Source: Thermoplasmata archaeon (GTDB lineage: Archaea > Thermoplasmatota > Thermoplasmata > Lutacidiplasmatales > UBA184). Taken from it: a stretch of 43,957 bases of DNA. The notes under the pieces are model-generated. The model was not told where the DNA came from. It made no database searches and was given only the letters and a program-made list of their open reading frames with translations. Location: the NCBI GenBank assembly GCA_035622275.1, contig DASPVQ010000028.1:1-43957 (forward strand), in the 5' to 3' direction. How positions within the stretch are numbered: position 1 is the first letter of the stretch; each line of letters begins with the position of its first letter. Position numbers and translations under genes: made by a program. This document shows, in pieces, positions 1 to 43,957 of this stretch.

Positions 1-1
1 C

Positions 2-574
2 GCCGCCGTGCTGGCGCCGATCCTTCCCGAACGTGTCCTGTCAATCCTCTTCGGGGTGCTGCTTTTGGTGTCTTTGATCCCGATCTTCGCCAAGTTCGGC
101 CAGGAGTTGCCGCGGAACGTCACGAACGACCGGCTGGCCAACGCGCTGCACCTGAACAGCCGTTATTACGACAAGCACCTGGGCCGCGAAGTGGCGTACA
201 ACGTCACCGGCGTCCCCGCTGCCCTGGGGATCATGGCTTTCGCGGGGATTATTTCGGGTGTGCTGGGCATTGGCGCGGGGGTGGTGAAAGTGCTGGCGCA
301 CGAGATCGCCATGAAAGTCCCCACCAAGGTCTCCACGGCGACGAGCAACTTCATGATCGGCGTGACCGCGGCGGCCGGTGCGGGCGTCCTGCTCGCCGCG
401 GGGTACGTGAACCCGCTGGTCGCCGCGCCGGTCGCGATCGGCACGGCCGCCGGCGCGTACCTCGGCAGCCGGATCCTCCCGGACCTCGCGAACCGCACGG
501 TCCGGCTCGTCTTCCTCCCGGTCCTGGTCCTGCTCGCGATCGAGGTCATCCTGCGCGGGCTGGGGCTGCCATGA
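2..574 (+). CDS. TauE/SafE-family membrane permease, C-terminal part (partial at left edge)
   Basis: Integral membrane protein of the sulfite exporter TauE/SafE (DUF81) family, which moves anions such as sulfite, sulfoacetate or related organosulfur compounds across the cytoplasmic membrane. The visible part has five or so hydrophobic segments and a second family repeat beginning near FAGIISGVLGIGAGVVKV, the Gly-rich motif typical of the family. The frame is open to the window edge, so the GTG at 8 is probably internal and the N-terminal repeat is missing. The stop overlaps the start of the DUF1634 gene (ATGA), a pairing often seen for this family. The substrate cannot be read from the sequence. 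Confidence 0.85.
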   Translation, partial: AAVLAPILPERVLSILFGVLLLVSLIPIFAKFGQELPRNVTNDRLANALHLNSRYYDKHLGREVAYNVTGVPAALGIMAFAGIISGVLGIGAGVVKVLAHEIAMKVPTKVSTATSNFMIGVTAAAGAGVLLAAGYVNPLVAAPVAIGTAAGAYLGSRILPDLANRTVRLVFLPVLVLLAIEVILRGLGLP

Positions 575-975
575 GCGCTGCGAGCGCGGCGCCGGGCCCG
601 CTGCCGGAGGCCGCCTACCGCCGAATGACGATCGTGCTTCGCGTGGGGCTGGGCGTCGCGCTCGCGATCCTCGGAGGGGGCCTCGTCGCGTACCTCGGGA
701 CCCACCCGGACGCGACGTCGGCGCAGGCGCTCGCGTCGAACCCGATCCTCGGCTACCTGGGTCTCTCCGGCCTCGCCGCGGGACTGGCCGCCGGCTCCCT
801 CGAGGCATATCTCACCCTCGGGCTCCTCGCGCTGCTGGTCACGCCGATCCTGCGGGTCGTCACCGGCATCTACTTCTTCCGGGCGCACGGCGAGCGGGCG
901 ATGAGCGCCATCACCCTCGCGGTGCTCGCGCTCCTCCTCCTCGCGCTGCTCGTCGTCGGCCCGCTGATCCGCTGA
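571..975 (+). CDS. DUF1634 membrane protein
   Basis: A 134-aa membrane protein with three to four hydrophobic helices (about residues 25-45, 60-75, 78-98 and 112-133). Its size, its helices and its position directly after a TauE/SafE gene match DUF1634, a family of unknown function usually found beside such permeases. The ATG overlaps the permease stop by four bases (ATGA), so the two are cotranslated and probably form one transport unit. It ends 13 bp before the convergent phosphoglucosamine mutase gene. Assignment rests on context and topology more than on a sharp motif. Confidence 0.75.
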   Translation: MSAASAAPGPLPEAAYRRMTIVLRVGLGVALAILGGGLVAYLGTHPDATSAQALASNPILGYLGLSGLAAGLAAGSLEAYLTLGLLALLVTPILRVVTGIYFFRAHGERAMSAITLAVLALLLLALLVVGPLIR

Positions 976-988
976 CGTGGGCGACCGG

Positions 989-2362
989 CTACGCGCCGCC
1001 GACCGCGGCGACGGCCGCGCGGACCGCGGCGAGGCCCTCGTCCGCCAGGGCCCGCGCCCGGGCGGGGTCCTTCGACTCCGCGAAGACCCGGAAGAGCGGC
1101 TCGGTGCCCGACGGGCGGAGCAGGACCCATCCGCCGGCACGGTAGGCCTTCACGCCGTCGATGGTCACGATCCGCTCGCTGCCCTCCCCCAGCGCGCGGG
1201 TCAGGCGCGCGAGCACCGCCTCGCGCAGCGCGACCGGACACGGCGCCTTCTCCTTCACGAGCGTGTAGCGGGGGATCCCGCCGAGCGCGTCGGCGAGCGA
1301 TCCGCCGGTCCGGGCGAGCAGATCGAGCATGCCGGCGGCGGTCATCGCGCCGTCGCGCGCGTACTGGAAGCGGGGGAAGATCAGCCCGCCGTTCTCCTCG
1401 CCACCGAAGACCGCGTGGCGTGCCAGCATCGCGTGGGTCACGCTCGGCGAGCCGACGCGGGTGTAGACGACGCTCCCGCCGGCGCCGGCGACCGCGTCCT
1501 CCACGCTCTGCGGCGCCGAGACCGGCGTGACGACGATCCCGCCGGGCTGGCGCTCGACGGCGTCCTTCGCGAGCAGCGTGAGGCTCTCCTCGCCGGGAAC
1601 GTAGCGGCCGCTCGCGTCGACGAAGATCGCGCGGTCGGCGTCGCCATCGTGGGCGATCCCGAGGTCGGCGCCGACCGCTGGCACCATGCGCTTCAGGTCG
1701 GCGAGGTTCGCCTCGGTGGGTTCGGACAGGTGGCCGGGGAACGTGCCGTCGACGTGGCCGTTGAGCGTGACCACTCGGCAGCCGAGGCGGCGCAGGAGGG
1801 CGGGGCTCGTGGGGACCGACGCGCCGTTCCCGCAGTCGAGCACGACCGTGAACTGGCGCGCGCGGATCCGCGCGACGTCGACCTGGGCGAGGATGCCGTC
1901 CACGTAGTGGCGCGCCCCGTCGGCCCGGGGGCTGATGTCGCCGACACGATCGAACGGGACCGTCGCGCCCTCCCCGCGCTCGACGGCCTGCTCGATCGCC
2001 TCCTCGGTCTCGCGCGACGCCTCGAGGCCGTCGGCCGCGATGCACTTGAGGCCGTTGAACTCGGGCGGATTGTGCGAGGCGGTGACGATCACGGCCAGCT
2101 GCGCGTCCAGGCGCGGGACGTTGTACTGGATCGCGGGCGTCGGCAGGATCCCGAGCTCGAGCACGTGGTGGCCCGCGAGCGCGAGCGTGGCGCTCACGAT
2201 GCGGGAGAACGCCGGGCTCGACGTCCGCCCGTCCCACCCGACGACGATCGGGCGACCGGGCGGCGCGAGCCGGGCGATCGCGCCCGCCACGCGGGTCACG
2301 AACGGCGCGTTCAGGGTCTCCCCGACGACCTCGCGGATGCCGTTGGTACCGAACAGCCGCAT
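989..2362 (-). CDS. glmM: Phosphoglucosamine mutase / phosphomannomutase family
   Basis: Alpha-D-phosphohexomutase, 457 aa, the normal length. It interconverts hexosamine or hexose 6- and 1-phosphates for UDP-sugar and cell-surface glycan synthesis. All four family motifs are present: the N-terminal FGTNGIRE, the catalytic phosphoserine loop TASHNPPEFNG, the metal-binding DGDADR, and the sugar- and phosphate-binding loops GEENGG and RPSGTEP. The ATG was chosen because MRLFGTNGIRE is the family N-terminus; the frame stays open upstream only as a GC-rich artefact. GlmM versus ManB specificity cannot be settled from sequence alone, but the archaeal GlmM-type FGTNGIR start favours the glucosamine form. 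It is divergent from the Mut7-C gene across a shared promoter region. Confidence 0.92.
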   Translation of the reverse strand: MRLFGTNGIREVVGETLNAPFVTRVAGAIARLAPPGRPIVVGWDGRTSSPAFSRIVSATLALAGHHVLELGILPTPAIQYNVPRLDAQLAVIVTASHNPPEFNGLKCIAADGLEASRETEEAIEQAVERGEGATVPFDRVGDISPRADGARHYVDGILAQVDVARIRARQFTVVLDCGNGASVPTSPALLRRLGCRVVTLNGHVDGTFPGHLSEPTEANLADLKRMVPAVGADLGIAHDGDADRAIFVDASGRYVPGEESLTLLAKDAVERQPGGIVVTPVSAPQSVEDAVAGAGGSVVYTRVGSPSVTHAMLARHAVFGGEENGGLIFPRFQYARDGAMTAAGMLDLLARTGGSLADALGGIPRYTLVKEKAPCPVALREAVLARLTRALGEGSERIVTIDGVKAYRAGGWVLLRPSGTEPLFRVFAESKDPARARALADEGLAAVRAAVAAVGGA

Positions 2363-2393
2363 GGGAACGGGTCCCTCGCCGGGGCCGACGGTC

Positions 2394-2406
2394 GACCCGT
2401 ATAATA
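2394..2406. promoter_or_regulatory. Shared TATA-like element between glmM and the Mut7-C gene
   Basis: TATAATA at 2400-2406 is the only A+T-rich element in the divergent gap. It lies about 40 bp upstream of the glmM ATG, which would give a short leader. It is only about 17 bp from the plus-strand ATG at 2420, which is tight unless that gene starts at the in-frame GTG at 2444. A 7-bp inverted repeat (ACGGGTC at 2367-2373, GACCCGT at 2394-2400) lies next to it. Confidence 0.5.
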
Positions 2407-2419
2407 CGAGCAAGGGTAA

Positions 2420-2911
2420 ATGGAACCGTCCGGCTCCGCGGGCGTGACGCCGCCCCGCTTCCTCGCCGACGAGATGCTCGGTCGGCTCGCGCGCTACCTG
2501 CGCATGACCGGCTGCGACACCGTCTATGTCCGCGGATGGTCGGACGAGGAGATCGCGCGTCGGGCCGAAGCCGAGCAGCGGATCCTCCTGACTCGGGATC
2601 GCGCCCTCGCCGATCGCGTCGCGCCGTCGGTTCTCCTCCGCACCGTGGCCGTCGCCGAGCAGTGGGCGGAGGTGCGACGCGCTCGGGCGGACCTGCCCGC
2701 CGAGGTCTCCTTCGAGCGCTGCACCCTCTGCAACGGCCCGCTCCGTCCGGCGCCCCGCCCGTCGGGGCACGATGCGTCGGGGTCGCAGGAGGAGCCGGGG
2801 GATCGCCCGATCTTCGAATGCATCGTCTGCGCCCATCGCTACTGGGAAGGCTCGCACACGCGTCGCGTGCGCGAGGCGGTGCGCCGCTGGGCGCTCGGGG
2901 CTCTGGGATGA
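2420..2911 (+). CDS. Mut7-C RNase-domain protein with zinc ribbon
   Basis: A 163-aa protein of the Mut7-C (DUF82) family, a PIN-like nuclease fold predicted to cut RNA. The N-terminal signature PRFLADEMLGRLARYLRMTG with the following D is clear, and acidic residues continue through SDEEIARRA and LTRDRALADR. The C-terminal half carries a four-cysteine zinc ribbon (CTLC and CIVC) ending in a basic stretch. The ATG at 2420 gives eight extra residues before the conserved block; a GTG at 2444 is an alternative that fits the TATA spacing better. The stop overlaps the next start (ATGA), so it is cotranslated with the tRNA methyltransferase, which suggests an RNA-related role. Confidence 0.87.
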   Translation: MEPSGSAGVTPPRFLADEMLGRLARYLRMTGCDTVYVRGWSDEEIARRAEAEQRILLTRDRALADRVAPSVLLRTVAVAEQWAEVRRARADLPAEVSFERCTLCNGPLRPAPRPSGHDASGSQEEPGDRPIFECIVCAHRYWEGSHTRRVREAVRRWALGALG

Positions 2912-3933
2912 TCCCGATCGTCGTCGAGATCTCCGGCGAGGCGCCGGAGCTCGCCGCGGCGGAGGCCGTCGCGGCCGCCGAGGTGCTGGGGGGGCGCGCG
3001 ACCCCCGGCATGAGAGAGGAACGTGAGGGGCTCGTCGCGGTCGACGTTCCGGATCGGGCGGCCGCGAGCTCGCTCGCGGCGCGACTGGGGCTCGCGCGAC
3101 GGGTCCTCGCACCGCTCGGCAGAGCCGGCGAGGTCGTCGACCGCCTGCGGGAGGAGGGCCGGACGGGTCGCTCGGCCGCCGTGCGCCGACTCGGTCGACC
3201 CTCCTCCGGGGAGCGCGATGCCGGCGTCCGGTGCGCCGGGGCGGCCTACGTGGACGGGGGCGGGAGGATCGATCTCGAGGCCCCGGCGCGCCGGTTCTGG
3301 CTCGCGGCGCCCGACGCGCTCGGCGACCGCCTCTTCGAGGAGGTCGGAGCCGTGGACCGCCGGTCGACCGGTGCGCGGCGCATGACGTCGCTGCCGTTCC
3401 AGCGGCCGGTCTCGCTCGCCCCCCGGTTCGCACGGGCGCTCGCGAACCTCGCCCGGGTCCGCTCCGGTGACCGGGTCGTCGACCCGTTCGTCGGCACCGG
3501 AGCGCTCCTCGCCGAGGCAGCCCTGCTCGGAGCCCGGATCTTCGGCTGCGACCGGGACCCCCAGATGGTGCGCGGGGCGCTGCGCAACTTCAGCCACCTC
3601 GGGGTGAGTGCCGAGGCGCTCGCGGTCGGCGACGCGGGCCGCGTGGAGCTCGGCGCGCCGGGGGCCTCGTTCGACGCTCTGCTGACCGATCCCCCGTACG
3701 GCCGCTCGTCCAGCACGGGGGGCGAGGGCGATGCGGTGATCGAACGCGTGCTGCCACGCTGGGCCGACCGCGTGCGTCCCGGCGGCCGGGTCGTGGTCGT
3801 GGTGCCCCGGCCGATCGCCCCGCCGGGGCCGGGCTGGGAGAGCCGTCTCGCCGTGCCGGTCCGGGTCCACCGGAGCCTGACCCGGGAGTTCCGCGTCTTC
3901 GAGCGGAGCGGCCCTACGGCCAGGCCAGCGTGA
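2908..3933 (+). CDS. tRNA (guanine-10-N2)-methyltransferase-like protein (Trm-G10/Trm11 family)
   Basis: A 341-aa SAM-dependent RNA methyltransferase, close to the usual length of archaeal Trm-G10. The N-terminal 150 residues are compatible with a divergent THUMP region. The C-terminal Rossmann domain has the SAM-binding motif DPFVGTGALLAEA, an acidic CDRDP at the end of strand 2, and the catalytic DPPYGRS motif of N2-guanine methyltransferases. The ATG overlaps the previous stop, which fixes the start. Its 3' end overlaps the convergent site-2 protease gene by 20 bp. Other Trm11/Trm14-like specificities cannot be excluded. Confidence 0.87.
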   Translation: MIPIVVEISGEAPELAAAEAVAAAEVLGGRATPGMREEREGLVAVDVPDRAAASSLAARLGLARRVLAPLGRAGEVVDRLREEGRTGRSAAVRRLGRPSSGERDAGVRCAGAAYVDGGGRIDLEAPARRFWLAAPDALGDRLFEEVGAVDRRSTGARRMTSLPFQRPVSLAPRFARALANLARVRSGDRVVDPFVGTGALLAEAALLGARIFGCDRDPQMVRGALRNFSHLGVSAEALAVGDAGRVELGAPGASFDALLTDPPYGRSSSTGGEGDAVIERVLPRWADRVRPGGRVVVVVPRPIAPPGPGWESRLAVPVRVHRSLTREFRVFERSGPTARPA

Positions 3934-5503
3934 AGGTCGTGCTCGCCGAGCCGCCGCCCGCGGGCGCGCAGAACTCCGAGACGGTCCAGTCGATCAGGGC
4001 GCCGACCGCCCGCTCGCTGTTGGAGAAGGTGACGCTGACGACGCCCGAGTTCGGCCGACCCGTGCCGTTGAGCGCGAAGTAGTCCGCGCTGGGGAGCGAG
4101 ACCGAGCCGCCGCCCAGCGTCACAGTGCGGCCGCTCGGCAGATGGAATACCCAGGTCGAGTTGGCCGCCCAGGCCGAGAGCGCGGCGCCCGTGAGGTAGG
4201 TCGGCGCGCTCGCGTTGCCCACCGAGACGTTCGCGACCGAGGTCGCGACCACGAAGCCGTGCTCGATCGGGTCCTGGTTGACCACGAGGAGCGACAGGTT
4301 CGCCGCGACCGCCGCGCCGGCCGGCGGCGTCGGGTAGGTCGTCGATGGGGTCTGGAGCGCGATCAGTCCCGGGGGCGTCGCGATCGGCGTGAGGACGAAG
4401 CCGGAGATGAGGACCCCCGCGACGAACGCGCCGAGCGCGTAGCGCTTCCAGTCGAGCGGGCTCAGGTCGTTGAGCGGCGGAGGGTGTCGGGCACCGAGGA
4501 CGAGGATCAGGATCCCGAAGAACAGCCAGCCGGCGTAGTAGAGCAGCCCGATCCCGAACAGCAGCGCGACGACCGCGTAGCTCACGTAGCGGGAGCGGTC
4601 GCCGAAGAGCGCGCGGAAGACGTGCCCGCCATCGAGCTGCCCCGCGGGCAACAGGTTGATCGCGGTGACGAGCAGACCGACCCACCCCGCGAGCGCGAGG
4701 GGCGACAGGCTCACCACCGACGGGGGAAAGAACAGCGACAGCGCGTACCAGAACAGCGGCGTGCCGATCAGCAGGTTGCCGTAGCTGACGCCCAGGATCG
4801 ATGGCCCGCAGTAGGTGAGCGGGAGCACGGGGGCGTGGATGCTCAGGTACAGCCCGGCGAGGGCGATCGGGATCGAGGCGGCGAACCCCGCGATCGGACC
4901 GGCCGCTCCGATGTCGAAGAGGGCCTTCTTGTCCGGGAACGGCTCGCGGATGCTGATGAACGCGCCGAATGTCCCGAACAGGAACGGCGGCGGGACCGGG
5001 ATGAAGTACGGCAGCGACGCCTCGACATGATGGCGCCGCGCGACCAGGTAGTGCGCGAGCTCGTGGACCCCCAGGATCGTCATCACGGGCAGGCCGAAGA
5101 AGAGCGAGCCCCAGGCGAGGTCGCTCCAGCCCAGCGCGCTCCCCCCGACGTAGGCCAGCCAGATCAGCGAGCCGGCGAACGTCGTGGTCGCGATCGTGCC
5201 CGCGAGCAGAACGATGTTGACCCACCCCTGGAACGGGCGGATCGTCGGGCGGCGCACGACCTCGACGAACTCCTCACCCCCCTGGCGCCGGAGGATCGGG
5301 ACGTAGCGCCGGGTCCACAGCTCCTGGCGCAGCGCGTCGAATCTCGCTTCGAGCGTGGCCGGGTCCACGTGGACGGCGAAGACGACGGACTGCGGCCCGA
5401 GTCGCGTCTCGTAGACCGGGAGGTACGTGCTCACGAGGGCCCGCAGGCGATCGAGCTCGCTGGCCGCACCCGAGCTGGGCAGCGGCCCGGCGGGAGCGCT
5501 CAC
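3914..5503 (-). CDS. Site-2 protease (M50) family membrane metalloprotease with C-terminal extension
   Basis: A 529-aa polytopic zinc metalloprotease of the S2P/M50 family, which cuts substrates within the membrane. The zinc motif HELAH is at residues 147-151 and the third ligand lies in NLLPAGQLDGGH (Asp291). Residues 1-90 form a soluble N-terminal domain with an HVDPATLEARF-type segment seen in other archaeal S2P proteins. After the last helix (about 362-378) comes a 140-residue region rich in Ser, Thr and Val with NxS/T sequons, which looks like a beta domain outside the membrane and is not part of the minimal protease. Start is GTG, 4 bp downstream of the DUF5611 stop, so the two are cotranscribed. 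Confidence 0.9.
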   Translation of the reverse strand: MSAPAGPLPSSGAASELDRLRALVSTYLPVYETRLGPQSVVFAVHVDPATLEARFDALRQELWTRRYVPILRRQGGEEFVEVVRRPTIRPFQGWVNIVLLAGTIATTTFAGSLIWLAYVGGSALGWSDLAWGSLFFGLPVMTILGVHELAHYLVARRHHVEASLPYFIPVPPPFLFGTFGAFISIREPFPDKKALFDIGAAGPIAGFAASIPIALAGLYLSIHAPVLPLTYCGPSILGVSYGNLLIGTPLFWYALSLFFPPSVVSLSPLALAGWVGLLVTAINLLPAGQLDGGHVFRALFGDRSRYVSYAVVALLFGIGLLYYAGWLFFGILILVLGARHPPPLNDLSPLDWKRYALGAFVAGVLISGFVLTPIATPPGLIALQTPSTTYPTPPAGAAVAANLSLLVVNQDPIEHGFVVATSVANVSVGNASAPTYLTGAALSAWAANSTWVFHLPSGRTVTLGGGSVSLPSADYFALNGTGRPNSGVVSVTFSNSERAVGALIDWTVSEFCAPAGGGSASTTFTLAWP

Positions 5504-5507
5504 GCCC

Positions 5508-5828
5508 CTAGTCCCCGGGGCCGCTCGCCGGCTTGCGCGCGCGGCGGGCCCGTTCCTTCGCGCTGTAGCCCGTGGCCTCTTCCAGGAACCGGTTGTAGCG
5601 GGCGATCGTCTCGCGGGCGACCGCCTCGGGCACCTTCGGGTTCATCGAGAGATCGATCTGGAGCTCGCGGCCTTCCCCGCGGGCCGTGAGCCGCTCGATC
5701 GCTCCCCAGCGAGCGGTGACCGAGTCCCCGTCGGCGACGACGCCCTCGAAGTGCGCTTGGAGGATGCCGGCGAGCGAGGTGCCCTCGAGGTTGCGCCGAT
5801 GCGTCGCCCGGACGGGATAGCGCTGCAC
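5508..5828 (-). CDS. DUF5611 family protein
   Basis: A 106-aa soluble protein beginning MQRYPVRATHRRNLEG and ending in a basic segment after FLEEATGYSAKERARRARK. This pattern (YPVKRGH, NLEG, then TGYxAKERKK) matches DUF5611, a small family I know from Thermoplasmata and their relatives; its function is unknown. Start is GTG; the MQ-YPV block is the family N-terminus. A GCTTTAA element lies about 29 bp upstream (5854-5860), so this is probably the leaderless first gene of a two-gene operon with the protease. Confidence 0.78.
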   Translation of the reverse strand: MQRYPVRATHRRNLEGTSLAGILQAHFEGVVADGDSVTARWGAIERLTARGEGRELQIDLSMNPKVPEAVARETIARYNRFLEEATGYSAKERARRARKPASGPGD

Positions 5829-5853
5829 GCTCGCACCGCGAACGGCTCGCTCG

Positions 5854-5860
5854 TTAAAGC
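5854..5860 (-). promoter_or_regulatory. TATA-like element for the DUF5611 gene
   Basis: GCTTTAA on the minus strand, centred 29 bp upstream of the GTG at 5828 in otherwise GC-rich sequence. The spacing fits a leaderless archaeal transcript. Confidence 0.55.
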
Positions 5861-5891
5861 TTCGTCCCAGCGCGCGGCGCCCGAGGACGCT

Positions 5892-6113
5892 CTACACGGT
5901 CTCGATTTCGAAGCGGAGCCGATACCCGCGCAGGCGCCGGGTGACCTCGTCGCACAGGTCGAGGATCTGCTCGCGGGTGGCCCCGCCCTGCCAGTCGTAG
6001 ACGAAGTCGTAGTTGCCCTGCGTCGGCTGGAAGCCGGCGGTCAACAGGCGCCCCGCGATCTCCGACGGCTTGGCCCCCTCGCTGTCGAAGGTCACGCGCA
6101 GGTACGTCTCCAC
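5892..6113 (-). CDS. Conserved small archaeal protein (73 aa), unknown function
   Basis: A 73-aa protein, METYLRVTFDSEGAKPSEIA at the start and a beta strand RYRLRFEIETV at the end. The layout (strand with FDSEGA, helix ending in GF, then YDFVYDW, helix, final strand) is that of a small ferredoxin-like alpha/beta fold. I recall similar short archaeal proteins with the SEG and YDF motifs, all uncharacterised. The GTG start is supported by a GCTTAAGC element 27 bp upstream that overlaps the coaD stop codon, giving a leaderless transcript. The frame remains open upstream in GC-rich sequence, but that part has no protein-like features and is antisense to nothing else than coaD's own frame shadow. 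Confidence 0.72.
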   Translation of the reverse strand: METYLRVTFDSEGAKPSEIAGRLLTAGFQPTQGNYDFVYDWQGGATREQILDLCDEVTRRLRGYRLRFEIETV

Positions 6114-6136
6114 GGTGGCGGCCAGCGCGGGGGCAG

Positions 6137-6144
6137 GCTTAAGC
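6137..6144 (-). promoter_or_regulatory. TATA-like element overlapping the coaD stop codon
   Basis: GCTTAAGC, centred 27 bp upstream of the GTG at 6113. It contains the TAA stop of coaD (6139-6141), so the small downstream gene seems to have its own promoter. Confidence 0.5.
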
Positions 6145-6930
6145 GGTTCGCGCGACGCGCCCCGTGCGGCCACCCCGAGCCGACGCCGGGGGCCGAACCA
6201 GGCGCGCGACGGCCCTTTGCAGCTCGGCGGGCGTGCGCGCGCGGACGACCACGGGGGCGAGGCGCACGCGCCGGCTGGCGAGGCGCAGCCGAACCCGCGA
6301 CGATCCCGACCGGGTGATCCGCAGTCGGAGCTCGGGGGCCGCGGACCCCCGTGCGACGCGGGGTCCGACGAACACGGCGCGGCGGAAGGCGCGACGTAGC
6401 CCCTCCTCGGCCGCGTGCCGGTCGTCCGGCCGTCGCGCGTCGACGGCCACGCGGATCCGAGCGCGGCGACGGCCGTTCCGATCGATCTCGTCCGCGCGGA
6501 TGCGGCGGGAACTGATCGGTTCGAGATCGTCGGCGAGCGCGAGGGGCACCACCCGGATCGGCACCGCGCCGCGTCCCCGTCGGCGTCGCTCGGCGTTGAC
6601 GGCCCGCCCACCCTGGAGCGTGTCCGCCGACACCACGAGCGCGGCGACCCCGTCGTCGATCGAGCCGCCGAACCGATCCGAGATCGGACGGATCTCCCAG
6701 CGCGCGCGCGGATAGCGCGCCGCGAGCCACCGGGCGAGCGCCCGACGCCGGACCGGGTACGGTTGCACACCCTCCGCCGTTGGCTTCGGGTGGGCGGTGA
6801 GGTAGGCCGGGGTCGTCAGGCCGATGGCGACGCGGGCCCCCGTGCGGAACGCCGTCGCGAGGAGGGCCTCGTGCCCGGCGTGCAGGTGGTCGAACGTGCC
6901 GCCGAGCACGACCCGGCCCGCGACGGTCAC
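6139..6930 (-). CDS. coaD: Phosphopantetheine adenylyltransferase, archaeal type, with C-terminal extension
   Basis: Transfers AMP to 4'-phosphopantetheine in coenzyme A synthesis. The nucleotidyltransferase HxGH motif is in GGTFDHLHAGHEALL (residues 9-23) and the second signature is the ISSRRIRADEID segment near residue 145, equivalent to the ISST/SSR motif. The archaeal enzyme normally ends near residue 150. This one is 263 aa, with about 105 extra residues starting at RIRVAVDARRPDDR, very rich in arginine and without a fold I recognise. Start is GTG with a GGAG-type ribosome binding site about 10 bp upstream. It follows the DUF2116 gene by 16 bp. Confidence 0.88.
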   Translation of the reverse strand: MTVAGRVVLGGTFDHLHAGHEALLATAFRTGARVAIGLTTPAYLTAHPKPTAEGVQPYPVRRRALARWLAARYPRARWEIRPISDRFGGSIDDGVAALVVSADTLQGGRAVNAERRRRGRGAVPIRVVPLALADDLEPISSRRIRADEIDRNGRRRARIRVAVDARRPDDRHAAEEGLRRAFRRAVFVGPRVARGSAAPELRLRITRSGSSRVRLRLASRRVRLAPVVVRARTPAELQRAVARLVRPPASARGGRTGRVARTA

Positions 6931-6946
6931 CGCGCTCCTCTCCCGC

Positions 6947-7132
6947 CTAATGGTACGTGACGAGGAAGACGATCAGGATGAGCGCCATCGCGCCGTAGAG
7001 GACGTACGTGTACATCTGCCGCGTCCGGAGCTGCGCCGCCCGCTTCGCCCGGCAGGCCTTGCTGCAGACCTCCTCGTCGGGGTCGCAGACCTTCCCGCAG
7101 ACCTTGCAGTGGCGATGGTCGTCCTCGGGCAC
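6947..7132 (-). CDS. DUF2116-type zinc-ribbon membrane protein
   Basis: A 61-aa protein with an N-terminal zinc ribbon (CKVCGKVC and CSKAC; the spacing C-x2-C and C-x3-C is that of DUF2116) followed by a basic stretch and one C-terminal transmembrane helix (about residues 41-59). It should be a small C-tail-anchored protein with the zinc domain in the cytoplasm. Function is unknown. Start is GTG; no ATG is available in frame. It is the first gene of a short operon with coaD. Confidence 0.82.
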   Translation of the reverse strand: MPEDDHRHCKVCGKVCDPDEEVCSKACRAKRAAQLRTRQMYTYVLYGAMALILIVFLVTYH

Positions 7133-7188
7133 GATGACCGGACGAGGGGGGCCGGGCGCTTAGCGTTGACCGGCGCGGCGGCGGCGCG

Positions 7189-10100
7189 CTAGGGGGCGCG
7201 GCGCGCGCGCCGCCGCTCGACCGGCTCGGGCTCGACCGTCTCCTCGCGGCCCTCGCTCGGGTCGAGCGGGTTCACCGGGTCGTCGAGCTCCGCGAAGCCG
7301 GCCCGCGCGCGGGCGATGCCGCGCGCGTCGCCGTCCGCGGCGGCCGCCGCGGCGCGGCTCGCGCGGCGCATCGACCGCGCGGCGGCATCCGAGGTCGGCG
7401 CGTCGAGGTCGTCGTCCGCCGCCGCCATCTGGCGCATGAAGTTGAGCCAGATCCGGCCCTGGTTGGCGATCGCGCTCTCCATGCGATCGCGCAGCTCGGT
7501 CGTCTGCTCGAGGAGCTCGCCCTCGAGCCGCCGCAGTTCGCGGCCATACTCCCGCCGGAACTCTTTCAGCCTCAGCTCGGCGTTCTGCGAGAGGCCCCCG
7601 CCCTTCTGCAGCTCGTCGACCTTCAGCCAGGTGTTGCGCACGAGCGGCACCATCCGCTCGCTCATGACGCCGAGCCGGCGGTCGAGCTCCTCGAGGTCGC
7701 GCCGCACGCTCTGCTCGACGTCGGCGATCGTCGTCTCCCGCTCGGCGAGCTGCCGCTCGAGCGTCTCGAGCCGGCCCGTCGCCGTCTCCTGCTGGGTCTT
7801 CAGGCGGGTCGCGACCTCGCTGAGGCGGGTGTCGATCGCCTTGAGCTCGTCTTTGCGCAGCGCCGCGATCGCGGCGCCGACCCGCTCGGTGACGGCGACC
7901 TCGAAGCCCGAGGAGTCGATCGTGCGCGCGAGCGCCTGGTCGACCTCGGTCTTGAAGCGGGCGAGCAGCTCGACGTAGGTGTCGCGGCCCTGGTCCTTCT
8001 CCTCGCGCAGCCGCTGGTCGATGTACGACTGCAGGCGGACCTGCAGGCCGGCGGTCGACTGGGTCTGGGCCTCGACCGCGCGCGCGATACGCGCCTCCAT
8101 CTCGACGCCGAGCCGGCGCTCGATCTGGGCGATCTGCTCCTTGCCGCCGGCGGCATCCTTCTCGCGGGCGGCCCCGAGGGCCGTGACCGCTGCCCCGTGC
8201 TTGGTCTCGAGGTCCCGGATCCGGCCGTCGACGAGCAGGCCGAGCCGCTGCTCGAACTCCCGCAGTTCCCGCACGCGCTTCGCGTCGAGCTCCGCGAGCC
8301 GCTCGCGCAGGAGATCGTGCACCCGCGCCTCGATCTGCTCGCGCAGCGCCGTGCCCTGCTCCTTCGCCTCCTGGACCTGGATCTCCATCTGGGCCACGAG
8401 GGCGGCCCGCAGCTCCTCCTCGCTGTGCGCGGAGCGCAGCCGCAGCTCCTCGACCGACCGCGCGATCTCGCTCCGCAGGAGCGCGACCGCCTGGTCGGCG
8501 GACTCCGAGGAGAGCCGGCGGGCCCGCTCGCCCAGCTCGGTGAGCTGGGGTTCGAGCGAGCGACGCACCATCTGGGCGATCTCCTCGGGCGGGGGGCTCG
8601 GGGTGACCACGGGCCGCGCCTCGACCGCGGCGAGACGGGAGGCGAGGTCGACCCGCACCGCCGCCAGCGCGCGGGTCTGGGCGTCGCTCGCCTCGCGCAG
8701 GCGACGGTCGAGCGTGGCGGTCGCCTTCGCGTCGGCGTCGAGCGACAGCGCGGTGAGCCGAGTGTCGAGCGACTTCGGGTCGGGCGGCGGCGGGATCGTC
8801 GCCGCGAGCTCGCGGTAGCGTTGGTCGACGTAGCCGCGCAGCCGCGACTCGGCGTCCAGCGATAGCGGTGCGGCCGCCGCCCCCGCCTTCGCCGGGACGG
8901 GGGGGACGGGCGTGGGCGCGAGCGCCGGCGAAGGGGCGGCCGCGGCCGGCGGGGCGGCGGCCGCTGGCGGCAACGGATCCGGAGCGCGGGCGGGCGACGG
9001 GGGGAGGGCGCCGGCGGGCAGCGTCGACGGATCGTCGCTGACCGAGACGGGCACCGCGATCGGGCCGGACGGTGGCATCGCCACTTCGGGCGGGCGCTGG
9101 AGCCACGGGGGGAGCTGGGCGGCCGCCGGCATCGGGGCGGGATCGAGACTCGCGGGGGCCGGTGCGTCCAGCGCCACCGGGCCGGCGGCCTCGGGGGCGG
9201 GGCGCGCCTGGAGGTACTGGCTGGCCCGCTTCGCGGCCTCGCCGCTCATCGGGATCGCGCGGCCCTTCGGGCGCGCGAGCAGGATCGCCGCGCTCTCCAT
9301 CGCCGTGCCGATCCGCCACATCTCCTTGCGGCGGTCGCGGCCCGCCTGGTGGTCGGCGTCCTCGAGGTGGTCCTTGAGTCGCGCCGCCTCCACGATGTCG
9401 ACGCGCCGGCTCACCTCGCCGACCTTCTCCTCGGCGTGATCGCGCACGTACTGCAGGACGAGCGGCAGCGGGTCCTTGCCCTTGGGCGGCGGCGGCTTGG
9501 TGAGGTCGCGCAGCGAGACCGGGGCGGCCTCCCAGGTCTGGATCCGCTTCTGGTGGCGATCACCCTGGGCCTCCCGCTCGGGCACGCGCATCAGCGCGAG
9601 CGCGAGCGGCAGCTGCTCGGCGAACTCGTGCAGGTTCACCTTGCCCTCGGGCAGGAAGTACGGGAAGACGAGGAAGGCGCCGAGCGCGATCAGGGAGGTC
9701 GGCAGGTAGCGGATCAGCTCGGTCACCGCGTCGATCGCCGCCGGCCACTGCTCGGCCGCCACGATCACGACCGGCTCGGTCGTCCCCCGGTGGAACAGGA
9801 ATCCCTCCCCGACCGCCTGGTAGACGGCGGGCTCCGGTTCGGCGCGTGGCCGGTCGGCGCCGGGGCGGCCGCCCATCGACGCCCACGCCTGAAGGACCGC
9901 CGGGCCGAAGGCCCCGCTCGACACGAGCGGCGCGGTCTCGAGCACGAGGGTCTTCATGCCCAGGCGCGGCCGGTCCTCGGTGGACAGGAACATCCGGCCG
10001 ACGCAGGTGTAGCGGCCGTTGCCGGCCGGATACAGGAACAGGTTCGGGTAGTACGACAGCGTCTGCGACGGATCCGGGTCCCAGTAATCGTGCGTGTCCG

Positions 10101-10275
10101 CGACGTTGACGGTGAGGTTCCCGACCAGGCGGATCGTCTCGAGGGTCTCGCGGCGACCCGGGAACTCCTCGGGGATCGTCGTGTAGCCCGGGCTCTCCGC
10201 CTCGTTGTCGACCTGGCGGCACCAGACGACCGCGACCGGAGCGAACCCGCTCGACGGGATCAGCTCAGCAGCCAT
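7189..10275 (-). CDS. Large coiled-coil protein of the vWA-GTPase operon
   Basis: A 1028-aa protein I do not recognise as a named family. Residues 1-250 form a globular domain with many conserved-looking aromatic and Gly positions (PGYTTIPEEFPG, YYPNLFLYPAGNGRYTCVG, RLGMKTLVLETA) and a hydrophobic stretch LIALGAFLVFPYFL near 195-208. Residues 250-355 are helical. Residues 356-470 are Pro/Ala-rich. Residues 475-960 are long heptad-patterned coiled coil, and the tail is acidic then basic (ERRRARRAP). The N-terminal domain is faintly like the adaptor (GAP1-type) domains of bacterial GTPase conflict systems, but I cannot confirm this. The ATG overlaps the GTPase stop (TGATG), so the two are translationally coupled. 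Confidence 0.85.
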   Translation of the reverse strand: MAAELIPSSGFAPVAVVWCRQVDNEAESPGYTTIPEEFPGRRETLETIRLVGNLTVNVADTHDYWDPDPSQTLSYYPNLFLYPAGNGRYTCVGRMFLSTEDRPRLGMKTLVLETAPLVSSGAFGPAVLQAWASMGGRPGADRPRAEPEPAVYQAVGEGFLFHRGTTEPVVIVAAEQWPAAIDAVTELIRYLPTSLIALGAFLVFPYFLPEGKVNLHEFAEQLPLALALMRVPEREAQGDRHQKRIQTWEAAPVSLRDLTKPPPPKGKDPLPLVLQYVRDHAEEKVGEVSRRVDIVEAARLKDHLEDADHQAGRDRRKEMWRIGTAMESAAILLARPKGRAIPMSGEAAKRASQYLQARPAPEAAGPVALDAPAPASLDPAPMPAAAQLPPWLQRPPEVAMPPSGPIAVPVSVSDDPSTLPAGALPPSPARAPDPLPPAAAAPPAAAAPSPALAPTPVPPVPAKAGAAAAPLSLDAESRLRGYVDQRYRELAATIPPPPDPKSLDTRLTALSLDADAKATATLDRRLREASDAQTRALAAVRVDLASRLAAVEARPVVTPSPPPEEIAQMVRRSLEPQLTELGERARRLSSESADQAVALLRSEIARSVEELRLRSAHSEEELRAALVAQMEIQVQEAKEQGTALREQIEARVHDLLRERLAELDAKRVRELREFEQRLGLLVDGRIRDLETKHGAAVTALGAAREKDAAGGKEQIAQIERRLGVEMEARIARAVEAQTQSTAGLQVRLQSYIDQRLREEKDQGRDTYVELLARFKTEVDQALARTIDSSGFEVAVTERVGAAIAALRKDELKAIDTRLSEVATRLKTQQETATGRLETLERQLAERETTIADVEQSVRRDLEELDRRLGVMSERMVPLVRNTWLKVDELQKGGGLSQNAELRLKEFRREYGRELRRLEGELLEQTTELRDRMESAIANQGRIWLNFMRQMAAADDDLDAPTSDAAARSMRRASRAAAAAADGDARGIARARAGFAELDDPVNPLDPSEGREETVEPEPVERRRARRAP

Positions 10276-11444
10276 CAGCTCCCCTTCGTGGCCCGACGGG
10301 CGAAGATCCGTTCGCACGCGCGCGCGAGGGGGAGCGTCGTGTTGACCATCACGGGGACGCCCATCGTCTGCGCCCCGCCGCTCGGAGCCTCGAGTCCGGT
10401 CTCCCCGATGAACAGCGGATGGCCCTCCCCGGTGGAGACCGCGCTCGAGACGAGGAAGACATCGTCCTTGACAGAGATCCCGCGGCCCTCCTGGGCGACC
10501 AGGATCGTCCCCATCCCCGCGCCGTCGCGGCGGAGCAGGAATTCGACCGGGTCGAAGGCGCTGTGGAAGGAGCGGTCGCGGACCGACTGCTCGACCTCCG
10601 TGTAGAACTCCTTGAGCTTGTCGGCCTTCGAGATCGCGATCACGAGCGGTACGTCGTGGCTCTTGACGTAGCGGAACACCCCGCGGGCGAGGTTGACCTG
10701 CTGGGCCTGGTCCCGCAGCGACGGGAGGGCCGGCGAGAGCAGCAGGATGATCGCGTCCGCCCCGTGGACGAAGCGGCCGAGCAGCGTGAGGCCCCGCCGC
10801 CAGAGGTCGCGCCGGTCGGGCCGCCACGAGTCGAAGTGCGGGATCACCCGGCAGCTCTGCTCGGAGACCTCCCCGTCGGCGCTCTCGATCCAGAGCCGGT
10901 CGTAGGTGAAGTAGTCGGCGATGATGCCGCCGGCCTCGTCGATCGTGTTCATCTCGAGCGGCCGGGAGCTTCCGTCGTTGGCCGTCGCGCCGAAGCGGAA
11001 GCGCAGCTTCATCTCGACGAACTGGTTGAATTTCGTGGGCAGCGGGTACTTCGTCAGCACGCCCTGTTCGTCGCGCCCCGCGCTGAGCTCGACCCACAGC
11101 TTGCGTCGGTCCTCCATGGGCCGGTTGACGTAGTAGCGCGTGGTCGTTTCCAGGCTGCCCTCGGGATCCGTGGGGTCGGTCGTCTCGTACGTCGTCTCCT
11201 CGAGCGCGACGTCGTTCTCGAGGTCGCCGTAGAGCGGCAGCTGCTCGCCGTCGGCGCGGGAGGGAATGTAGAGGATCGGGAGGTTCAGGCCGAAGTGGCC
11301 GGAGAGGAAGCGGAAGTACGTCGTCTTGCCCGAGGCGGGGATCCCGATCACCGCGATCCGGGCGGTCTCCACGCTCGGCTTCGCCGTGGAGCGCTTGGTC
11401 CCCGGGGCGCGGCGCGTCTTCGTGGTCACCTTGACCGCCGGCAT
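10275..11444 (-). CDS. TRAFAC-like GTPase with vWA and coiled-coil partners
   Basis: A 389-aa predicted GTPase. Motifs in order: Walker A GIPASGKTT (residues 34-42), DxxG as DEAG (169-172), base-specificity motif SKAD (272-275, in place of N/TKxD), and an SA motif as VSSAV (332-336). A long insertion between G1 and G3 separates it from ordinary small GTPases and resembles the GTPases found in multi-component bacterial regulatory or conflict operons. The basic N-terminal 25 residues may be disordered. Start ATG has a perfect GGAGG ribosome binding site overlapping the stop of the vWA gene. It sits between that gene and the coiled-coil gene, both tightly coupled. Confidence 0.85.
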   Translation of the reverse strand: MPAVKVTTKTRRAPGTKRSTAKPSVETARIAVIGIPASGKTTYFRFLSGHFGLNLPILYIPSRADGEQLPLYGDLENDVALEETTYETTDPTDPEGSLETTTRYYVNRPMEDRRKLWVELSAGRDEQGVLTKYPLPTKFNQFVEMKLRFRFGATANDGSSRPLEMNTIDEAGGIIADYFTYDRLWIESADGEVSEQSCRVIPHFDSWRPDRRDLWRRGLTLLGRFVHGADAIILLLSPALPSLRDQAQQVNLARGVFRYVKSHDVPLVIAISKADKLKEFYTEVEQSVRDRSFHSAFDPVEFLLRRDGAGMGTILVAQEGRGISVKDDVFLVSSAVSTGEGHPLFIGETGLEAPSGGAQTMGVPVMVNTTLPLARACERIFARRATKGS

Positions 11445-11452
11445 CTATCCTC

Positions 11453-12961
11453 CTACCGCATCTCCGCGAGGCATATCTCGATGAAGTCGAGCGCGCTCTC
11501 GACCGCGGGACCCTCCGTCGCGAGGTCGAGGCGGGTATCCTGGAGGAGGCCGAAGACCTCCTCGACCGCCTCCTCGTGTTTGGTCGCGGCGTCCTGGAGA
11601 TCGCCGTCGTTCGCGAGCCGGGTCAGCTGGTAGGTGCCCCGCAGCTCCATAAGCTTGCCGAACAGCTCCATCAACCGCTCGCGCTTGGTCGCCTCGGTCC
11701 CGTTCAGGCGGTGCTCGGTGTCGTCGATGAAGCGCACCAGGGTCTCCGTCTCCTTGTCGTTCTGCATCCGGGCCTGGAGCAGCGCCAGGCGCCGCAGGAT
11801 CTTCGGCTGGGTGGCGGCGGGCAGCTTCTCGGCCTCGGCCCACGCCTGGAGGAGGGCCCGCGCGGCCTCGACGATCGCGCGGTTGGAGTACTGGATGCGC
11901 GCCTCCCAGTACAGCCGCGTCACCGGTGGCAGCACCGCTGCGGCCTGGCCGAGCAGCGCGAGCGCGTGCTCGGGCTGGCCCGAGAGGTAGGCCTCGACGA
12001 CCTCGCCGAGCGGGCCGTAGCGCTCCTTGAGGTAGGCGGGGGTCGTGCCCCCGGTCGTCGCGACCACGTCGACCTCGAGATCCGGCGCCTCGGAGTAGCC
12101 GCCGTCGGGCGCGGCGCGCGCCGCCGCGCGCGCGCTGTCGATCCGGGACACGGTCGCGTGCTGCTGCGGCTCCTTGAGCGCGCGGGCGGCGTTCGCGGCG
12201 TGCAGCGCGAGCTCCTCGGGATGCAGCTCCTCCATCGGGCGGTCGTCGTCGTAGCCGACGTCGAGGAAGGCGTTGACCATCTGGGTGAACAGCTGCGAGC
12301 CGGTCGTGACCTCCTGGAAGGTGAAGGCGGGCGGGAGGCCGAACTCGGCGGCCCGGCTGCCCATCTGCCCGAGCAGGTAGTTCATCCGGACGGCGTCGAC
12401 GCCCTTGTCCTTCTCGGCCCCGTTGCCGATCCCGATGATGCGCAGCGTGAGGTGCGAGCCGCTCGGCAGCATGTACGGCACGAGGTCGATCCGCCCCTCC
12501 GGGATCCTCGGGGCGCCGGGCACCTGGACGTCGAAGCGGGTCGAGGCGTTGTCCCAGCCGTCCGTGACGAGCACGAGGTTGCCGTGGACGCCCTGGCTGC
12601 CCGTGCGCAGGAGGTCGGCGCCGACGGCGAGGGCATCCCAGATCGCCGAGCGGCCGCTCGGCGCGAGCAGCGAGATCAGGTTCTCGATGTAGGGGAGATT
12701 CTCCGGCCGGATCTCGGTGAGCGGCACGGGGACGCGCACGGTCTCCGTGAACGTGACGAGCCCGAAGAGCGAGCCCGACGCGGCGGCGTCCTGGAGGATC
12801 CGGAACACCGCGGTGCGCGCGACCTCGATCTTCTGCCGGTCGGGCTGGCCCGGTGTCGAGTCCGGCAGCGGCGCCAGCATGCTCTTCGAGAGATCGAGGA
12901 GCAGCACGTTGCGCTCGCGCAGGGCGGTCGCGGGCGGAGTGAACCCTGGGTCGTCGGCCAT
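11453..12961 (-). CDS. vWA-domain protein, first gene of the GTPase operon
   Basis: A 502-aa cytoplasmic protein with an N-terminal von Willebrand A domain. The metal site (MIDAS) is nearly complete: DLSKS at residues 23-27, a Ser instead of Thr at 105 in GRSAIWDAL, and Asp134 in VTDGWDN. Residues 250-500 are helical and resemble TPR-like repeats ([40 protein letters not shown]). There is no signal peptide. vWA domains of this kind commonly assemble protein complexes with P-loop NTPases; here the partner is the GTPase encoded directly downstream. The gene has an approximately 200-bp upstream region shared with divergent S17e. Confidence 0.88.
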
Positions 12962-12991
12962 CTCGGACGCCGAGCGGGCGACGCGAGCTCG

Positions 12992-13009
12992 GGGACCCTC
13001 TCAGGTCCC
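12992..13009 (-). promoter_or_regulatory. Hairpin in the presumed leader of the vWA-GTPase operon
   Basis: GGGACC and GGTCCC form a perfect 6-bp stem with a 6-nt loop, 31-48 bp upstream of the vWA ATG. An A+T-rich patch at 13047-13073 (including AAATACTC on the minus strand) is the only promoter-like sequence for this operon. If used, it gives a leader of about 80 nt that contains this hairpin. Confidence 0.35.
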
Positions 13010-13139
13010 GGGAGCCTCCCGATCGCTTCCGGCGCAGTGCACGACCAATGTTTACCCAAGTGTGAGTATTTGTGGCTTCCGACGGAACCGGAGGCGTCCG
13101 GCCGTTAGAGAACGGGTCCGGACCGGCGCCGGGGCAACG

Positions 13140-13147
13140 GTTATAAC
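13140..13147 (+). promoter_or_regulatory. TATA box of the S17e gene
   Basis: GTTATAAC centred about 29 bp before the S17e ATG, which is the expected spacing for a leaderless or very short-leader transcript. Confidence 0.7.
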
Positions 13148-13172
13148 TCGCACCCGGGTCCGAGCCGCCCGC

Positions 13173-13397
13173 ATGGGCAACATCCGCCAGACGTACATCA
13201 AGCGGGTCGCCATCGAGCTGATCCGCCACTACCCGGACGCGTTCACCGGCGACTTTGCGCAGAACAAGCAGAAGGTCCTCGAGCTCACCGACCTCGGCCA
13301 GTCGGTCGACGGCAAGGTCCAGGTCACCCACAAGAAGCTCGCGAACCGGATCGCCGGCTACGCGACCCGCTACGTCAAGCGCAAGCGCGGCACCTAG
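13173..13397 (+). CDS. rps17e: 30S ribosomal protein S17e
   Basis: A 74-aa small-subunit ribosomal protein specific to archaea and eukaryotes. The N-terminus [20 protein letters not shown] is the family signature, and the C-terminal [14 protein letters not shown] is basic as expected. Length is normal. It has its own TATA box and lies alone on the plus strand, ending 16 bp before the convergent aIF6 gene. Confidence 0.95.
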
Positions 13398-13413
13398 CCG
13401 CGCCCGCGGCCCG

Positions 13414-14079
13414 CTACTCGAAGACCTGCAGCCCTTCCTGCAGGTGGGCGACCTCGACCGCGGTCGTCGGTCGGCCGATCAGGAGCCCCCGGGAGTTGGC
13501 GACGACGCACGCGCCGACGATCGGCACGCCGAAGTTCGCGGTCGATCGGTGGACCGGGACCCCGAGGACCTCCCGGGCGACCGCCACCTCCCGATCGGTG
13601 GTCTTCGGATGGACGATCGCGCCGCGGTTGGTCGCGAGCCCGGCCATGCCGACGGTGCCGAGGCCAGCGAGCGTGCCCCGCCGCACGGGCACCGCGAGGG
13701 CGCGCGCGATTTCCGCCACCGCCTCGTTCGACAGCTCCGGGTGGACGAGCGCGCCCGCGTCGTTGGTGAGCACGTTGTTGCCCATCGCGTTCAGGCGCTG
13801 GCGGACCACGGCCACCGGGCCGAACGCCTCGAGCGCCCGTCGCTCGCCCGGGTCGAGCTCGTCGCCGACGACGACGCCGTGGGAGTTGAGGGCGACGAGC
13901 GCGCCGACCACCTCGCTGTCCGCGACGTTCGTGCGGACCACCCGGACCCCGAGCACCCGCTCGACCTCGCGCTCGATCGGGGCGTGGGCGCTCGGCGGAA
14001 CGAGCGCGGTCGTCTCGCCGGCCCGCAGGTAGACTCCGAGATAGGGACTGCCCCCGAAGAGCGTCCGACCGACCGGCAA
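13414..14079 (-). CDS. eif6: Translation initiation factor aIF6
   Basis: A 221-aa anti-association factor that binds the large ribosomal subunit. The pseudo-fivefold repeats are visible as VVVGDELDP, NVLTNDAGALVHPELS, GAIVHPKTT and GVPIVGACVVANSRGLLIG, and the length matches the family. Start is a TTG that gives MPVGRTLFGGSPYLGVY; the GSPYLGVY block is the normal N-terminus, so a few extra residues may be present, but no ATG or GTG is available near it. It is the last gene of the S19e operon, a conserved archaeal order. Confidence 0.93.
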   Translation of the reverse strand: MPVGRTLFGGSPYLGVYLRAGETTALVPPSAHAPIEREVERVLGVRVVRTNVADSEVVGALVALNSHGVVVGDELDPGERRALEAFGPVAVVRQRLNAMGNNVLTNDAGALVHPELSNEAVAEIARALAVPVRRGTLAGLGTVGMAGLATNRGAIVHPKTTDREVAVAREVLGVPVHRSTANFGVPIVGACVVANSRGLLIGRPTTAVEVAHLQEGLQVFE

Positions 14080-14104
14080 ACGAGGGGCCCCCGGCCGAGA
14101 TCGC

Positions 14105-14410
14105 CTAATCGGCAGTGAGGAGGTCGACCTCGATCAGACCGTCCTCGAACCGGATCGCCTTGACCCGGACGCGGCTGGGGATGTGCTGAATCCCGCGCTC
14201 CCAGATGTGCTCGTTGAGCCGCGGGTCGATCCAGACGTCCTCGACGCGACCCTTCATGTGCCGAACGACGAAGCGTCGGATGGTCTCGAGCGCGTGACCC
14301 GCCCGGCGCCGGCGGCTCGGTTGGTGGCGGCTCGCGCGCAGCGGGATCACGTACTCCCGCTCGAGCTCCTCGCCCCGCCGGGGGGTCGCGCTGCCTCGCT
14401 TCGGCGCCAT
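14105..14410 (-). CDS. rpl31e: 50S ribosomal protein L31e
   Basis: A 101-aa large-subunit protein. After a basic extension of about 18 residues comes the family core: EREYVIPLRAS, AIETIRRF-like ALETIRRFVVRHMK, VWIDPRLNEHIWERGIQHIPSRVRVK. It lies between L39e and aIF6, the usual archaeal neighbours. ATG start. Confidence 0.94.
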   Translation of the reverse strand: MAPKRGSATPRRGEELEREYVIPLRASRHQPSRRRRAGHALETIRRFVVRHMKGRVEDVWIDPRLNEHIWERGIQHIPSRVRVKAIRFEDGLIEVDLLTAD

Positions 14411-14431
14411 CGTCCCCGTCGACCCTCCCGC

Positions 14432-14590
14432 CTACTTGTGCAGGTGGCCCCGCTTCCAGGTGTGACGCTTGGGGTGACGGGTGACCCGCCGGTTCGTCCG
14501 CTGCATCACCCAGGCCGGGACCCGCCGGTTGCCCTTGACCGCGCGCAGCAGGCGCGTCTTGCGCGCGAGGCTCTTGCGTCGGTTCGCCAA
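14432..14590 (-). CDS. rpl39e: 50S ribosomal protein L39e
   Basis: A 52-aa, extremely basic protein found by direct translation. The core reads KTRLLRAVKGNRRVPAWVMQ then RTNRRVTRHPKRHTWKR, which is the L39e signature (R-VP-WV, TNR, HPKR-W). Start is TTG, since no ATG exists, and it gives the normal length of 51-52 residues. It sits between PDCD5 and L31e, exactly where archaeal genomes keep it. Confidence 0.93.
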   Translation of the reverse strand: MANRRKSLARKTRLLRAVKGNRRVPAWVMQRTNRRVTRHPKRHTWKRGHLHK

Positions 14591-14602
14591 CCTCGGTTCC
14601 CC

Positions 14603-14962
14603 CTAGCGCCGGGTGATCGTGATCTCGCGACGATCCGGCATCATCCGCTCGAGCAGCGCGCGCAGGGTCGCGTCGTCGACCTGGCGCTGCAGGCGACCGC
14701 TGGCCGCCAGGGAGATCAGCTGCTGCTCCACGGAACTCGCGACGTCGGGCTTGGCGAGACGGATCCGCCCGAGGCGCTCCCGCGCCTCCGGGGTGAGGAT
14801 CCGGCGCAGGATCTCCGCGCGTTCGGCCTCCCGGCGCTGCATCTCGGCCTCCTGGGCGGCGTACTGCTGCGCGCTCGGGCCCGGGGCGAGCTGCGCGTCC
14901 TGGAGCTGACGCAGGCGACGTCGTCGCAGCTCCGCGAGCTCGGCATCGTCCCCCTGGGCCAT
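14603..14962 (-). CDS. PDCD5-family DNA-binding protein
   Basis: A 119-aa helical protein of the PDCD5/TFAR19 family. Segments ELAELRRRRLRQLQ, ILTPEARERLGRIRLAKPD, VEQQLISLAASGRLQ and the final DRREITITRR match the family closely and in order. The function in archaea is unclear; DNA binding and chaperone roles have been proposed. The ATG at 14962 is supported by GAGGAG about 10 bp upstream and by the normal family length; the open frame further upstream is not used. Confidence 0.92.
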   Translation of the reverse strand: MAQGDDAELAELRRRRLRQLQDAQLAPGPSAQQYAAQEAEMQRREAERAEILRRILTPEARERLGRIRLAKPDVASSVEQQLISLAASGRLQRQVDDATLRALLERMMPDRREITITRR

Positions 14963-14990
14963 CGATCTCTCTCCTCGGACGGTACGGGTC

Positions 14991-15446
14991 TCAGAGGTAC
15001 TTGGCAAGTTCGGGTCGCTGCGCGGTGAGCGAGGTGAGGACCTCACGGGACAGCGAGTCGAGGAGGCGGGCGCCGTCCGCGGTGACCCGGCGACCCCGGG
15101 TCTTGTAGCGCTGCACCAGGCCGGACTTCTCCAGCTGTTGGACGATCTCCCGCAGGACCGAGCGCGAGCCGCGACGGGCGTGGTACGGCGCGCTCCCCCG
15201 GTCGCGCTTGCCGCCGTACTCGCCGCTGAGGCGCTCGAGCCCCACCGCGCCGCGCAGGTAGATCTTGCGGAGGACGGACGCGCTGCGCAGGTACCACCAA
15301 TCGGTCTGGGTGGGCGCCTGCTGCTTGTGGACCCCCGTCTTGACGAACGTCGCCCAGACAGGAGGTTCGACCGCGTGCCGGCTCCGCAGCTCGGTGGCGA
15401 GGCGGGGCAGCAGCAGCGCCGGCGGCACGTCGTTCGGGTGGGTCAT
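14991..15446 (-). CDS. rps19e: 30S ribosomal protein S19e
   Basis: A 151-aa small-subunit protein of archaea and eukaryotes. Diagnostic segments are PPVWATFVKTGVHKQQAP, DWWYLRSASVLRKIYLRG, VGLERLSGEYGGKRDRGSAP and a C-terminal winged-helix part LREIVQQLEKSGLVQ. It is the first gene of the operon S19e-PDCD5-L39e-L31e-aIF6 and has a strong TATA element at the right distance. Confidence 0.95.
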   Translation of the reverse strand: MTHPNDVPPALLLPRLATELRSRHAVEPPVWATFVKTGVHKQQAPTQTDWWYLRSASVLRKIYLRGAVGLERLSGEYGGKRDRGSAPYHARRGSRSVLREIVQQLEKSGLVQRYKTRGRRVTADGARLLDSLSREVLTSLTAQRPELAKYL

Positions 15447-15470
15447 CGGGCGGCGCGCCCACCCGGCTCG

Positions 15471-15480
15471 CCTATTTAAG
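15471..15480 (-). promoter_or_regulatory. TATA box of the S19e operon
   Basis: CTTAAATAGG on the minus strand, centred about 30 bp upstream of the S19e ATG. It is the clearest TATA box in the window and should drive the whole five-gene operon. Confidence 0.75.
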
Positions 15481-15564
15481 GGAACGGAATCGCGCGGTCT
15501 CGACCGGGCGGCGGACGGCGCCCGAGCGGCCCAGTCGCCGGGTCCGCGACGCCCACTGAGGCGA

Positions 15565-15637
15565 GCGGACTCCGGGCGGGGCCTTAACTACATCCCGCGG
15601 CGTCCGGGTCCTCGGGAATGCGCCGACCGGAGTCCGC
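15565..15637 (+). promoter_or_regulatory. Paired palindromic operator-like sites around the molybdoenzyme promoter
   Basis: GCGGACTCCGG (15565-15575) and CCGGAGTCCGC (15627-15637) are exact reverse complements, 11 of 11. Each half is itself a near-perfect palindrome (CGGA-N-TCCG), so each could bind a dimeric regulator. The TATA-like CTTAACTA (15583-15590) lies between them, and the second site ends directly before the MocA-like ATG. This looks like a repressor-controlled promoter. No regulator gene is evident nearby. Confidence 0.5.
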
Positions 15638-16252
15638 ATGGTCGTGAGCACCTCGGCCCTCCTGCTCAGCGGAGGGGCCTCGAGCCGCTTCGGGGGCACG
15701 CCGAAGGCGCTCGCGGGGGCGGGCGAGCGCTCGATCATCCGACGGATGGTGCAGATGAGCGTCGCCGAGGGTTTCGATCCGATCGTGGTGGTCGTGGGTC
15801 CGCACCGCGCGCCGATCGCCCACGAGCTGCGGGACCTGCCCGTGGAGCTCGTCGACTCCGAGCAGTGGTACGAGGGCCGGACGGCATCGGTGCAGTCCGG
15901 CCTGCGCGCGATCCCCGAGCCGCGCGACGTGCTGCTGTGGCCCGTCGATCATCCGTTCGTCTCCGCGCGTACGCTCGACCGGCTGGCGGCGGCCCGCGAC
16001 TCCGACGCGCTCGCGCTCTGGTTCATCCCGACCTTTCAGGGTCGCGGTGGGCATCCGGTGCTGTGGAAGGAGGCGGTGCGCGGCGAGGTCCTCGAGCTGC
16101 GACCCGACGCGCCGATCCGCGCGCTGCTGCCCGAGCTGGGCCCGCAGATCCGGCGTGTGCCGGTGGACGATCCGGGCGTCGTCGCGAACATCGACACGCC
16201 CGAGGAGTACGCGGCCGCCCACGACGCGTGGCTCCAGCGAGGGGACGACTGA
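15638..16252 (+). CDS. MocA/MobA-like molybdenum cofactor nucleotidyltransferase
   Basis: A 204-aa NTP-transferase predicted to attach CMP to molybdopterin, giving the MCD cofactor used by molybdenum hydroxylases. Motifs: LLLSGGASSRFGGTPKAL (nucleotide-binding loop, residues 7-24), WPVDHPFV (metal-binding Asp), GGHPVL, and VANIDTPEEY near the C-terminus, all typical of MocA. It heads an operon in which every junction overlaps or nearly so, and its context (XdhC-like and hydroxylase subunits next) supports this role over a GTP-using MobA. Confidence 0.87.
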   Translation: MVVSTSALLLSGGASSRFGGTPKALAGAGERSIIRRMVQMSVAEGFDPIVVVVGPHRAPIAHELRDLPVELVDSEQWYEGRTASVQSGLRAIPEPRDVLLWPVDHPFVSARTLDRLAAARDSDALALWFIPTFQGRGGHPVLWKEAVRGEVLELRPDAPIRALLPELGPQIRRVPVDDPGVVANIDTPEEYAAAHDAWLQRGDD

Positions 16253-17097
16253 TGGACCGACGCCAGGTGCGCGAGGCGCTGCGGCTGATGGAGCTCCACC
16301 AGCCGTTCGTACGGGCGACCGTGGTGCGCACGACGGGCTCGGTCCCGGGCAAGCTCGGCGCCTCGATGCTGGTGCGCGCGGACGGCACGACGCTCGGGAC
16401 CGTCGGCGGCGCCGCCCTCGAGGAGGAGGTGAAGGCGCTGGCCGCGCGCGCGCTGGCGCGGCGCGCCGGCGACCTCCACTCCTTCGACCTGCAGGCGTGG
16501 AAGGCGGGCGGGCTCCCCAGCCTGTGCGGAGGGACGGTCGAGATCGCGGTCGAGTACGTGCCGGCCCGGCCGAACCTGTTGCTGTGGGGCGGCGGCCACG
16601 TCGCCCACGCGCTCGCCCAGATCCTGCCGACGCTCGAGTACGACTACAGCGTGGCGGACGACCGGCCGGACTGGGTCGGCGTCGACCGGTTCCCCACGGC
16701 CGAGCGGCGGGAGGTGGTGGCGCCGGACCGCGTCTGGGATGTCTTCGACCCCGCCGCGTTCACCCACCTCTACCTGTTGGGGTACGACGCGGCGAAGGAC
16801 CTCGAGGTGCTCCGGACGTCGCTCGATCGCTTCCCGAACGCGATCGGGCTGATCGCGAGCGCCGCGAAGCGCGAGCACATGTTCGCGTCGCTGCGCGCCG
16901 AGGGCCGCTCGCGCGAGGCGCTCGCGCGGATCCGCTCCCCGATCGGTCTCGAGATCGGCGCCGAGTCGCCCGCCGAGATCGCGGTCAGCGTCGTCGCCGA
17001 ACTCGTCGAGGCGGCCCATCCGAGCGATCGCCCGGACGCCGGCCGAGCCCGTCGTATCCGCCCCGCGGAGGAAGATGCCGGCCGCCGAGCCCCTTAG
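16252..17097 (+). CDS. XdhC-family molybdenum hydroxylase maturation protein
   Basis: A 281-aa XdhC/CoxI protein. These chaperones bind the molybdenum cofactor, help sulfurate it and insert it into hydroxylases. The N-terminal domain has ATVVRTTGSVPGKLGASMLV and GTVGGAALEEEV; LCGGTVEIAVEYV is the conserved Cys-Gly-Gly motif; the C-terminal Rossmann domain starts with LLWGGGHVAHALAQI and continues to RSPIGLEIGAESPAEIAVSVVAEL. The start overlaps the previous stop (TGATG), and the 3' end overlaps the next gene by 23 bp. Confidence 0.9.
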   Translation: MDRRQVREALRLMELHQPFVRATVVRTTGSVPGKLGASMLVRADGTTLGTVGGAALEEEVKALAARALARRAGDLHSFDLQAWKAGGLPSLCGGTVEIAVEYVPARPNLLLWGGGHVAHALAQILPTLEYDYSVADDRPDWVGVDRFPTAERREVVAPDRVWDVFDPAAFTHLYLLGYDAAKDLEVLRTSLDRFPNAIGLIASAAKREHMFASLRAEGRSREALARIRSPIGLEIGAESPAEIAVSVVAELVEAAHPSDRPDAGRARRIRPAEEDAGRRAP

Positions 17098-17548
17098 GTT
17101 CCGACTCAACGGCCACCCGGTGGAGGCGCCGAGCCCGGCCCCGCGGATCCTCCTCGACCTGCTGCGGGAGGACCTCGCGCTCACCGGCACCAAGCGTGGC
17201 TGCGATCTCGGCACCTGCGGGTGCTGCACGGTGCTGCTCGACGGCCGCCCGACCCTGAGCTGTCTCACGCTCGCCCGCCTCGTCGAGGGCCGGGAGGTCA
17301 CGACGATCGAGGGCCTCACGCCCCCGCAGGGGCTCTCGGCGGTCCAGGCGGCGTTCGTGCGCGCGGGCGCGACCCAGTGCGGGTTCTGCACGCCGGGCTT
17401 CGTGGTGACCGCGACCGCGCTCCTGCGCGAGCACCCGCATCCCACGCGCGCCGAGGTCGTGCGTGCCATCTCGGGGAACCTGTGCCGCTGCACGGGCTAC
17501 ACGAAGATCATCGAGGCGATCGAGTCCGCCGGGCGGGGGGGGGCCTGA
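17075..17548 (+). CDS. Molybdenum hydroxylase iron-sulfur subunit (4-hydroxybenzoyl-CoA reductase gamma-like)
   Basis: A 157-aa subunit carrying two [2Fe-2S] clusters, which passes electrons between the FAD and molybdenum subunits. The plant-type cluster motif is GCDLGTCGCCTVLLDG plus the later Cys in LSC, and the second cluster is CGFCTPG with CRCTGY. Length is normal. It is the first of three structural genes in the order Fe-S, Mo, FAD. Cotranslation with the Mo subunit is indicated by the TGATG overlap. A run of nine G bases just before the stop would be a place for sequencing error, but the frame reads through cleanly. Confidence 0.9.
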   Translation: MPAAEPLRFRLNGHPVEAPSPAPRILLDLLREDLALTGTKRGCDLGTCGCCTVLLDGRPTLSCLTLARLVEGREVTTIEGLTPPQGLSAVQAAFVRAGATQCGFCTPGFVVTATALLREHPHPTRAEVVRAISGNLCRCTGYTKIIEAIESAGRGGA

Positions 17549-19872
17549 TGGCCGAGGCGGGCGCGGGACCGTACCGGCTGCTCGGCGGTCGGATCCCGTA
17601 CGTCGAGGGCCCGTTGAAGGTCACCGGCCGCGCCGAGTACACGGACGACATCAAGCGACCCGGCATGCTCGTCGGGCGCCTGCTGCGGAGCCCGTGGCCC
17701 CACGCCCGGCTCCGGCGGATCGACGTGGAGGAGGCCCGGCGGATGCCGGGCGTCTTCGCGGTGCTGACCGGCGAGCGGTACCCGACGCCCTTCGGCGTCC
17801 TTCCGATCACGCACGACGAGACCGCGATCGCGGTCGGGAAGGCCCGCTACAACGGCGACATCATCGCGGCCGTGGCGGCCGCGGACGAGCTGACCGCCGA
17901 GGCCGCGCTGTCCCGGATCCGGGTCGAGATCGACCCCCTGCCCGAGTACTCCGATCCGAGGATGGGGACGCAGCGGGTCGCCGAGCCGATCCATGCCCGC
18001 GGGCTGAACGGCTCGAACATCCAGAAGGAGGTCGTGCAGGAGTTCGGGGACGTCGACGGCGCGTTCGCGCGCGCGGCGCACTCCGTTCGCGTCCGGGCGA
18101 CGTTCGCGGGCGTCACGCACGCGTTCACCGAGCCGATGGCGACGATCGCCGAGGCGACGCCGGACGGCCGGCTCACGGTCTGGAGCGCGACCCAGGTGCC
18201 GCACTACCTGCACCGCGCGCTCTCGGAGGTGCTCGGGATCCCGCTCCACCGCATCCGGGTGATCAAACCCGAGGTCGGCGGGGGCTTCGGGGGCAAGTCC
18301 GATCCCCTCCCGCACGAGATCGTCGCGGCGGCGCTGTCGATCGAGACCGGCCGCCCGGTGAAGGTGCTGTTCGATCGAGAGGACGTCTTCTACACGAACC
18401 ACGGCCGCCACCCCACGCAGAACGATGTCCGGATCGCCCTCGATGCGGACGGTCGCATCGCGGCCTACGACATCGAGGCGCTGATCGACGGGGGCGCCTG
18501 GAGCTCCTTCGGCACCGTGACGACCTACTACAACGGCGTCCTCGCGATGGGACCGTACCGGGTCCCCGCGTTCCGCTACAAGGGCCGTCGGGTCTACACC
18601 AACCGCCCGCCGTCCGGGGCGATGCGAGCGCACGGGGGCACGAACATCCGATACGCGATCGAGGTCGCGCTCGACCGTCTCGCCGAGTCGACCGGCATCG
18701 ATCCGTTCGACCTGCGCGCGCGCAACGCCCTGCCCCCGAACTCGACGACGATCAACGAGTTCCGCATCACCTCGACCTCCTTCCTCCAGTGCCTCGCCTC
18801 CGCCCGGGCCCGCAGCGGCTGGGACGACAAGTTCCGCCGGCTGCCGTTCGGCCGCGGGGTCGGCCTCGGCTGCGGATTCTACATCTCGGGTTCGAACAGC
18901 CCGATCCACTTCACGCCGAAGATGCCGCAGTCGACGGTCCACCTGAAGGTCGACATGGACGGGGGGATCGCCGTCCACTCGATGCAGGCCGACATCGGCC
19001 AGGGATCCAACACGCTGCTCGCGGCGATCGTCGCGGAGGTCCTCGGGGTCGAGCTCGAGCGGGTGCACGTCCAGCGGGTCGACTCGGACGTCAGCCCGAT
19101 CGACATCGGATCCTACTCCAGCCGGGTCACGTTCATGATGGGCAACGCGGCGCGGCGGGCCGCGGAGGAGCTACGGGACCGCCTGCTCGCCGCGGCCGCC
19201 GAGCTCCTCGGTCGGCCCGCGGCCGAGCTGCGCGTGGGGCACGAGCGCTTCTTCGTCGCCGCCCAGCCCGAGGTCGGCGTGCCGTTCCTCGACACGCTGC
19301 ACCGGGCGATGGAGAAGGTCGGCGCGCTCACCGCGAGCGGCGCCTACGACACCCCGCCCAAGGGCGGGACGTTCAAGGGGGCCCGGGCCGGGACCGCGCC
19401 GGCGTACTCGTTCGCGGCCTACGTCGCGCAGGTCGACGTCGACCCGGAGACCGGGGAGTACCGGGCGGAGAAGATCTGGGCGGCGTTCGACTGCGGCCGT
19501 CCGCTCAACCGCCTCGCGGTCGAGGGCCAGATCGAGGGCTCGATCCACATGGGGCTCGGCCAGGTCATGGGCGAGTCGATGAACTACCGCGGGGCCCGTC
19601 TGTTCAACCCGTCGCTGCTGGAGTACAAGATCCCGATGCCGCAGCAGATGCCCGAGATCGAGATCCTGCTCGTCGGCGAGGACGACCCGGAGGGTCCGTT
19701 CGGCGCCAAGGAGGCCGGCGAGGGGCCGCTGATCGCGACGCTGCCGGCGGTCGCGAACGCGCTCTACGACGCCATCGGCGTGCGGTTCACCGAGCTGCCG
19801 ATCACGCCGGACCGCGTGCTCCGCGGGCTCGACCTGCGGCGTCAGGAGGGTCGGCCCTGGAAGGGGTCGTAG
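17548..19872 (+). CDS. Molybdenum hydroxylase large subunit, 4-hydroxybenzoyl-CoA reductase alpha-like
   Basis: A 774-aa molybdopterin subunit of the xanthine dehydrogenase family. Cofactor motifs: GGGFGGK (near residue 247), PPSGAMRAHGG, DIGQGSNT, GSYSSRVTFMMGNA and the C-terminal FGAKEAGEGP with the catalytic Glu. The AYRCSFR loop of form I CO dehydrogenase is absent, so this is not CoxL. FGVLPI, VTTYYNGVL, DIGQGSNT, GSYSSRVTF and FGAKEA(S/G)EG match 4-hydroxybenzoyl-CoA reductase HcrA as I remember it. Length agrees. The probable reaction is reductive removal of a phenolic hydroxyl from an aromatic CoA ester; an oxidative relative acting on another heteroaromatic cannot be excluded. Confidence 0.85.
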   Translation: MAEAGAGPYRLLGGRIPYVEGPLKVTGRAEYTDDIKRPGMLVGRLLRSPWPHARLRRIDVEEARRMPGVFAVLTGERYPTPFGVLPITHDETAIAVGKARYNGDIIAAVAAADELTAEAALSRIRVEIDPLPEYSDPRMGTQRVAEPIHARGLNGSNIQKEVVQEFGDVDGAFARAAHSVRVRATFAGVTHAFTEPMATIAEATPDGRLTVWSATQVPHYLHRALSEVLGIPLHRIRVIKPEVGGGFGGKSDPLPHEIVAAALSIETGRPVKVLFDREDVFYTNHGRHPTQNDVRIALDADGRIAAYDIEALIDGGAWSSFGTVTTYYNGVLAMGPYRVPAFRYKGRRVYTNRPPSGAMRAHGGTNIRYAIEVALDRLAESTGIDPFDLRARNALPPNSTTINEFRITSTSFLQCLASARARSGWDDKFRRLPFGRGVGLGCGFYISGSNSPIHFTPKMPQSTVHLKVDMDGGIAVHSMQADIGQGSNTLLAAIVAEVLGVELERVHVQRVDSDVSPIDIGSYSSRVTFMMGNAARRAAEELRDRLLAAAAELLGRPAAELRVGHERFFVAAQPEVGVPFLDTLHRAMEKVGALTASGAYDTPPKGGTFKGARAGTAPAYSFAAYVAQVDVDPETGEYRAEKIWAAFDCGRPLNRLAVEGQIEGSIHMGLGQVMGESMNYRGARLFNPSLLEYKIPMPQQMPEIEILLVGEDDPEGPFGAKEAGEGPLIATLPAVANALYDAIGVRFTELPITPDRVLRGLDLRRQEGRPWKGS

Positions 19873-19876
19873 GGGT

Positions 19877-20860
19877 ATGCACCTCGATCCGTTCGAGCTC
19901 CATCGCCCGACCTCGCTCGAGGCGACCGTCGGCCTCGCCCGGTCCCTCGCCGGCCGCTTCGACTACCTCGCCGGCGGCACCGACCTGCTGCCGAACTACA
20001 AGATGCACATCAACCTGCGCGATCACCTCATCGCGCTCGACCGGATCCCCGAGCTCTACGGACGCTCCGAGCGTCGGCTCGGCGCGATGGAACGCCTCGC
20101 GGACCTCGAGGCGGACCCGGCGCTGCGCGCGGCGTACCCGGTCCTCGCCGACGCGCTCGGCGAGGTCGCGACGCCGCTCGTGCGCGCCAGCGGGACCCTC
20201 GGGGGGAACTTGTTGGTCGAGACCCGGTGCTTCTTCTTCAACCAGAGCTACTTCTGGCGGGCGAGCCTCGGCTTCTGCCTGAAGGCCGACGGGGACCGCT
20301 GCCACGTCGTCCCGCAGAAGGAGCGCTGCTACGCGACCCACAGCGGCGACCTCGCGCCGGCGCTCCTCGCGCTCGACGCGTCGGTCGAGCTCGCCGGTCC
20401 CGACGGGCGGAGGACGATCCCGCTCGGCGCGCTCTACGATGCCGAAGGTGACGGGATCCGTCGCACGACCCTGCGACCGGGCGAGGTCCTGGTCGCGGTC
20501 GATCTGCCGGCGGATGCCGCCGGCCGTCGCGGGCGCTACAAGAAGCTGCGCGTGCGGCCGTCGTACGACTTCCCCGAGCTCGGGGTCGCGGTCGCCGGAC
20601 GCTGGGACGACGCCCGAGTCGACGAGCTCCGGGTCGCGGTGGGCGGTGTCGAGCCGTTCCCCCGGCGCTTCGACGAGCTCACGGACCCGCTCGTGGGCGC
20701 CCCGCTCGACGCGGGCCGGATCGCGACGCTGGCCGAGGAGATCGGGCGCCGCCTGCGGCCGGTCCACAACACGTTCCTCCTGCCGGACTATCGCCGCCGG
20801 ATGATCCCGGTCTACGTCCGCCGCGCGATCGCCGAGTCACGGCCGTGGGGGCCCCCGTGA
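19877..20860 (+). CDS. FAD subunit with extra four-cysteine cluster, 4-hydroxybenzoyl-CoA reductase beta-like
   Basis: A 327-aa FAD-binding subunit of the CoxM/XdhB fold. FAD motifs are LAGGTDLLPNYK (residues 31-42) and ASGTLGGNLL (104-113). An insertion follows with cysteines at 118, 134, 142 and 151 (spacing 16, 8, 9) in TRCFFFNQSYFWRASLGFC, RCHVVP and RCYATHSGDLAPAL. This is the loop that binds the additional [4Fe-4S] cluster known only from 4-hydroxybenzoyl-CoA reductases. It starts 4 bp after the Mo subunit and overlaps the next gene by four bases. Confidence 0.88.
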   Translation: MHLDPFELHRPTSLEATVGLARSLAGRFDYLAGGTDLLPNYKMHINLRDHLIALDRIPELYGRSERRLGAMERLADLEADPALRAAYPVLADALGEVATPLVRASGTLGGNLLVETRCFFFNQSYFWRASLGFCLKADGDRCHVVPQKERCYATHSGDLAPALLALDASVELAGPDGRRTIPLGALYDAEGDGIRRTTLRPGEVLVAVDLPADAAGRRGRYKKLRVRPSYDFPELGVAVAGRWDDARVDELRVAVGGVEPFPRRFDELTDPLVGAPLDAGRIATLAEEIGRRLRPVHNTFLLPDYRRRMIPVYVRRAIAESRPWGPP

Positions 20861-21366
20861 GCGAGCGCCCCAGCTTCGCGATCGTGCCGATCGCCGCGCT
20901 GCGCGCCCACGAATCGACCGAGCCCGCGAAGGTCCGCGCGCTCGCGGAGGCGCTCCGTCGCTCGGGCGTTTTCGAGGAGCCGATCTGGGTCGCCGCGGGC
21001 TCGAACGTGATCCTGAACGGCCACCACCGCGCCGCCGCGCTCGCGCGGCTCGGCGCCGATCGGGTGCCGGCCTGGCGGATCGACTACGGGAGCGACGCGG
21101 TCGCGCTCGATCGCTGGTCCCCGGGCCCGCCGGTCTCGAAGGCGGAGGTCCTTCGCCGGGCGTTCTCCGGCGAGCTGTTCCCCCCGCGGACCACGCGTCA
21201 CATGCTCGCGTTCGCGCTGCCCGCGCACGGAACGCCGCTCGTCGAGCTCGGCGTGCGCGTCGGGGTCGGGCGGCGAGCGCCTCAGCGCGGCGCGGTGCCG
21301 GCCGCCCGCTCCGGAGAGTACGGCAGCGCGAGCTCGCCGCGGGCGAAGCGCTCCAGCGTGCGGTAG
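20857..21366 (+). CDS. ParB/SerK-like protein (short)
   Basis: About 169 aa with a ParB/sulfiredoxin-type fold. The N-terminal part (IVPIAALRAHESTEPAKVRALAEAL, then ILNGHHRAAALARLGADRVPAW) and the C-terminal FPPRTTRHML resemble archaeal SerK, the ADP-dependent free-serine kinase, and its short relatives. The HE motif with the catalytic-type Glu is present, but the DGHHR motif of SerK is NGHHR here. The GTG at 20857 overlaps the previous stop; a GTG at 20845 is an alternative. The last 85 bp overlap the convergent purN gene, and the final 30 residues look like unrelated low-complexity sequence. Serine kinase activity is inference. Confidence 0.7.
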   Translation: MSERPSFAIVPIAALRAHESTEPAKVRALAEALRRSGVFEEPIWVAAGSNVILNGHHRAAALARLGADRVPAWRIDYGSDAVALDRWSPGPPVSKAEVLRRAFSGELFPPRTTRHMLAFALPAHGTPLVELGVRVGVGRRAPQRGAVPAARSGEYGSASSPRAKRSSVR

Positions 21367-21920
21367 AGCAGGTCGACCTCCACGGGCCGCAGGCGCTCGC
21401 GCAGCGACTCGGGCGTATCGTCCGGGCGCACCGCGAGCCGCGCCTGGGCGATCGGAGGACCCGCGTCGACCGCGCCCGTGACGAGGTGGACGGTCACGCC
21501 GGTCTCGGCCTCCCCTGCCTGCAGGACCGCCTCGTGGACCCGGCGCCCGTGCATCCCCCGGCCGCCGTAGCGCGGAAGGAGCGACGGGTGGAGGTTGACC
21601 GCGCGGCCGGCCCACCGCTCGAGGAACGGCGGCGGGAGTATCGAGAGGAACCCGGCGAGGACGACGAGGTCGATCCCGTGCGCCTCCAGCGCCGCGGACA
21701 GGCGCGCCGACCAGCCGGCGGCGTCCGCCCCCGGTCGCCCCAGCATCACGTGGGGGAGGCCGTGGCGCGCCGCGACCTCGAGGGCGCGGATCCCCGGCCG
21801 GTCGGCCACGACCAGCGCGATCCCGAACGGCCCGCGCGAGCGCTCTAGGCGCGTCGCGAGCCCGTCGAGCGTCGTCCCCTCGCCCGAGACGAGGACCGCG
21901 ACCTCAAGGGGGGAGCCCAT
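21282..21920 (-). CDS. purN: Phosphoribosylglycinamide formyltransferase
   Basis: A 212-aa enzyme of purine synthesis that formylates GAR with 10-formyltetrahydrofolate. Signature features: VAVLVSGEGTTLDGL near the start (phosphoribosyl loop), VLAGFLSILPPPFL, the NLHPSLLPRYGGRGMHG motif holding catalytic Asn and His, and VTGAVDAGPPIAQ with the catalytic Asp. ATG start, 15 bp downstream of the TldE-like gene stop. The 3' end overlaps the SerK-like gene on the other strand. Confidence 0.92.
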   Translation of the reverse strand: MGSPLEVAVLVSGEGTTLDGLATRLERSRGPFGIALVVADRPGIRALEVAARHGLPHVMLGRPGADAAGWSARLSAALEAHGIDLVVLAGFLSILPPPFLERWAGRAVNLHPSLLPRYGGRGMHGRRVHEAVLQAGEAETGVTVHLVTGAVDAGPPIAQARLAVRPDDTPESLRERLRPVEVDLLYRTLERFARGELALPYSPERAAGTAPR

Positions 21921-21935
21921 CGCCCTCGCCCCGAG

Positions 21936-23312
21936 CTAGAAGAGCGTCGTCGACGTGAAGCGGAACGACCGGGTCAGCAGCGCCGGGCAAGTGATCGCCG
22001 GCTCGCCCCGCTCGTAGGCGTGGATGCGGCGCGTGCGGCCGACGAGCTCGATCCCGCGCAGGGTGCGCAGGACGCTGTCGGTGAAGCGGAGGTTCCGGAC
22101 CGGCCCGGCGATCTCCCCTCGCTCGATCCGGTACGTGCCGTCCCGCGTCATGCCGGTGATGATGCCCCGCCCGGGGTCGACGATCCGCACGTAGTGGAAT
22201 CGCGTCACCCACAGGCCGCGGCGCGCCCCGGCCACGAGCTCCGCCTCGCTCGCATCGCCCGGCGCGAGCAACGGGTGCGTCGGGATCGGCCCCCAATCGC
22301 CGTGCGGCTCCTCCGGGGGGGCCGCGTGCCCGGTCGACGCGCGCCCGAGGCGCCCGCCCACGATCGTGTCCATCGCCGCCGGGCCGGCCACGCCCCGGCG
22401 GATCAGCGGGAGCGGCCGCGCCGCCACGCCCTCGAAGTCGATCCCCACGGGCAGCGTGTCGCGGGAGCGGGGGTCGTCGATCAGGTCGACCGACGGGGGG
22501 GCGATGCGCCGGCCGCGCTTGCCGTGCAGGCAGCTCCAGCCGCGTTCCTCGCCCACGCCTCCGTAGCCCATCAGCGCGAGGAACAGCAGGAGCTCGTGCA
22601 CCGCGGTCGTGCCGAGCACGACCCGGTAGGCGCCCGGCGCCGCCGCGGCGGGTTCGGACGTCGCCACCCGCTCCGCGGCCTCGCGGCCCAGCGCCTCGGG
22701 CGCGAGGCGCGCGGCGTCCCAGTGGGCGCCGTCGGACCAGCCCGACACCGGCGGGTCCCGGTCCGGTCGGTCGACGAGCACGCTCGCCTGGGCGCCGGAG
22801 CTCCGGGCCGTTCGGTCGAGCCCGCGGGTGTTGACCACGCGCCGCTCGTGGCCCCCGACGTGGACCGCGCCGGCGACGCGCGCGGCGGGCGCGTGGGCGA
22901 GCGCGCTCTGCAGGATCGCCTCGGCGAGCCGGGTGACCCCGGCCGGATCACGGTCCGCCGTCACAGCGGAGTAGGCCGTGGCGGTCGGACGGGGCGCGCC
23001 CTCTCCGGGGAACCCCGGGAACTTCGGCTCGAGGGGGGCGACGCGGGCGAGCGAGCGGGCCGCGCGCACGACCGCCGCGATGCCGTCGTCGGAGACGTCG
23101 CTGGTCGTGGCGGTGCCCAGGCGCCGGTCCTCGGCGATCCGGACCGAGACGTGCGTGGTGCGCTCGTGGTGCGGCTGGGTGATCCGGGAGTTCGCGAAGC
23201 GGATCGTGGTCCACGCCGAGCGGACGATCCGCGCGTCGCTCTCGACGCCGTCCGGCAGGGCGGCGAGGGCGGCCGCGACGCGGTCGCCGACCGAGGTCCG
23301 ACGCGTCGGCAC
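21936..23312 (-). CDS. TldE/PmbA-like protein of the TldD/TldE pair
   Basis: A 458-aa member of the modulator of DNA gyrase family, the partner that lacks the catalytic motif. Family segments: TTHVSVRIAEDRRLGTATTSDVSDDGI, VVLGTTAVHELLLFLALMGYGGVGEERGW, LPVGIDFEGVA and ITGMTRDGTYRIERGEIAGPVRNLRFTDSVL. With TldD it forms a heterodimeric metalloprotease acting on unfolded or modified peptides. The GTG at 23312 is chosen because it lies 2 bp after the TldD stop with a GGAGG site about 8 bp upstream. Confidence 0.87.
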   Translation of the reverse strand: MPTRRTSVGDRVAAALAALPDGVESDARIVRSAWTTIRFANSRITQPHHERTTHVSVRIAEDRRLGTATTSDVSDDGIAAVVRAARSLARVAPLEPKFPGFPGEGAPRPTATAYSAVTADRDPAGVTRLAEAILQSALAHAPAARVAGAVHVGGHERRVVNTRGLDRTARSSGAQASVLVDRPDRDPPVSGWSDGAHWDAARLAPEALGREAAERVATSEPAAAAPGAYRVVLGTTAVHELLLFLALMGYGGVGEERGWSCLHGKRGRRIAPPSVDLIDDPRSRDTLPVGIDFEGVAARPLPLIRRGVAGPAAMDTIVGGRLGRASTGHAAPPEEPHGDWGPIPTHPLLAPGDASEAELVAGARRGLWVTRFHYVRIVDPGRGIITGMTRDGTYRIERGEIAGPVRNLRFTDSVLRTLRGIELVGRTRRIHAYERGEPAITCPALLTRSFRFTSTTLF

Positions 23313-23314
23313 CG

Positions 23315-24766
23315 CTAGCCTCCGCGGACCGGCACGTGGCGGAAGCGCGCGACCGGGGCGCCGTGGCTGACCCGGGCGACCTGCGAGGGCTGGCCCTTGC
23401 CGCAGTTGGGCAGGCCCCACAGGTGCCAGGTCGACGCGTCCGCGACGGCGTCCATCTTCGCCCAGAACTCCGGCGTCATCCCGGCGTAGATCGGGTTGCG
23501 CACGATCTCGCCGAGCTCGCCGCGGACGATGCGGCGGCCGAGCTCGGTGCCGAACTGGAAGTTGAGGCGCTTATCGTCGATCGACCAGGAGCGGTTCGTC
23601 GCAAGGTAGACGCCCTCGTCGACGCCGCTCAGCAGCTCGTCGAGCGACATTGTGCCGGGCCGGAGGTCGACGTTCGTCATGCGGATCAGGGGCGCACGGT
23701 CCGGTCCGTCGGCCCGGGCGGTCCCGCCGGAGTGGGCGAGCCCGAGCTGGGCCGCCGACTCCCGAGAGGAGAGGACCCCGACCAGCGTGCCGCGCTCGAC
23801 GATCGGCACGCGCTGGGCGGCCACCGCCTCGTCGTCCCAGCCGAACGTGCCGAGGCCGCCGGGCTCCGTCGCGTCCGCGACCACGTTCATGAGCGGGCTC
23901 CCGTAGGGCAGCGATCCGATCCGGTCGGCGGCGACCCAGCTCGTCCCCGCGTAGCCGGCCTCGTTGCCGTAGATCCGGTCGAGCTCGACCGCATGGCCCA
24001 CGCTCTCGTGGACCTGGAGCGCGAGCTGCGACGACTCGAGCACCACCGTGGTCGTCCCGGTGGGACAGGCCGGCGCGTCGAGGAGGGCCAGTGCCTCGCG
24101 TCCGACCGCCTCCGCGTGGGACACGAGGTCGAGCCCCCGGATGAACTCGAAGCCGGCCTGCGCGTAGTCGCCGCCGAAGGAAGCGGGCCAGGAGCGCCGC
24201 TGGACCATGCCCGCGCGGATCGCGGTCGCCGCGATGCCGGCGCCGACGTGGACGATCCGCGAGCGGTACGCCGCGCCGTCCGTGGACCGGAACCACTTGA
24301 CCTCCTCCCACGCGTCGAACGAGGCCGCCCCGCTCTTCACGGACGGTCCGACGTGCAGGAGGCGCTCGCTCTCCGTGAGCAGCGCGACGATCTCCTCGTG
24401 GCCGACCTCGAACGGGTCCTCGCGGACGGGCGAGGAGTAGCGGCCGTTGATCGGTCCGTTGTCGTCGGTGACGCTCAGCGGTTGGCGCGTCGAGCGGCTC
24501 GCCGCGCGCGCGAGGCGCACCGCCTGGCGCGCCGCCGCCCGGACCCCGGCCGTCGTGAGGTCGCTCGTACCGGCGAACCCCCAGGCGCGCGCGGTGCGCA
24601 CGCGCACCCCGAGGCCCGCGGAGGTGCTCGACGTCAGCGCGTCCGCGACCCCGTCGCGGACGGCGATGTTCAGGTACCGGTACGGGGCGACCAGCCGGAC
24701 GTCGGCGTAGTCGACGCCGGCCGTCTCGGCCGCGCCGAGCGCGACGTCGACGAGCTCCTCGGACAC
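23315..24766 (-). CDS. tldD: TldD metalloprotease subunit
   Basis: A 483-aa zinc protease subunit of the TldD/TldE heterodimer. The HExxxH motif is HESVGHAVELDRI, and the distal Cys ligand is in LPNCGKGQP near the C-terminus. Other family blocks are GTSWVAADRIGSLPYGSPLMNVVAD, MTNVDLRPGTMSLDELL and EIVRNPIYAGMTPEFW. The start is uncertain: a TTG at 24796 overlaps the only TATA-like element (24797-24804), so a downstream GTG is more likely. The GTG at 24766 gives SEELVDVAL at the N-terminus and the best promoter spacing; the GTG at 24784 is also possible. Confidence 0.88.
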   Translation of the reverse strand: MSEELVDVALGAAETAGVDYADVRLVAPYRYLNIAVRDGVADALTSSTSAGLGVRVRTARAWGFAGTSDLTTAGVRAAARQAVRLARAASRSTRQPLSVTDDNGPINGRYSSPVREDPFEVGHEEIVALLTESERLLHVGPSVKSGAASFDAWEEVKWFRSTDGAAYRSRIVHVGAGIAATAIRAGMVQRRSWPASFGGDYAQAGFEFIRGLDLVSHAEAVGREALALLDAPACPTGTTTVVLESSQLALQVHESVGHAVELDRIYGNEAGYAGTSWVAADRIGSLPYGSPLMNVVADATEPGGLGTFGWDDEAVAAQRVPIVERGTLVGVLSSRESAAQLGLAHSGGTARADGPDRAPLIRMTNVDLRPGTMSLDELLSGVDEGVYLATNRSWSIDDKRLNFQFGTELGRRIVRGELGEIVRNPIYAGMTPEFWAKMDAVADASTWHLWGLPNCGKGQPSQVARVSHGAPVARFRHVPVRGG

Positions 24767-24796
24767 GGCTCCCGGGCCCGCCACGCGGGCCCCCAA

Positions 24797-24804
24797 GATA
24801 AGCT
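24797..24804 (-). promoter_or_regulatory. TATA-like element of the tldD-tldE-purN operon
   Basis: GCTTATCT on the minus strand. Its position rules out the upstream TTG as the tldD start and puts the transcription start near 24775, just ahead of the GTG at 24766. Confidence 0.5.
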
Positions 24805-24818
24805 CCCGCGCCGCCGAC

Positions 24819-25787
24819 CTAGAGCATGACGCGCAGGTTGAGCTTCTCGGTGAGCTCCTTGTAGCGGTTGCGGATCGTGACCTCGGTCACGCCGGCGACC
24901 TCCGCGACCTCGCGCTGGGTCCGGCGCTCGCCGCACTGCACGCTCGCGATGTAGATCGCGGCCGCGGCGACCCCGGTCGGCCCCCGGCCGCTCGTGAGCT
25001 CGCGCTCGGTGGCGTCCTTGAGGATCTCGTTCGCGCGGGTCTGGATCTCGCCCTTGAGCTTGAGCTCGGAACAGAAGCGCTGGATGTAGTCCTGCGGCCG
25101 GGTCGGCATCAGCTTGAGGTGGAGCTCACGGGTCATGAACCGGTACGTGCGGCCGATCTCCTTGCGCCCGATCCGGGACTTGGAGGCGATCTCGTCGAGG
25201 GTCCGAGGCACGTTGCACTGTCGGCAGCTGCCGTAGAGCGACGCGGCGACCACGCCCTCGATCGACCGGCCCCGGATGAGATTGCGGTTGACCGCCTTGC
25301 GGTAGATCATCGCCGCCGTCTCCCGTACGTTGCGCGGGAGCGCCATGCCCGAGGCGATCCGGTCGAGCTCCGCGAGGGCGAAGGCGAGGTTGCGCTCCGT
25401 GGCGTTGGAGACGCGGATGCGGCGCTGCCACTTGCGCAGGCGGTAGAGCTGCGCGCGGTTGCGCGTCGGGATCGACTTGCCGTAGGGGTCCCGGTTCTTC
25501 CAGCCGATCTCGGTCGACAGGCCCTTGTCGTGGATCGTCAGCGTCGTCGGCGCCCCGGTCCGCGCCCGCTTCTCGCCCTGCTCGGCGTCGAACGCGCGCC
25601 AATCCGGGCCCTGGTCGATCATCGACTCCTCGAGCACGAGCCCGCACTCGTCGCAGACGAGCTCGCCGCGCTCGTAGTCGCGGGTCAGGTGGTTCGATCC
25701 GCAGCTCGTGCACCGGGTGGCGACCGCGAGGTCCTCGGCACGCGGTGCCGCCTTCTCGACGCCCCCGTTCTCCCCGTCGTCCGGCAC
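24819..25787 (-). CDS. tfb: Transcription initiation factor TFB
   Basis: A 322-aa TFIIB homologue that bridges TBP-bound promoter DNA and RNA polymerase. The N-terminal zinc ribbon is [20 protein letters not shown] with CDECGLVL following; the B-reader and linker region includes [19 protein letters not shown]. Two cyclin folds follow ([19 protein letters not shown] and [20 protein letters not shown]), ending with the [25 protein letters not shown] that contacts the BRE. The GTG at 25787 has a GGGAGG site 5 bp upstream. It lies 11 bp after the Gar1 gene, a conserved euryarchaeal gene pair. Confidence 0.95.
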
Positions 25788-25798
25788 GCCCGCCTCCC

Positions 25799-26065
25799 TC
25801 ACTCCGTCTCGAGGATCGTGCCGATGAGCGCGAACCCCTCCGCCGGGGTCGGCGGACGCGCGAGCCGCACCGATAGGTACGGTCGCGCGACCGGCCCGAA
25901 TACCCGCAGCACGGTGCCGTGGACGACGCGGCGGCGGTCGGTCACGCGCGTCCCCTCGGCCGGCGCCTCCGCGGTCGCGGAGCGGACGGTGAGATTCCCC
26001 GAGGGCGTGACCGCGCGCACGATGCCGACCTCGCACGGAACCGGGCGGGGGGCTGCTCGCGGCAA
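25799..26065 (-). CDS. gar1: H/ACA snoRNP-type protein Gar1
   Basis: About 88 aa, with the Gar1 beta-barrel core: [48 protein letters not shown], then GTILETE. Gar1 is part of the H/ACA complex that makes pseudouridine in rRNA. No ATG is available. The TTG at 26065 keeps the first beta strand and lies 28 bp from the CTTTAATA element; a GTG at 26020 would delete the strand. Another TATA-like sequence (26069-26077) lies in between, so the exact start is unsettled. It precedes tfb in one operon. Confidence 0.8.
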
Positions 26066-26068
26066 GTG

Positions 26069-26097
26069 GTATAAACGACTTGCGATAGGTATTAAAG
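26069..26097 (-). promoter_or_regulatory. Two TATA-like elements upstream of gar1-tfb
   Basis: CTTTAATA (26090-26097) and GTTTATACC (26069-26077) in tandem, directly downstream of the stop codon of the next gene on the same strand. The first suits a leaderless TTG start at 26065; the second would start transcription near 26047. Confidence 0.6.
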
Positions 26098-26099
26098 CG

Positions 26100-27212
26100 T
26101 TACGGTCGAGGCCGGGAGGCCCGGCTGCGGGCCCGGGCGGCGGCCGCCTCGGGGGTCTCTCCTGCCGGCGGTATCTCGGGCGGCACGTACGGGTTATACG
26201 GCAGGAACGCGAGCTTCTCCTCGGGCTCCTCGCCCTCCTCGGGTGCGTGGGCGTCCGAGGTGTCCCCGGCGGGTTCGGCCGGCCGCCGGCTCGTCTCTGG
26301 TCGCTCGCCGAGGGAATCAAGGTCGCCCGGCGCGACGCCCGAGACCGGCTCGGCGGCGAGCTTGCGCTCCCGCGAGATCCGGTCGACCTCGAGGTAGAGC
26401 GCCTCGATCTCCTCCTCGGGCGTGCCGTAGCGCCGGTCGTCGATCCGGCGATCGTCGCTGAGCGCCGCGCGGACCTGGCTCATCAGGCGCGCCGCGCTCT
26501 GCGCGTCGCGGGCGCGCCCCTTGATGCGCTGGAGCCGACGGGCGAGGTTGCGGGCCTCGCGCAGGATCTCCTCCTCCTCGTGCGGGCCCGGGACGGGCAC
26601 CGCGGGCGCGCGCGGGATGCGCGACACGGAGCGGCGTGCCTCCACCAGGCGCTGGGCCGTGAGGGCGAGGTTCTGGTCCTGGACCGCCTGCAACAGGAGG
26701 CCAAAGGCGCGCCCGGCATCCGCGACCTCCTCGCCGCGGTTCCGGGCCCGCCGGATCGACTCGCCGAGGTTCTGTGCTTCCTGCACGCAGAACTTCGGGA
26801 TCGCGTCGTTGAGGACCGCGAGCGCGAGCGAGGCGCTCGCCGCGGCCTTCTGCATCGAGCCGGAGCTCAGCGGCTCGCTCTGCAGGCGCGTCCGGGGGTT
26901 GCCGACGCGGGTGTCCAGATGCTGCAGGTCGACGCCGAGCGTCGAGGCGATCGCGCGGAGCTCGTCCGCGCGGCGGAGGAGCTCGCGGACCCAGGTCCAG
27001 TCCTGCGCGACCTTCGTGAGCAGGCTCTCGCCGCCCTTGACCACGCGCTCGGCCGCGGCCGCGTCCCCAGCACCGAGCGCGCGGTCGAAGGCGTCGCGGA
27101 TCTGCATCGTGGGAAACGGCAGCCCCTCGAGCTCGAGCTCGTGGCCCTGCGCGGTGAGCCGATCGAGGCGGGCGCGCAGCGCGACGATCGCCGCGGCATC
27201 GGACTTCGGCAT
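26100..27212 (-). CDS. Helical coiled-coil protein, unknown function
   Basis: A 370-aa protein that is almost entirely helical with heptad-like patterns to about residue 280, followed by an acidic and proline-rich tail containing FLPYNPYVPPEIPPAGETPE. I do not recognise a family. No membrane segment or catalytic motif is visible. It starts 3 bp after the zinc-ribbon coiled-coil gene ends, so the two form an operon and may interact; both share the segment type LAVLNDAIPKF / LMLLHEAIPSA, which suggests they are distant paralogues. Confidence 0.78.
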   Translation of the reverse strand: MPKSDAAAIVALRARLDRLTAQGHELELEGLPFPTMQIRDAFDRALGAGDAAAAERVVKGGESLLTKVAQDWTWVRELLRRADELRAIASTLGVDLQHLDTRVGNPRTRLQSEPLSSGSMQKAAASASLALAVLNDAIPKFCVQEAQNLGESIRRARNRGEEVADAGRAFGLLLQAVQDQNLALTAQRLVEARRSVSRIPRAPAVPVPGPHEEEEILREARNLARRLQRIKGRARDAQSAARLMSQVRAALSDDRRIDDRRYGTPEEEIEALYLEVDRISRERKLAAEPVSGVAPGDLDSLGERPETSRRPAEPAGDTSDAHAPEEGEEPEEKLAFLPYNPYVPPEIPPAGETPEAAAARARSRASRPRP

Positions 27213-27215
27213 CGC

Positions 27216-28460
27216 CTACGCGCCCTCCGGCGCGGCCGCCAGCATGCGCATCAGCCGGGCGAGCGTCGCGTCCGCGCGTTCGACCTCGCGCCGACGCAGC
27301 AGGTCGGTGACCTCGCGGATCTGGACCGCGGCATCCCGCGCCACCTCGCTGTCCGGCGGCAGGGTCCGCACGCGGCCGGCGAGGGCGCGGGCCTTCCCGA
27401 GCAGCCGGGCGAGCGCCTCGCCCTCGGACTCCCGGGCGGGGGGCGCTTCGGGCGCGGGCGGCGGCGCGACGGCGATCTGCTGCGCCTCGCGCGACTGCTC
27501 GAGCCGGTCGATCTCGAGCCGGAGCTCGCGAACGGCGTGGGTCGCGTCGACCAGTCGGCCCTTCTTCAAGTGGCGGGTTGCCTCGGCATGCAATCGCCGA
27601 GCGAGCGCGGCCGGCGGGTGGTCCTCGGGGTACCGGTCGAGGGCCGCCTCCTGACGCCCGAGCTCCTGATCGAGCGCGCTCGGGATGGCCTCGTGCAAGA
27701 GCATCAGCACCTGGGCAGCCGCCTGCACGACCGCGTCCAGGCGCTCCTCGGTGAGCCCGCTGCCATCCAGCTGGTCCCGCATCGCGGAGACCTCGCCCTC
27801 GATCTCCCCGAGCGGCACGCCGAGCTCCTTGGCCTCCTTGCGGAGCGCGTCGATCTGGCGCAGCAGCCCCTGGAGGCCGCGCCAGTCGGACTCGAACTGG
27901 CCGATCCGCTGCTCGGTCTCCAGCAGCAGCGGCCCGACCTGCTCGCGCTCTTCGCCGCGGATCGCCGACTCGAGCCGTCCGAGGTCGTCGCCGAGGGCGA
28001 ACTTGACGCCGCTCGCCCCCAGGGCGGTCGCCCGCGCCTGCAGCTGCTGCAGCCGCTTCGACAGGAACTCCTCGGTCTGGCGGTCGAGGCTCCGCTGGGC
28101 CCGTCGCAGGACCTCGAGCGCCTCGCTGGCGCGGCCCTCCGCCTCGATCAGCGCGGCCTGGCACATGTCGCTCGTGACGTCCGGTGCGCCGCGGCCGAGC
28201 TGGCGGACGCTGTCGAGCTTGCCGCGGAGGTCGCGGCTGATCGCGGCGCACAGCTCGGCCTCGGGAGACGGCGGACCGGCCGTCGAGGTCACCGGCGCCG
28301 GGATCGTCGCGGTCGCGGCTTCCATCTCCGAGGCCGTGGCCCCGTTCGGGCCGATCGTTCGGAGCGCCTCGATCGCGAGCGCGGTGGGGAACCCGCAGAC
28401 CGAGCAGTGGGCGACCGTGGGCGGGATCGGCTGGTCGCAGATCGGACAGTTCGACGCCAC
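27216..28460 (-). CDS. Zinc-ribbon coiled-coil protein, unknown function
   Basis: A 414-aa protein. The N-terminal zinc ribbon is CPICDQPIPPTVAHCSVCG (residues 5-23). After a Thr/Pro-rich linker comes long helical sequence with coiled-coil character (residues 65-310), a Pro/Ala-rich linker, and a last helical domain of about 70 residues. It resembles the many archaeal zinc-ribbon plus coiled-coil scaffold proteins with no assigned role. The GTG start has a CTATAGT element about 31 bp upstream, so this is the first gene of the pair with the 370-aa protein. Confidence 0.78.
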   Translation of the reverse strand: MASNCPICDQPIPPTVAHCSVCGFPTALAIEALRTIGPNGATASEMEAATATIPAPVTSTAGPPSPEAELCAAISRDLRGKLDSVRQLGRGAPDVTSDMCQAALIEAEGRASEALEVLRRAQRSLDRQTEEFLSKRLQQLQARATALGASGVKFALGDDLGRLESAIRGEEREQVGPLLLETEQRIGQFESDWRGLQGLLRQIDALRKEAKELGVPLGEIEGEVSAMRDQLDGSGLTEERLDAVVQAAAQVLMLLHEAIPSALDQELGRQEAALDRYPEDHPPAALARRLHAEATRHLKKGRLVDATHAVRELRLEIDRLEQSREAQQIAVAPPPAPEAPPARESEGEALARLLGKARALAGRVRTLPPDSEVARDAAVQIREVTDLLRRREVERADATLARLMRMLAAAPEGA

Positions 28461-28486
28461 GGTGTCTCGGTGCCCCTCTAGTAAGG

Positions 28487-28494
28487 ACTATAGA
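28487..28494 (-). promoter_or_regulatory. TATA-like element of the zinc-ribbon coiled-coil gene pair
   Basis: TCTATAGT centred about 31 bp upstream of the GTG at 28460 in a local A+T-rich patch. Confidence 0.5.
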
Positions 28495-28553
28495 CGAAGC
28501 TCCCGACCTTAACCTCTTGCCCGGCGAGGAGACGGCGGCGGAGAGTGGCGCGG

Positions 28554-28847
28554 TCAGCCCCCGCTGAACGTGGGCACGACCGTGAGCCGGACGTCCCGCT
28601 CGATCGCGGTGTCCAGCGGGATCGGCGTCTCGCCGTCGAGCACCGCGCTCCCCTCGGGCGCCAGGCCGGTCGCGCGGAGCACGCTGCGCACGAGCGTGCC
28701 CGCGGGCACGACCAGACGACGCCGCTCGACGCGCCCGGCCCGCGCGAGCTCGAGGTGGACGGTGACGCGAGCGGGGGAGGCGCTGAGGGGGAGACGTCCC
28801 GACGTCCGGAGCCGGGTCCGGGCGTCTTTTGAACTCCCGCGATGCAT
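28554..28847 (-). CDS. MoaD/ThiS/SAMP-like ubiquitin-fold protein with C-terminal Gly-Gly
   Basis: Beta-grasp protein ending in VVPTFSGG, the diglycine end needed for activation by an E1-like enzyme. Core elements are VTVHLEL, RRLVVPAGTLVRSVLRATGL and GSAVLDGETPIPLDTAIERD, matching small archaeal modifier and sulfur-carrier proteins. The start is a real problem: no in-frame ATG, GTG or TTG lies between the 3' end of the tRNA-Ser gene and the first beta strand. The nearest start that keeps the strand is the ATG at 28847, inside the tRNA variable arm; a GTG at about 28721 would remove the first strand. Whether it acts in protein conjugation or in cofactor sulfur transfer cannot be told. Confidence 0.75.
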   Translation of the reverse strand: MHRGSSKDARTRLRTSGRLPLSASPARVTVHLELARAGRVERRRLVVPAGTLVRSVLRATGLAPEGSAVLDGETPIPLDTAIERDVRLTVVPTFSGG

Positions 28848-28900
28848 ACGCACCACCAGATCTCGAATCTGGCGCCTTGGCCGAGCTAGGCTACCTCAGC
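28781..28900 (-). tRNA. tRNA-Ser (anticodon CGA) with a 33-nt intron in the T-loop
   Basis: Mature length is 87 nt, as expected for a type II tRNA. Read on the minus strand: acceptor GCTGAGG (28894-28900) pairs 7/7 with CCTCAGC (28782-28788); D arm GCC/GGC with the GG of the loop; anticodon stem CCAGA/TCTGG around loop TTCGAGA (anticodon CGA); variable arm GGTGC/GCATC; T-stem GGGAG (28834-28838) pairs 5/5 with CTCCC (28789-28793). The T-loop is TTCAAA, then 33 extra bases, then T before the 3' half. G73 is at 28781 and CCA is not encoded. A CTTAAG promoter element lies about 28 bp upstream. Confidence 0.88.
28795..28827 (-). other. Intron of tRNA-Ser, inserted at position 59/60
   Basis: 33 bases separate TTCAAA from T-CTCCC of the T-arm. 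The intron ends can pair with the 3' exon: AGACG (28823-28827) with CGTCT (28792-28796), followed by CCCG with CGGG across a single bulged A. This is a relaxed rather than a canonical bulge-helix-bulge motif. The cut site is ambiguous by one base because A or T could be nucleotide 60. Confidence 0.75.
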
Positions 28901-28925
28901 ACCCGTGCCGAAGGGAGCGGCGGCG

Positions 28926-28934
28926 GGCTTAAGC
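28926..28934 (-). promoter_or_regulatory. TATA-like element of the tRNA-Ser gene
   Basis: GCTTAAGCC on the minus strand, centred close to 29 bp upstream of the tRNA 5' end, the normal archaeal spacing. Confidence 0.6.
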
Positions 28935-28965
28935 GCTTTTGTCGGAATCCGCAGGGCGGAAACCC

Positions 28966-30009
28966 TCAGCGCCGTGCCGGGTCGGCGAGCGCGGCCTTGA
29001 GGCGTGTGATCGCCTCGACGGGGTACGGGTCGACGTGGCGTGCCTCCGCGAGGAACAGGCTGAGATGGTCCCCGAGGGCGAGCCCCACCAGCAACGCCTC
29101 GAGCCGGTCCTCGGATTCGAGCGGCACGCGCAAGACCCGCACGCCGCGGCGCGCGAGCAGGCGGTCGAGGTAGTCGAAGCTCTTGCGCGTCGGGGCGCTC
29201 TCCTCGGACCACTCGATCAGGACGACGGCGCAGCGACGCGCCTCGGTCGGTCGGACCGCGTCCCAGCCCACGAGCGCGTTGTGGAACAGCTCGGGCACCT
29301 CGTCGAAGAAGGCGAGACACTTCGCGTTCTCCTCGATCTGCGTCGCCCAGCGACGGGCGAGGCCGGCGAACGCGCTCTCCGCGTAGACGATCGGCAGGCG
29401 GTCGCCCAGCCGCCGTGCGAGGCGGGCGGGAAGACCGCGGGCCCGGCCGAACTCGGGCACGGCGGCTTCGACGCGGCTCGCGGCGTTCTCGAGCCGGCGC
29501 TCGTTCGATTCGGGGAACAGCGGGTCGATCAGCCCGAGCAGGCCGCCGAACATGGTCCCCACGGCCGTGCGGGGCGGGATCCCGGGCGGTAGCGGCAGGA
29601 AGGGCACGCCGTCGCGCTCGGCGCGCTCGGCGAGCGTGCCACCGCTCGTGACCACGACCCGGCGGGCCCCGGCCCGCCCGGCCGCGTCGTAGGCGCGCAG
29701 GGTCTCCCAGGTGGTGCCGGAGTAGCTGACCAGCACGACGAGGCTGTGGCGGCCGACGGCGCGCGGCAGGTCGGGCGAGCGGACGACCTCCAGCGAGAGC
29801 GCGGTCTCGGCCGCGACGAGGCCCCGCGCGAGCTCCGAGGCGATGCCCGAGCCGCCCATCCCGACGCAGAAGACGGTCGTGGTCCGCGCGCTGGCCCCCG
29901 GAGCGATAGCGACCCCGGATCGGAAGCCGTCGCGCAGCCCGCTCGGAAGTGCCGCGGCGAGCGCGCGCATCTTCGCCGGACCGCTCGGCTCGAGCGCACG
30001 GTTCCGCAT
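28966..30009 (-). CDS. Bifunctional phosphoglucose/phosphomannose isomerase
   Basis: A 347-aa enzyme of the archaeal PGI/PMI family, which interconverts fructose 6-phosphate with glucose 6-phosphate and mannose 6-phosphate. Two SIS-type sugar phosphate domains are visible: VFCVGMGGSGIASELARG, LVVLVSYSGTTWETLRAY, VVVTSGGTLAERA in the first, and GDRLPIVYAESAFAGLARRWATQIEEN with the catalytic-type Glu in the second; ELFHNALVGW is a further family block. ATG start, with GGATATC centred about 27 bp upstream. Confidence 0.9.
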   Translation of the reverse strand: MRNRALEPSGPAKMRALAAALPSGLRDGFRSGVAIAPGASARTTTVFCVGMGGSGIASELARGLVAAETALSLEVVRSPDLPRAVGRHSLVVLVSYSGTTWETLRAYDAAGRAGARRVVVTSGGTLAERAERDGVPFLPLPPGIPPRTAVGTMFGGLLGLIDPLFPESNERRLENAASRVEAAVPEFGRARGLPARLARRLGDRLPIVYAESAFAGLARRWATQIEENAKCLAFFDEVPELFHNALVGWDAVRPTEARRCAVVLIEWSEESAPTRKSFDYLDRLLARRGVRVLRVPLESEDRLEALLVGLALGDHLSLFLAEARHVDPYPVEAITRLKAALADPARR

Positions 30010-30031
30010 CGTCGGGCCGGGCGCCCTGCGG

Positions 30032-30040
30032 AAGATATCC
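30032..30040 (-). promoter_or_regulatory. TATA-like element of the PGI/PMI gene
   Basis: GGATATCTT on the minus strand, about 27 bp upstream of the ATG at 30009. Confidence 0.5.
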
Positions 30041-30219
30041 CTTGCGGGCGGCGCCCGCGACGGCCCGAGGCGCCCTACGAAACTACTTGAGCCCGCACGG
30101 GCCATTCGGACCGGCCGGCTCCCCGTGGGGGCCCGGAGGCGATCACGGCATCCGGACGTCGCAGCCCTGGGCCGGAGTCCGACGCGCGGATCTCGACCGG
30201 CAACGCCGGCCTCGACACG

Positions 30220-32463
30220 ATGCTCGGCGGCGGCGTCATCCCGCGCCGCCCGTACCTGCTCGTCGGACCGGCCGGCACCGGCAAGTCGACGCTCGCGATC
30301 GAGTTCCTGTGCGAGGGCGCGCGCCGCGGCGAGCGCGTGCTGCTCGTCACGCTCGAGGAACCCCCGAACGAGATGCGCGTGAACCACCGGGGGCTGTCGA
30401 GCGAGTTCGACCGGGTCGACGTCTTCGACGCGATCCCCGACGTGATGCGTTACGAGCGCGTTCCGTTCAAGGACATCTCGGCGGTCCGACAGGCGATGCC
30501 GTTCGGGCACGTGCCGCTCGTCATCCGGCGCACTCCCGAGCTCACCGGGGTCGAGGTGACGATCACCGCGCTCGAGCAGATGCTGCGCAGTGAGGTGGCG
30601 CGCAAGGGCTACACGCGCGTCGTCATCGACTCGCTGACCGCGTTGCAGTACTTCTGCATGAAGGGATTCAACGAGGTCGCCGGCGCGCAGATGTTCCTGC
30701 GCTTTCTCTCCGATCTCCGGGTCACGACGTTCCTCACGGTCGAGTCCCCGCTCGAGGACGTCGACACGACCGAGCGCGCGCTCGCGCGCGGCGAGATCCG
30801 CCTCTTTCGCTGGGAGCTCGACGGCAAGACCGTTCGGGCGATCGGCGTCGAGAAGCTGCGCGGCGGCTCGCACGACGTGCGCCTGCATCCCTACCGCATC
30901 GGACCGCAGGGCATCGACGTGCAGCTCGGCGTCACGATCTCGCGCGATACCCGGCGCATCATCGAACCGACGCCCCTGGTCGAGCTCGCCGTGACCGTGC
31001 CGTCCGGCGCGGTCGGCTCGCCGCTCGACCCGCTCACGGACGAGGTCGCGGACCTCGTGGCCGTCGGCGCGGACGTCGGCGCCATCCGGACGGAGATCGA
31101 GGCCGCGCTCGATGCCGTGAACCGCGGGGACCGCGTCGCCGCCTCGGGCCACATCGCGGCCGCCTCGGCGCTCAGCATGGATCTCGCGGGCGGCTACCGT
31201 GCTCCCGGCGTCGACGCCCCGAGCACGGGTTCCGATCCCGGCTCGATCGCCCGGCGCCGGATCATCGCCCGCGGCGACTCGGTGCGGGCTGGGGTCGCCC
31301 CGACGGAGCTCCCGGCAAGCGCCGAGCTCGAGCCGCAGCTGCGCCGGGTGTTGGGCGCGCTCCCCCGCGGTCCGCCCGCGGCCAGCGTGTCGCCGGCGCC
31401 GTCTCCGCCGGCCGTGGCGCCGGTGCCGGGGGTTCCGGCGCGAGAGGTCCCCAGCCCGAGCGCACCGCTCCCGCCGCCGGCCACCCTCGTCGCTCCCCCC
31501 GCGCCGCCGGCTCCCAACCCCATCGCGCCGGCGTCGGTCGCCCCGCCGACCCCGACCCCGGGCCCGGCGGCGGCCCCCGTCCCGAGGCCCGCCCCGACTC
31601 CCTCGGTCGCGGCCCCGGCTCGCGCTGGGGCGGAAGCGGCGGCGGCGCCCGCGAGTCCGTCGCCGATCCCTCTCGCGAACCCCGCACCCACGGCCCCGAC
31701 GCCACCACCCCCCGTGGTGACGGCTTCCGTGGTCACGCCGCCGTCCCCTCCACCGCCCGCGCCCGCACCGCCCGCACCGCGGACGGCGGCCGCTCCGCCC
31801 CAGCGTCCTCCCGCTCCCCCCTCCCCACCGATGCTCCCCGCGCGACACGCGCCGCCGCCGCCTCCACCGCCTCCCGCTCCCGAGCGCCCTCCGCCGCCGG
31901 CCGCACGCCAGCCACCGCCGCCGCTACCCAGTCCGCCCTACGTGGCGAGGGCTCCGCCCCCGGCCGCACCGCCGGTGGCGAGCCCGCCCCCTCCGCCGTT
32001 GCCCATCGCCCCCCCGCCAGTGCCCGCGGCTCCGCTCCCGGCCGCTCGCGCCCCCACCGGCGCGGCCGCAGCCGCTCCGATCCAAGGCTCCGAGGCCGCC
32101 GCGGCCCCGACGCCCGCCACGGCACCGGCCCCGGTGCCCTCCGAGCCGGCGGGCCCGCCGCGGCGACAACGCAAGCGGGCGGCGAAGGCGGGCAAGCGCT
32201 CCAACGAGCCGGCCACCGGTCCGCCGCCTCCCGAGGACGCGGCGGCGACGGCGGGCACCGGGCCCGCCGCCCGCGAGGGCGATGCCGAGGCAGAGGCCGG
32301 CGTGACGGATGCCGCGACCGGCCGCAGGCGGTCCGCGCGACGACGCAGGTCGGCGACGGCCGCGACGGCCGAGCCCGCGCCGGCCCCCGGTCCTTCGGGC
32401 ACCCCGCCCGAGCCGCCGCCCGCCCCGGCCCCGTCGGAGAGTGCGCCGCCCGAGGCAAAGTGA
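30220..32463 (+). CDS. KaiC/RAD55-family ATPase with long proline-rich tail
   Basis: RecA-fold ATPase, 747 aa from the first ATG. Walker A GPAGTGKST (residues 16-24), catalytic Glu pair in LLVTLEEPP, Walker B RVVIDSLTAL, and a KaiC-type core to about residue 245. Residues 270-330 are helical; from about 385 to 650 the chain is mostly Pro and Ala, with runs of seven prolines, ending in basic then Pro-rich sequence. The usual N-terminal block RISTGNAGLDT lies upstream of the ATG in the same frame (30187-30219), yet no standard start exists back to the TGA at 30088. The true start is therefore unknown or the sequence has a frameshift. It overlaps the next ATPase gene (GTGA). Confidence 0.82.
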   Translation: MLGGGVIPRRPYLLVGPAGTGKSTLAIEFLCEGARRGERVLLVTLEEPPNEMRVNHRGLSSEFDRVDVFDAIPDVMRYERVPFKDISAVRQAMPFGHVPLVIRRTPELTGVEVTITALEQMLRSEVARKGYTRVVIDSLTALQYFCMKGFNEVAGAQMFLRFLSDLRVTTFLTVESPLEDVDTTERALARGEIRLFRWELDGKTVRAIGVEKLRGGSHDVRLHPYRIGPQGIDVQLGVTISRDTRRIIEPTPLVELAVTVPSGAVGSPLDPLTDEVADLVAVGADVGAIRTEIEAALDAVNRGDRVAASGHIAAASALSMDLAGGYRAPGVDAPSTGSDPGSIARRRIIARGDSVRAGVAPTELPASAELEPQLRRVLGALPRGPPAASVSPAPSPPAVAPVPGVPAREVPSPSAPLPPPATLVAPPAPPAPNPIAPASVAPPTPTPGPAAAPVPRPAPTPSVAAPARAGAEAAAAPASPSPIPLANPAPTAPTPPPPVVTASVVTPPSPPPPAPAPPAPRTAAAPPQRPPAPPSPPMLPARHAPPPPPPPPAPERPPPPAARQPPPPLPSPPYVARAPPPAAPPVASPPPPPLPIAPPPVPAAPLPAARAPTGAAAAAPIQGSEAAAAPTPATAPAPVPSEPAGPPRRQRKRAAKAGKRSNEPATGPPPPEDAAATAGTGPAAREGDAEAEAGVTDAATGRRRSARRRRSATAATAEPAPAPGPSGTPPEPPPAPAPSESAPPEAK

Positions 32464-33242
32464 CCGTCGCGTCCTCCGCCCTGGTCCAGGAGCGCGTCGC
32501 GACCGGCATCCCGGGCCTCGACCGGATGCTCGGCGGTGGACTGATCGCCGGTCGCCCGTACCTCGTGACCGGCGGCACGGGCAGCGGCAAGACGCTCCTC
32601 AGCCTCACCTTCCTCCTCGAGGGCCTTCGGCAGAAGGAGGAGGTGCTCCTCGTCGCGGTCGACGAACCCCCGACGGAGATCGCAGAGAACGTGCAGTCGT
32701 TCCGGTGGGACCTCTCGGCGGTGAAGACGCTCGATGCGAACCCCGGCACGCGAGGGATCCGCAAGACCGCCGCGGTCCAGGAGATCCGCACGATGACCGA
32801 TCTGAAGACGATGCGCGACCTCACCGAGGAGAAGAAGAAGACGAGCGAGATCGAGGAGATCTCGATCCAGTCGATCTACCTCAAGCTGCGCCAGCAGATG
32901 GCCGACGTGCCGTTCCGCCGCGTGGTGATCGACTCGATCACGTCGATCCGCCGATTCGCCGTGAAGTCGTCGCAGGACCCGCAGGCCGAGCGCACGGAGA
33001 TCCAGTCGCTGCTGCGCTTCCTCGCCGAGCAGAACGTGACCGCGCTGATCACCGCGACGCCGAGCAATCCGGGCGTGCTGACGCCCGAGGAGATCCTGAC
33101 GCGCGGGGAGATCCTTCTGACCCGTAAGTGGATCGGCGACCGCTCGGTCCGCCAGATCAAGATCGTCCGGATGCGCGGCGCGGCGCACGACCCCGAGCGT
33201 CGGCCGTTCGGGATCACGCCCCAGGGGATCGTGCTCGGCTAG
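32460..33242 (+). CDS. KaiC/RAD55-family ATPase
   Basis: A 260-aa single-domain RecA-fold ATPase. It begins with the complete family N-terminus RVATGIPGLDRMLGGG, then Walker A GGTGSGKT, the acidic pair DE in LLVAVDEPP, Walker B RVVIDSITSI, and a C-terminal RQIKIVRMRG. An inserted helical stretch rich in Lys and Glu (about residues 105-135) is unlike plain KaiC. The GTG start overlaps the stop of the preceding paralogue, so the two are made together and may form a mixed ring. Such pairs in archaea act in signalling, motility or gas-vesicle regulation; which of these is not shown here. Confidence 0.87.
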   Translation: MTVASSALVQERVATGIPGLDRMLGGGLIAGRPYLVTGGTGSGKTLLSLTFLLEGLRQKEEVLLVAVDEPPTEIAENVQSFRWDLSAVKTLDANPGTRGIRKTAAVQEIRTMTDLKTMRDLTEEKKKTSEIEEISIQSIYLKLRQQMADVPFRRVVIDSITSIRRFAVKSSQDPQAERTEIQSLLRFLAEQNVTALITATPSNPGVLTPEEILTRGEILLTRKWIGDRSVRQIKIVRMRGAAHDPERRPFGITPQGIVLG

Positions 33243-33283
33243 CGCGGCGCCAGCCTCAAGCCCGCGCGGCGCTGGTCCGGGCC

Positions 33284-33778
33284 GTGGCGCGCTGGCTCGT
33301 GAAGTCCGACCCCGAGGACTACGCGTTCGCCGACCTCGAGCGCGACGGACGCACGGAGTGGACCGGGGTCCACAACGCTCTAGCGCTGCGCCACTTGCGC
33401 TCGATGGCCCCGGGGGACGCGGTGCTCGTGTACCACTCCGGTGGCGAGCGCGCGGCCGTCGGGCTCGCTCGGGTGGAGTCCGTCCCGCGACCCGACCCCC
33501 GGGACGCCCGCGGCTCCTGGACGGTGACACTGGCCGCGACGCGCCGTCTCGCCCGCGCGATCCCTCTGGACGAGCTGCGGCGCGTGCCGGGCCTGGACGG
33601 CTTCGTCCTGTTCCGCATGGGTCGGCTCTCCGTCCTGCCCGTCTCCGCCCGGGAGTGGGCTCGAGTACTGGCGCGCGAGTCGCTGGCGGCCGCGCCGCGC
33701 CCTACGGGATCGCCCGCGGCTCGCGCTCGAGCCACCGGCTCGCCGCGGCGCGGAAGCGCGGAGCGACGTAGACGCTGA
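33284..33778 (+). CDS. EVE-domain protein
   Basis: A 164-aa protein with an EVE (PUA-like) domain, a fold that reads modified bases in nucleic acids. Markers: ARWLVKSDPEDYAFADLERDGRTEWTGV at the start, LRSMAPGDAVLVYHSGGERAAVGLARV, then WTVTLAATRRLARAIPLDELR and LLRQGRLSVL-like LFRMGRLSVLPVSAREWARVL. The GTG at 33284 is the family N-terminus (xxWLVKSEP). The last 77 bp, encoding an Arg-rich tail of no family value, overlap the convergent HD-domain gene. It follows the ATPase pair by 41 bp. Confidence 0.88.
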   Translation: MARWLVKSDPEDYAFADLERDGRTEWTGVHNALALRHLRSMAPGDAVLVYHSGGERAAVGLARVESVPRPDPRDARGSWTVTLAATRRLARAIPLDELRRVPGLDGFVLFRMGRLSVLPVSAREWARVLARESLAAAPRPTGSPAARARATGSPRRGSAERRRR

Positions 33779-34958
33779 CCGGCCAATCGGCCGGCGGTCG
33801 CATCACGAGCGCGTGCCAGGGGCTCACGGCGCGGAACGGATAGGTGATCATCCGGCCCGAGGCGAGCCCGACGTCCTTCCAGTCGTCCGCCGGGTCGCCC
33901 CGCGCCCCGAGGCCCGCGAGGTCGATCACGACCGCGCCGGCCGGAGCGCGCAGCCGCCCGGCGAGCTCGTCCTCCAGCCCGCGTCGCTCGGCCGGGTGCT
34001 CCGCGAGCCGCTCCCAGCGCCGACGGGCCGCGCGGGTCATCGAGCGGAGCCCGAACGCGCGCTTGTGGAGACGCCGCTCCAGGACCGAGCGGATCAGCGC
34101 GCCGCTCGGGCCTCCGCCGTCGGCGAGACGCGTGAGCAGCTCGCCGTCGGTCCAGCCAAAGAGCTCCCGGGCGCTCTCGGGATAGCCGGCCCGTCGCTCG
34201 ACGGCAGCCTGGGCCATCACCTCGGCCGCCCGCACGGTCTTGTGGAAGTAGACCGTCGAGTACATCAGGGCCCGACCGACGAGGAACCCCTCGACCGCGC
34301 TGCGTCCCTTTTCGGCGAAGACCAGCCGGCCCTCGATCAGCCGGATCGTGTCGAGGAGGCGGATCGCGTCGATCGCCCCGTGCGCGACGCCGGTGTAGTG
34401 CGCGTCCCGCTGCAGGTAGTCGATGCGGTCGGCGTCGATCGCGCCGTGCAGGAGCCGGCCGACGATCTCGGGGGCGACCGGCGCCGTGGGATCTACGAGC
34501 GCGGCCACGCTCTCCGGCTCGATCCGGTGGCGCCGTAAGATGGCCGGGACTGACGAGCTCGCGCCGTCGGCACCCGTCCCCTCGATGCGCGCGCGCGAGA
34601 GGCGCTCGTGCCCGAAGCCGAGGGCTTCCTGCATGGGCCCGTCCAGGGTGTGCGAGAACGGGCCGTGCCCGAGGTCGTGCAGCAGGCCGCCGATCGCCAG
34701 GAGCCGCGCCTCCTCGGCGGGGAGGCCGAGGCGTTCGGCGAACCGGGAGGCGACCCAGAACGTGCCGAGCGAGTGCTCGAGGCGCGTGTGGTTGGCGCCG
34801 GGAAAGACGAGATGGGCGAAGCCGGTCTGCCGGATCCCCCACAGGCGCTGGAATTCCGGAGTGCCGACCAGGTCGAGCGCGACCCCGCTGAGCGGGATCG
34901 GGCCGTGGACTGGGTCGAAGATCGATTTCGCCGTCGCGGCGGGGGCACGTCGGACCAT
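33702..34958 (-). CDS. HD-domain phosphohydrolase (SAMHD1/dNTPase-like)
   Basis: A 418-aa metal-dependent phosphohydrolase. The HD site is complete: HTRLEHSLG (His), LLHDLGHGPFSH (HD pair), and the later Asp in GAIDADRIDYLQRDAHYTG, the segment typical of the YdhJ/SAMHD1 branch. The N-terminus SIFDPVHGPIPLS is also diagnostic of this branch. The likely substrates are nucleoside triphosphates, but family members vary. ATG start with CTTATCC centred about 26 bp upstream, so leaderless. Divergent from the TPR gene. Confidence 0.9.
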   Translation of the reverse strand: MVRRAPAATAKSIFDPVHGPIPLSGVALDLVGTPEFQRLWGIRQTGFAHLVFPGANHTRLEHSLGTFWVASRFAERLGLPAEEARLLAIGGLLHDLGHGPFSHTLDGPMQEALGFGHERLSRARIEGTGADGASSSVPAILRRHRIEPESVAALVDPTAPVAPEIVGRLLHGAIDADRIDYLQRDAHYTGVAHGAIDAIRLLDTIRLIEGRLVFAEKGRSAVEGFLVGRALMYSTVYFHKTVRAAEVMAQAAVERRAGYPESARELFGWTDGELLTRLADGGGPSGALIRSVLERRLHKRAFGLRSMTRAARRRWERLAEHPAERRGLEDELAGRLRAPAGAVVIDLAGLGARGDPADDWKDVGLASGRMITYPFRAVSPWHALVMRPPADWPVSVYVAPRFRAAASRWLEREPRAIP

Positions 34959-34980
34959 CCGGCCCCCGAGGCGCTCCTCA

Positions 34981-34987
34981 GGATAAG
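34981..34987 (-). promoter_or_regulatory. TATA-like element of the HD-domain gene
   Basis: CTTATCC on the minus strand, centred 26 bp upstream of the ATG at 34958. Confidence 0.5.
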
Positions 34988-35031
34988 GTGGGCGCGCGGT
35001 CGAGACCTCGCCGCTGCTCGTCCGCGCCGAA

Positions 35032-35040
35032 CGTATTTAG
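35032..35040 (+). promoter_or_regulatory. TATA box of the TPR-protein gene
   Basis: CGTATTTAG centred about 32 bp upstream of the ATG at 35068, giving a leader of only a few bases. Confidence 0.6.
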
Positions 35041-35067
35041 GCCGATGGGTTCGTCGAGGTAGCGCCG

Positions 35068-38000
35068 ATGGCCAGTGCGTCCCCACCGGGGGGTTCCCCG
35101 GTCGCCCCGGATCCGCTCGATGACGTGCGCCGCGGCTACAAGGCGGCGATCGAGGCGGAGGCCGGCACCGATCGAGCCCAGTACACGAGCGCGCTGAAGG
35201 CGTTCCTCGCCACCGTGGAGACCCACGCCAAGGAGCTCGCCGACGCCGGCGGCGAGGTCGGCCCGTGGCTCGACGACGCGGCGATGGCGTTCTACCGCGC
35301 GTCGCAGCCGGAGCTCGCGCGCCGGGCCGTCGACCTCGGCCTGCAGTTCACCCCCGGCGCTTCCTCCCTCCTCCACCACAAAGCCCTGATCCTCCTCGCC
35401 CAGAACGAGGACCTGCCCGAGGTCGTCGCCCTCACCGGCCGCGCGATCGAGGCGAACCCGCACGACAAGGGCCTCTGGGCGACCCGCGCCGACGCGCTCA
35501 AGCTGCTCGGGCAGACGCCGGAGGCGGCCGAGGCGTACCTCCGCGCGCAGCAGCTCGACGCCACTTCCACGCAGTACGTCGACAAGTCGCTCAAGCTCGT
35601 TCCGAACAACACCCGGGCGCTCCGCATGAAGCTCGAGCTCGCGCGCGCGAACGGCGGGGAGCTGCCCGCGCTCGAGGCCTGCGAGGAGCTATTGCGCACG
35701 ACCCCGGACGATCCAGAGCTACTGCTCGCGCGCGCGGACCTGCTGGCGGCCGTCGGCCGCCTCCCCGAGGCCCTCGACGCGCTCGAGCGCGTCCACGCCG
35801 TGGCGCCGGACGACCCGCGCGCGAAGATCCTCCACGTCCGGACGCTGTTCCGGGTGGACCGGGCGCCGGATGCGGTCCCGATTGCGAAGGGGATCGTCGC
35901 GGCGACCGAGGCGCCGGACGCGTCCGCGCTGGACGAGATCGCGCGCGCGCTCGAGGCCGACGCGCCGGATCTCGCGGTCGCGGCCCGCGAACGCCTGCGC
36001 GAGGTCGACCCGCGCAACCTGCAGAACCTGATCGAGCTGCGGGACCTCGGCCTTCGGCTCAATCGCAGCGAGGTCGCGCTGGCCGCCTGCCAGGCGATCC
36101 TGGCCGCGCAGCCCGACCACCTCGACGCGATGCGGAGCGTCGCGGAGATCGAGCTCGCCCGCGGCGACGCGGAGAAGGCGATCGAGGCGTACCGGGCGCT
36201 CGCGAAGGCGCACCCGCACTCGGTCCCCGACCTGCGTCGGGCGCTCGAGGCCGCCCGCTCCGCCGGGCGCGACGACATCGTCCGCGAGTTCGCCGCCGCG
36301 ATCCTGGCCGAGGAGCCGACCGAGGCCGAGGCCCAGGTCGAGCTCGCCCGGACGCTGGCGGCGGCCGGCGACAGCGCCGGCGCCCTCAAGGCCTACGACG
36401 CGCTGCTCGCCGCCCACCCGGGCGAGCTCGCCTACCTGCTCGAGAAGAAGGAGATCGTCGCCCGATTGAGCGAGCCGGCCGCGCTCGCGCCGGTCCTGGA
36501 CGAGCTGTTCCGGCTGGACCCGACGCGCACGGACGTCGCGGTCGAGCGGGGGAACCTCTACCTCGCCCTCGCGTACGACCAGGCGGAGGGCTCGGCCGAG
36601 CGCGACCGGGCCGCCCGCACGGCCCTCGTCTCCTACGAGCGCGCGTCGACCGACACCGAGGCCGCGGGCGTCAGCGAGCTCGGGCTGGCCCGGGCGTCCC
36701 GCCTCGTCGGGGATCATGATCGCGCGGTCCGGGAGTACCGGGCGTTCCTCGACCGGCCCGGTCACGAGGCGCGCCACGACGTGCTCAAGGAGCTCGGCCA
36801 CGCGCTGCGCGAGACCGGCCGCAACTCCGAGGCGAGCGAGGCGTACATGCGCGCGATCCGCGGTGGGCTCGAGGACGAGGACCTGTTCTGGGGGGCCGTG
36901 GAGGTCCTCAGCCAGCAGAACCAGGAGGCCCGCGCGCTCCAGCTGATCGAGGTCCTCTTGAGCCGGGCGCCGCAGAACCCGATCTTCCTGCGGAAGAAGG
37001 GACAGATCCTGTTGCAGAGCGGCCGCCGCCCCGAGGCGCTCGGCCTGCTTCAGGCGGCGGTCCAGGCGACCCCGAGCGATCCGCACGCCTACTTCGAGGT
37101 GGGCGAGGCGCTCCGCGCGCAGGGCGCCTACGCCGACGCGATCGATTACTTCCGCCGCGGGCTCGCGATCGATCCGAAGAACCGCCACGGGCGCCTCGCC
37201 TTGGCCGAGACCCTCCTGCTCGCCGGCCTCTACCCCGAGGTCGTCAGCCTCTCGGACGCCCTCCTGAAGGAGGACCCGAACGAGATCGCGGCGTGGAAGG
37301 CCCGCGGCGACGCCTGGCGCGCGCTGGGCCGGCCCTCCGAGCTCCTCTACTCGCTGACCGCGATCCTGCTGCTCGACCCCGAGAACGGTCCGGCGCTCCT
37401 CGAGAAGTACCGCCTGCACCGCGACGCCGGCGAGACCAAGGAGGCGTACGAGGCCCTCAGCAAACTGCTGTCGGTCGACGGGCCGGAGGCGAAGGACGCC
37501 GCGCTCCAGCTCGAGCTCGGCGACCTTGCCGCGAGCCTCGGCCTCGCCGACGAGGCGAACCGCTCGTACGAGCGCGCGGCGGAGATCGACCCGGTCTTCC
37601 GGGTCGAGATCGCGATCCGTCGGGCCCGGCTGCGCCTCAACTCGGGCCGCCCCGACCTCGCCCTCGAGGTCCTCGACGAGGGCCTGAAGACGTCGCCCGC
37701 CGGCGCCCCGGCGAACCTCGCCGCGCTGCTGTTGCGCGCGGAGGTGCTCAGCGCGCTCGAGCGGCCCGCCGAGGCGCGCGCGGTCTACGAGGAGGTCCGC
37801 CAGCGCGAGCCCCGCTCCCCGGTCGCGATCGCCGGCAGCGCCCGGGCGCTGCTCGACGAGGGGCGCCACGGCGACGCGCTCGAGTTCCTGCGCCAGTCGA
37901 TCCCCCAGATCCCTCCGCAGGAGTCGCTCTATCTACTGCTCGCCGAGGCGGAGAGCGGGCTCGGCCACCTCGACAGCGCGGCGGACGCGCTCCGCAAGGG

Positions 38001-39648
38001 CGTCGAGCTGCTCCCGAAGAGCGTCGCGCTGTGGGTGCGGCTCGGGGAGACCGGCATCGCGCGCCAGGCCTGGACCGACAGCGCGAACGCGTTCGCCCAC
38101 GCGCTCTCGCTCGCCCCCGCGGACGTCGACGTGCTCCTGCGGGCGGGCTTCGTCGCCGAGCGTCTCGGCCACCCGAACGAGGCGCTCTCCTTCTACGAGC
38201 GCGCGAGCGAGGCCGACCCGAAGAGCAAGCAGGCGTGGACGAGCCGCGGGCTCGCCCTCCTCCAGACCGCGCGGCCGCAGGAGGCGCAGTCGAGCTTCGA
38301 TCGGGCCCTCGCGCTCGACACCGACTTCGCGCCGGCGAAGGACGGCAAGCGGCTCGCGATCCAGAAGACCCGCGACGCCGAGATCCAGCGCTACGGGCGC
38401 GATGCGCTCCTGCTCGAGGCGAAGCTGAACCGGACGGTCGCGAAGAACGATCTGTTCGTGACGCTCCACGTTCCCTACGAGTTCCTCGAGCCGGTCCTGG
38501 CGGCGATCGGCCGCTCGCCCGACCTGAAGCTCGATCGCCTCGAGGAGACGGAGATCCGCGACCTCGAGAGCGCCTCCTACCACCTCGTCACCCAGGCGCT
38601 CGAGCGTCGACCGGCCGGCATCGAGCGCCGGGGCTTCACGCTCGCCGACGTGGCGGTCCTCGCGCCGCCGGGCTACTCGCTCGAGCAGACCCAGCGGCTC
38701 TTCGGCTACCTCAAGGCGGTCCTCGAGGCCGACCTTCCTCCGGAGAACCTGCGGCTGACGCCGGACGTCGAGGAGCTCGCCCGGCGCGCGCTCCTGCTCC
38801 CGCCCGAGCAGCGCACGCTCTTCCAGCTCGTGCGCAACCTGCGCGTCGGTCTGTACAAGGCCCGCCTGATCAAGGTCGTCGAGGAGGCAGGAGCGGCGGT
38901 GCACGCGCCACTCCCGTCGCTCGACCTCGGCGCCTACTCTCCGGAGTTCCGCACCGAGGCTCCCCCGGCCGACGCGGCCGGGCCGGCGCCCGCGGGCGAG
39001 GAGTACTTCGCCCCCGAGACCCGACCGGCGCCCGCCTCCGCGCCGGCCCCTGCACCCTCCGCGCCCGCGCCGCGATCGGCGGCGCGCGCCCCGGCGCCGG
39101 CACCGCAGCACCAGGCCGTGCTCTACGCCCCGTCGATCGGTCTCGCCGGCCCGGTCCCACCGACGACCTCCCGCCCCCGCTGCGTCGGCTGCGGCGGGAT
39201 CGCCTCGGCGGTCCACGTCTGCGGCGCGCCGCTCTGCCAGCACTGCATCGGGCAGTTCCCGAAGTGCCCGAAGTGCGGGCAGCCGATCTCGACGGACAAC
39301 ACGCGCGGCACCGCGGGCACCGCCGTCCACGCGGGCAGCCGGGGCGCCGCGCGTGCCCGACCCCCCACGCCCGCCGCCCGTAGGGAGGGCGCGCCGCCAC
39401 GCCCGCCCGGCGAGCGGCGCGCGGCCGCTCCGACGACCCGCGCGCCGTCGCCGCCCCCGGCCCGAGCGGCCACCGCGCCGGCGCCGAGGCCCGCAACGGG
39501 GCCGGTCTCCGCCGGGCCCCCCGCTCCCGGCGCTCCGCCCCCGGCCGCGAATCCTTCCGCGACGAAGATGGCCGAGCCTCCGGTCCCGCCGTCGTCGCCC
39601 GCGGTCCGCCCGCGCCGGGACAAACCGGACGACGAGCCCCGGCTGTGA
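35068..39648 (+). CDS. Giant TPR-repeat protein with RING-like zinc cluster and proline-rich tail
   Basis: A 1526-aa cytoplasmic protein. Residues 60-1110 are tandem TPR-like helical repeats (roughly thirty by length; e.g. ALRAQGAYADAIDYFRRGLAIDPKNRHGRLALAETLLLAG). Residues 1110-1285 form a separate alpha/beta domain (LNRTVAKNDLFVTLHVPYEFLEPVLAAIGRSPDL) that I do not recognise. After a Pro/Ala linker, residues 1372-1403 hold eight possible zinc ligands: Cys1372, Cys1375, His1383, Cys1385, Cys1390, Cys1393, Cys1400, Cys1403, an arrangement like a RING or other cross-brace finger. The tail of 120 residues is Pro/Ala-rich. It should be a scaffold for protein complexes; a ligase role is speculation. 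It has its own promoter. Confidence 0.88.
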   Translation: MASASPPGGSPVAPDPLDDVRRGYKAAIEAEAGTDRAQYTSALKAFLATVETHAKELADAGGEVGPWLDDAAMAFYRASQPELARRAVDLGLQFTPGASSLLHHKALILLAQNEDLPEVVALTGRAIEANPHDKGLWATRADALKLLGQTPEAAEAYLRAQQLDATSTQYVDKSLKLVPNNTRALRMKLELARANGGELPALEACEELLRTTPDDPELLLARADLLAAVGRLPEALDALERVHAVAPDDPRAKILHVRTLFRVDRAPDAVPIAKGIVAATEAPDASALDEIARALEADAPDLAVAARERLREVDPRNLQNLIELRDLGLRLNRSEVALAACQAILAAQPDHLDAMRSVAEIELARGDAEKAIEAYRALAKAHPHSVPDLRRALEAARSAGRDDIVREFAAAILAEEPTEAEAQVELARTLAAAGDSAGALKAYDALLAAHPGELAYLLEKKEIVARLSEPAALAPVLDELFRLDPTRTDVAVERGNLYLALAYDQAEGSAERDRAARTALVSYERASTDTEAAGVSELGLARASRLVGDHDRAVREYRAFLDRPGHEARHDVLKELGHALRETGRNSEASEAYMRAIRGGLEDEDLFWGAVEVLSQQNQEARALQLIEVLLSRAPQNPIFLRKKGQILLQSGRRPEALGLLQAAVQATPSDPHAYFEVGEALRAQGAYADAIDYFRRGLAIDPKNRHGRLALAETLLLAGLYPEVVSLSDALLKEDPNEIAAWKARGDAWRALGRPSELLYSLTAILLLDPENGPALLEKYRLHRDAGETKEAYEALSKLLSVDGPEAKDAALQLELGDLAASLGLADEANRSYERAAEIDPVFRVEIAIRRARLRLNSGRPDLALEVLDEGLKTSPAGAPANLAALLLRAEVLSALERPAEARAVYEEVRQREPRSPVAIAGSARALLDEGRHGDALEFLRQSIPQIPPQESLYLLLAEAESGLGHLDSAADALRKGVELLPKSVALWVRLGETGIARQAWTDSANAFAHALSLAPADVDVLLRAGFVAERLGHPNEALSFYERASEADPKSKQAWTSRGLALLQTARPQEAQSSFDRALALDTDFAPAKDGKRLAIQKTRDAEIQRYGRDALLLEAKLNRTVAKNDLFVTLHVPYEFLEPVLAAIGRSPDLKLDRLEETEIRDLESASYHLVTQALERRPAGIERRGFTLADVAVLAPPGYSLEQTQRLFGYLKAVLEADLPPENLRLTPDVEELARRALLLPPEQRTLFQLVRNLRVGLYKARLIKVVEEAGAAVHAPLPSLDLGAYSPEFRTEAPPADAAGPAPAGEEYFAPETRPAPASAPAPAPSAPAPRSAARAPAPAPQHQAVLYAPSIGLAGPVPPTTSRPRCVGCGGIASAVHVCGAPLCQHCIGQFPKCPKCGQPISTDNTRGTAGTAVHAGSRGAARARPPTPAARREGAPPRPPGERRAAAPTTRAPSPPPARAATAPAPRPATGPVSAGPPAPGAPPPAANPSATKMAEPPVPPSSPAVRPRRDKPDDEPRL

Positions 39649-39671
39649 CGCGCCCGCGTCCCGCGCTCAGG

Positions 39672-39680
39672 CTCTTATAG
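39672..39680 (+). promoter_or_regulatory. TATA-like element of the membrane-protein/SPFH gene cluster
   Basis: CTCTTATAG, centred about 36 bp upstream of the ATG at 39712, in the 63-bp gap after the TPR gene. Confidence 0.55.
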
Positions 39681-39711
39681 TTCGCGCGACTGAATCGACG
39701 GACGATCCGCC

Positions 39712-40266
39712 ATGTCGAGCCCGTCGAGCCCTCCGGCCGCCTCCGGCACCCGGTGGAGCCCCTGGGTGCTCACCGCCCTGTTCCTCGTGATCGGGGCGAT
39801 CCTGTTCTACCTGGTGTACCTCGCGTTCCCGGCGAACCAGCATTTCGACGGGCTCCTGTGGATCGGGATCCTCTCGCTGATCTTCGCCGTCGTCTGCTAT
39901 CTGGCGGAGTCGATCTCGCGGGACCCCGCGGCCCAGCGATCGCTCGCCTGGGCGTTCTTCGGCCTCGGCTTCGCCGTGCTGTTCCTCACCCTCGGGCTCG
40001 CGCCGTACTACGGCGTCAGCCTCGGCACCTGGCAGCTGGTCGGGCTGCTGTTCACGACGATCGCGCTCGCCGTCGCCATCGCGCTGATCGGCTGGCGGAT
40101 CCGCGCGGTTCGGGCCGAGCCGCAGCGCGAGGCGCAGCGGGAGGCCTGGCGGGAGCGCCCGGCCCCGTCCGCGTTCTCCTACGCGGCTGCGAACTCACCG
40201 TCGGTTCCCGCGACCGCCCCGCCTCCGCCCGGCTCGCATAGCCGCCCGCCCGGGGGAGGCGCCTAG
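39712..40266 (+). CDS. Four-helix membrane protein, unknown function
   Basis: A 184-aa protein with four predicted membrane helices (about residues 18-40, 46-64, 80-100 and 107-127) and a cytoplasmic tail that is charged then Pro/Ser-rich. No family motif is recognised. It starts the cluster with three zinc-ribbon proteins; the next gene begins 1 bp after its stop. It may be the membrane anchor for the SPFH protein encoded downstream, by position only. Confidence 0.78.
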   Translation: MSSPSSPPAASGTRWSPWVLTALFLVIGAILFYLVYLAFPANQHFDGLLWIGILSLIFAVVCYLAESISRDPAAQRSLAWAFFGLGFAVLFLTLGLAPYYGVSLGTWQLVGLLFTTIALAVAIALIGWRIRAVRAEPQREAQREAWRERPAPSAFSYAAANSPSVPATAPPPPGSHSRPPGGGA

Positions 40267-40267
40267 G

Positions 40268-41002
40268 ATGGCCGCCGCCACGGTCCCGTGTCCCCGGTGC
40301 GGGGCCCCGGTGCCGGCGGGCAACCGCTTCTGCAACAAGTGCGGGGCCGCGATGGCGGCGCCGCCGGTCGCCGCGGTCAGCCCCAGCGTCCCGCCGGGTG
40401 CCGCCGCCCCTCCGGCCGCCGCCGACTCCCCGCCCGCGGGAGACGCGGCCGGCGCGTCGGGGGCGACACCGGTCGACCTGCGCCAGAAGGTCGACGCGGA
40501 CCGGGGGATCATCAAGCGCCTGCAGCTGCTCGTTCCCGGTTACCGCGCCTACCGCCAGGGCGAGGACATCCGCGCGGCCGACAGCCTGCTGCGGCTCCAG
40601 GTCGCCGACAAGATCAAGAACGCCCGGGCGACGATGGACAACACCCGCCAGGCGCTGGTCCAGGCCAACCAGTTCGGTTCGTTGACCGACATGGCGCCCC
40701 TCGTCGCGGACCTGATGCGCTTGGAAGGCGAGATCCGCCACGCGGAGCAGGGCTACACCGGCATCTCGCCGGCGATCCGTCTCAACCCGCAGCAGCTCGA
40801 CCGCCTCTACGAGTACGACTTCGGCTTCGCCCAGGCGGGCGACCAGCTCGCCCAGACGATCGCGGCGCTCCCGGCGATGGCGACGGGGCCGAACCCCGCC
40901 GGCATCAGCGGCCTATTGTCGACCGCGCGGGGCCAGGTCAACCAGCTCGAACAGGCGTTCAAGGCCCGCGTTCAGGCGGTCGAGGGCATTCGCGTTTCGT
41001 GA
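40268..41002 (+). CDS. Zinc-ribbon protein with helical domain
   Basis: A 244-aa protein. The N-terminal zinc ribbon is CPRCGAPVPAGNRFCNKCG, followed by a Pro/Ala linker to about residue 70 and a helical domain of about 170 residues (IIKRLQLLVPGYRAYRQGEDIRAADSLLR). The helical domain is well formed and probably oligomeric. I do not know its family. Its neighbours share the same type of zinc ribbon, so a joint complex is likely. ATG start 1 bp after the previous stop. Confidence 0.8.
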   Translation: MAAATVPCPRCGAPVPAGNRFCNKCGAAMAAPPVAAVSPSVPPGAAAPPAAADSPPAGDAAGASGATPVDLRQKVDADRGIIKRLQLLVPGYRAYRQGEDIRAADSLLRLQVADKIKNARATMDNTRQALVQANQFGSLTDMAPLVADLMRLEGEIRHAEQGYTGISPAIRLNPQQLDRLYEYDFGFAQAGDQLAQTIAALPAMATGPNPAGISGLLSTARGQVNQLEQAFKARVQAVEGIRVS

Positions 41003-41018
41003 GGTAGGAGAGCAGACG

Positions 41019-42188
41019 ATGGTGACCAACAACCCGATTCCGGCGTCCGGCGGCAGCCTCATCGGCGCGACCACGATCAACTGGGAGGACGCGTACAAGG
41101 GCCCGAACGTGATGTGGCGCGTGCCGCGCAACATCAAGTGGGGCGACAACGTCGTCGTCCGCGAGGACGAGACCGCGGTGTTCTACCGCGACGGGAAGGT
41201 CCTCGCCTACCTCGAGCGGCCGGACCGCTACTCGCTGACGAGCCTCAACGCGCGCCTGCTCGGCAACCTCGTCCAGGCGCTCAGCGGCGTCCGCCAGGAG
41301 GCGGAGGTCTACTACCTGCAGCGCCGCCTGTTCGACGGAAAGTTCGGCAGCACCGAGCCCTACGTCTTCCGCGACCCGGATTTCGGACTCGTCCAGCTGC
41401 GCGTCTTCGGCGCCTACCGCTGGCGCGTCGGCGCGCCGGACAACTTCATCAACACGTTCGTCGGGACGTTCGGCGCGGCGACCACGCCCGACGTCGAGGC
41501 GCGCCTGCGCGACCAGATGGTCCTGCTCGTCTACAACACCCTCGGCAAGCTCAAGGACCAGGGCATGCGGGTCACCGACCTCGCGACGCAGCTCACGACG
41601 ATCGAGCAGGCCGTGCTCGGCGCGATCCCGCAGCACTTCGGTCCGCTGGGCGTCGAGGTCCAGCAGATCCAGGGGCTCTCGATCAACCTGCCGGACGAAG
41701 TCCAGAAGGCGATCGACACCCGCTCGACGATGGGTGTGCTGGGCGTGAACTACCTGCAGTACCAGGCGGGCCAGGCGATGACGACCGCGGCTGCGAACCC
41801 GTCCGGCGGGGCCGGGGCGATGGCCGGCGCCGGCGTCGGCCTCGGCGCGGGCCTCGGGATCGGCTACGGCATGGCCGGACAGATGGGCAACGTCTACGGT
41901 CAGGGCGCGATGGCCCCCTGCCCGAAGTGCGGCGCGCTGGTCCCGCCGGGGACGCGCTTCTGCCCCTCCTGCGGCAACCCCATGGGCCCCCCGGCCGCCG
42001 GCGGGGCCGCCGGGCCGACGACGCCGTGCCCGAAGTGCGGCCAGCCGGTGGCGGCGGGCGTCAAGTTCTGCCCGAACTGCGGCGCGTCGACCGCGCCCCC
42101 GGCCCCGCGCACCTGCCCGAAGTGCGGGAAGTCGGTGACCACGACCGGAAAGTTCTGCCCCGAGTGCGGGGCCCCGCTCGGCCCCTAG
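41019..42188 (+). CDS. SPFH-domain protein with three C-terminal zinc ribbons
   Basis: A 389-aa protein of the YdjI-type SPFH (virion-core-like) family. Residues 20-240 form the SPFH domain: VMWRVPRNIKWGDNVVVREDETAVFYRDGKVL, YVFRDPDFGLVQLRVFGAYRWRV, then a helix ending ISINLPDEVQKAIDTRSTMGVLG-like sequence. A Gly/Ala-rich linker leads to three consecutive zinc ribbons (CPKCGALVPPGTRFCPSCG, CPKCGQPVAAGVKFCPNCG, CPKCGKSVTTTGKFCPECG). SPFH proteins build ring or cage scaffolds on membranes. The ATG has AGGAG about 10 bp upstream. Confidence 0.88.
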   Translation: MVTNNPIPASGGSLIGATTINWEDAYKGPNVMWRVPRNIKWGDNVVVREDETAVFYRDGKVLAYLERPDRYSLTSLNARLLGNLVQALSGVRQEAEVYYLQRRLFDGKFGSTEPYVFRDPDFGLVQLRVFGAYRWRVGAPDNFINTFVGTFGAATTPDVEARLRDQMVLLVYNTLGKLKDQGMRVTDLATQLTTIEQAVLGAIPQHFGPLGVEVQQIQGLSINLPDEVQKAIDTRSTMGVLGVNYLQYQAGQAMTTAAANPSGGAGAMAGAGVGLGAGLGIGYGMAGQMGNVYGQGAMAPCPKCGALVPPGTRFCPSCGNPMGPPAAGGAAGPTTPCPKCGQPVAAGVKFCPNCGASTAPPAPRTCPKCGKSVTTTGKFCPECGAPLGP

Positions 42189-42225
42189 GCGCGCGCGTCG
42201 CGGAGCCCCGGGAGGATCGCGGTCG

Positions 42226-43200
42226 ATGTTCTGCCAGAAGTGCGGGGCCCAGCTTCCGGACGGGGCCCAGTTCTGCTTCAAGTGCGGGACCCCGGTCGCG
42301 GGCGGCGCGGGAGCGGCGGCCCCGGCGGCCGCGACGGCGTCCTCGTCGCCGACGATCGCCGCCGCGGGCGCCCAGGAGCTCAAGTGCCCGTCCTGCGGCG
42401 CCCCGATCCACCCGACGTTCGGCGAGATGGTGATCACCTGCGACTACTGCGGCGGGTCGGTGACGCTCGGCGGCGCCGGCTGGAAGGAGATCAACAAGCA
42501 CACGATGCTGCCGTTGAAGGTCACCGACCGAAACCAGGCGCTCAAGGCGGTCCAGGACTTCGTCGACCAGGGATTCTTCCACCGCAAGGACTTCGAGGAG
42601 TCGAAGATCACGGAGGAGCGCCTGTCGTACGTGCCGTTCTGGGTGATGCCGACCTCCGCGTCGACCACCTACCAGTACCAGGCGATGGGCACGACCGTCG
42701 GGGCCACGGCGGGGACGATGGCGGCCTCGGCGCTGCTCGCCGGCGCGCTCGGCGGCCGACGCGGCGGGCTCACGGTCGTGCCGATCATGGCCGGACCGGT
42801 CGTCAACCCGAACCGCTCGGAGACCGTCTCCGGGCAGTACGAGTACCCCGTGGTGGCGGTGAAGGCGATGAGCGCCTACCAGCCGAAGGACTACCAGTTC
42901 GCGCTCGCCGAGCGGACGTTCTTCGACAAGAAGACGATCCCGGACGGCACCGCGGTGCTCAACGGCGACCTCAGCGAGGACGCGGCGCGCCACGCGGCCC
43001 AGGCCTACGTCCAGCAGCTCCAGAGCGAGCTCGTCCACAAGAAGCACAGCATGGTCAGCCAGCTCCGCACCCAGGTCGACATCTCCGACGGCGAGCTGCT
43101 GCACGTGCCGATATGGTACTTCCACCTCGACCACAAGGGCCAGGGCACGATCGTGCTCATCGACGGGCACGCCGGCAAGGTCATCCGCACCGTCTCCTGA
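42226..43200 (+). CDS. Double zinc-ribbon protein of the SPFH cluster
   Basis: A 324-aa protein. It starts with a zinc ribbon CQKCGAQLPDGAQFCFKCG, and a second, TFIIB-like one (CPSCGAPIHPTFGEMVITCDYCG) at about residues 54-76. The rest is an alpha/beta domain with LPLKVTDRNQALKAVQDFVDQGFF, YVPFWVMPTSASTTYQYQ, a short hydrophobic GTMAASALLAGALGG segment, and a C-terminal VPIWYFHLDHKGQGTIVLIDG strand pair. The last part is like the beta domain of bacterial proteins that accompany SPFH or PspA-type membrane stress genes. A GGAGG site lies about 9 bp before the ATG. Confidence 0.82.
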   Translation: MFCQKCGAQLPDGAQFCFKCGTPVAGGAGAAAPAAATASSSPTIAAAGAQELKCPSCGAPIHPTFGEMVITCDYCGGSVTLGGAGWKEINKHTMLPLKVTDRNQALKAVQDFVDQGFFHRKDFEESKITEERLSYVPFWVMPTSASTTYQYQAMGTTVGATAGTMAASALLAGALGGRRGGLTVVPIMAGPVVNPNRSETVSGQYEYPVVAVKAMSAYQPKDYQFALAERTFFDKKTIPDGTAVLNGDLSEDAARHAAQAYVQQLQSELVHKKHSMVSQLRTQVDISDGELLHVPIWYFHLDHKGQGTIVLIDGHAGKVIRTVS

Positions 43201-43213
43201 GCCCCTCGAGGTC

Positions 43214-43223
43214 GTAGTTTTAA
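43214..43223 (+). promoter_or_regulatory. TATA-like element of the exported beta-propeller gene
   Basis: TAGTTTTAAG, centred about 31 bp upstream of the ATG at 43250, right after the stop of the previous gene. Confidence 0.6.
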
Positions 43224-43249
43224 GCCGAGGTCGTGGCCTCGCCACGTCG

Positions 43250-43957
43250 ATGCCGTTCGCCGCGTCGCGGCTCTCGCCTGCCTCGAGGCCGCGCCGGGCG
43301 CTCGCCCCCCCCGCGATCGCCCTCGTCGCGCTGACGCTCCTCGCGGTCACGCTCCCGGTCTCGAGCGCGGCGTCGCGCGGCGCCACGGTCGCCCCTGAGC
43401 TCTCGCCCCCGGCCCGGCCGTCACCCTCCGCCCCTGCGACGGTCCCGCCCGCGGCCGCTCCGGTCGCGCCGCAGATCCCCTTCTCGGCGACGACCGCCGG
43501 CAGCGTCGTGCGGACCGCGTTTCTGAACTACAACTCCTCGCTGACCGGCAACTTCCCGAGCACCGTCTGGAACTGGGAGGTCGGGCCGCCCGCGGTCGAC
43601 CCGGCGACGGGCGACGTCTGGCTCCCGACGAAACCGATCGCGCTCAGCGGGATCCTCGCCCCGACGTTCGCCCCGGCCCTCGTCTACGACCCGGCGACGA
43701 ACCAGAGCCGGACGGTCCCCCAGCTCGTCAACACCTCGGCGTTCGCCTTCGACGCGGCCAACGGGCTCCTCTACGCGACCGACCCGCTCAACGACACGGT
43801 CGCGATCTTCTCCCCGACCACGGACACCTGGGCGCACCCGGCGCTGCCGGTCGGAAGCGATCCGTCGGCGATCCTCTACGACCCCGCGTCGAAGAACCTC
43901 TACGTCGCCAACGCCGGCTCGAGCAACGTCACCGTCATCAACGGCAGCACGAACTCG
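43250..43957 (+). CDS. Exported beta-propeller (YVTN-like) surface protein, N-terminal part (partial at right edge)
   Basis: 236 codons, open to the window edge. A basic N-terminus (SRLSPASRPRRALAPP) is followed by a hydrophobic helix IALVALTLLAVTLPVSSAAS, a signal peptide. A Pro/Ala-rich stretch of about 40 residues comes next, and then repeats of the kind FAFDAANGLLYATDPLNDTV and ILYDPASKNLYVANAGSSNV, typical of 40-residue YVTN beta-propeller blades in archaeal surface proteins. NxS/T sequons are frequent, in line with surface glycosylation. It is probably the start of a large cell-surface protein; how it is anchored lies outside the window. Confidence 0.85.
   Translation, partial: MPFAASRLSPASRPRRALAPPAIALVALTLLAVTLPVSSAASRGATVAPELSPPARPSPSAPATVPPAAAPVAPQIPFSATTAGSVVRTAFLNYNSSLTGNFPSTVWNWEVGPPAVDPATGDVWLPTKPIALSGILAPTFAPALVYDPATNQSRTVPQLVNTSAFAFDAANGLLYATDPLNDTVAIFSPTTDTWAHPALPVGSDPSAILYDPASKNLYVANAGSSNVTVINGSTNS

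Follow-up and report, generated by a model that had tools for sequence, protein, structure and literature searches.

Gene organization of the locus

The locus studied here raises two questions: whether three adjacent genes, encoding a vWA-domain protein, a GTPase and a large coiled-coil protein, constitute a single unit, and whether such a unit serves defence or the organization of the cell. The window, by which we mean the whole 43,957-nucleotide stretch of DNA analysed, is a contig in a 1.73-Mb archaeal genome. Its host group is Candidatus Lutacidiplasmatales, which includes Candidatus Lutacidiplasma silvani and UBA184 (PMC9287336). Elsewhere, the window encodes a 1526-aa protein consisting mostly of TPR repeats (35068-39648); near it, 30220-32463 encodes a KaiC-family ATPase and 41019-42188 a zinc-ribbon SPFH protein.

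The three genes were confirmed to lie on the minus strand in the order vWA protein (502 aa, 11453..12961; Pfam VWA_2, E 1.8e-9, conserved among relatives), predicted TRAFAC-type P-loop GTPase (389 aa, 10275..11444; assigned by its motifs and by a profile match to a DO-GTPase2-like set) and large protein (1028 aa, 7189..10275; homologs in a set of 66 loci). The last of these comprises an N-terminal region, a Pro/Ala linker, a coiled coil and a short tail. The translational coupling described in an earlier note on this DNA agrees with the sequence: a GGAGG ribosome-binding site (TAGGAGGATAGATG, 11449..11453, minus strand) overlaps the vWA stop codon, and the stop codon of the GTPase gene overlaps the start of the large-protein gene in a TGATG (10273..10277, minus strand). 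TGATG-type overlaps were found again at most of the homologous junctions. Because 66 homologous loci exist and dN/dS in close pairs is approximately 0.05-0.28 for the vWA protein, the GTPase and the N-terminal region, a sign of purifying selection, the reading frames are coding beyond chance. Searches of Pfam, NCBIfam, PADLOC, PHROGs and PDB with the single sequences placed the vWA domain alone, and the GTPase and the large protein both stayed below every curated family cut-off in Pfam, NCBIfam and PADLOC.

Distribution, synteny and loss

Within the family of Lutacidiplasmatales to which the window genome belongs (f1), the GTPase was found in 51 of the 62 sampled genomes, the window genome included, and in all seven genera. 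Across a class sample of 300 Thermoplasmata genomes it was not found outside f1, four other genomes gave short P-loop matches only, and the distribution of the N-terminal region of the large protein mirrors that of the GTPase. In a phylum sample of 390 genomes, the one match beyond f1 was a marginal one to the P-loop (E 8.5e-4). A scan of the genomes of 85,000 species with a single-protein query, whose reach is limited to close relatives, returned 66 loci, in Thermoplasmata MAGs together with two further records, whose titles are Euryarchaeota and simply 'bacterium'. No copy of the trio was found in phages, plasmids or viral contigs.

Every locus with a sufficient length of DNA carries the three genes side by side. 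This linkage, together with the shared presence and absence across f1, bears out the proposal that they form a co-inherited archaeal three-component unit. The site itself is mostly fixed. In approximately 40 loci the trio is bounded on one side by an S19e-PDCD5-L31e-eIF6/S17e block and on the other by a short transmembrane protein and then coaD; the site edges in the window, assigned by synteny, are the divergent gene for ribosomal protein S17e (13173..13397, plus strand; also a Pfam S17e match) and the gene for a short CxxC and transmembrane protein (6947..7132, minus strand). The deeper genera keep this setting wholly or in part, and in genus g6 the trio is still linked and the flanking marker genes were not found.

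Eight genomes from the genus of the window genome lack the GTPase, the N-terminal region and the vWA protein alike. Six of these operon-less genomes were examined, and in all of them only 127-215 bases lie between S17e and the transmembrane gene. The six cluster inside the genus on a tree of flanking genes (FastTree), which implies that the trio was lost as a whole. Most likely it was present in the family ancestor and was lost in its entirety once or twice, support for one loss over two being weak. The operon is therefore dispensable, having been lost in one or two clades. One further negative genome (G189) is explained by an assembly break, since its vWA gene lies at a contig end. Two loci carry interrupted GTPase genes, namely an in-frame stop in L087 (3161-3163) and a frame break with Ns in L096 (approximately 7127-8536), each being either a decayed copy or an assembly error.

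The earlier note had seen no obvious effector, and our survey concurs: none was found beside the trio, and there is no conserved fourth gene, the downstream inserts being mutually unrelated except for a TrmB-type regulator. This regulator (approximately 369-436 aa) separates the operon from the transmembrane protein in L061, L066, L067, L069 and L059, which form one subgroup; the copy in L066 was confirmed by Pfam.

Evolutionary rates

The GTPase evolves slowly. Its dN/dS in close pairs is approximately 0.05-0.14, and its identity exceeded that of eIF6 in 12 of 13 pairs and that of S19e in 10 of 11 pairs. The vWA protein and the N-terminal region are conserved near the level of ribosomal proteins, and the coiled-coil part evolves fast. 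Across 23 genomes, with ribosomal distance removed, partial correlations within the trio were 0.77-0.83, and those with or among syntenic neighbours were 0.01-0.43; these values are descriptive, as pairwise distances are not independent. Such rate covariation and slow evolution fit a single complex or pathway and not an arms race. The trio is operon-like, co-inherited, co-lost and co-evolving, under purifying selection and at a mostly fixed site.

The company of S17e, eIF6, L31e and S19e could mean that the trio is a ribosome-linked GTPase module, and ribosomal genes do adjoin it in most genomes. We regard this reading as very improbable. The trio is limited to one family and was lost in some clades that retain an intact ribosomal cluster, it lies on the strand opposite S17e, these flanking genes were not found beside it in genus g6, and the rates of its members co-vary beyond the ribosomal signal.

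The GTPase and its nearest relatives

Among 42 relatives, the GTPase has a near-invariant Walker A/G1 motif (GIPASGKT, residues 34-41, 11322..11345) and invariant G3/Walker B (DEAGG, residues 169-173, 10926..10940) and G4 (SKAD, residues 272-275, 10620..10631) motifs, all on the minus strand; an SSA motif follows at residues 333-335. Both features that had first drawn attention to it, the SKAD motif and a long insertion, are present, the latter giving a spacing of 127 residues between G1 and G3. By its G1, G3 and G4 motifs, the protein is predicted to be a P-loop GTPase of TRAFAC type that binds and hydrolyses GTP. Its structure model is poor (pLDDT 50.6), and the Foldseek matches of this model to a kinesin motor, YcjX and Nog1 were for that reason not relied on.

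Profile comparison tentatively placed the GTPase nearest to the GAP1-linked DO-GTPase2 proteins of another family of the class, f19, with a probability of 93-94 versus 66-83 for three housekeeping control families. A search with the GTPase HMM also ranked f19 DO-GTPases first, as the nine best among 839 ORFs. Together with the Pfam and NCBIfam searches, the comparison with the control families upholds the view that the GTPase does not belong to a known housekeeping family. The Pfam DO-GTPase2 family (PF19993) was matched weakly by 10 of the 42 members, with a best E of 0.013 and under the 27-bit cut-off, and the GTPase of the window itself did not match it. Kaur et al. 2020 (PMC7159879) define DO-GTPase2 proteins by a Glu that is conserved in Walker B. 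The window family has an invariant D169-E170-A-G-G, whose E170 may be this Glu, and the f19 GTPases have D-x-A-G-E.

One f19 locus (L176) resembles the trio in holding its nearest GTPase relatives in an operon-like order of GTPase followed by a large partner. It differs in that the N-terminal region of the GTPase looks transmembrane, the partner is 550-600 aa with no long coiled coil, ESCRT-III-like genes adjoin, and no vWA gene was seen. The DO-GTPase2-GAP1 pair in this locus (1767-13638) lies next to Snf7 (ESCRT-III; E 5.8e-7), a Vps4-like AAA ATPase, a protein kinase and a metallophosphatase, which hints at a joint action of GTPase-GAP1 and ESCRT-like membrane remodelling in f19 archaea. 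GTPase-GAP1 pairs also occur in L175 and L177 of the same family. In a third family of the class (f8; L108 and L109), two DO-GTPase2 genes accompany an HSP70-vWA fusion, a second HSP70, a GrpE-like gene and a large zinc-ribbon protein.

The vWA protein

The vWA domain spans approximately residues 18-240 and lies above the Pfam cut-offs (VWA_2, E 1.8e-9; VWA, E 1.4e-6), and the C-terminal half of the protein is helical and terminates in a conserved AEMR. A MIDAS is present, and the description of a nearly complete metal site was apt. Motif 1 is DLSKS (residues 23-27, 12881..12895), conserved in the complete relatives and of the form DxSxS; the motif 2 region is GRSAIWD (residues 103-109, 12635..12655), with Ser in place of the canonical MIDAS Thr; and motif 3 is TDGWDN (residues 133-138, 12548..12565), with its TDG Asp in place and one variable position among 28 sequences. 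All three are read on the minus strand.

A MIDAS vWA protein next to a P-loop NTPase follows the general MoxR-vWA pattern (PMC7159879), and the vWA protein also gave a weak match to the cobaltochelatase-type vWA (E 1.2e-4, below cut-off). Both observations would suit a co-chaperone or maturation module, in which the GTPase and the vWA protein insert a metal or assemble a specific complex, in the manner of MoxR-vWA or metallochaperone pairs, and the coiled coil is a docking platform. The trio further resembles MoxR-vWA ternary systems in combining a vWA protein, an NTPase and a large third protein. However, its NTPase has SKAD and is GTPase-like, unlike the AAA+ MoxR, and the genes around the trio, which encode ribosomal proteins, CoaD and a membrane protease, include none for a client enzyme. 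A maturation role thus appears unlikely.

The large protein

The conserved N-terminal region (residues 1-350, 9226..10275, minus strand), delimited by alignment, gave a good AlphaFold2 model (pLDDT 82.9, pTM 0.85), in which elements in a longin/PAS-like order (residues 13-133) are followed by an alpha/beta domain (149-257) and then by helices. We read the strand, helix, three strands and helices modelled for residues 13-133 as the order of longin/PAS-like domains. Pro makes up 27% and Ala 28% of the linker (residues 351-480), and for residues 480-576 heptad periodicity was not significant. The coiled coil itself (residues 577-959, 7399..8547, minus strand) contains one proline and has a heptad periodicity that was equalled by 1/500 and 2/500 shuffles. 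A coiled coil had been announced for this 1028-aa protein and is there, at a length of approximately 380 residues and not 480.

The suggestion that the N-terminal region might be a GAP1-type adaptor failed all sequence and profile tests. No Pfam match to GAP1 was found among 33 members, hhalign against GAP1 gave probabilities of 0.2-3.5, hhalign with sub-domains was equally unsupportive, and GAP1 ORFs ranked 22 and lower in a profile search with the N-terminal region. A GAP1-N2 pattern spotted by eye was rejected, as hhalign with controls, hhalign with sub-domains and hmmsearch did not support it. A viral fold search gave no match.

A single Foldseek match to the N-terminal model fell below 1e-3, namely chain C of 7mge (E 6.2e-4, probability 0.63, TM-score 0.21), an entry for C9orf72-SMCR8-WDR41 whose chain C we take to be C9orf72. 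An archaeal longin, the Lokiarchaeal 8yqg, appears in the same list (E 0.39). The C9orf72 match may be fortuitous, given its TM-score, its probability and the absence of any other C9orf72 or DENN chain from the best 50 matches. DENN modules are longin-DENN GTPase regulators (PMC3521125). The region shares with such regulators (C9orf72, SMCR8, folliculin) a longin-like order of strands and helices followed by an alpha/beta domain and helices, but there is no sequence similarity, and the longin-DENN regulators pair with Rab, Rag or Arf, whereas the trio has a TRAFAC GTPase, which differs from these in type. The modelled resemblance is a weak lead and not a result. That the N-terminal region could be a prokaryotic longin-DENN-like regulator of a dedicated TRAFAC GTPase, with the operon supplying a resident coiled-coil tether or scaffold gated by GTP, strikes us as a long shot, slightly less probable than the maturation role.

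Comparison with GTPase-GAP1 conflict systems

The earlier note knew of no described archaeal version of such a combination. This appears to hold for the trio as such, for which a literature search yielded only Kaur et al. 2020 (PMC7159879) and a PSP paper. It does not hold for GTPase-GAP1 systems, which are reported as 'present in a few archaea', with Cuniculiplasma named (Kaur et al. 2020, PMC7159879), and of which we found DO-GTPase2-GAP1 loci in the same class as the window genome. The likeness to the DO-GTPase2/GAP1-N2 systems of Kaur et al. lies in a TRAFAC P-loop GTPase whose gene directly precedes that of a large partner beginning with an alpha/beta region, in the vWA proteins that some of them include and in their occurrence in Thermoplasmatota (PMC7159879).

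The trio could accordingly be a divergent GTPase-centric conflict system (DO-GTPase plus GAP1) directed against invaders, a reading favoured by the gene order, the nearness of its GTPase profile to the f19 GAP1-linked GTPases, the weak DO-GTPase2 matches and the canonical systems in the class. The differences are nevertheless considerable. The trio is without a sequence-recognizable GAP1 (Pfam, HMMER and hhalign found no GAP1-N/M in the N-terminal region), and no effector, EAD, FNIII or GASH component was seen; a long coiled coil replaces GAP1-C. The trio is single-copy, immobile and vertically inherited, and the variable effector or sensor parts and mobile neighbourhood typical of GTPase-GAP1 systems were not found, the synteny being fixed. 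No PADLOC model matched and no mobile context was seen. Since no effector and no phage copy were found, the site is fixed and evolution is slow, defence is unlikely, and we rate it no higher than the maturation role. An organizational role had been proposed as being as likely as defence; the role itself is favoured, and the parity does not stand, as fixed synteny and slow evolution oppose defence.

Proposed function

We prefer to read the trio as a scaffold module that is resident in Lutacidiplasmatales and controlled by GTP; its mechanism and cellular role are inferred, and we assign this reading roughly even odds. The TRAFAC GTPase would act as the switch, which the N-terminal head of the large protein would read or regulate. 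The coiled coil may oligomerize to form a rod or spacer, to which the flexible Pro/Ala linker would tether the head, and the vWA protein may bind a partner or complex through its Mg2+ MIDAS site. Hydrolysis of GTP would then control the assembly or release of a larger structure, possibly near the membrane or cytoskeletal.

Two to five genes of the FtsZ/tubulin family are present per genome in the window genome and its relatives, with or without the operon, and there is consequently no sign that the operon replaces the division machinery. Compensation for a missing FtsZ was rejected on the same grounds.

Two of the three protein families have no curated match, although their genes rank with the better conserved ones of this archaeal family. 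If the longin-DENN-like reading were true, non-Asgard archaea would possess a GTP-gated tether or scaffold, and the GAP1 of bacteria and archaea might share a fold class with the eukaryotic DENN regulators; a real resemblance would bear on the origin of eukaryotic GTPase regulators. As a GTP-gated scaffold, the trio would represent a cell-organizing switch in uncultured acidophilic soil archaea, and the vWA/GTPase/partner logic of bacterial conflict systems would also serve resident cell functions.

Follow-up and report, generated by a model that had tools for sequence, protein, structure and literature searches.

A tRNA-Ser(CGA) gene with 33 additional nucleotides inside its T loop, in a soil archaeon of the Thermoplasmata, raises the question of whether the gene is functional and, if so, how the insert would be removed. 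The gene lies on the minus strand at 28781..28900 of the window (the whole stretch of 43,957 nucleotides that was analysed), and measures 120 nt with the intron and 87 nt when spliced. A sequence-only reading of the window had proposed an archaeal host and a tRNA-Ser(CGA) running from 28900 to 28781; the host is indeed an archaeon with a Lutacidiplasmatales-type genome, and the gene was borne out to the base by the ARAGORN call after splicing. Read in that direction, the minus strand starts GCTGAGG TA GCC... CCAGA TTCGAGA TCTGG ... and ends GGGAG TTCAAA AGACGCCCGGACCCGGCTCCGGACGTCGGGACG T CTCCC CCTCAGC G, in which AGACGCCCGGACCCGGCTCCGGACGTCGGGACG is the intron. The 5' exon (28828..28900, minus strand; tRNA positions 1-59) covers the acceptor, D arm, anticodon CGA, variable arm, 5' T stem and TTCAAA; the 33-nt intron between positions 59 and 60 occupies 28795..28827 on the same strand; and the 3' exon (28781..28794, minus strand) extends from position 60 to the discriminator G73. 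The spliced junction is predicted to read ...GGGAGTTCAAA joined to TCTCCC.... The 59/60 site is a listed tRNA intron insertion point, and the literature agrees with the earlier expectation that a T-loop position would be surprising in this lineage (PMC4090602).

In the unspliced sequence, no tRNA was found in the window by ARAGORN, nor by Rfam at the gathering score, so that T-loop-intron tRNA genes such as this one escape common finders; the 5' part alone matches RF00005, weakly, at 21.8 bits. After in-silico removal of the 33 nt, the tRNA is complete and ARAGORN calls tRNA-Ser(CGA). Only excision at 59/60 restores what the uninterrupted orthologues read, GGGAG TTCAAA T CTCCC, and this exact agreement confirmed the intron position that had been proposed. 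The insert is not a product of chance, because most relatives have an insert at the same place and because its stem covaries.

Full-length matches to tRNA-Ser(CGA) were present in most of the 101 family genomes searched. An insert between the same two bases was read out at 56 loci, 53 of them with exactly 33 nt, and 12 further loci were read out without an insert; five of these (L066-L070) share the anticodon arm and body of tRNA-Ser(CGA), and these close orthologues read GGGAGTTCAAATCTCCC, the exact empty site. A comparison of the same tRNA in related genomes, as the earlier reading had suggested, was extended by a pattern scan of named genomes, which gave 76 loci titled as Thermoplasmata/Thermoplasmatota MAGs, except for one bacterium and one Ca. 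Lutacidiplasma silvani. The intron is present at the same site in 70 of the 76 and absent in six, all six reading exactly GGGAGTTCAAATCTCCC; the genome sets behind the two locus counts (56 + 12; 76) overlap, so the counts are not independent. One intron, that of L158, is 32 nt long. The neighbours that the gene has in the window (zinc-ribbon protein, DUF, TFB) recur beside five of the six intron-less loci and 68 of the 70 intron-bearing ones, and the five are natural empty sites because they combine the exact sequence with these neighbours. Against RF00005, the intron-less orthologues score 57-62 bits, and they are called Ser(CGA). Across the intron-bearing loci the exons are nearly frozen (5' exon near-invariant, 3' exon identical in 56/56), while the intron sequence drifts and its stem is kept by covariation. 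The variable arm (28840-28856) is almost frozen in intron-bearing tRNA-Ser(CGA) and differs in each of the five intron-less close orthologues L066-L070. A second, uninterrupted tRNA-Ser(CGA), named by the earlier reading as an observation that would count against it, was looked for elsewhere in the genome and not found.

The compared sequences indicate that the Ser(CGA) intron forms a near-canonical bulge-helix-bulge (BHB), in which the fourth central pair is an A.G mismatch. U54-U55-C56 (28831..28833, minus strand), the 5' strand of the central helix, can pair with the third- to fifth-last intron bases in all 56 intron-bearing loci; in the window these are GGA (28797..28799, minus strand), and over 51 distinct introns they are G followed twice by A or G (GRR). 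From its second base onward, the intron folds into a hairpin with the bases that precede GRR, beginning with a covarying helix (h') between GACG (28823..28826) and CGUC (28801..28804), both on the minus strand. Over the 51 distinct introns, this inner helix is paired in 77.6% of cells, compared with 62.0% (SD 1.5) when the 3' partners are shuffled, a value as high being reached in 0 of 2000 shuffles, and with 35-49% in slid-partner controls. In a 12-sequence subset, nine of ten inner pairs have changes on both sides. A 3-nt bulge is found at each splice site, AA|N and NN|U, on opposite strands and flanked by helices; the central helix consists of 3 bp (UUC:GRR) plus the A.G mismatch, where the strict BHB form has 4 bp. 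The GACG:CGUC helix is present in the free-energy minimum of the Ser(CGA) arm; folded in isolation, the T arm gains about 3.4 kcal/mol when the central helix is left open (-22.5 vs -19.1), and the central helix therefore rests on comparison and not on energy. The sequence-only reading had instead paired the intron with the 3' exon (AGACG/CGTCT), a helix that was discarded, because it would occupy bases of the 3' T stem and the loci do not conserve it; the helix that covaries is the intron-internal GACG:CGUC. Its verdict that the motif is not a canonical BHB did not hold either, given GACG:CGUC, UUC:GRR in 56/56 loci and the 3-nt bulges.

The gene also proved not to be a lone oddity. Searched with RF00005, the whole genome gave 30 tRNAs over threshold and 12 weak matches, and the weak matches include T-loop-split genes for Ala(GGC), Ser(GCT), Ser(GGA), Gln(CTG), Gly(TCC), Lys(TTT), Arg(TCG) and Asp(GTC). 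Asn(GTT) is T-loop-split although its RF00005 match is over threshold, and Leu(TAG) was added by way of a covariance model, bringing the number of tRNA genes with a T-loop intron to at least 11 in this genome. The split genes all read TTC[AG]AA, then the intron, then T60, and in nine tRNA genes other than Ser(CGA) the order TTCRAA, intron, T comes with 3 or 4 central pairs. Among tRNAs with G57, all four central pairs form in five of six, the exception being Asn(GTT), whose central helix is broken; in Gln(CTG), Gly(TCC) and Arg(TCG), the BHB is also the fold of lowest free energy. Nine single-intron genes, Ser(CGA) included, were tested by in-silico splicing and gave the expected isotype, a test that is weaker for Gln and Arg, which ARAGORN calls unspliced too. 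When the introns of ten isotypes were listed, only a CGGAAC-like 3' end looked shared, and this is an end that the BHB itself requires. Since TTCRAA and position 60 are common to most tRNAs, the same motif is usable in many of them, and it is used in many tRNAs of the family.

Other interruptions accompany those of the T loop. Leu(TAG) (L250, G000:C5:15300-16100) carries another intron in its D loop, with resolved borders and a four-pair central helix. Probable D-loop introns were seen in a CAT tRNA (Met/Ile; L179, G000:C17:6850-7300), in Arg(GCG) (L181, G000:C20:198800-199350) and, besides its T-loop intron, in Lys(TTT) (L187, G000:C13:11250-11800); a simple scan found no clean BHB at these three. 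ARAGORN reported anticodon-loop introns in Tyr, Met and Leu(TAA). A probable tRNA-Trp(CCA) (L186, G000:C27:94650-95200) appears to have a long anticodon-loop intron with box C/D-like motifs, and tRNA-Trp introns with box C/D motifs are known in Euryarchaeota. Altogether, some 17 of about 42 located tRNA genes (~40%) are interrupted; no tRNA gene for His, Pro(TGG), Pro(GGG) or Glu(TTC) was located. Two Ile(GAT) matches near contig ends (G000:C3:48325-48399 and G000:C19:532-606) are perhaps one gene at overlapping ends.

The distribution of these introns in the class was assessed with a covariance model (R1) built from 12 Ser(CGA) T-arm modules of equal length; Ser(CGA) modules only were used because MAFFT misaligned the T-arm modules of ten isotypes. 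R1 matches were found, usually several per genome, in 36 of 38 family genomes that are >=90% complete, and in three of 165 other Thermoplasmata genomes, one each, these counts being lower bounds, as R1 may under-detect introns in G57 tRNAs. Two of the three outside genomes, which belong to another Thermoplasmata family, have a tRNA-Ser(GGA) with a single T-loop intron (L252, G196:C47; L253, G198:C166), possibly an independent gain.

The candidate splicing enzyme is encoded by the sole PF01974 gene of the genome, an ORF of 354 aa (EndA) in which the domain occurs twice; a single two-domain PF01974 gene is likewise present in 30 of 31 family genomes, with no match in the remaining one. The best PDB match is the Methanopyrus kandleri enzyme 5x89 (E 1e-29), followed by Archaeoglobus fulgidus enzymes. 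In the catalytic half, Tyr, His and Lys are found in the preserved motifs KTGFKYG, HARYLV and VRK, giving two fused domains in a single gene with one catalytic Tyr/His/Lys set, in the C half. The N half has a conserved LPRGG...KTP segment, in which a compensating RNA contact might lie. In a comparison made by sequence only and confined to A. fulgidus, M. jannaschii and intron-poor Thermoplasmata, EndA has no lysine-bearing CSL/ASL loop insertion before the YG motif, nor the conserved lysine at that site; PDB numbering places both the CSL lysine (K44) and the ASL lysine (K161) before the YG motif. By these features the genome's EndA is assigned to the alpha-prime-2 layout, and it lacks the loops that go with broad specificity. 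One RtcB ligase is encoded in the genome.

What is known of such enzymes bears on whether this one would suffice. Alpha-prime-2 enzymes are described as narrow and (alpha-beta)2 or epsilon-2 enzymes as broad (PMC6379350, PMC12397907), although the ability to cleave relaxed motifs is ascribed to homodimers by one group (PMC8707768). According to one review, tRNA introns are few in Euryarchaeota whose enzyme is of the alpha4 or alpha2 type, and they sit at the canonical position (PMC4090602); another lists M. kandleri and Methanothermobacter with multiple-intron tRNAs (PMC4033280). Cleavage of the Ser(CGA) site by the genome's EndA is not assured, because EndA of the A. fulgidus type is said to demand the canonical motif (PMC6379350, PMC4033280).

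These considerations leave one reading in which we place high confidence, namely that the locus is a functional tRNA-Ser(CGA) gene, interrupted at 59/60 by an archaeal BHB intron that is spliced by EndA and RtcB. The gene would be transcribed into a precursor whose outer helix is the T stem GGGAG:CUCCC, whose central helix joins the T-loop UUC to the GRR near the intron 3' end and continues into the A57.G mismatch, and whose inner helix is the intron hairpin starting with GACG:CGUC. A single alpha-prime-2 endonuclease would cut within both of the 3-nt bulges (AA|N and NN|U), and RtcB would join the exons.

The strongest competing explanation is that more permissive machinery, either a second EndA subunit that has escaped recognition or some factor specific to the host, removes the intron and that the fit to a BHB is incidental. 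Such machinery would accommodate the A57 tRNAs with three central pairs instead of four, the broken central helix of tRNA-Asn(GTT), and the probable D-loop inserts of Lys, Met/Ile(CAT) and Arg(GCG). We nevertheless consider it unlikely, as the genome has one PF01974 gene and 30 of 31 family genomes a single two-domain one, EndA lacks the loop insertion in the comparison given above, and the full 4-bp central helix is found in five of six G57 introns. The earlier suggestion that a permissive endonuclease may be needed is thus unsupported by an EndA of the alpha-prime-2 type without broad-specificity loops.

Features outside the tRNA bear on a further explanation. About 30-40 bases upstream of tRNA-Ser(CGA) lies an A-rich patch (28929..28940, minus strand), apparent in 75 upstream sequences as A-rich positions -39 to -36 and -30 to -28 against a background of 73.5% GC, which is probably an archaeal BRE/TATA-type promoter. 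Of the 269 serine codons in nine window ORFs, 106 are UCG, more than any other. That the gene is instead a decaying pseudogene with a random insertion, its UCG codons being read by tRNA-Ser(TGA) through wobble, would suit the intact tRNA-Ser(TGA) of the genome, but it is very improbable when the exons are frozen across dozens of species with drift confined to the intron, the insert is kept at 59/60, almost always at 33 nt and with a covarying stem, the upstream patch is kept, and UCG ranks first among the serine codons. An assembly or binning artefact, conceivable in an assembly fragmented into 29 contigs, can be dismissed almost entirely, as the same structure recurs in dozens of separately assembled genomes from several projects.

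Further features were seen around the gene. The GGGT immediately before the tRNA (28901-28904), conserved in 81-97% of 75 relatives, could base-pair with the trailer and so lengthen the acceptor helix across the processing sites. Within about ten bases after the tRNA, on the same strand, an open frame (28556-28773) with no obvious ATG start shows a MoaD/ThiS-type ubiquitin-like resemblance, as judged from reading its translation only. An ORF at 30220-32463 combines an N-terminal part that resembles KaiC/RadA with a very long C-terminal part rich in proline and alanine.

For the family as a whole, we lean, with less confidence than for the single gene, towards the view that this Thermoplasmata family filled its tRNA genes with introns, mostly in the T loop and some in the D loop, yet retained an alpha-prime-2 endonuclease devoid of the loops. 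If this is true, no broad-specificity enzyme was required for many noncanonical introns to evolve, since half of a near-strict BHB comes from the T-loop TTCRAA that nearly all tRNAs share, and the rule that intron diversity follows endonuclease type would be broken. Reviews link noncanonical tRNA introns to (alpha-beta)2 or epsilon-2 endonucleases and portray Euryarchaeota with alpha-prime-2 enzymes as poor in introns, those present being canonically placed (PMC4090602, PMC4033280, PMC6379350); the family is an apparent exception. With numerous related genomes, naturally empty sites and only one, simple enzyme, it allows the idea of co-evolution to be tested. The genome paper on Lutacidiplasmatales used tRNAscan-SE in archaeal mode and the word intron is absent from its main text; no report of T-loop introns for this lineage was found in the literature searched, whose coverage excluded most subscription journals and preprints. 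As far as that literature shows, what is new is the lineage and the occurrence of many T-loop introns alongside an alpha-prime-2 enzyme, and it is this combination that appears to be the unusual part.

Noncanonical tRNA introns are reported to be pervasive in Thermoproteales and in Asgard soil archaea (PMC11291895), and both invite comparison. In the noncanonical BHB introns of Thermoproteales tRNAs (Sugahara 2008 and Fujishima 2010, as summarised in PMC4090602 and PMC4033280), the 59/60 position class and the BHB logic are the same, many isotypes are likewise affected, with several introns per tRNA, and intron transposition between isotypes is documented; however, the endonuclease there is (alpha-beta)2, whereas here it is alpha-prime-2, in Thermoplasmata. 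In the Asgard Atabeyarchaeia and Freyarchaeia, also soil archaea, most tRNA genes are interrupted (92-95%), often noncanonically (PMC11291895); these belong to another phylum, while here about 40% of located tRNA genes are interrupted and the T loop is the main noncanonical site. As for the enzyme, the M. kandleri EndA (5x89) lacks CSL and ASL (PMC6379350), as does that of this genome, yet it is described as (alpha-beta)2, whereas here the N and C halves form one natural ORF. The alpha-prime-2 EndA of A. fulgidus and Thermoplasma acidophilum is likewise a single polypeptide whose N half is degenerate and whose C half is catalytic (PMC6379350), and it is similar to the genome's EndA in length around the active-site loop; those enzymes are listed as narrow (PMC6379350), whereas the Lutacidiplasmatales family has many T-loop introns.
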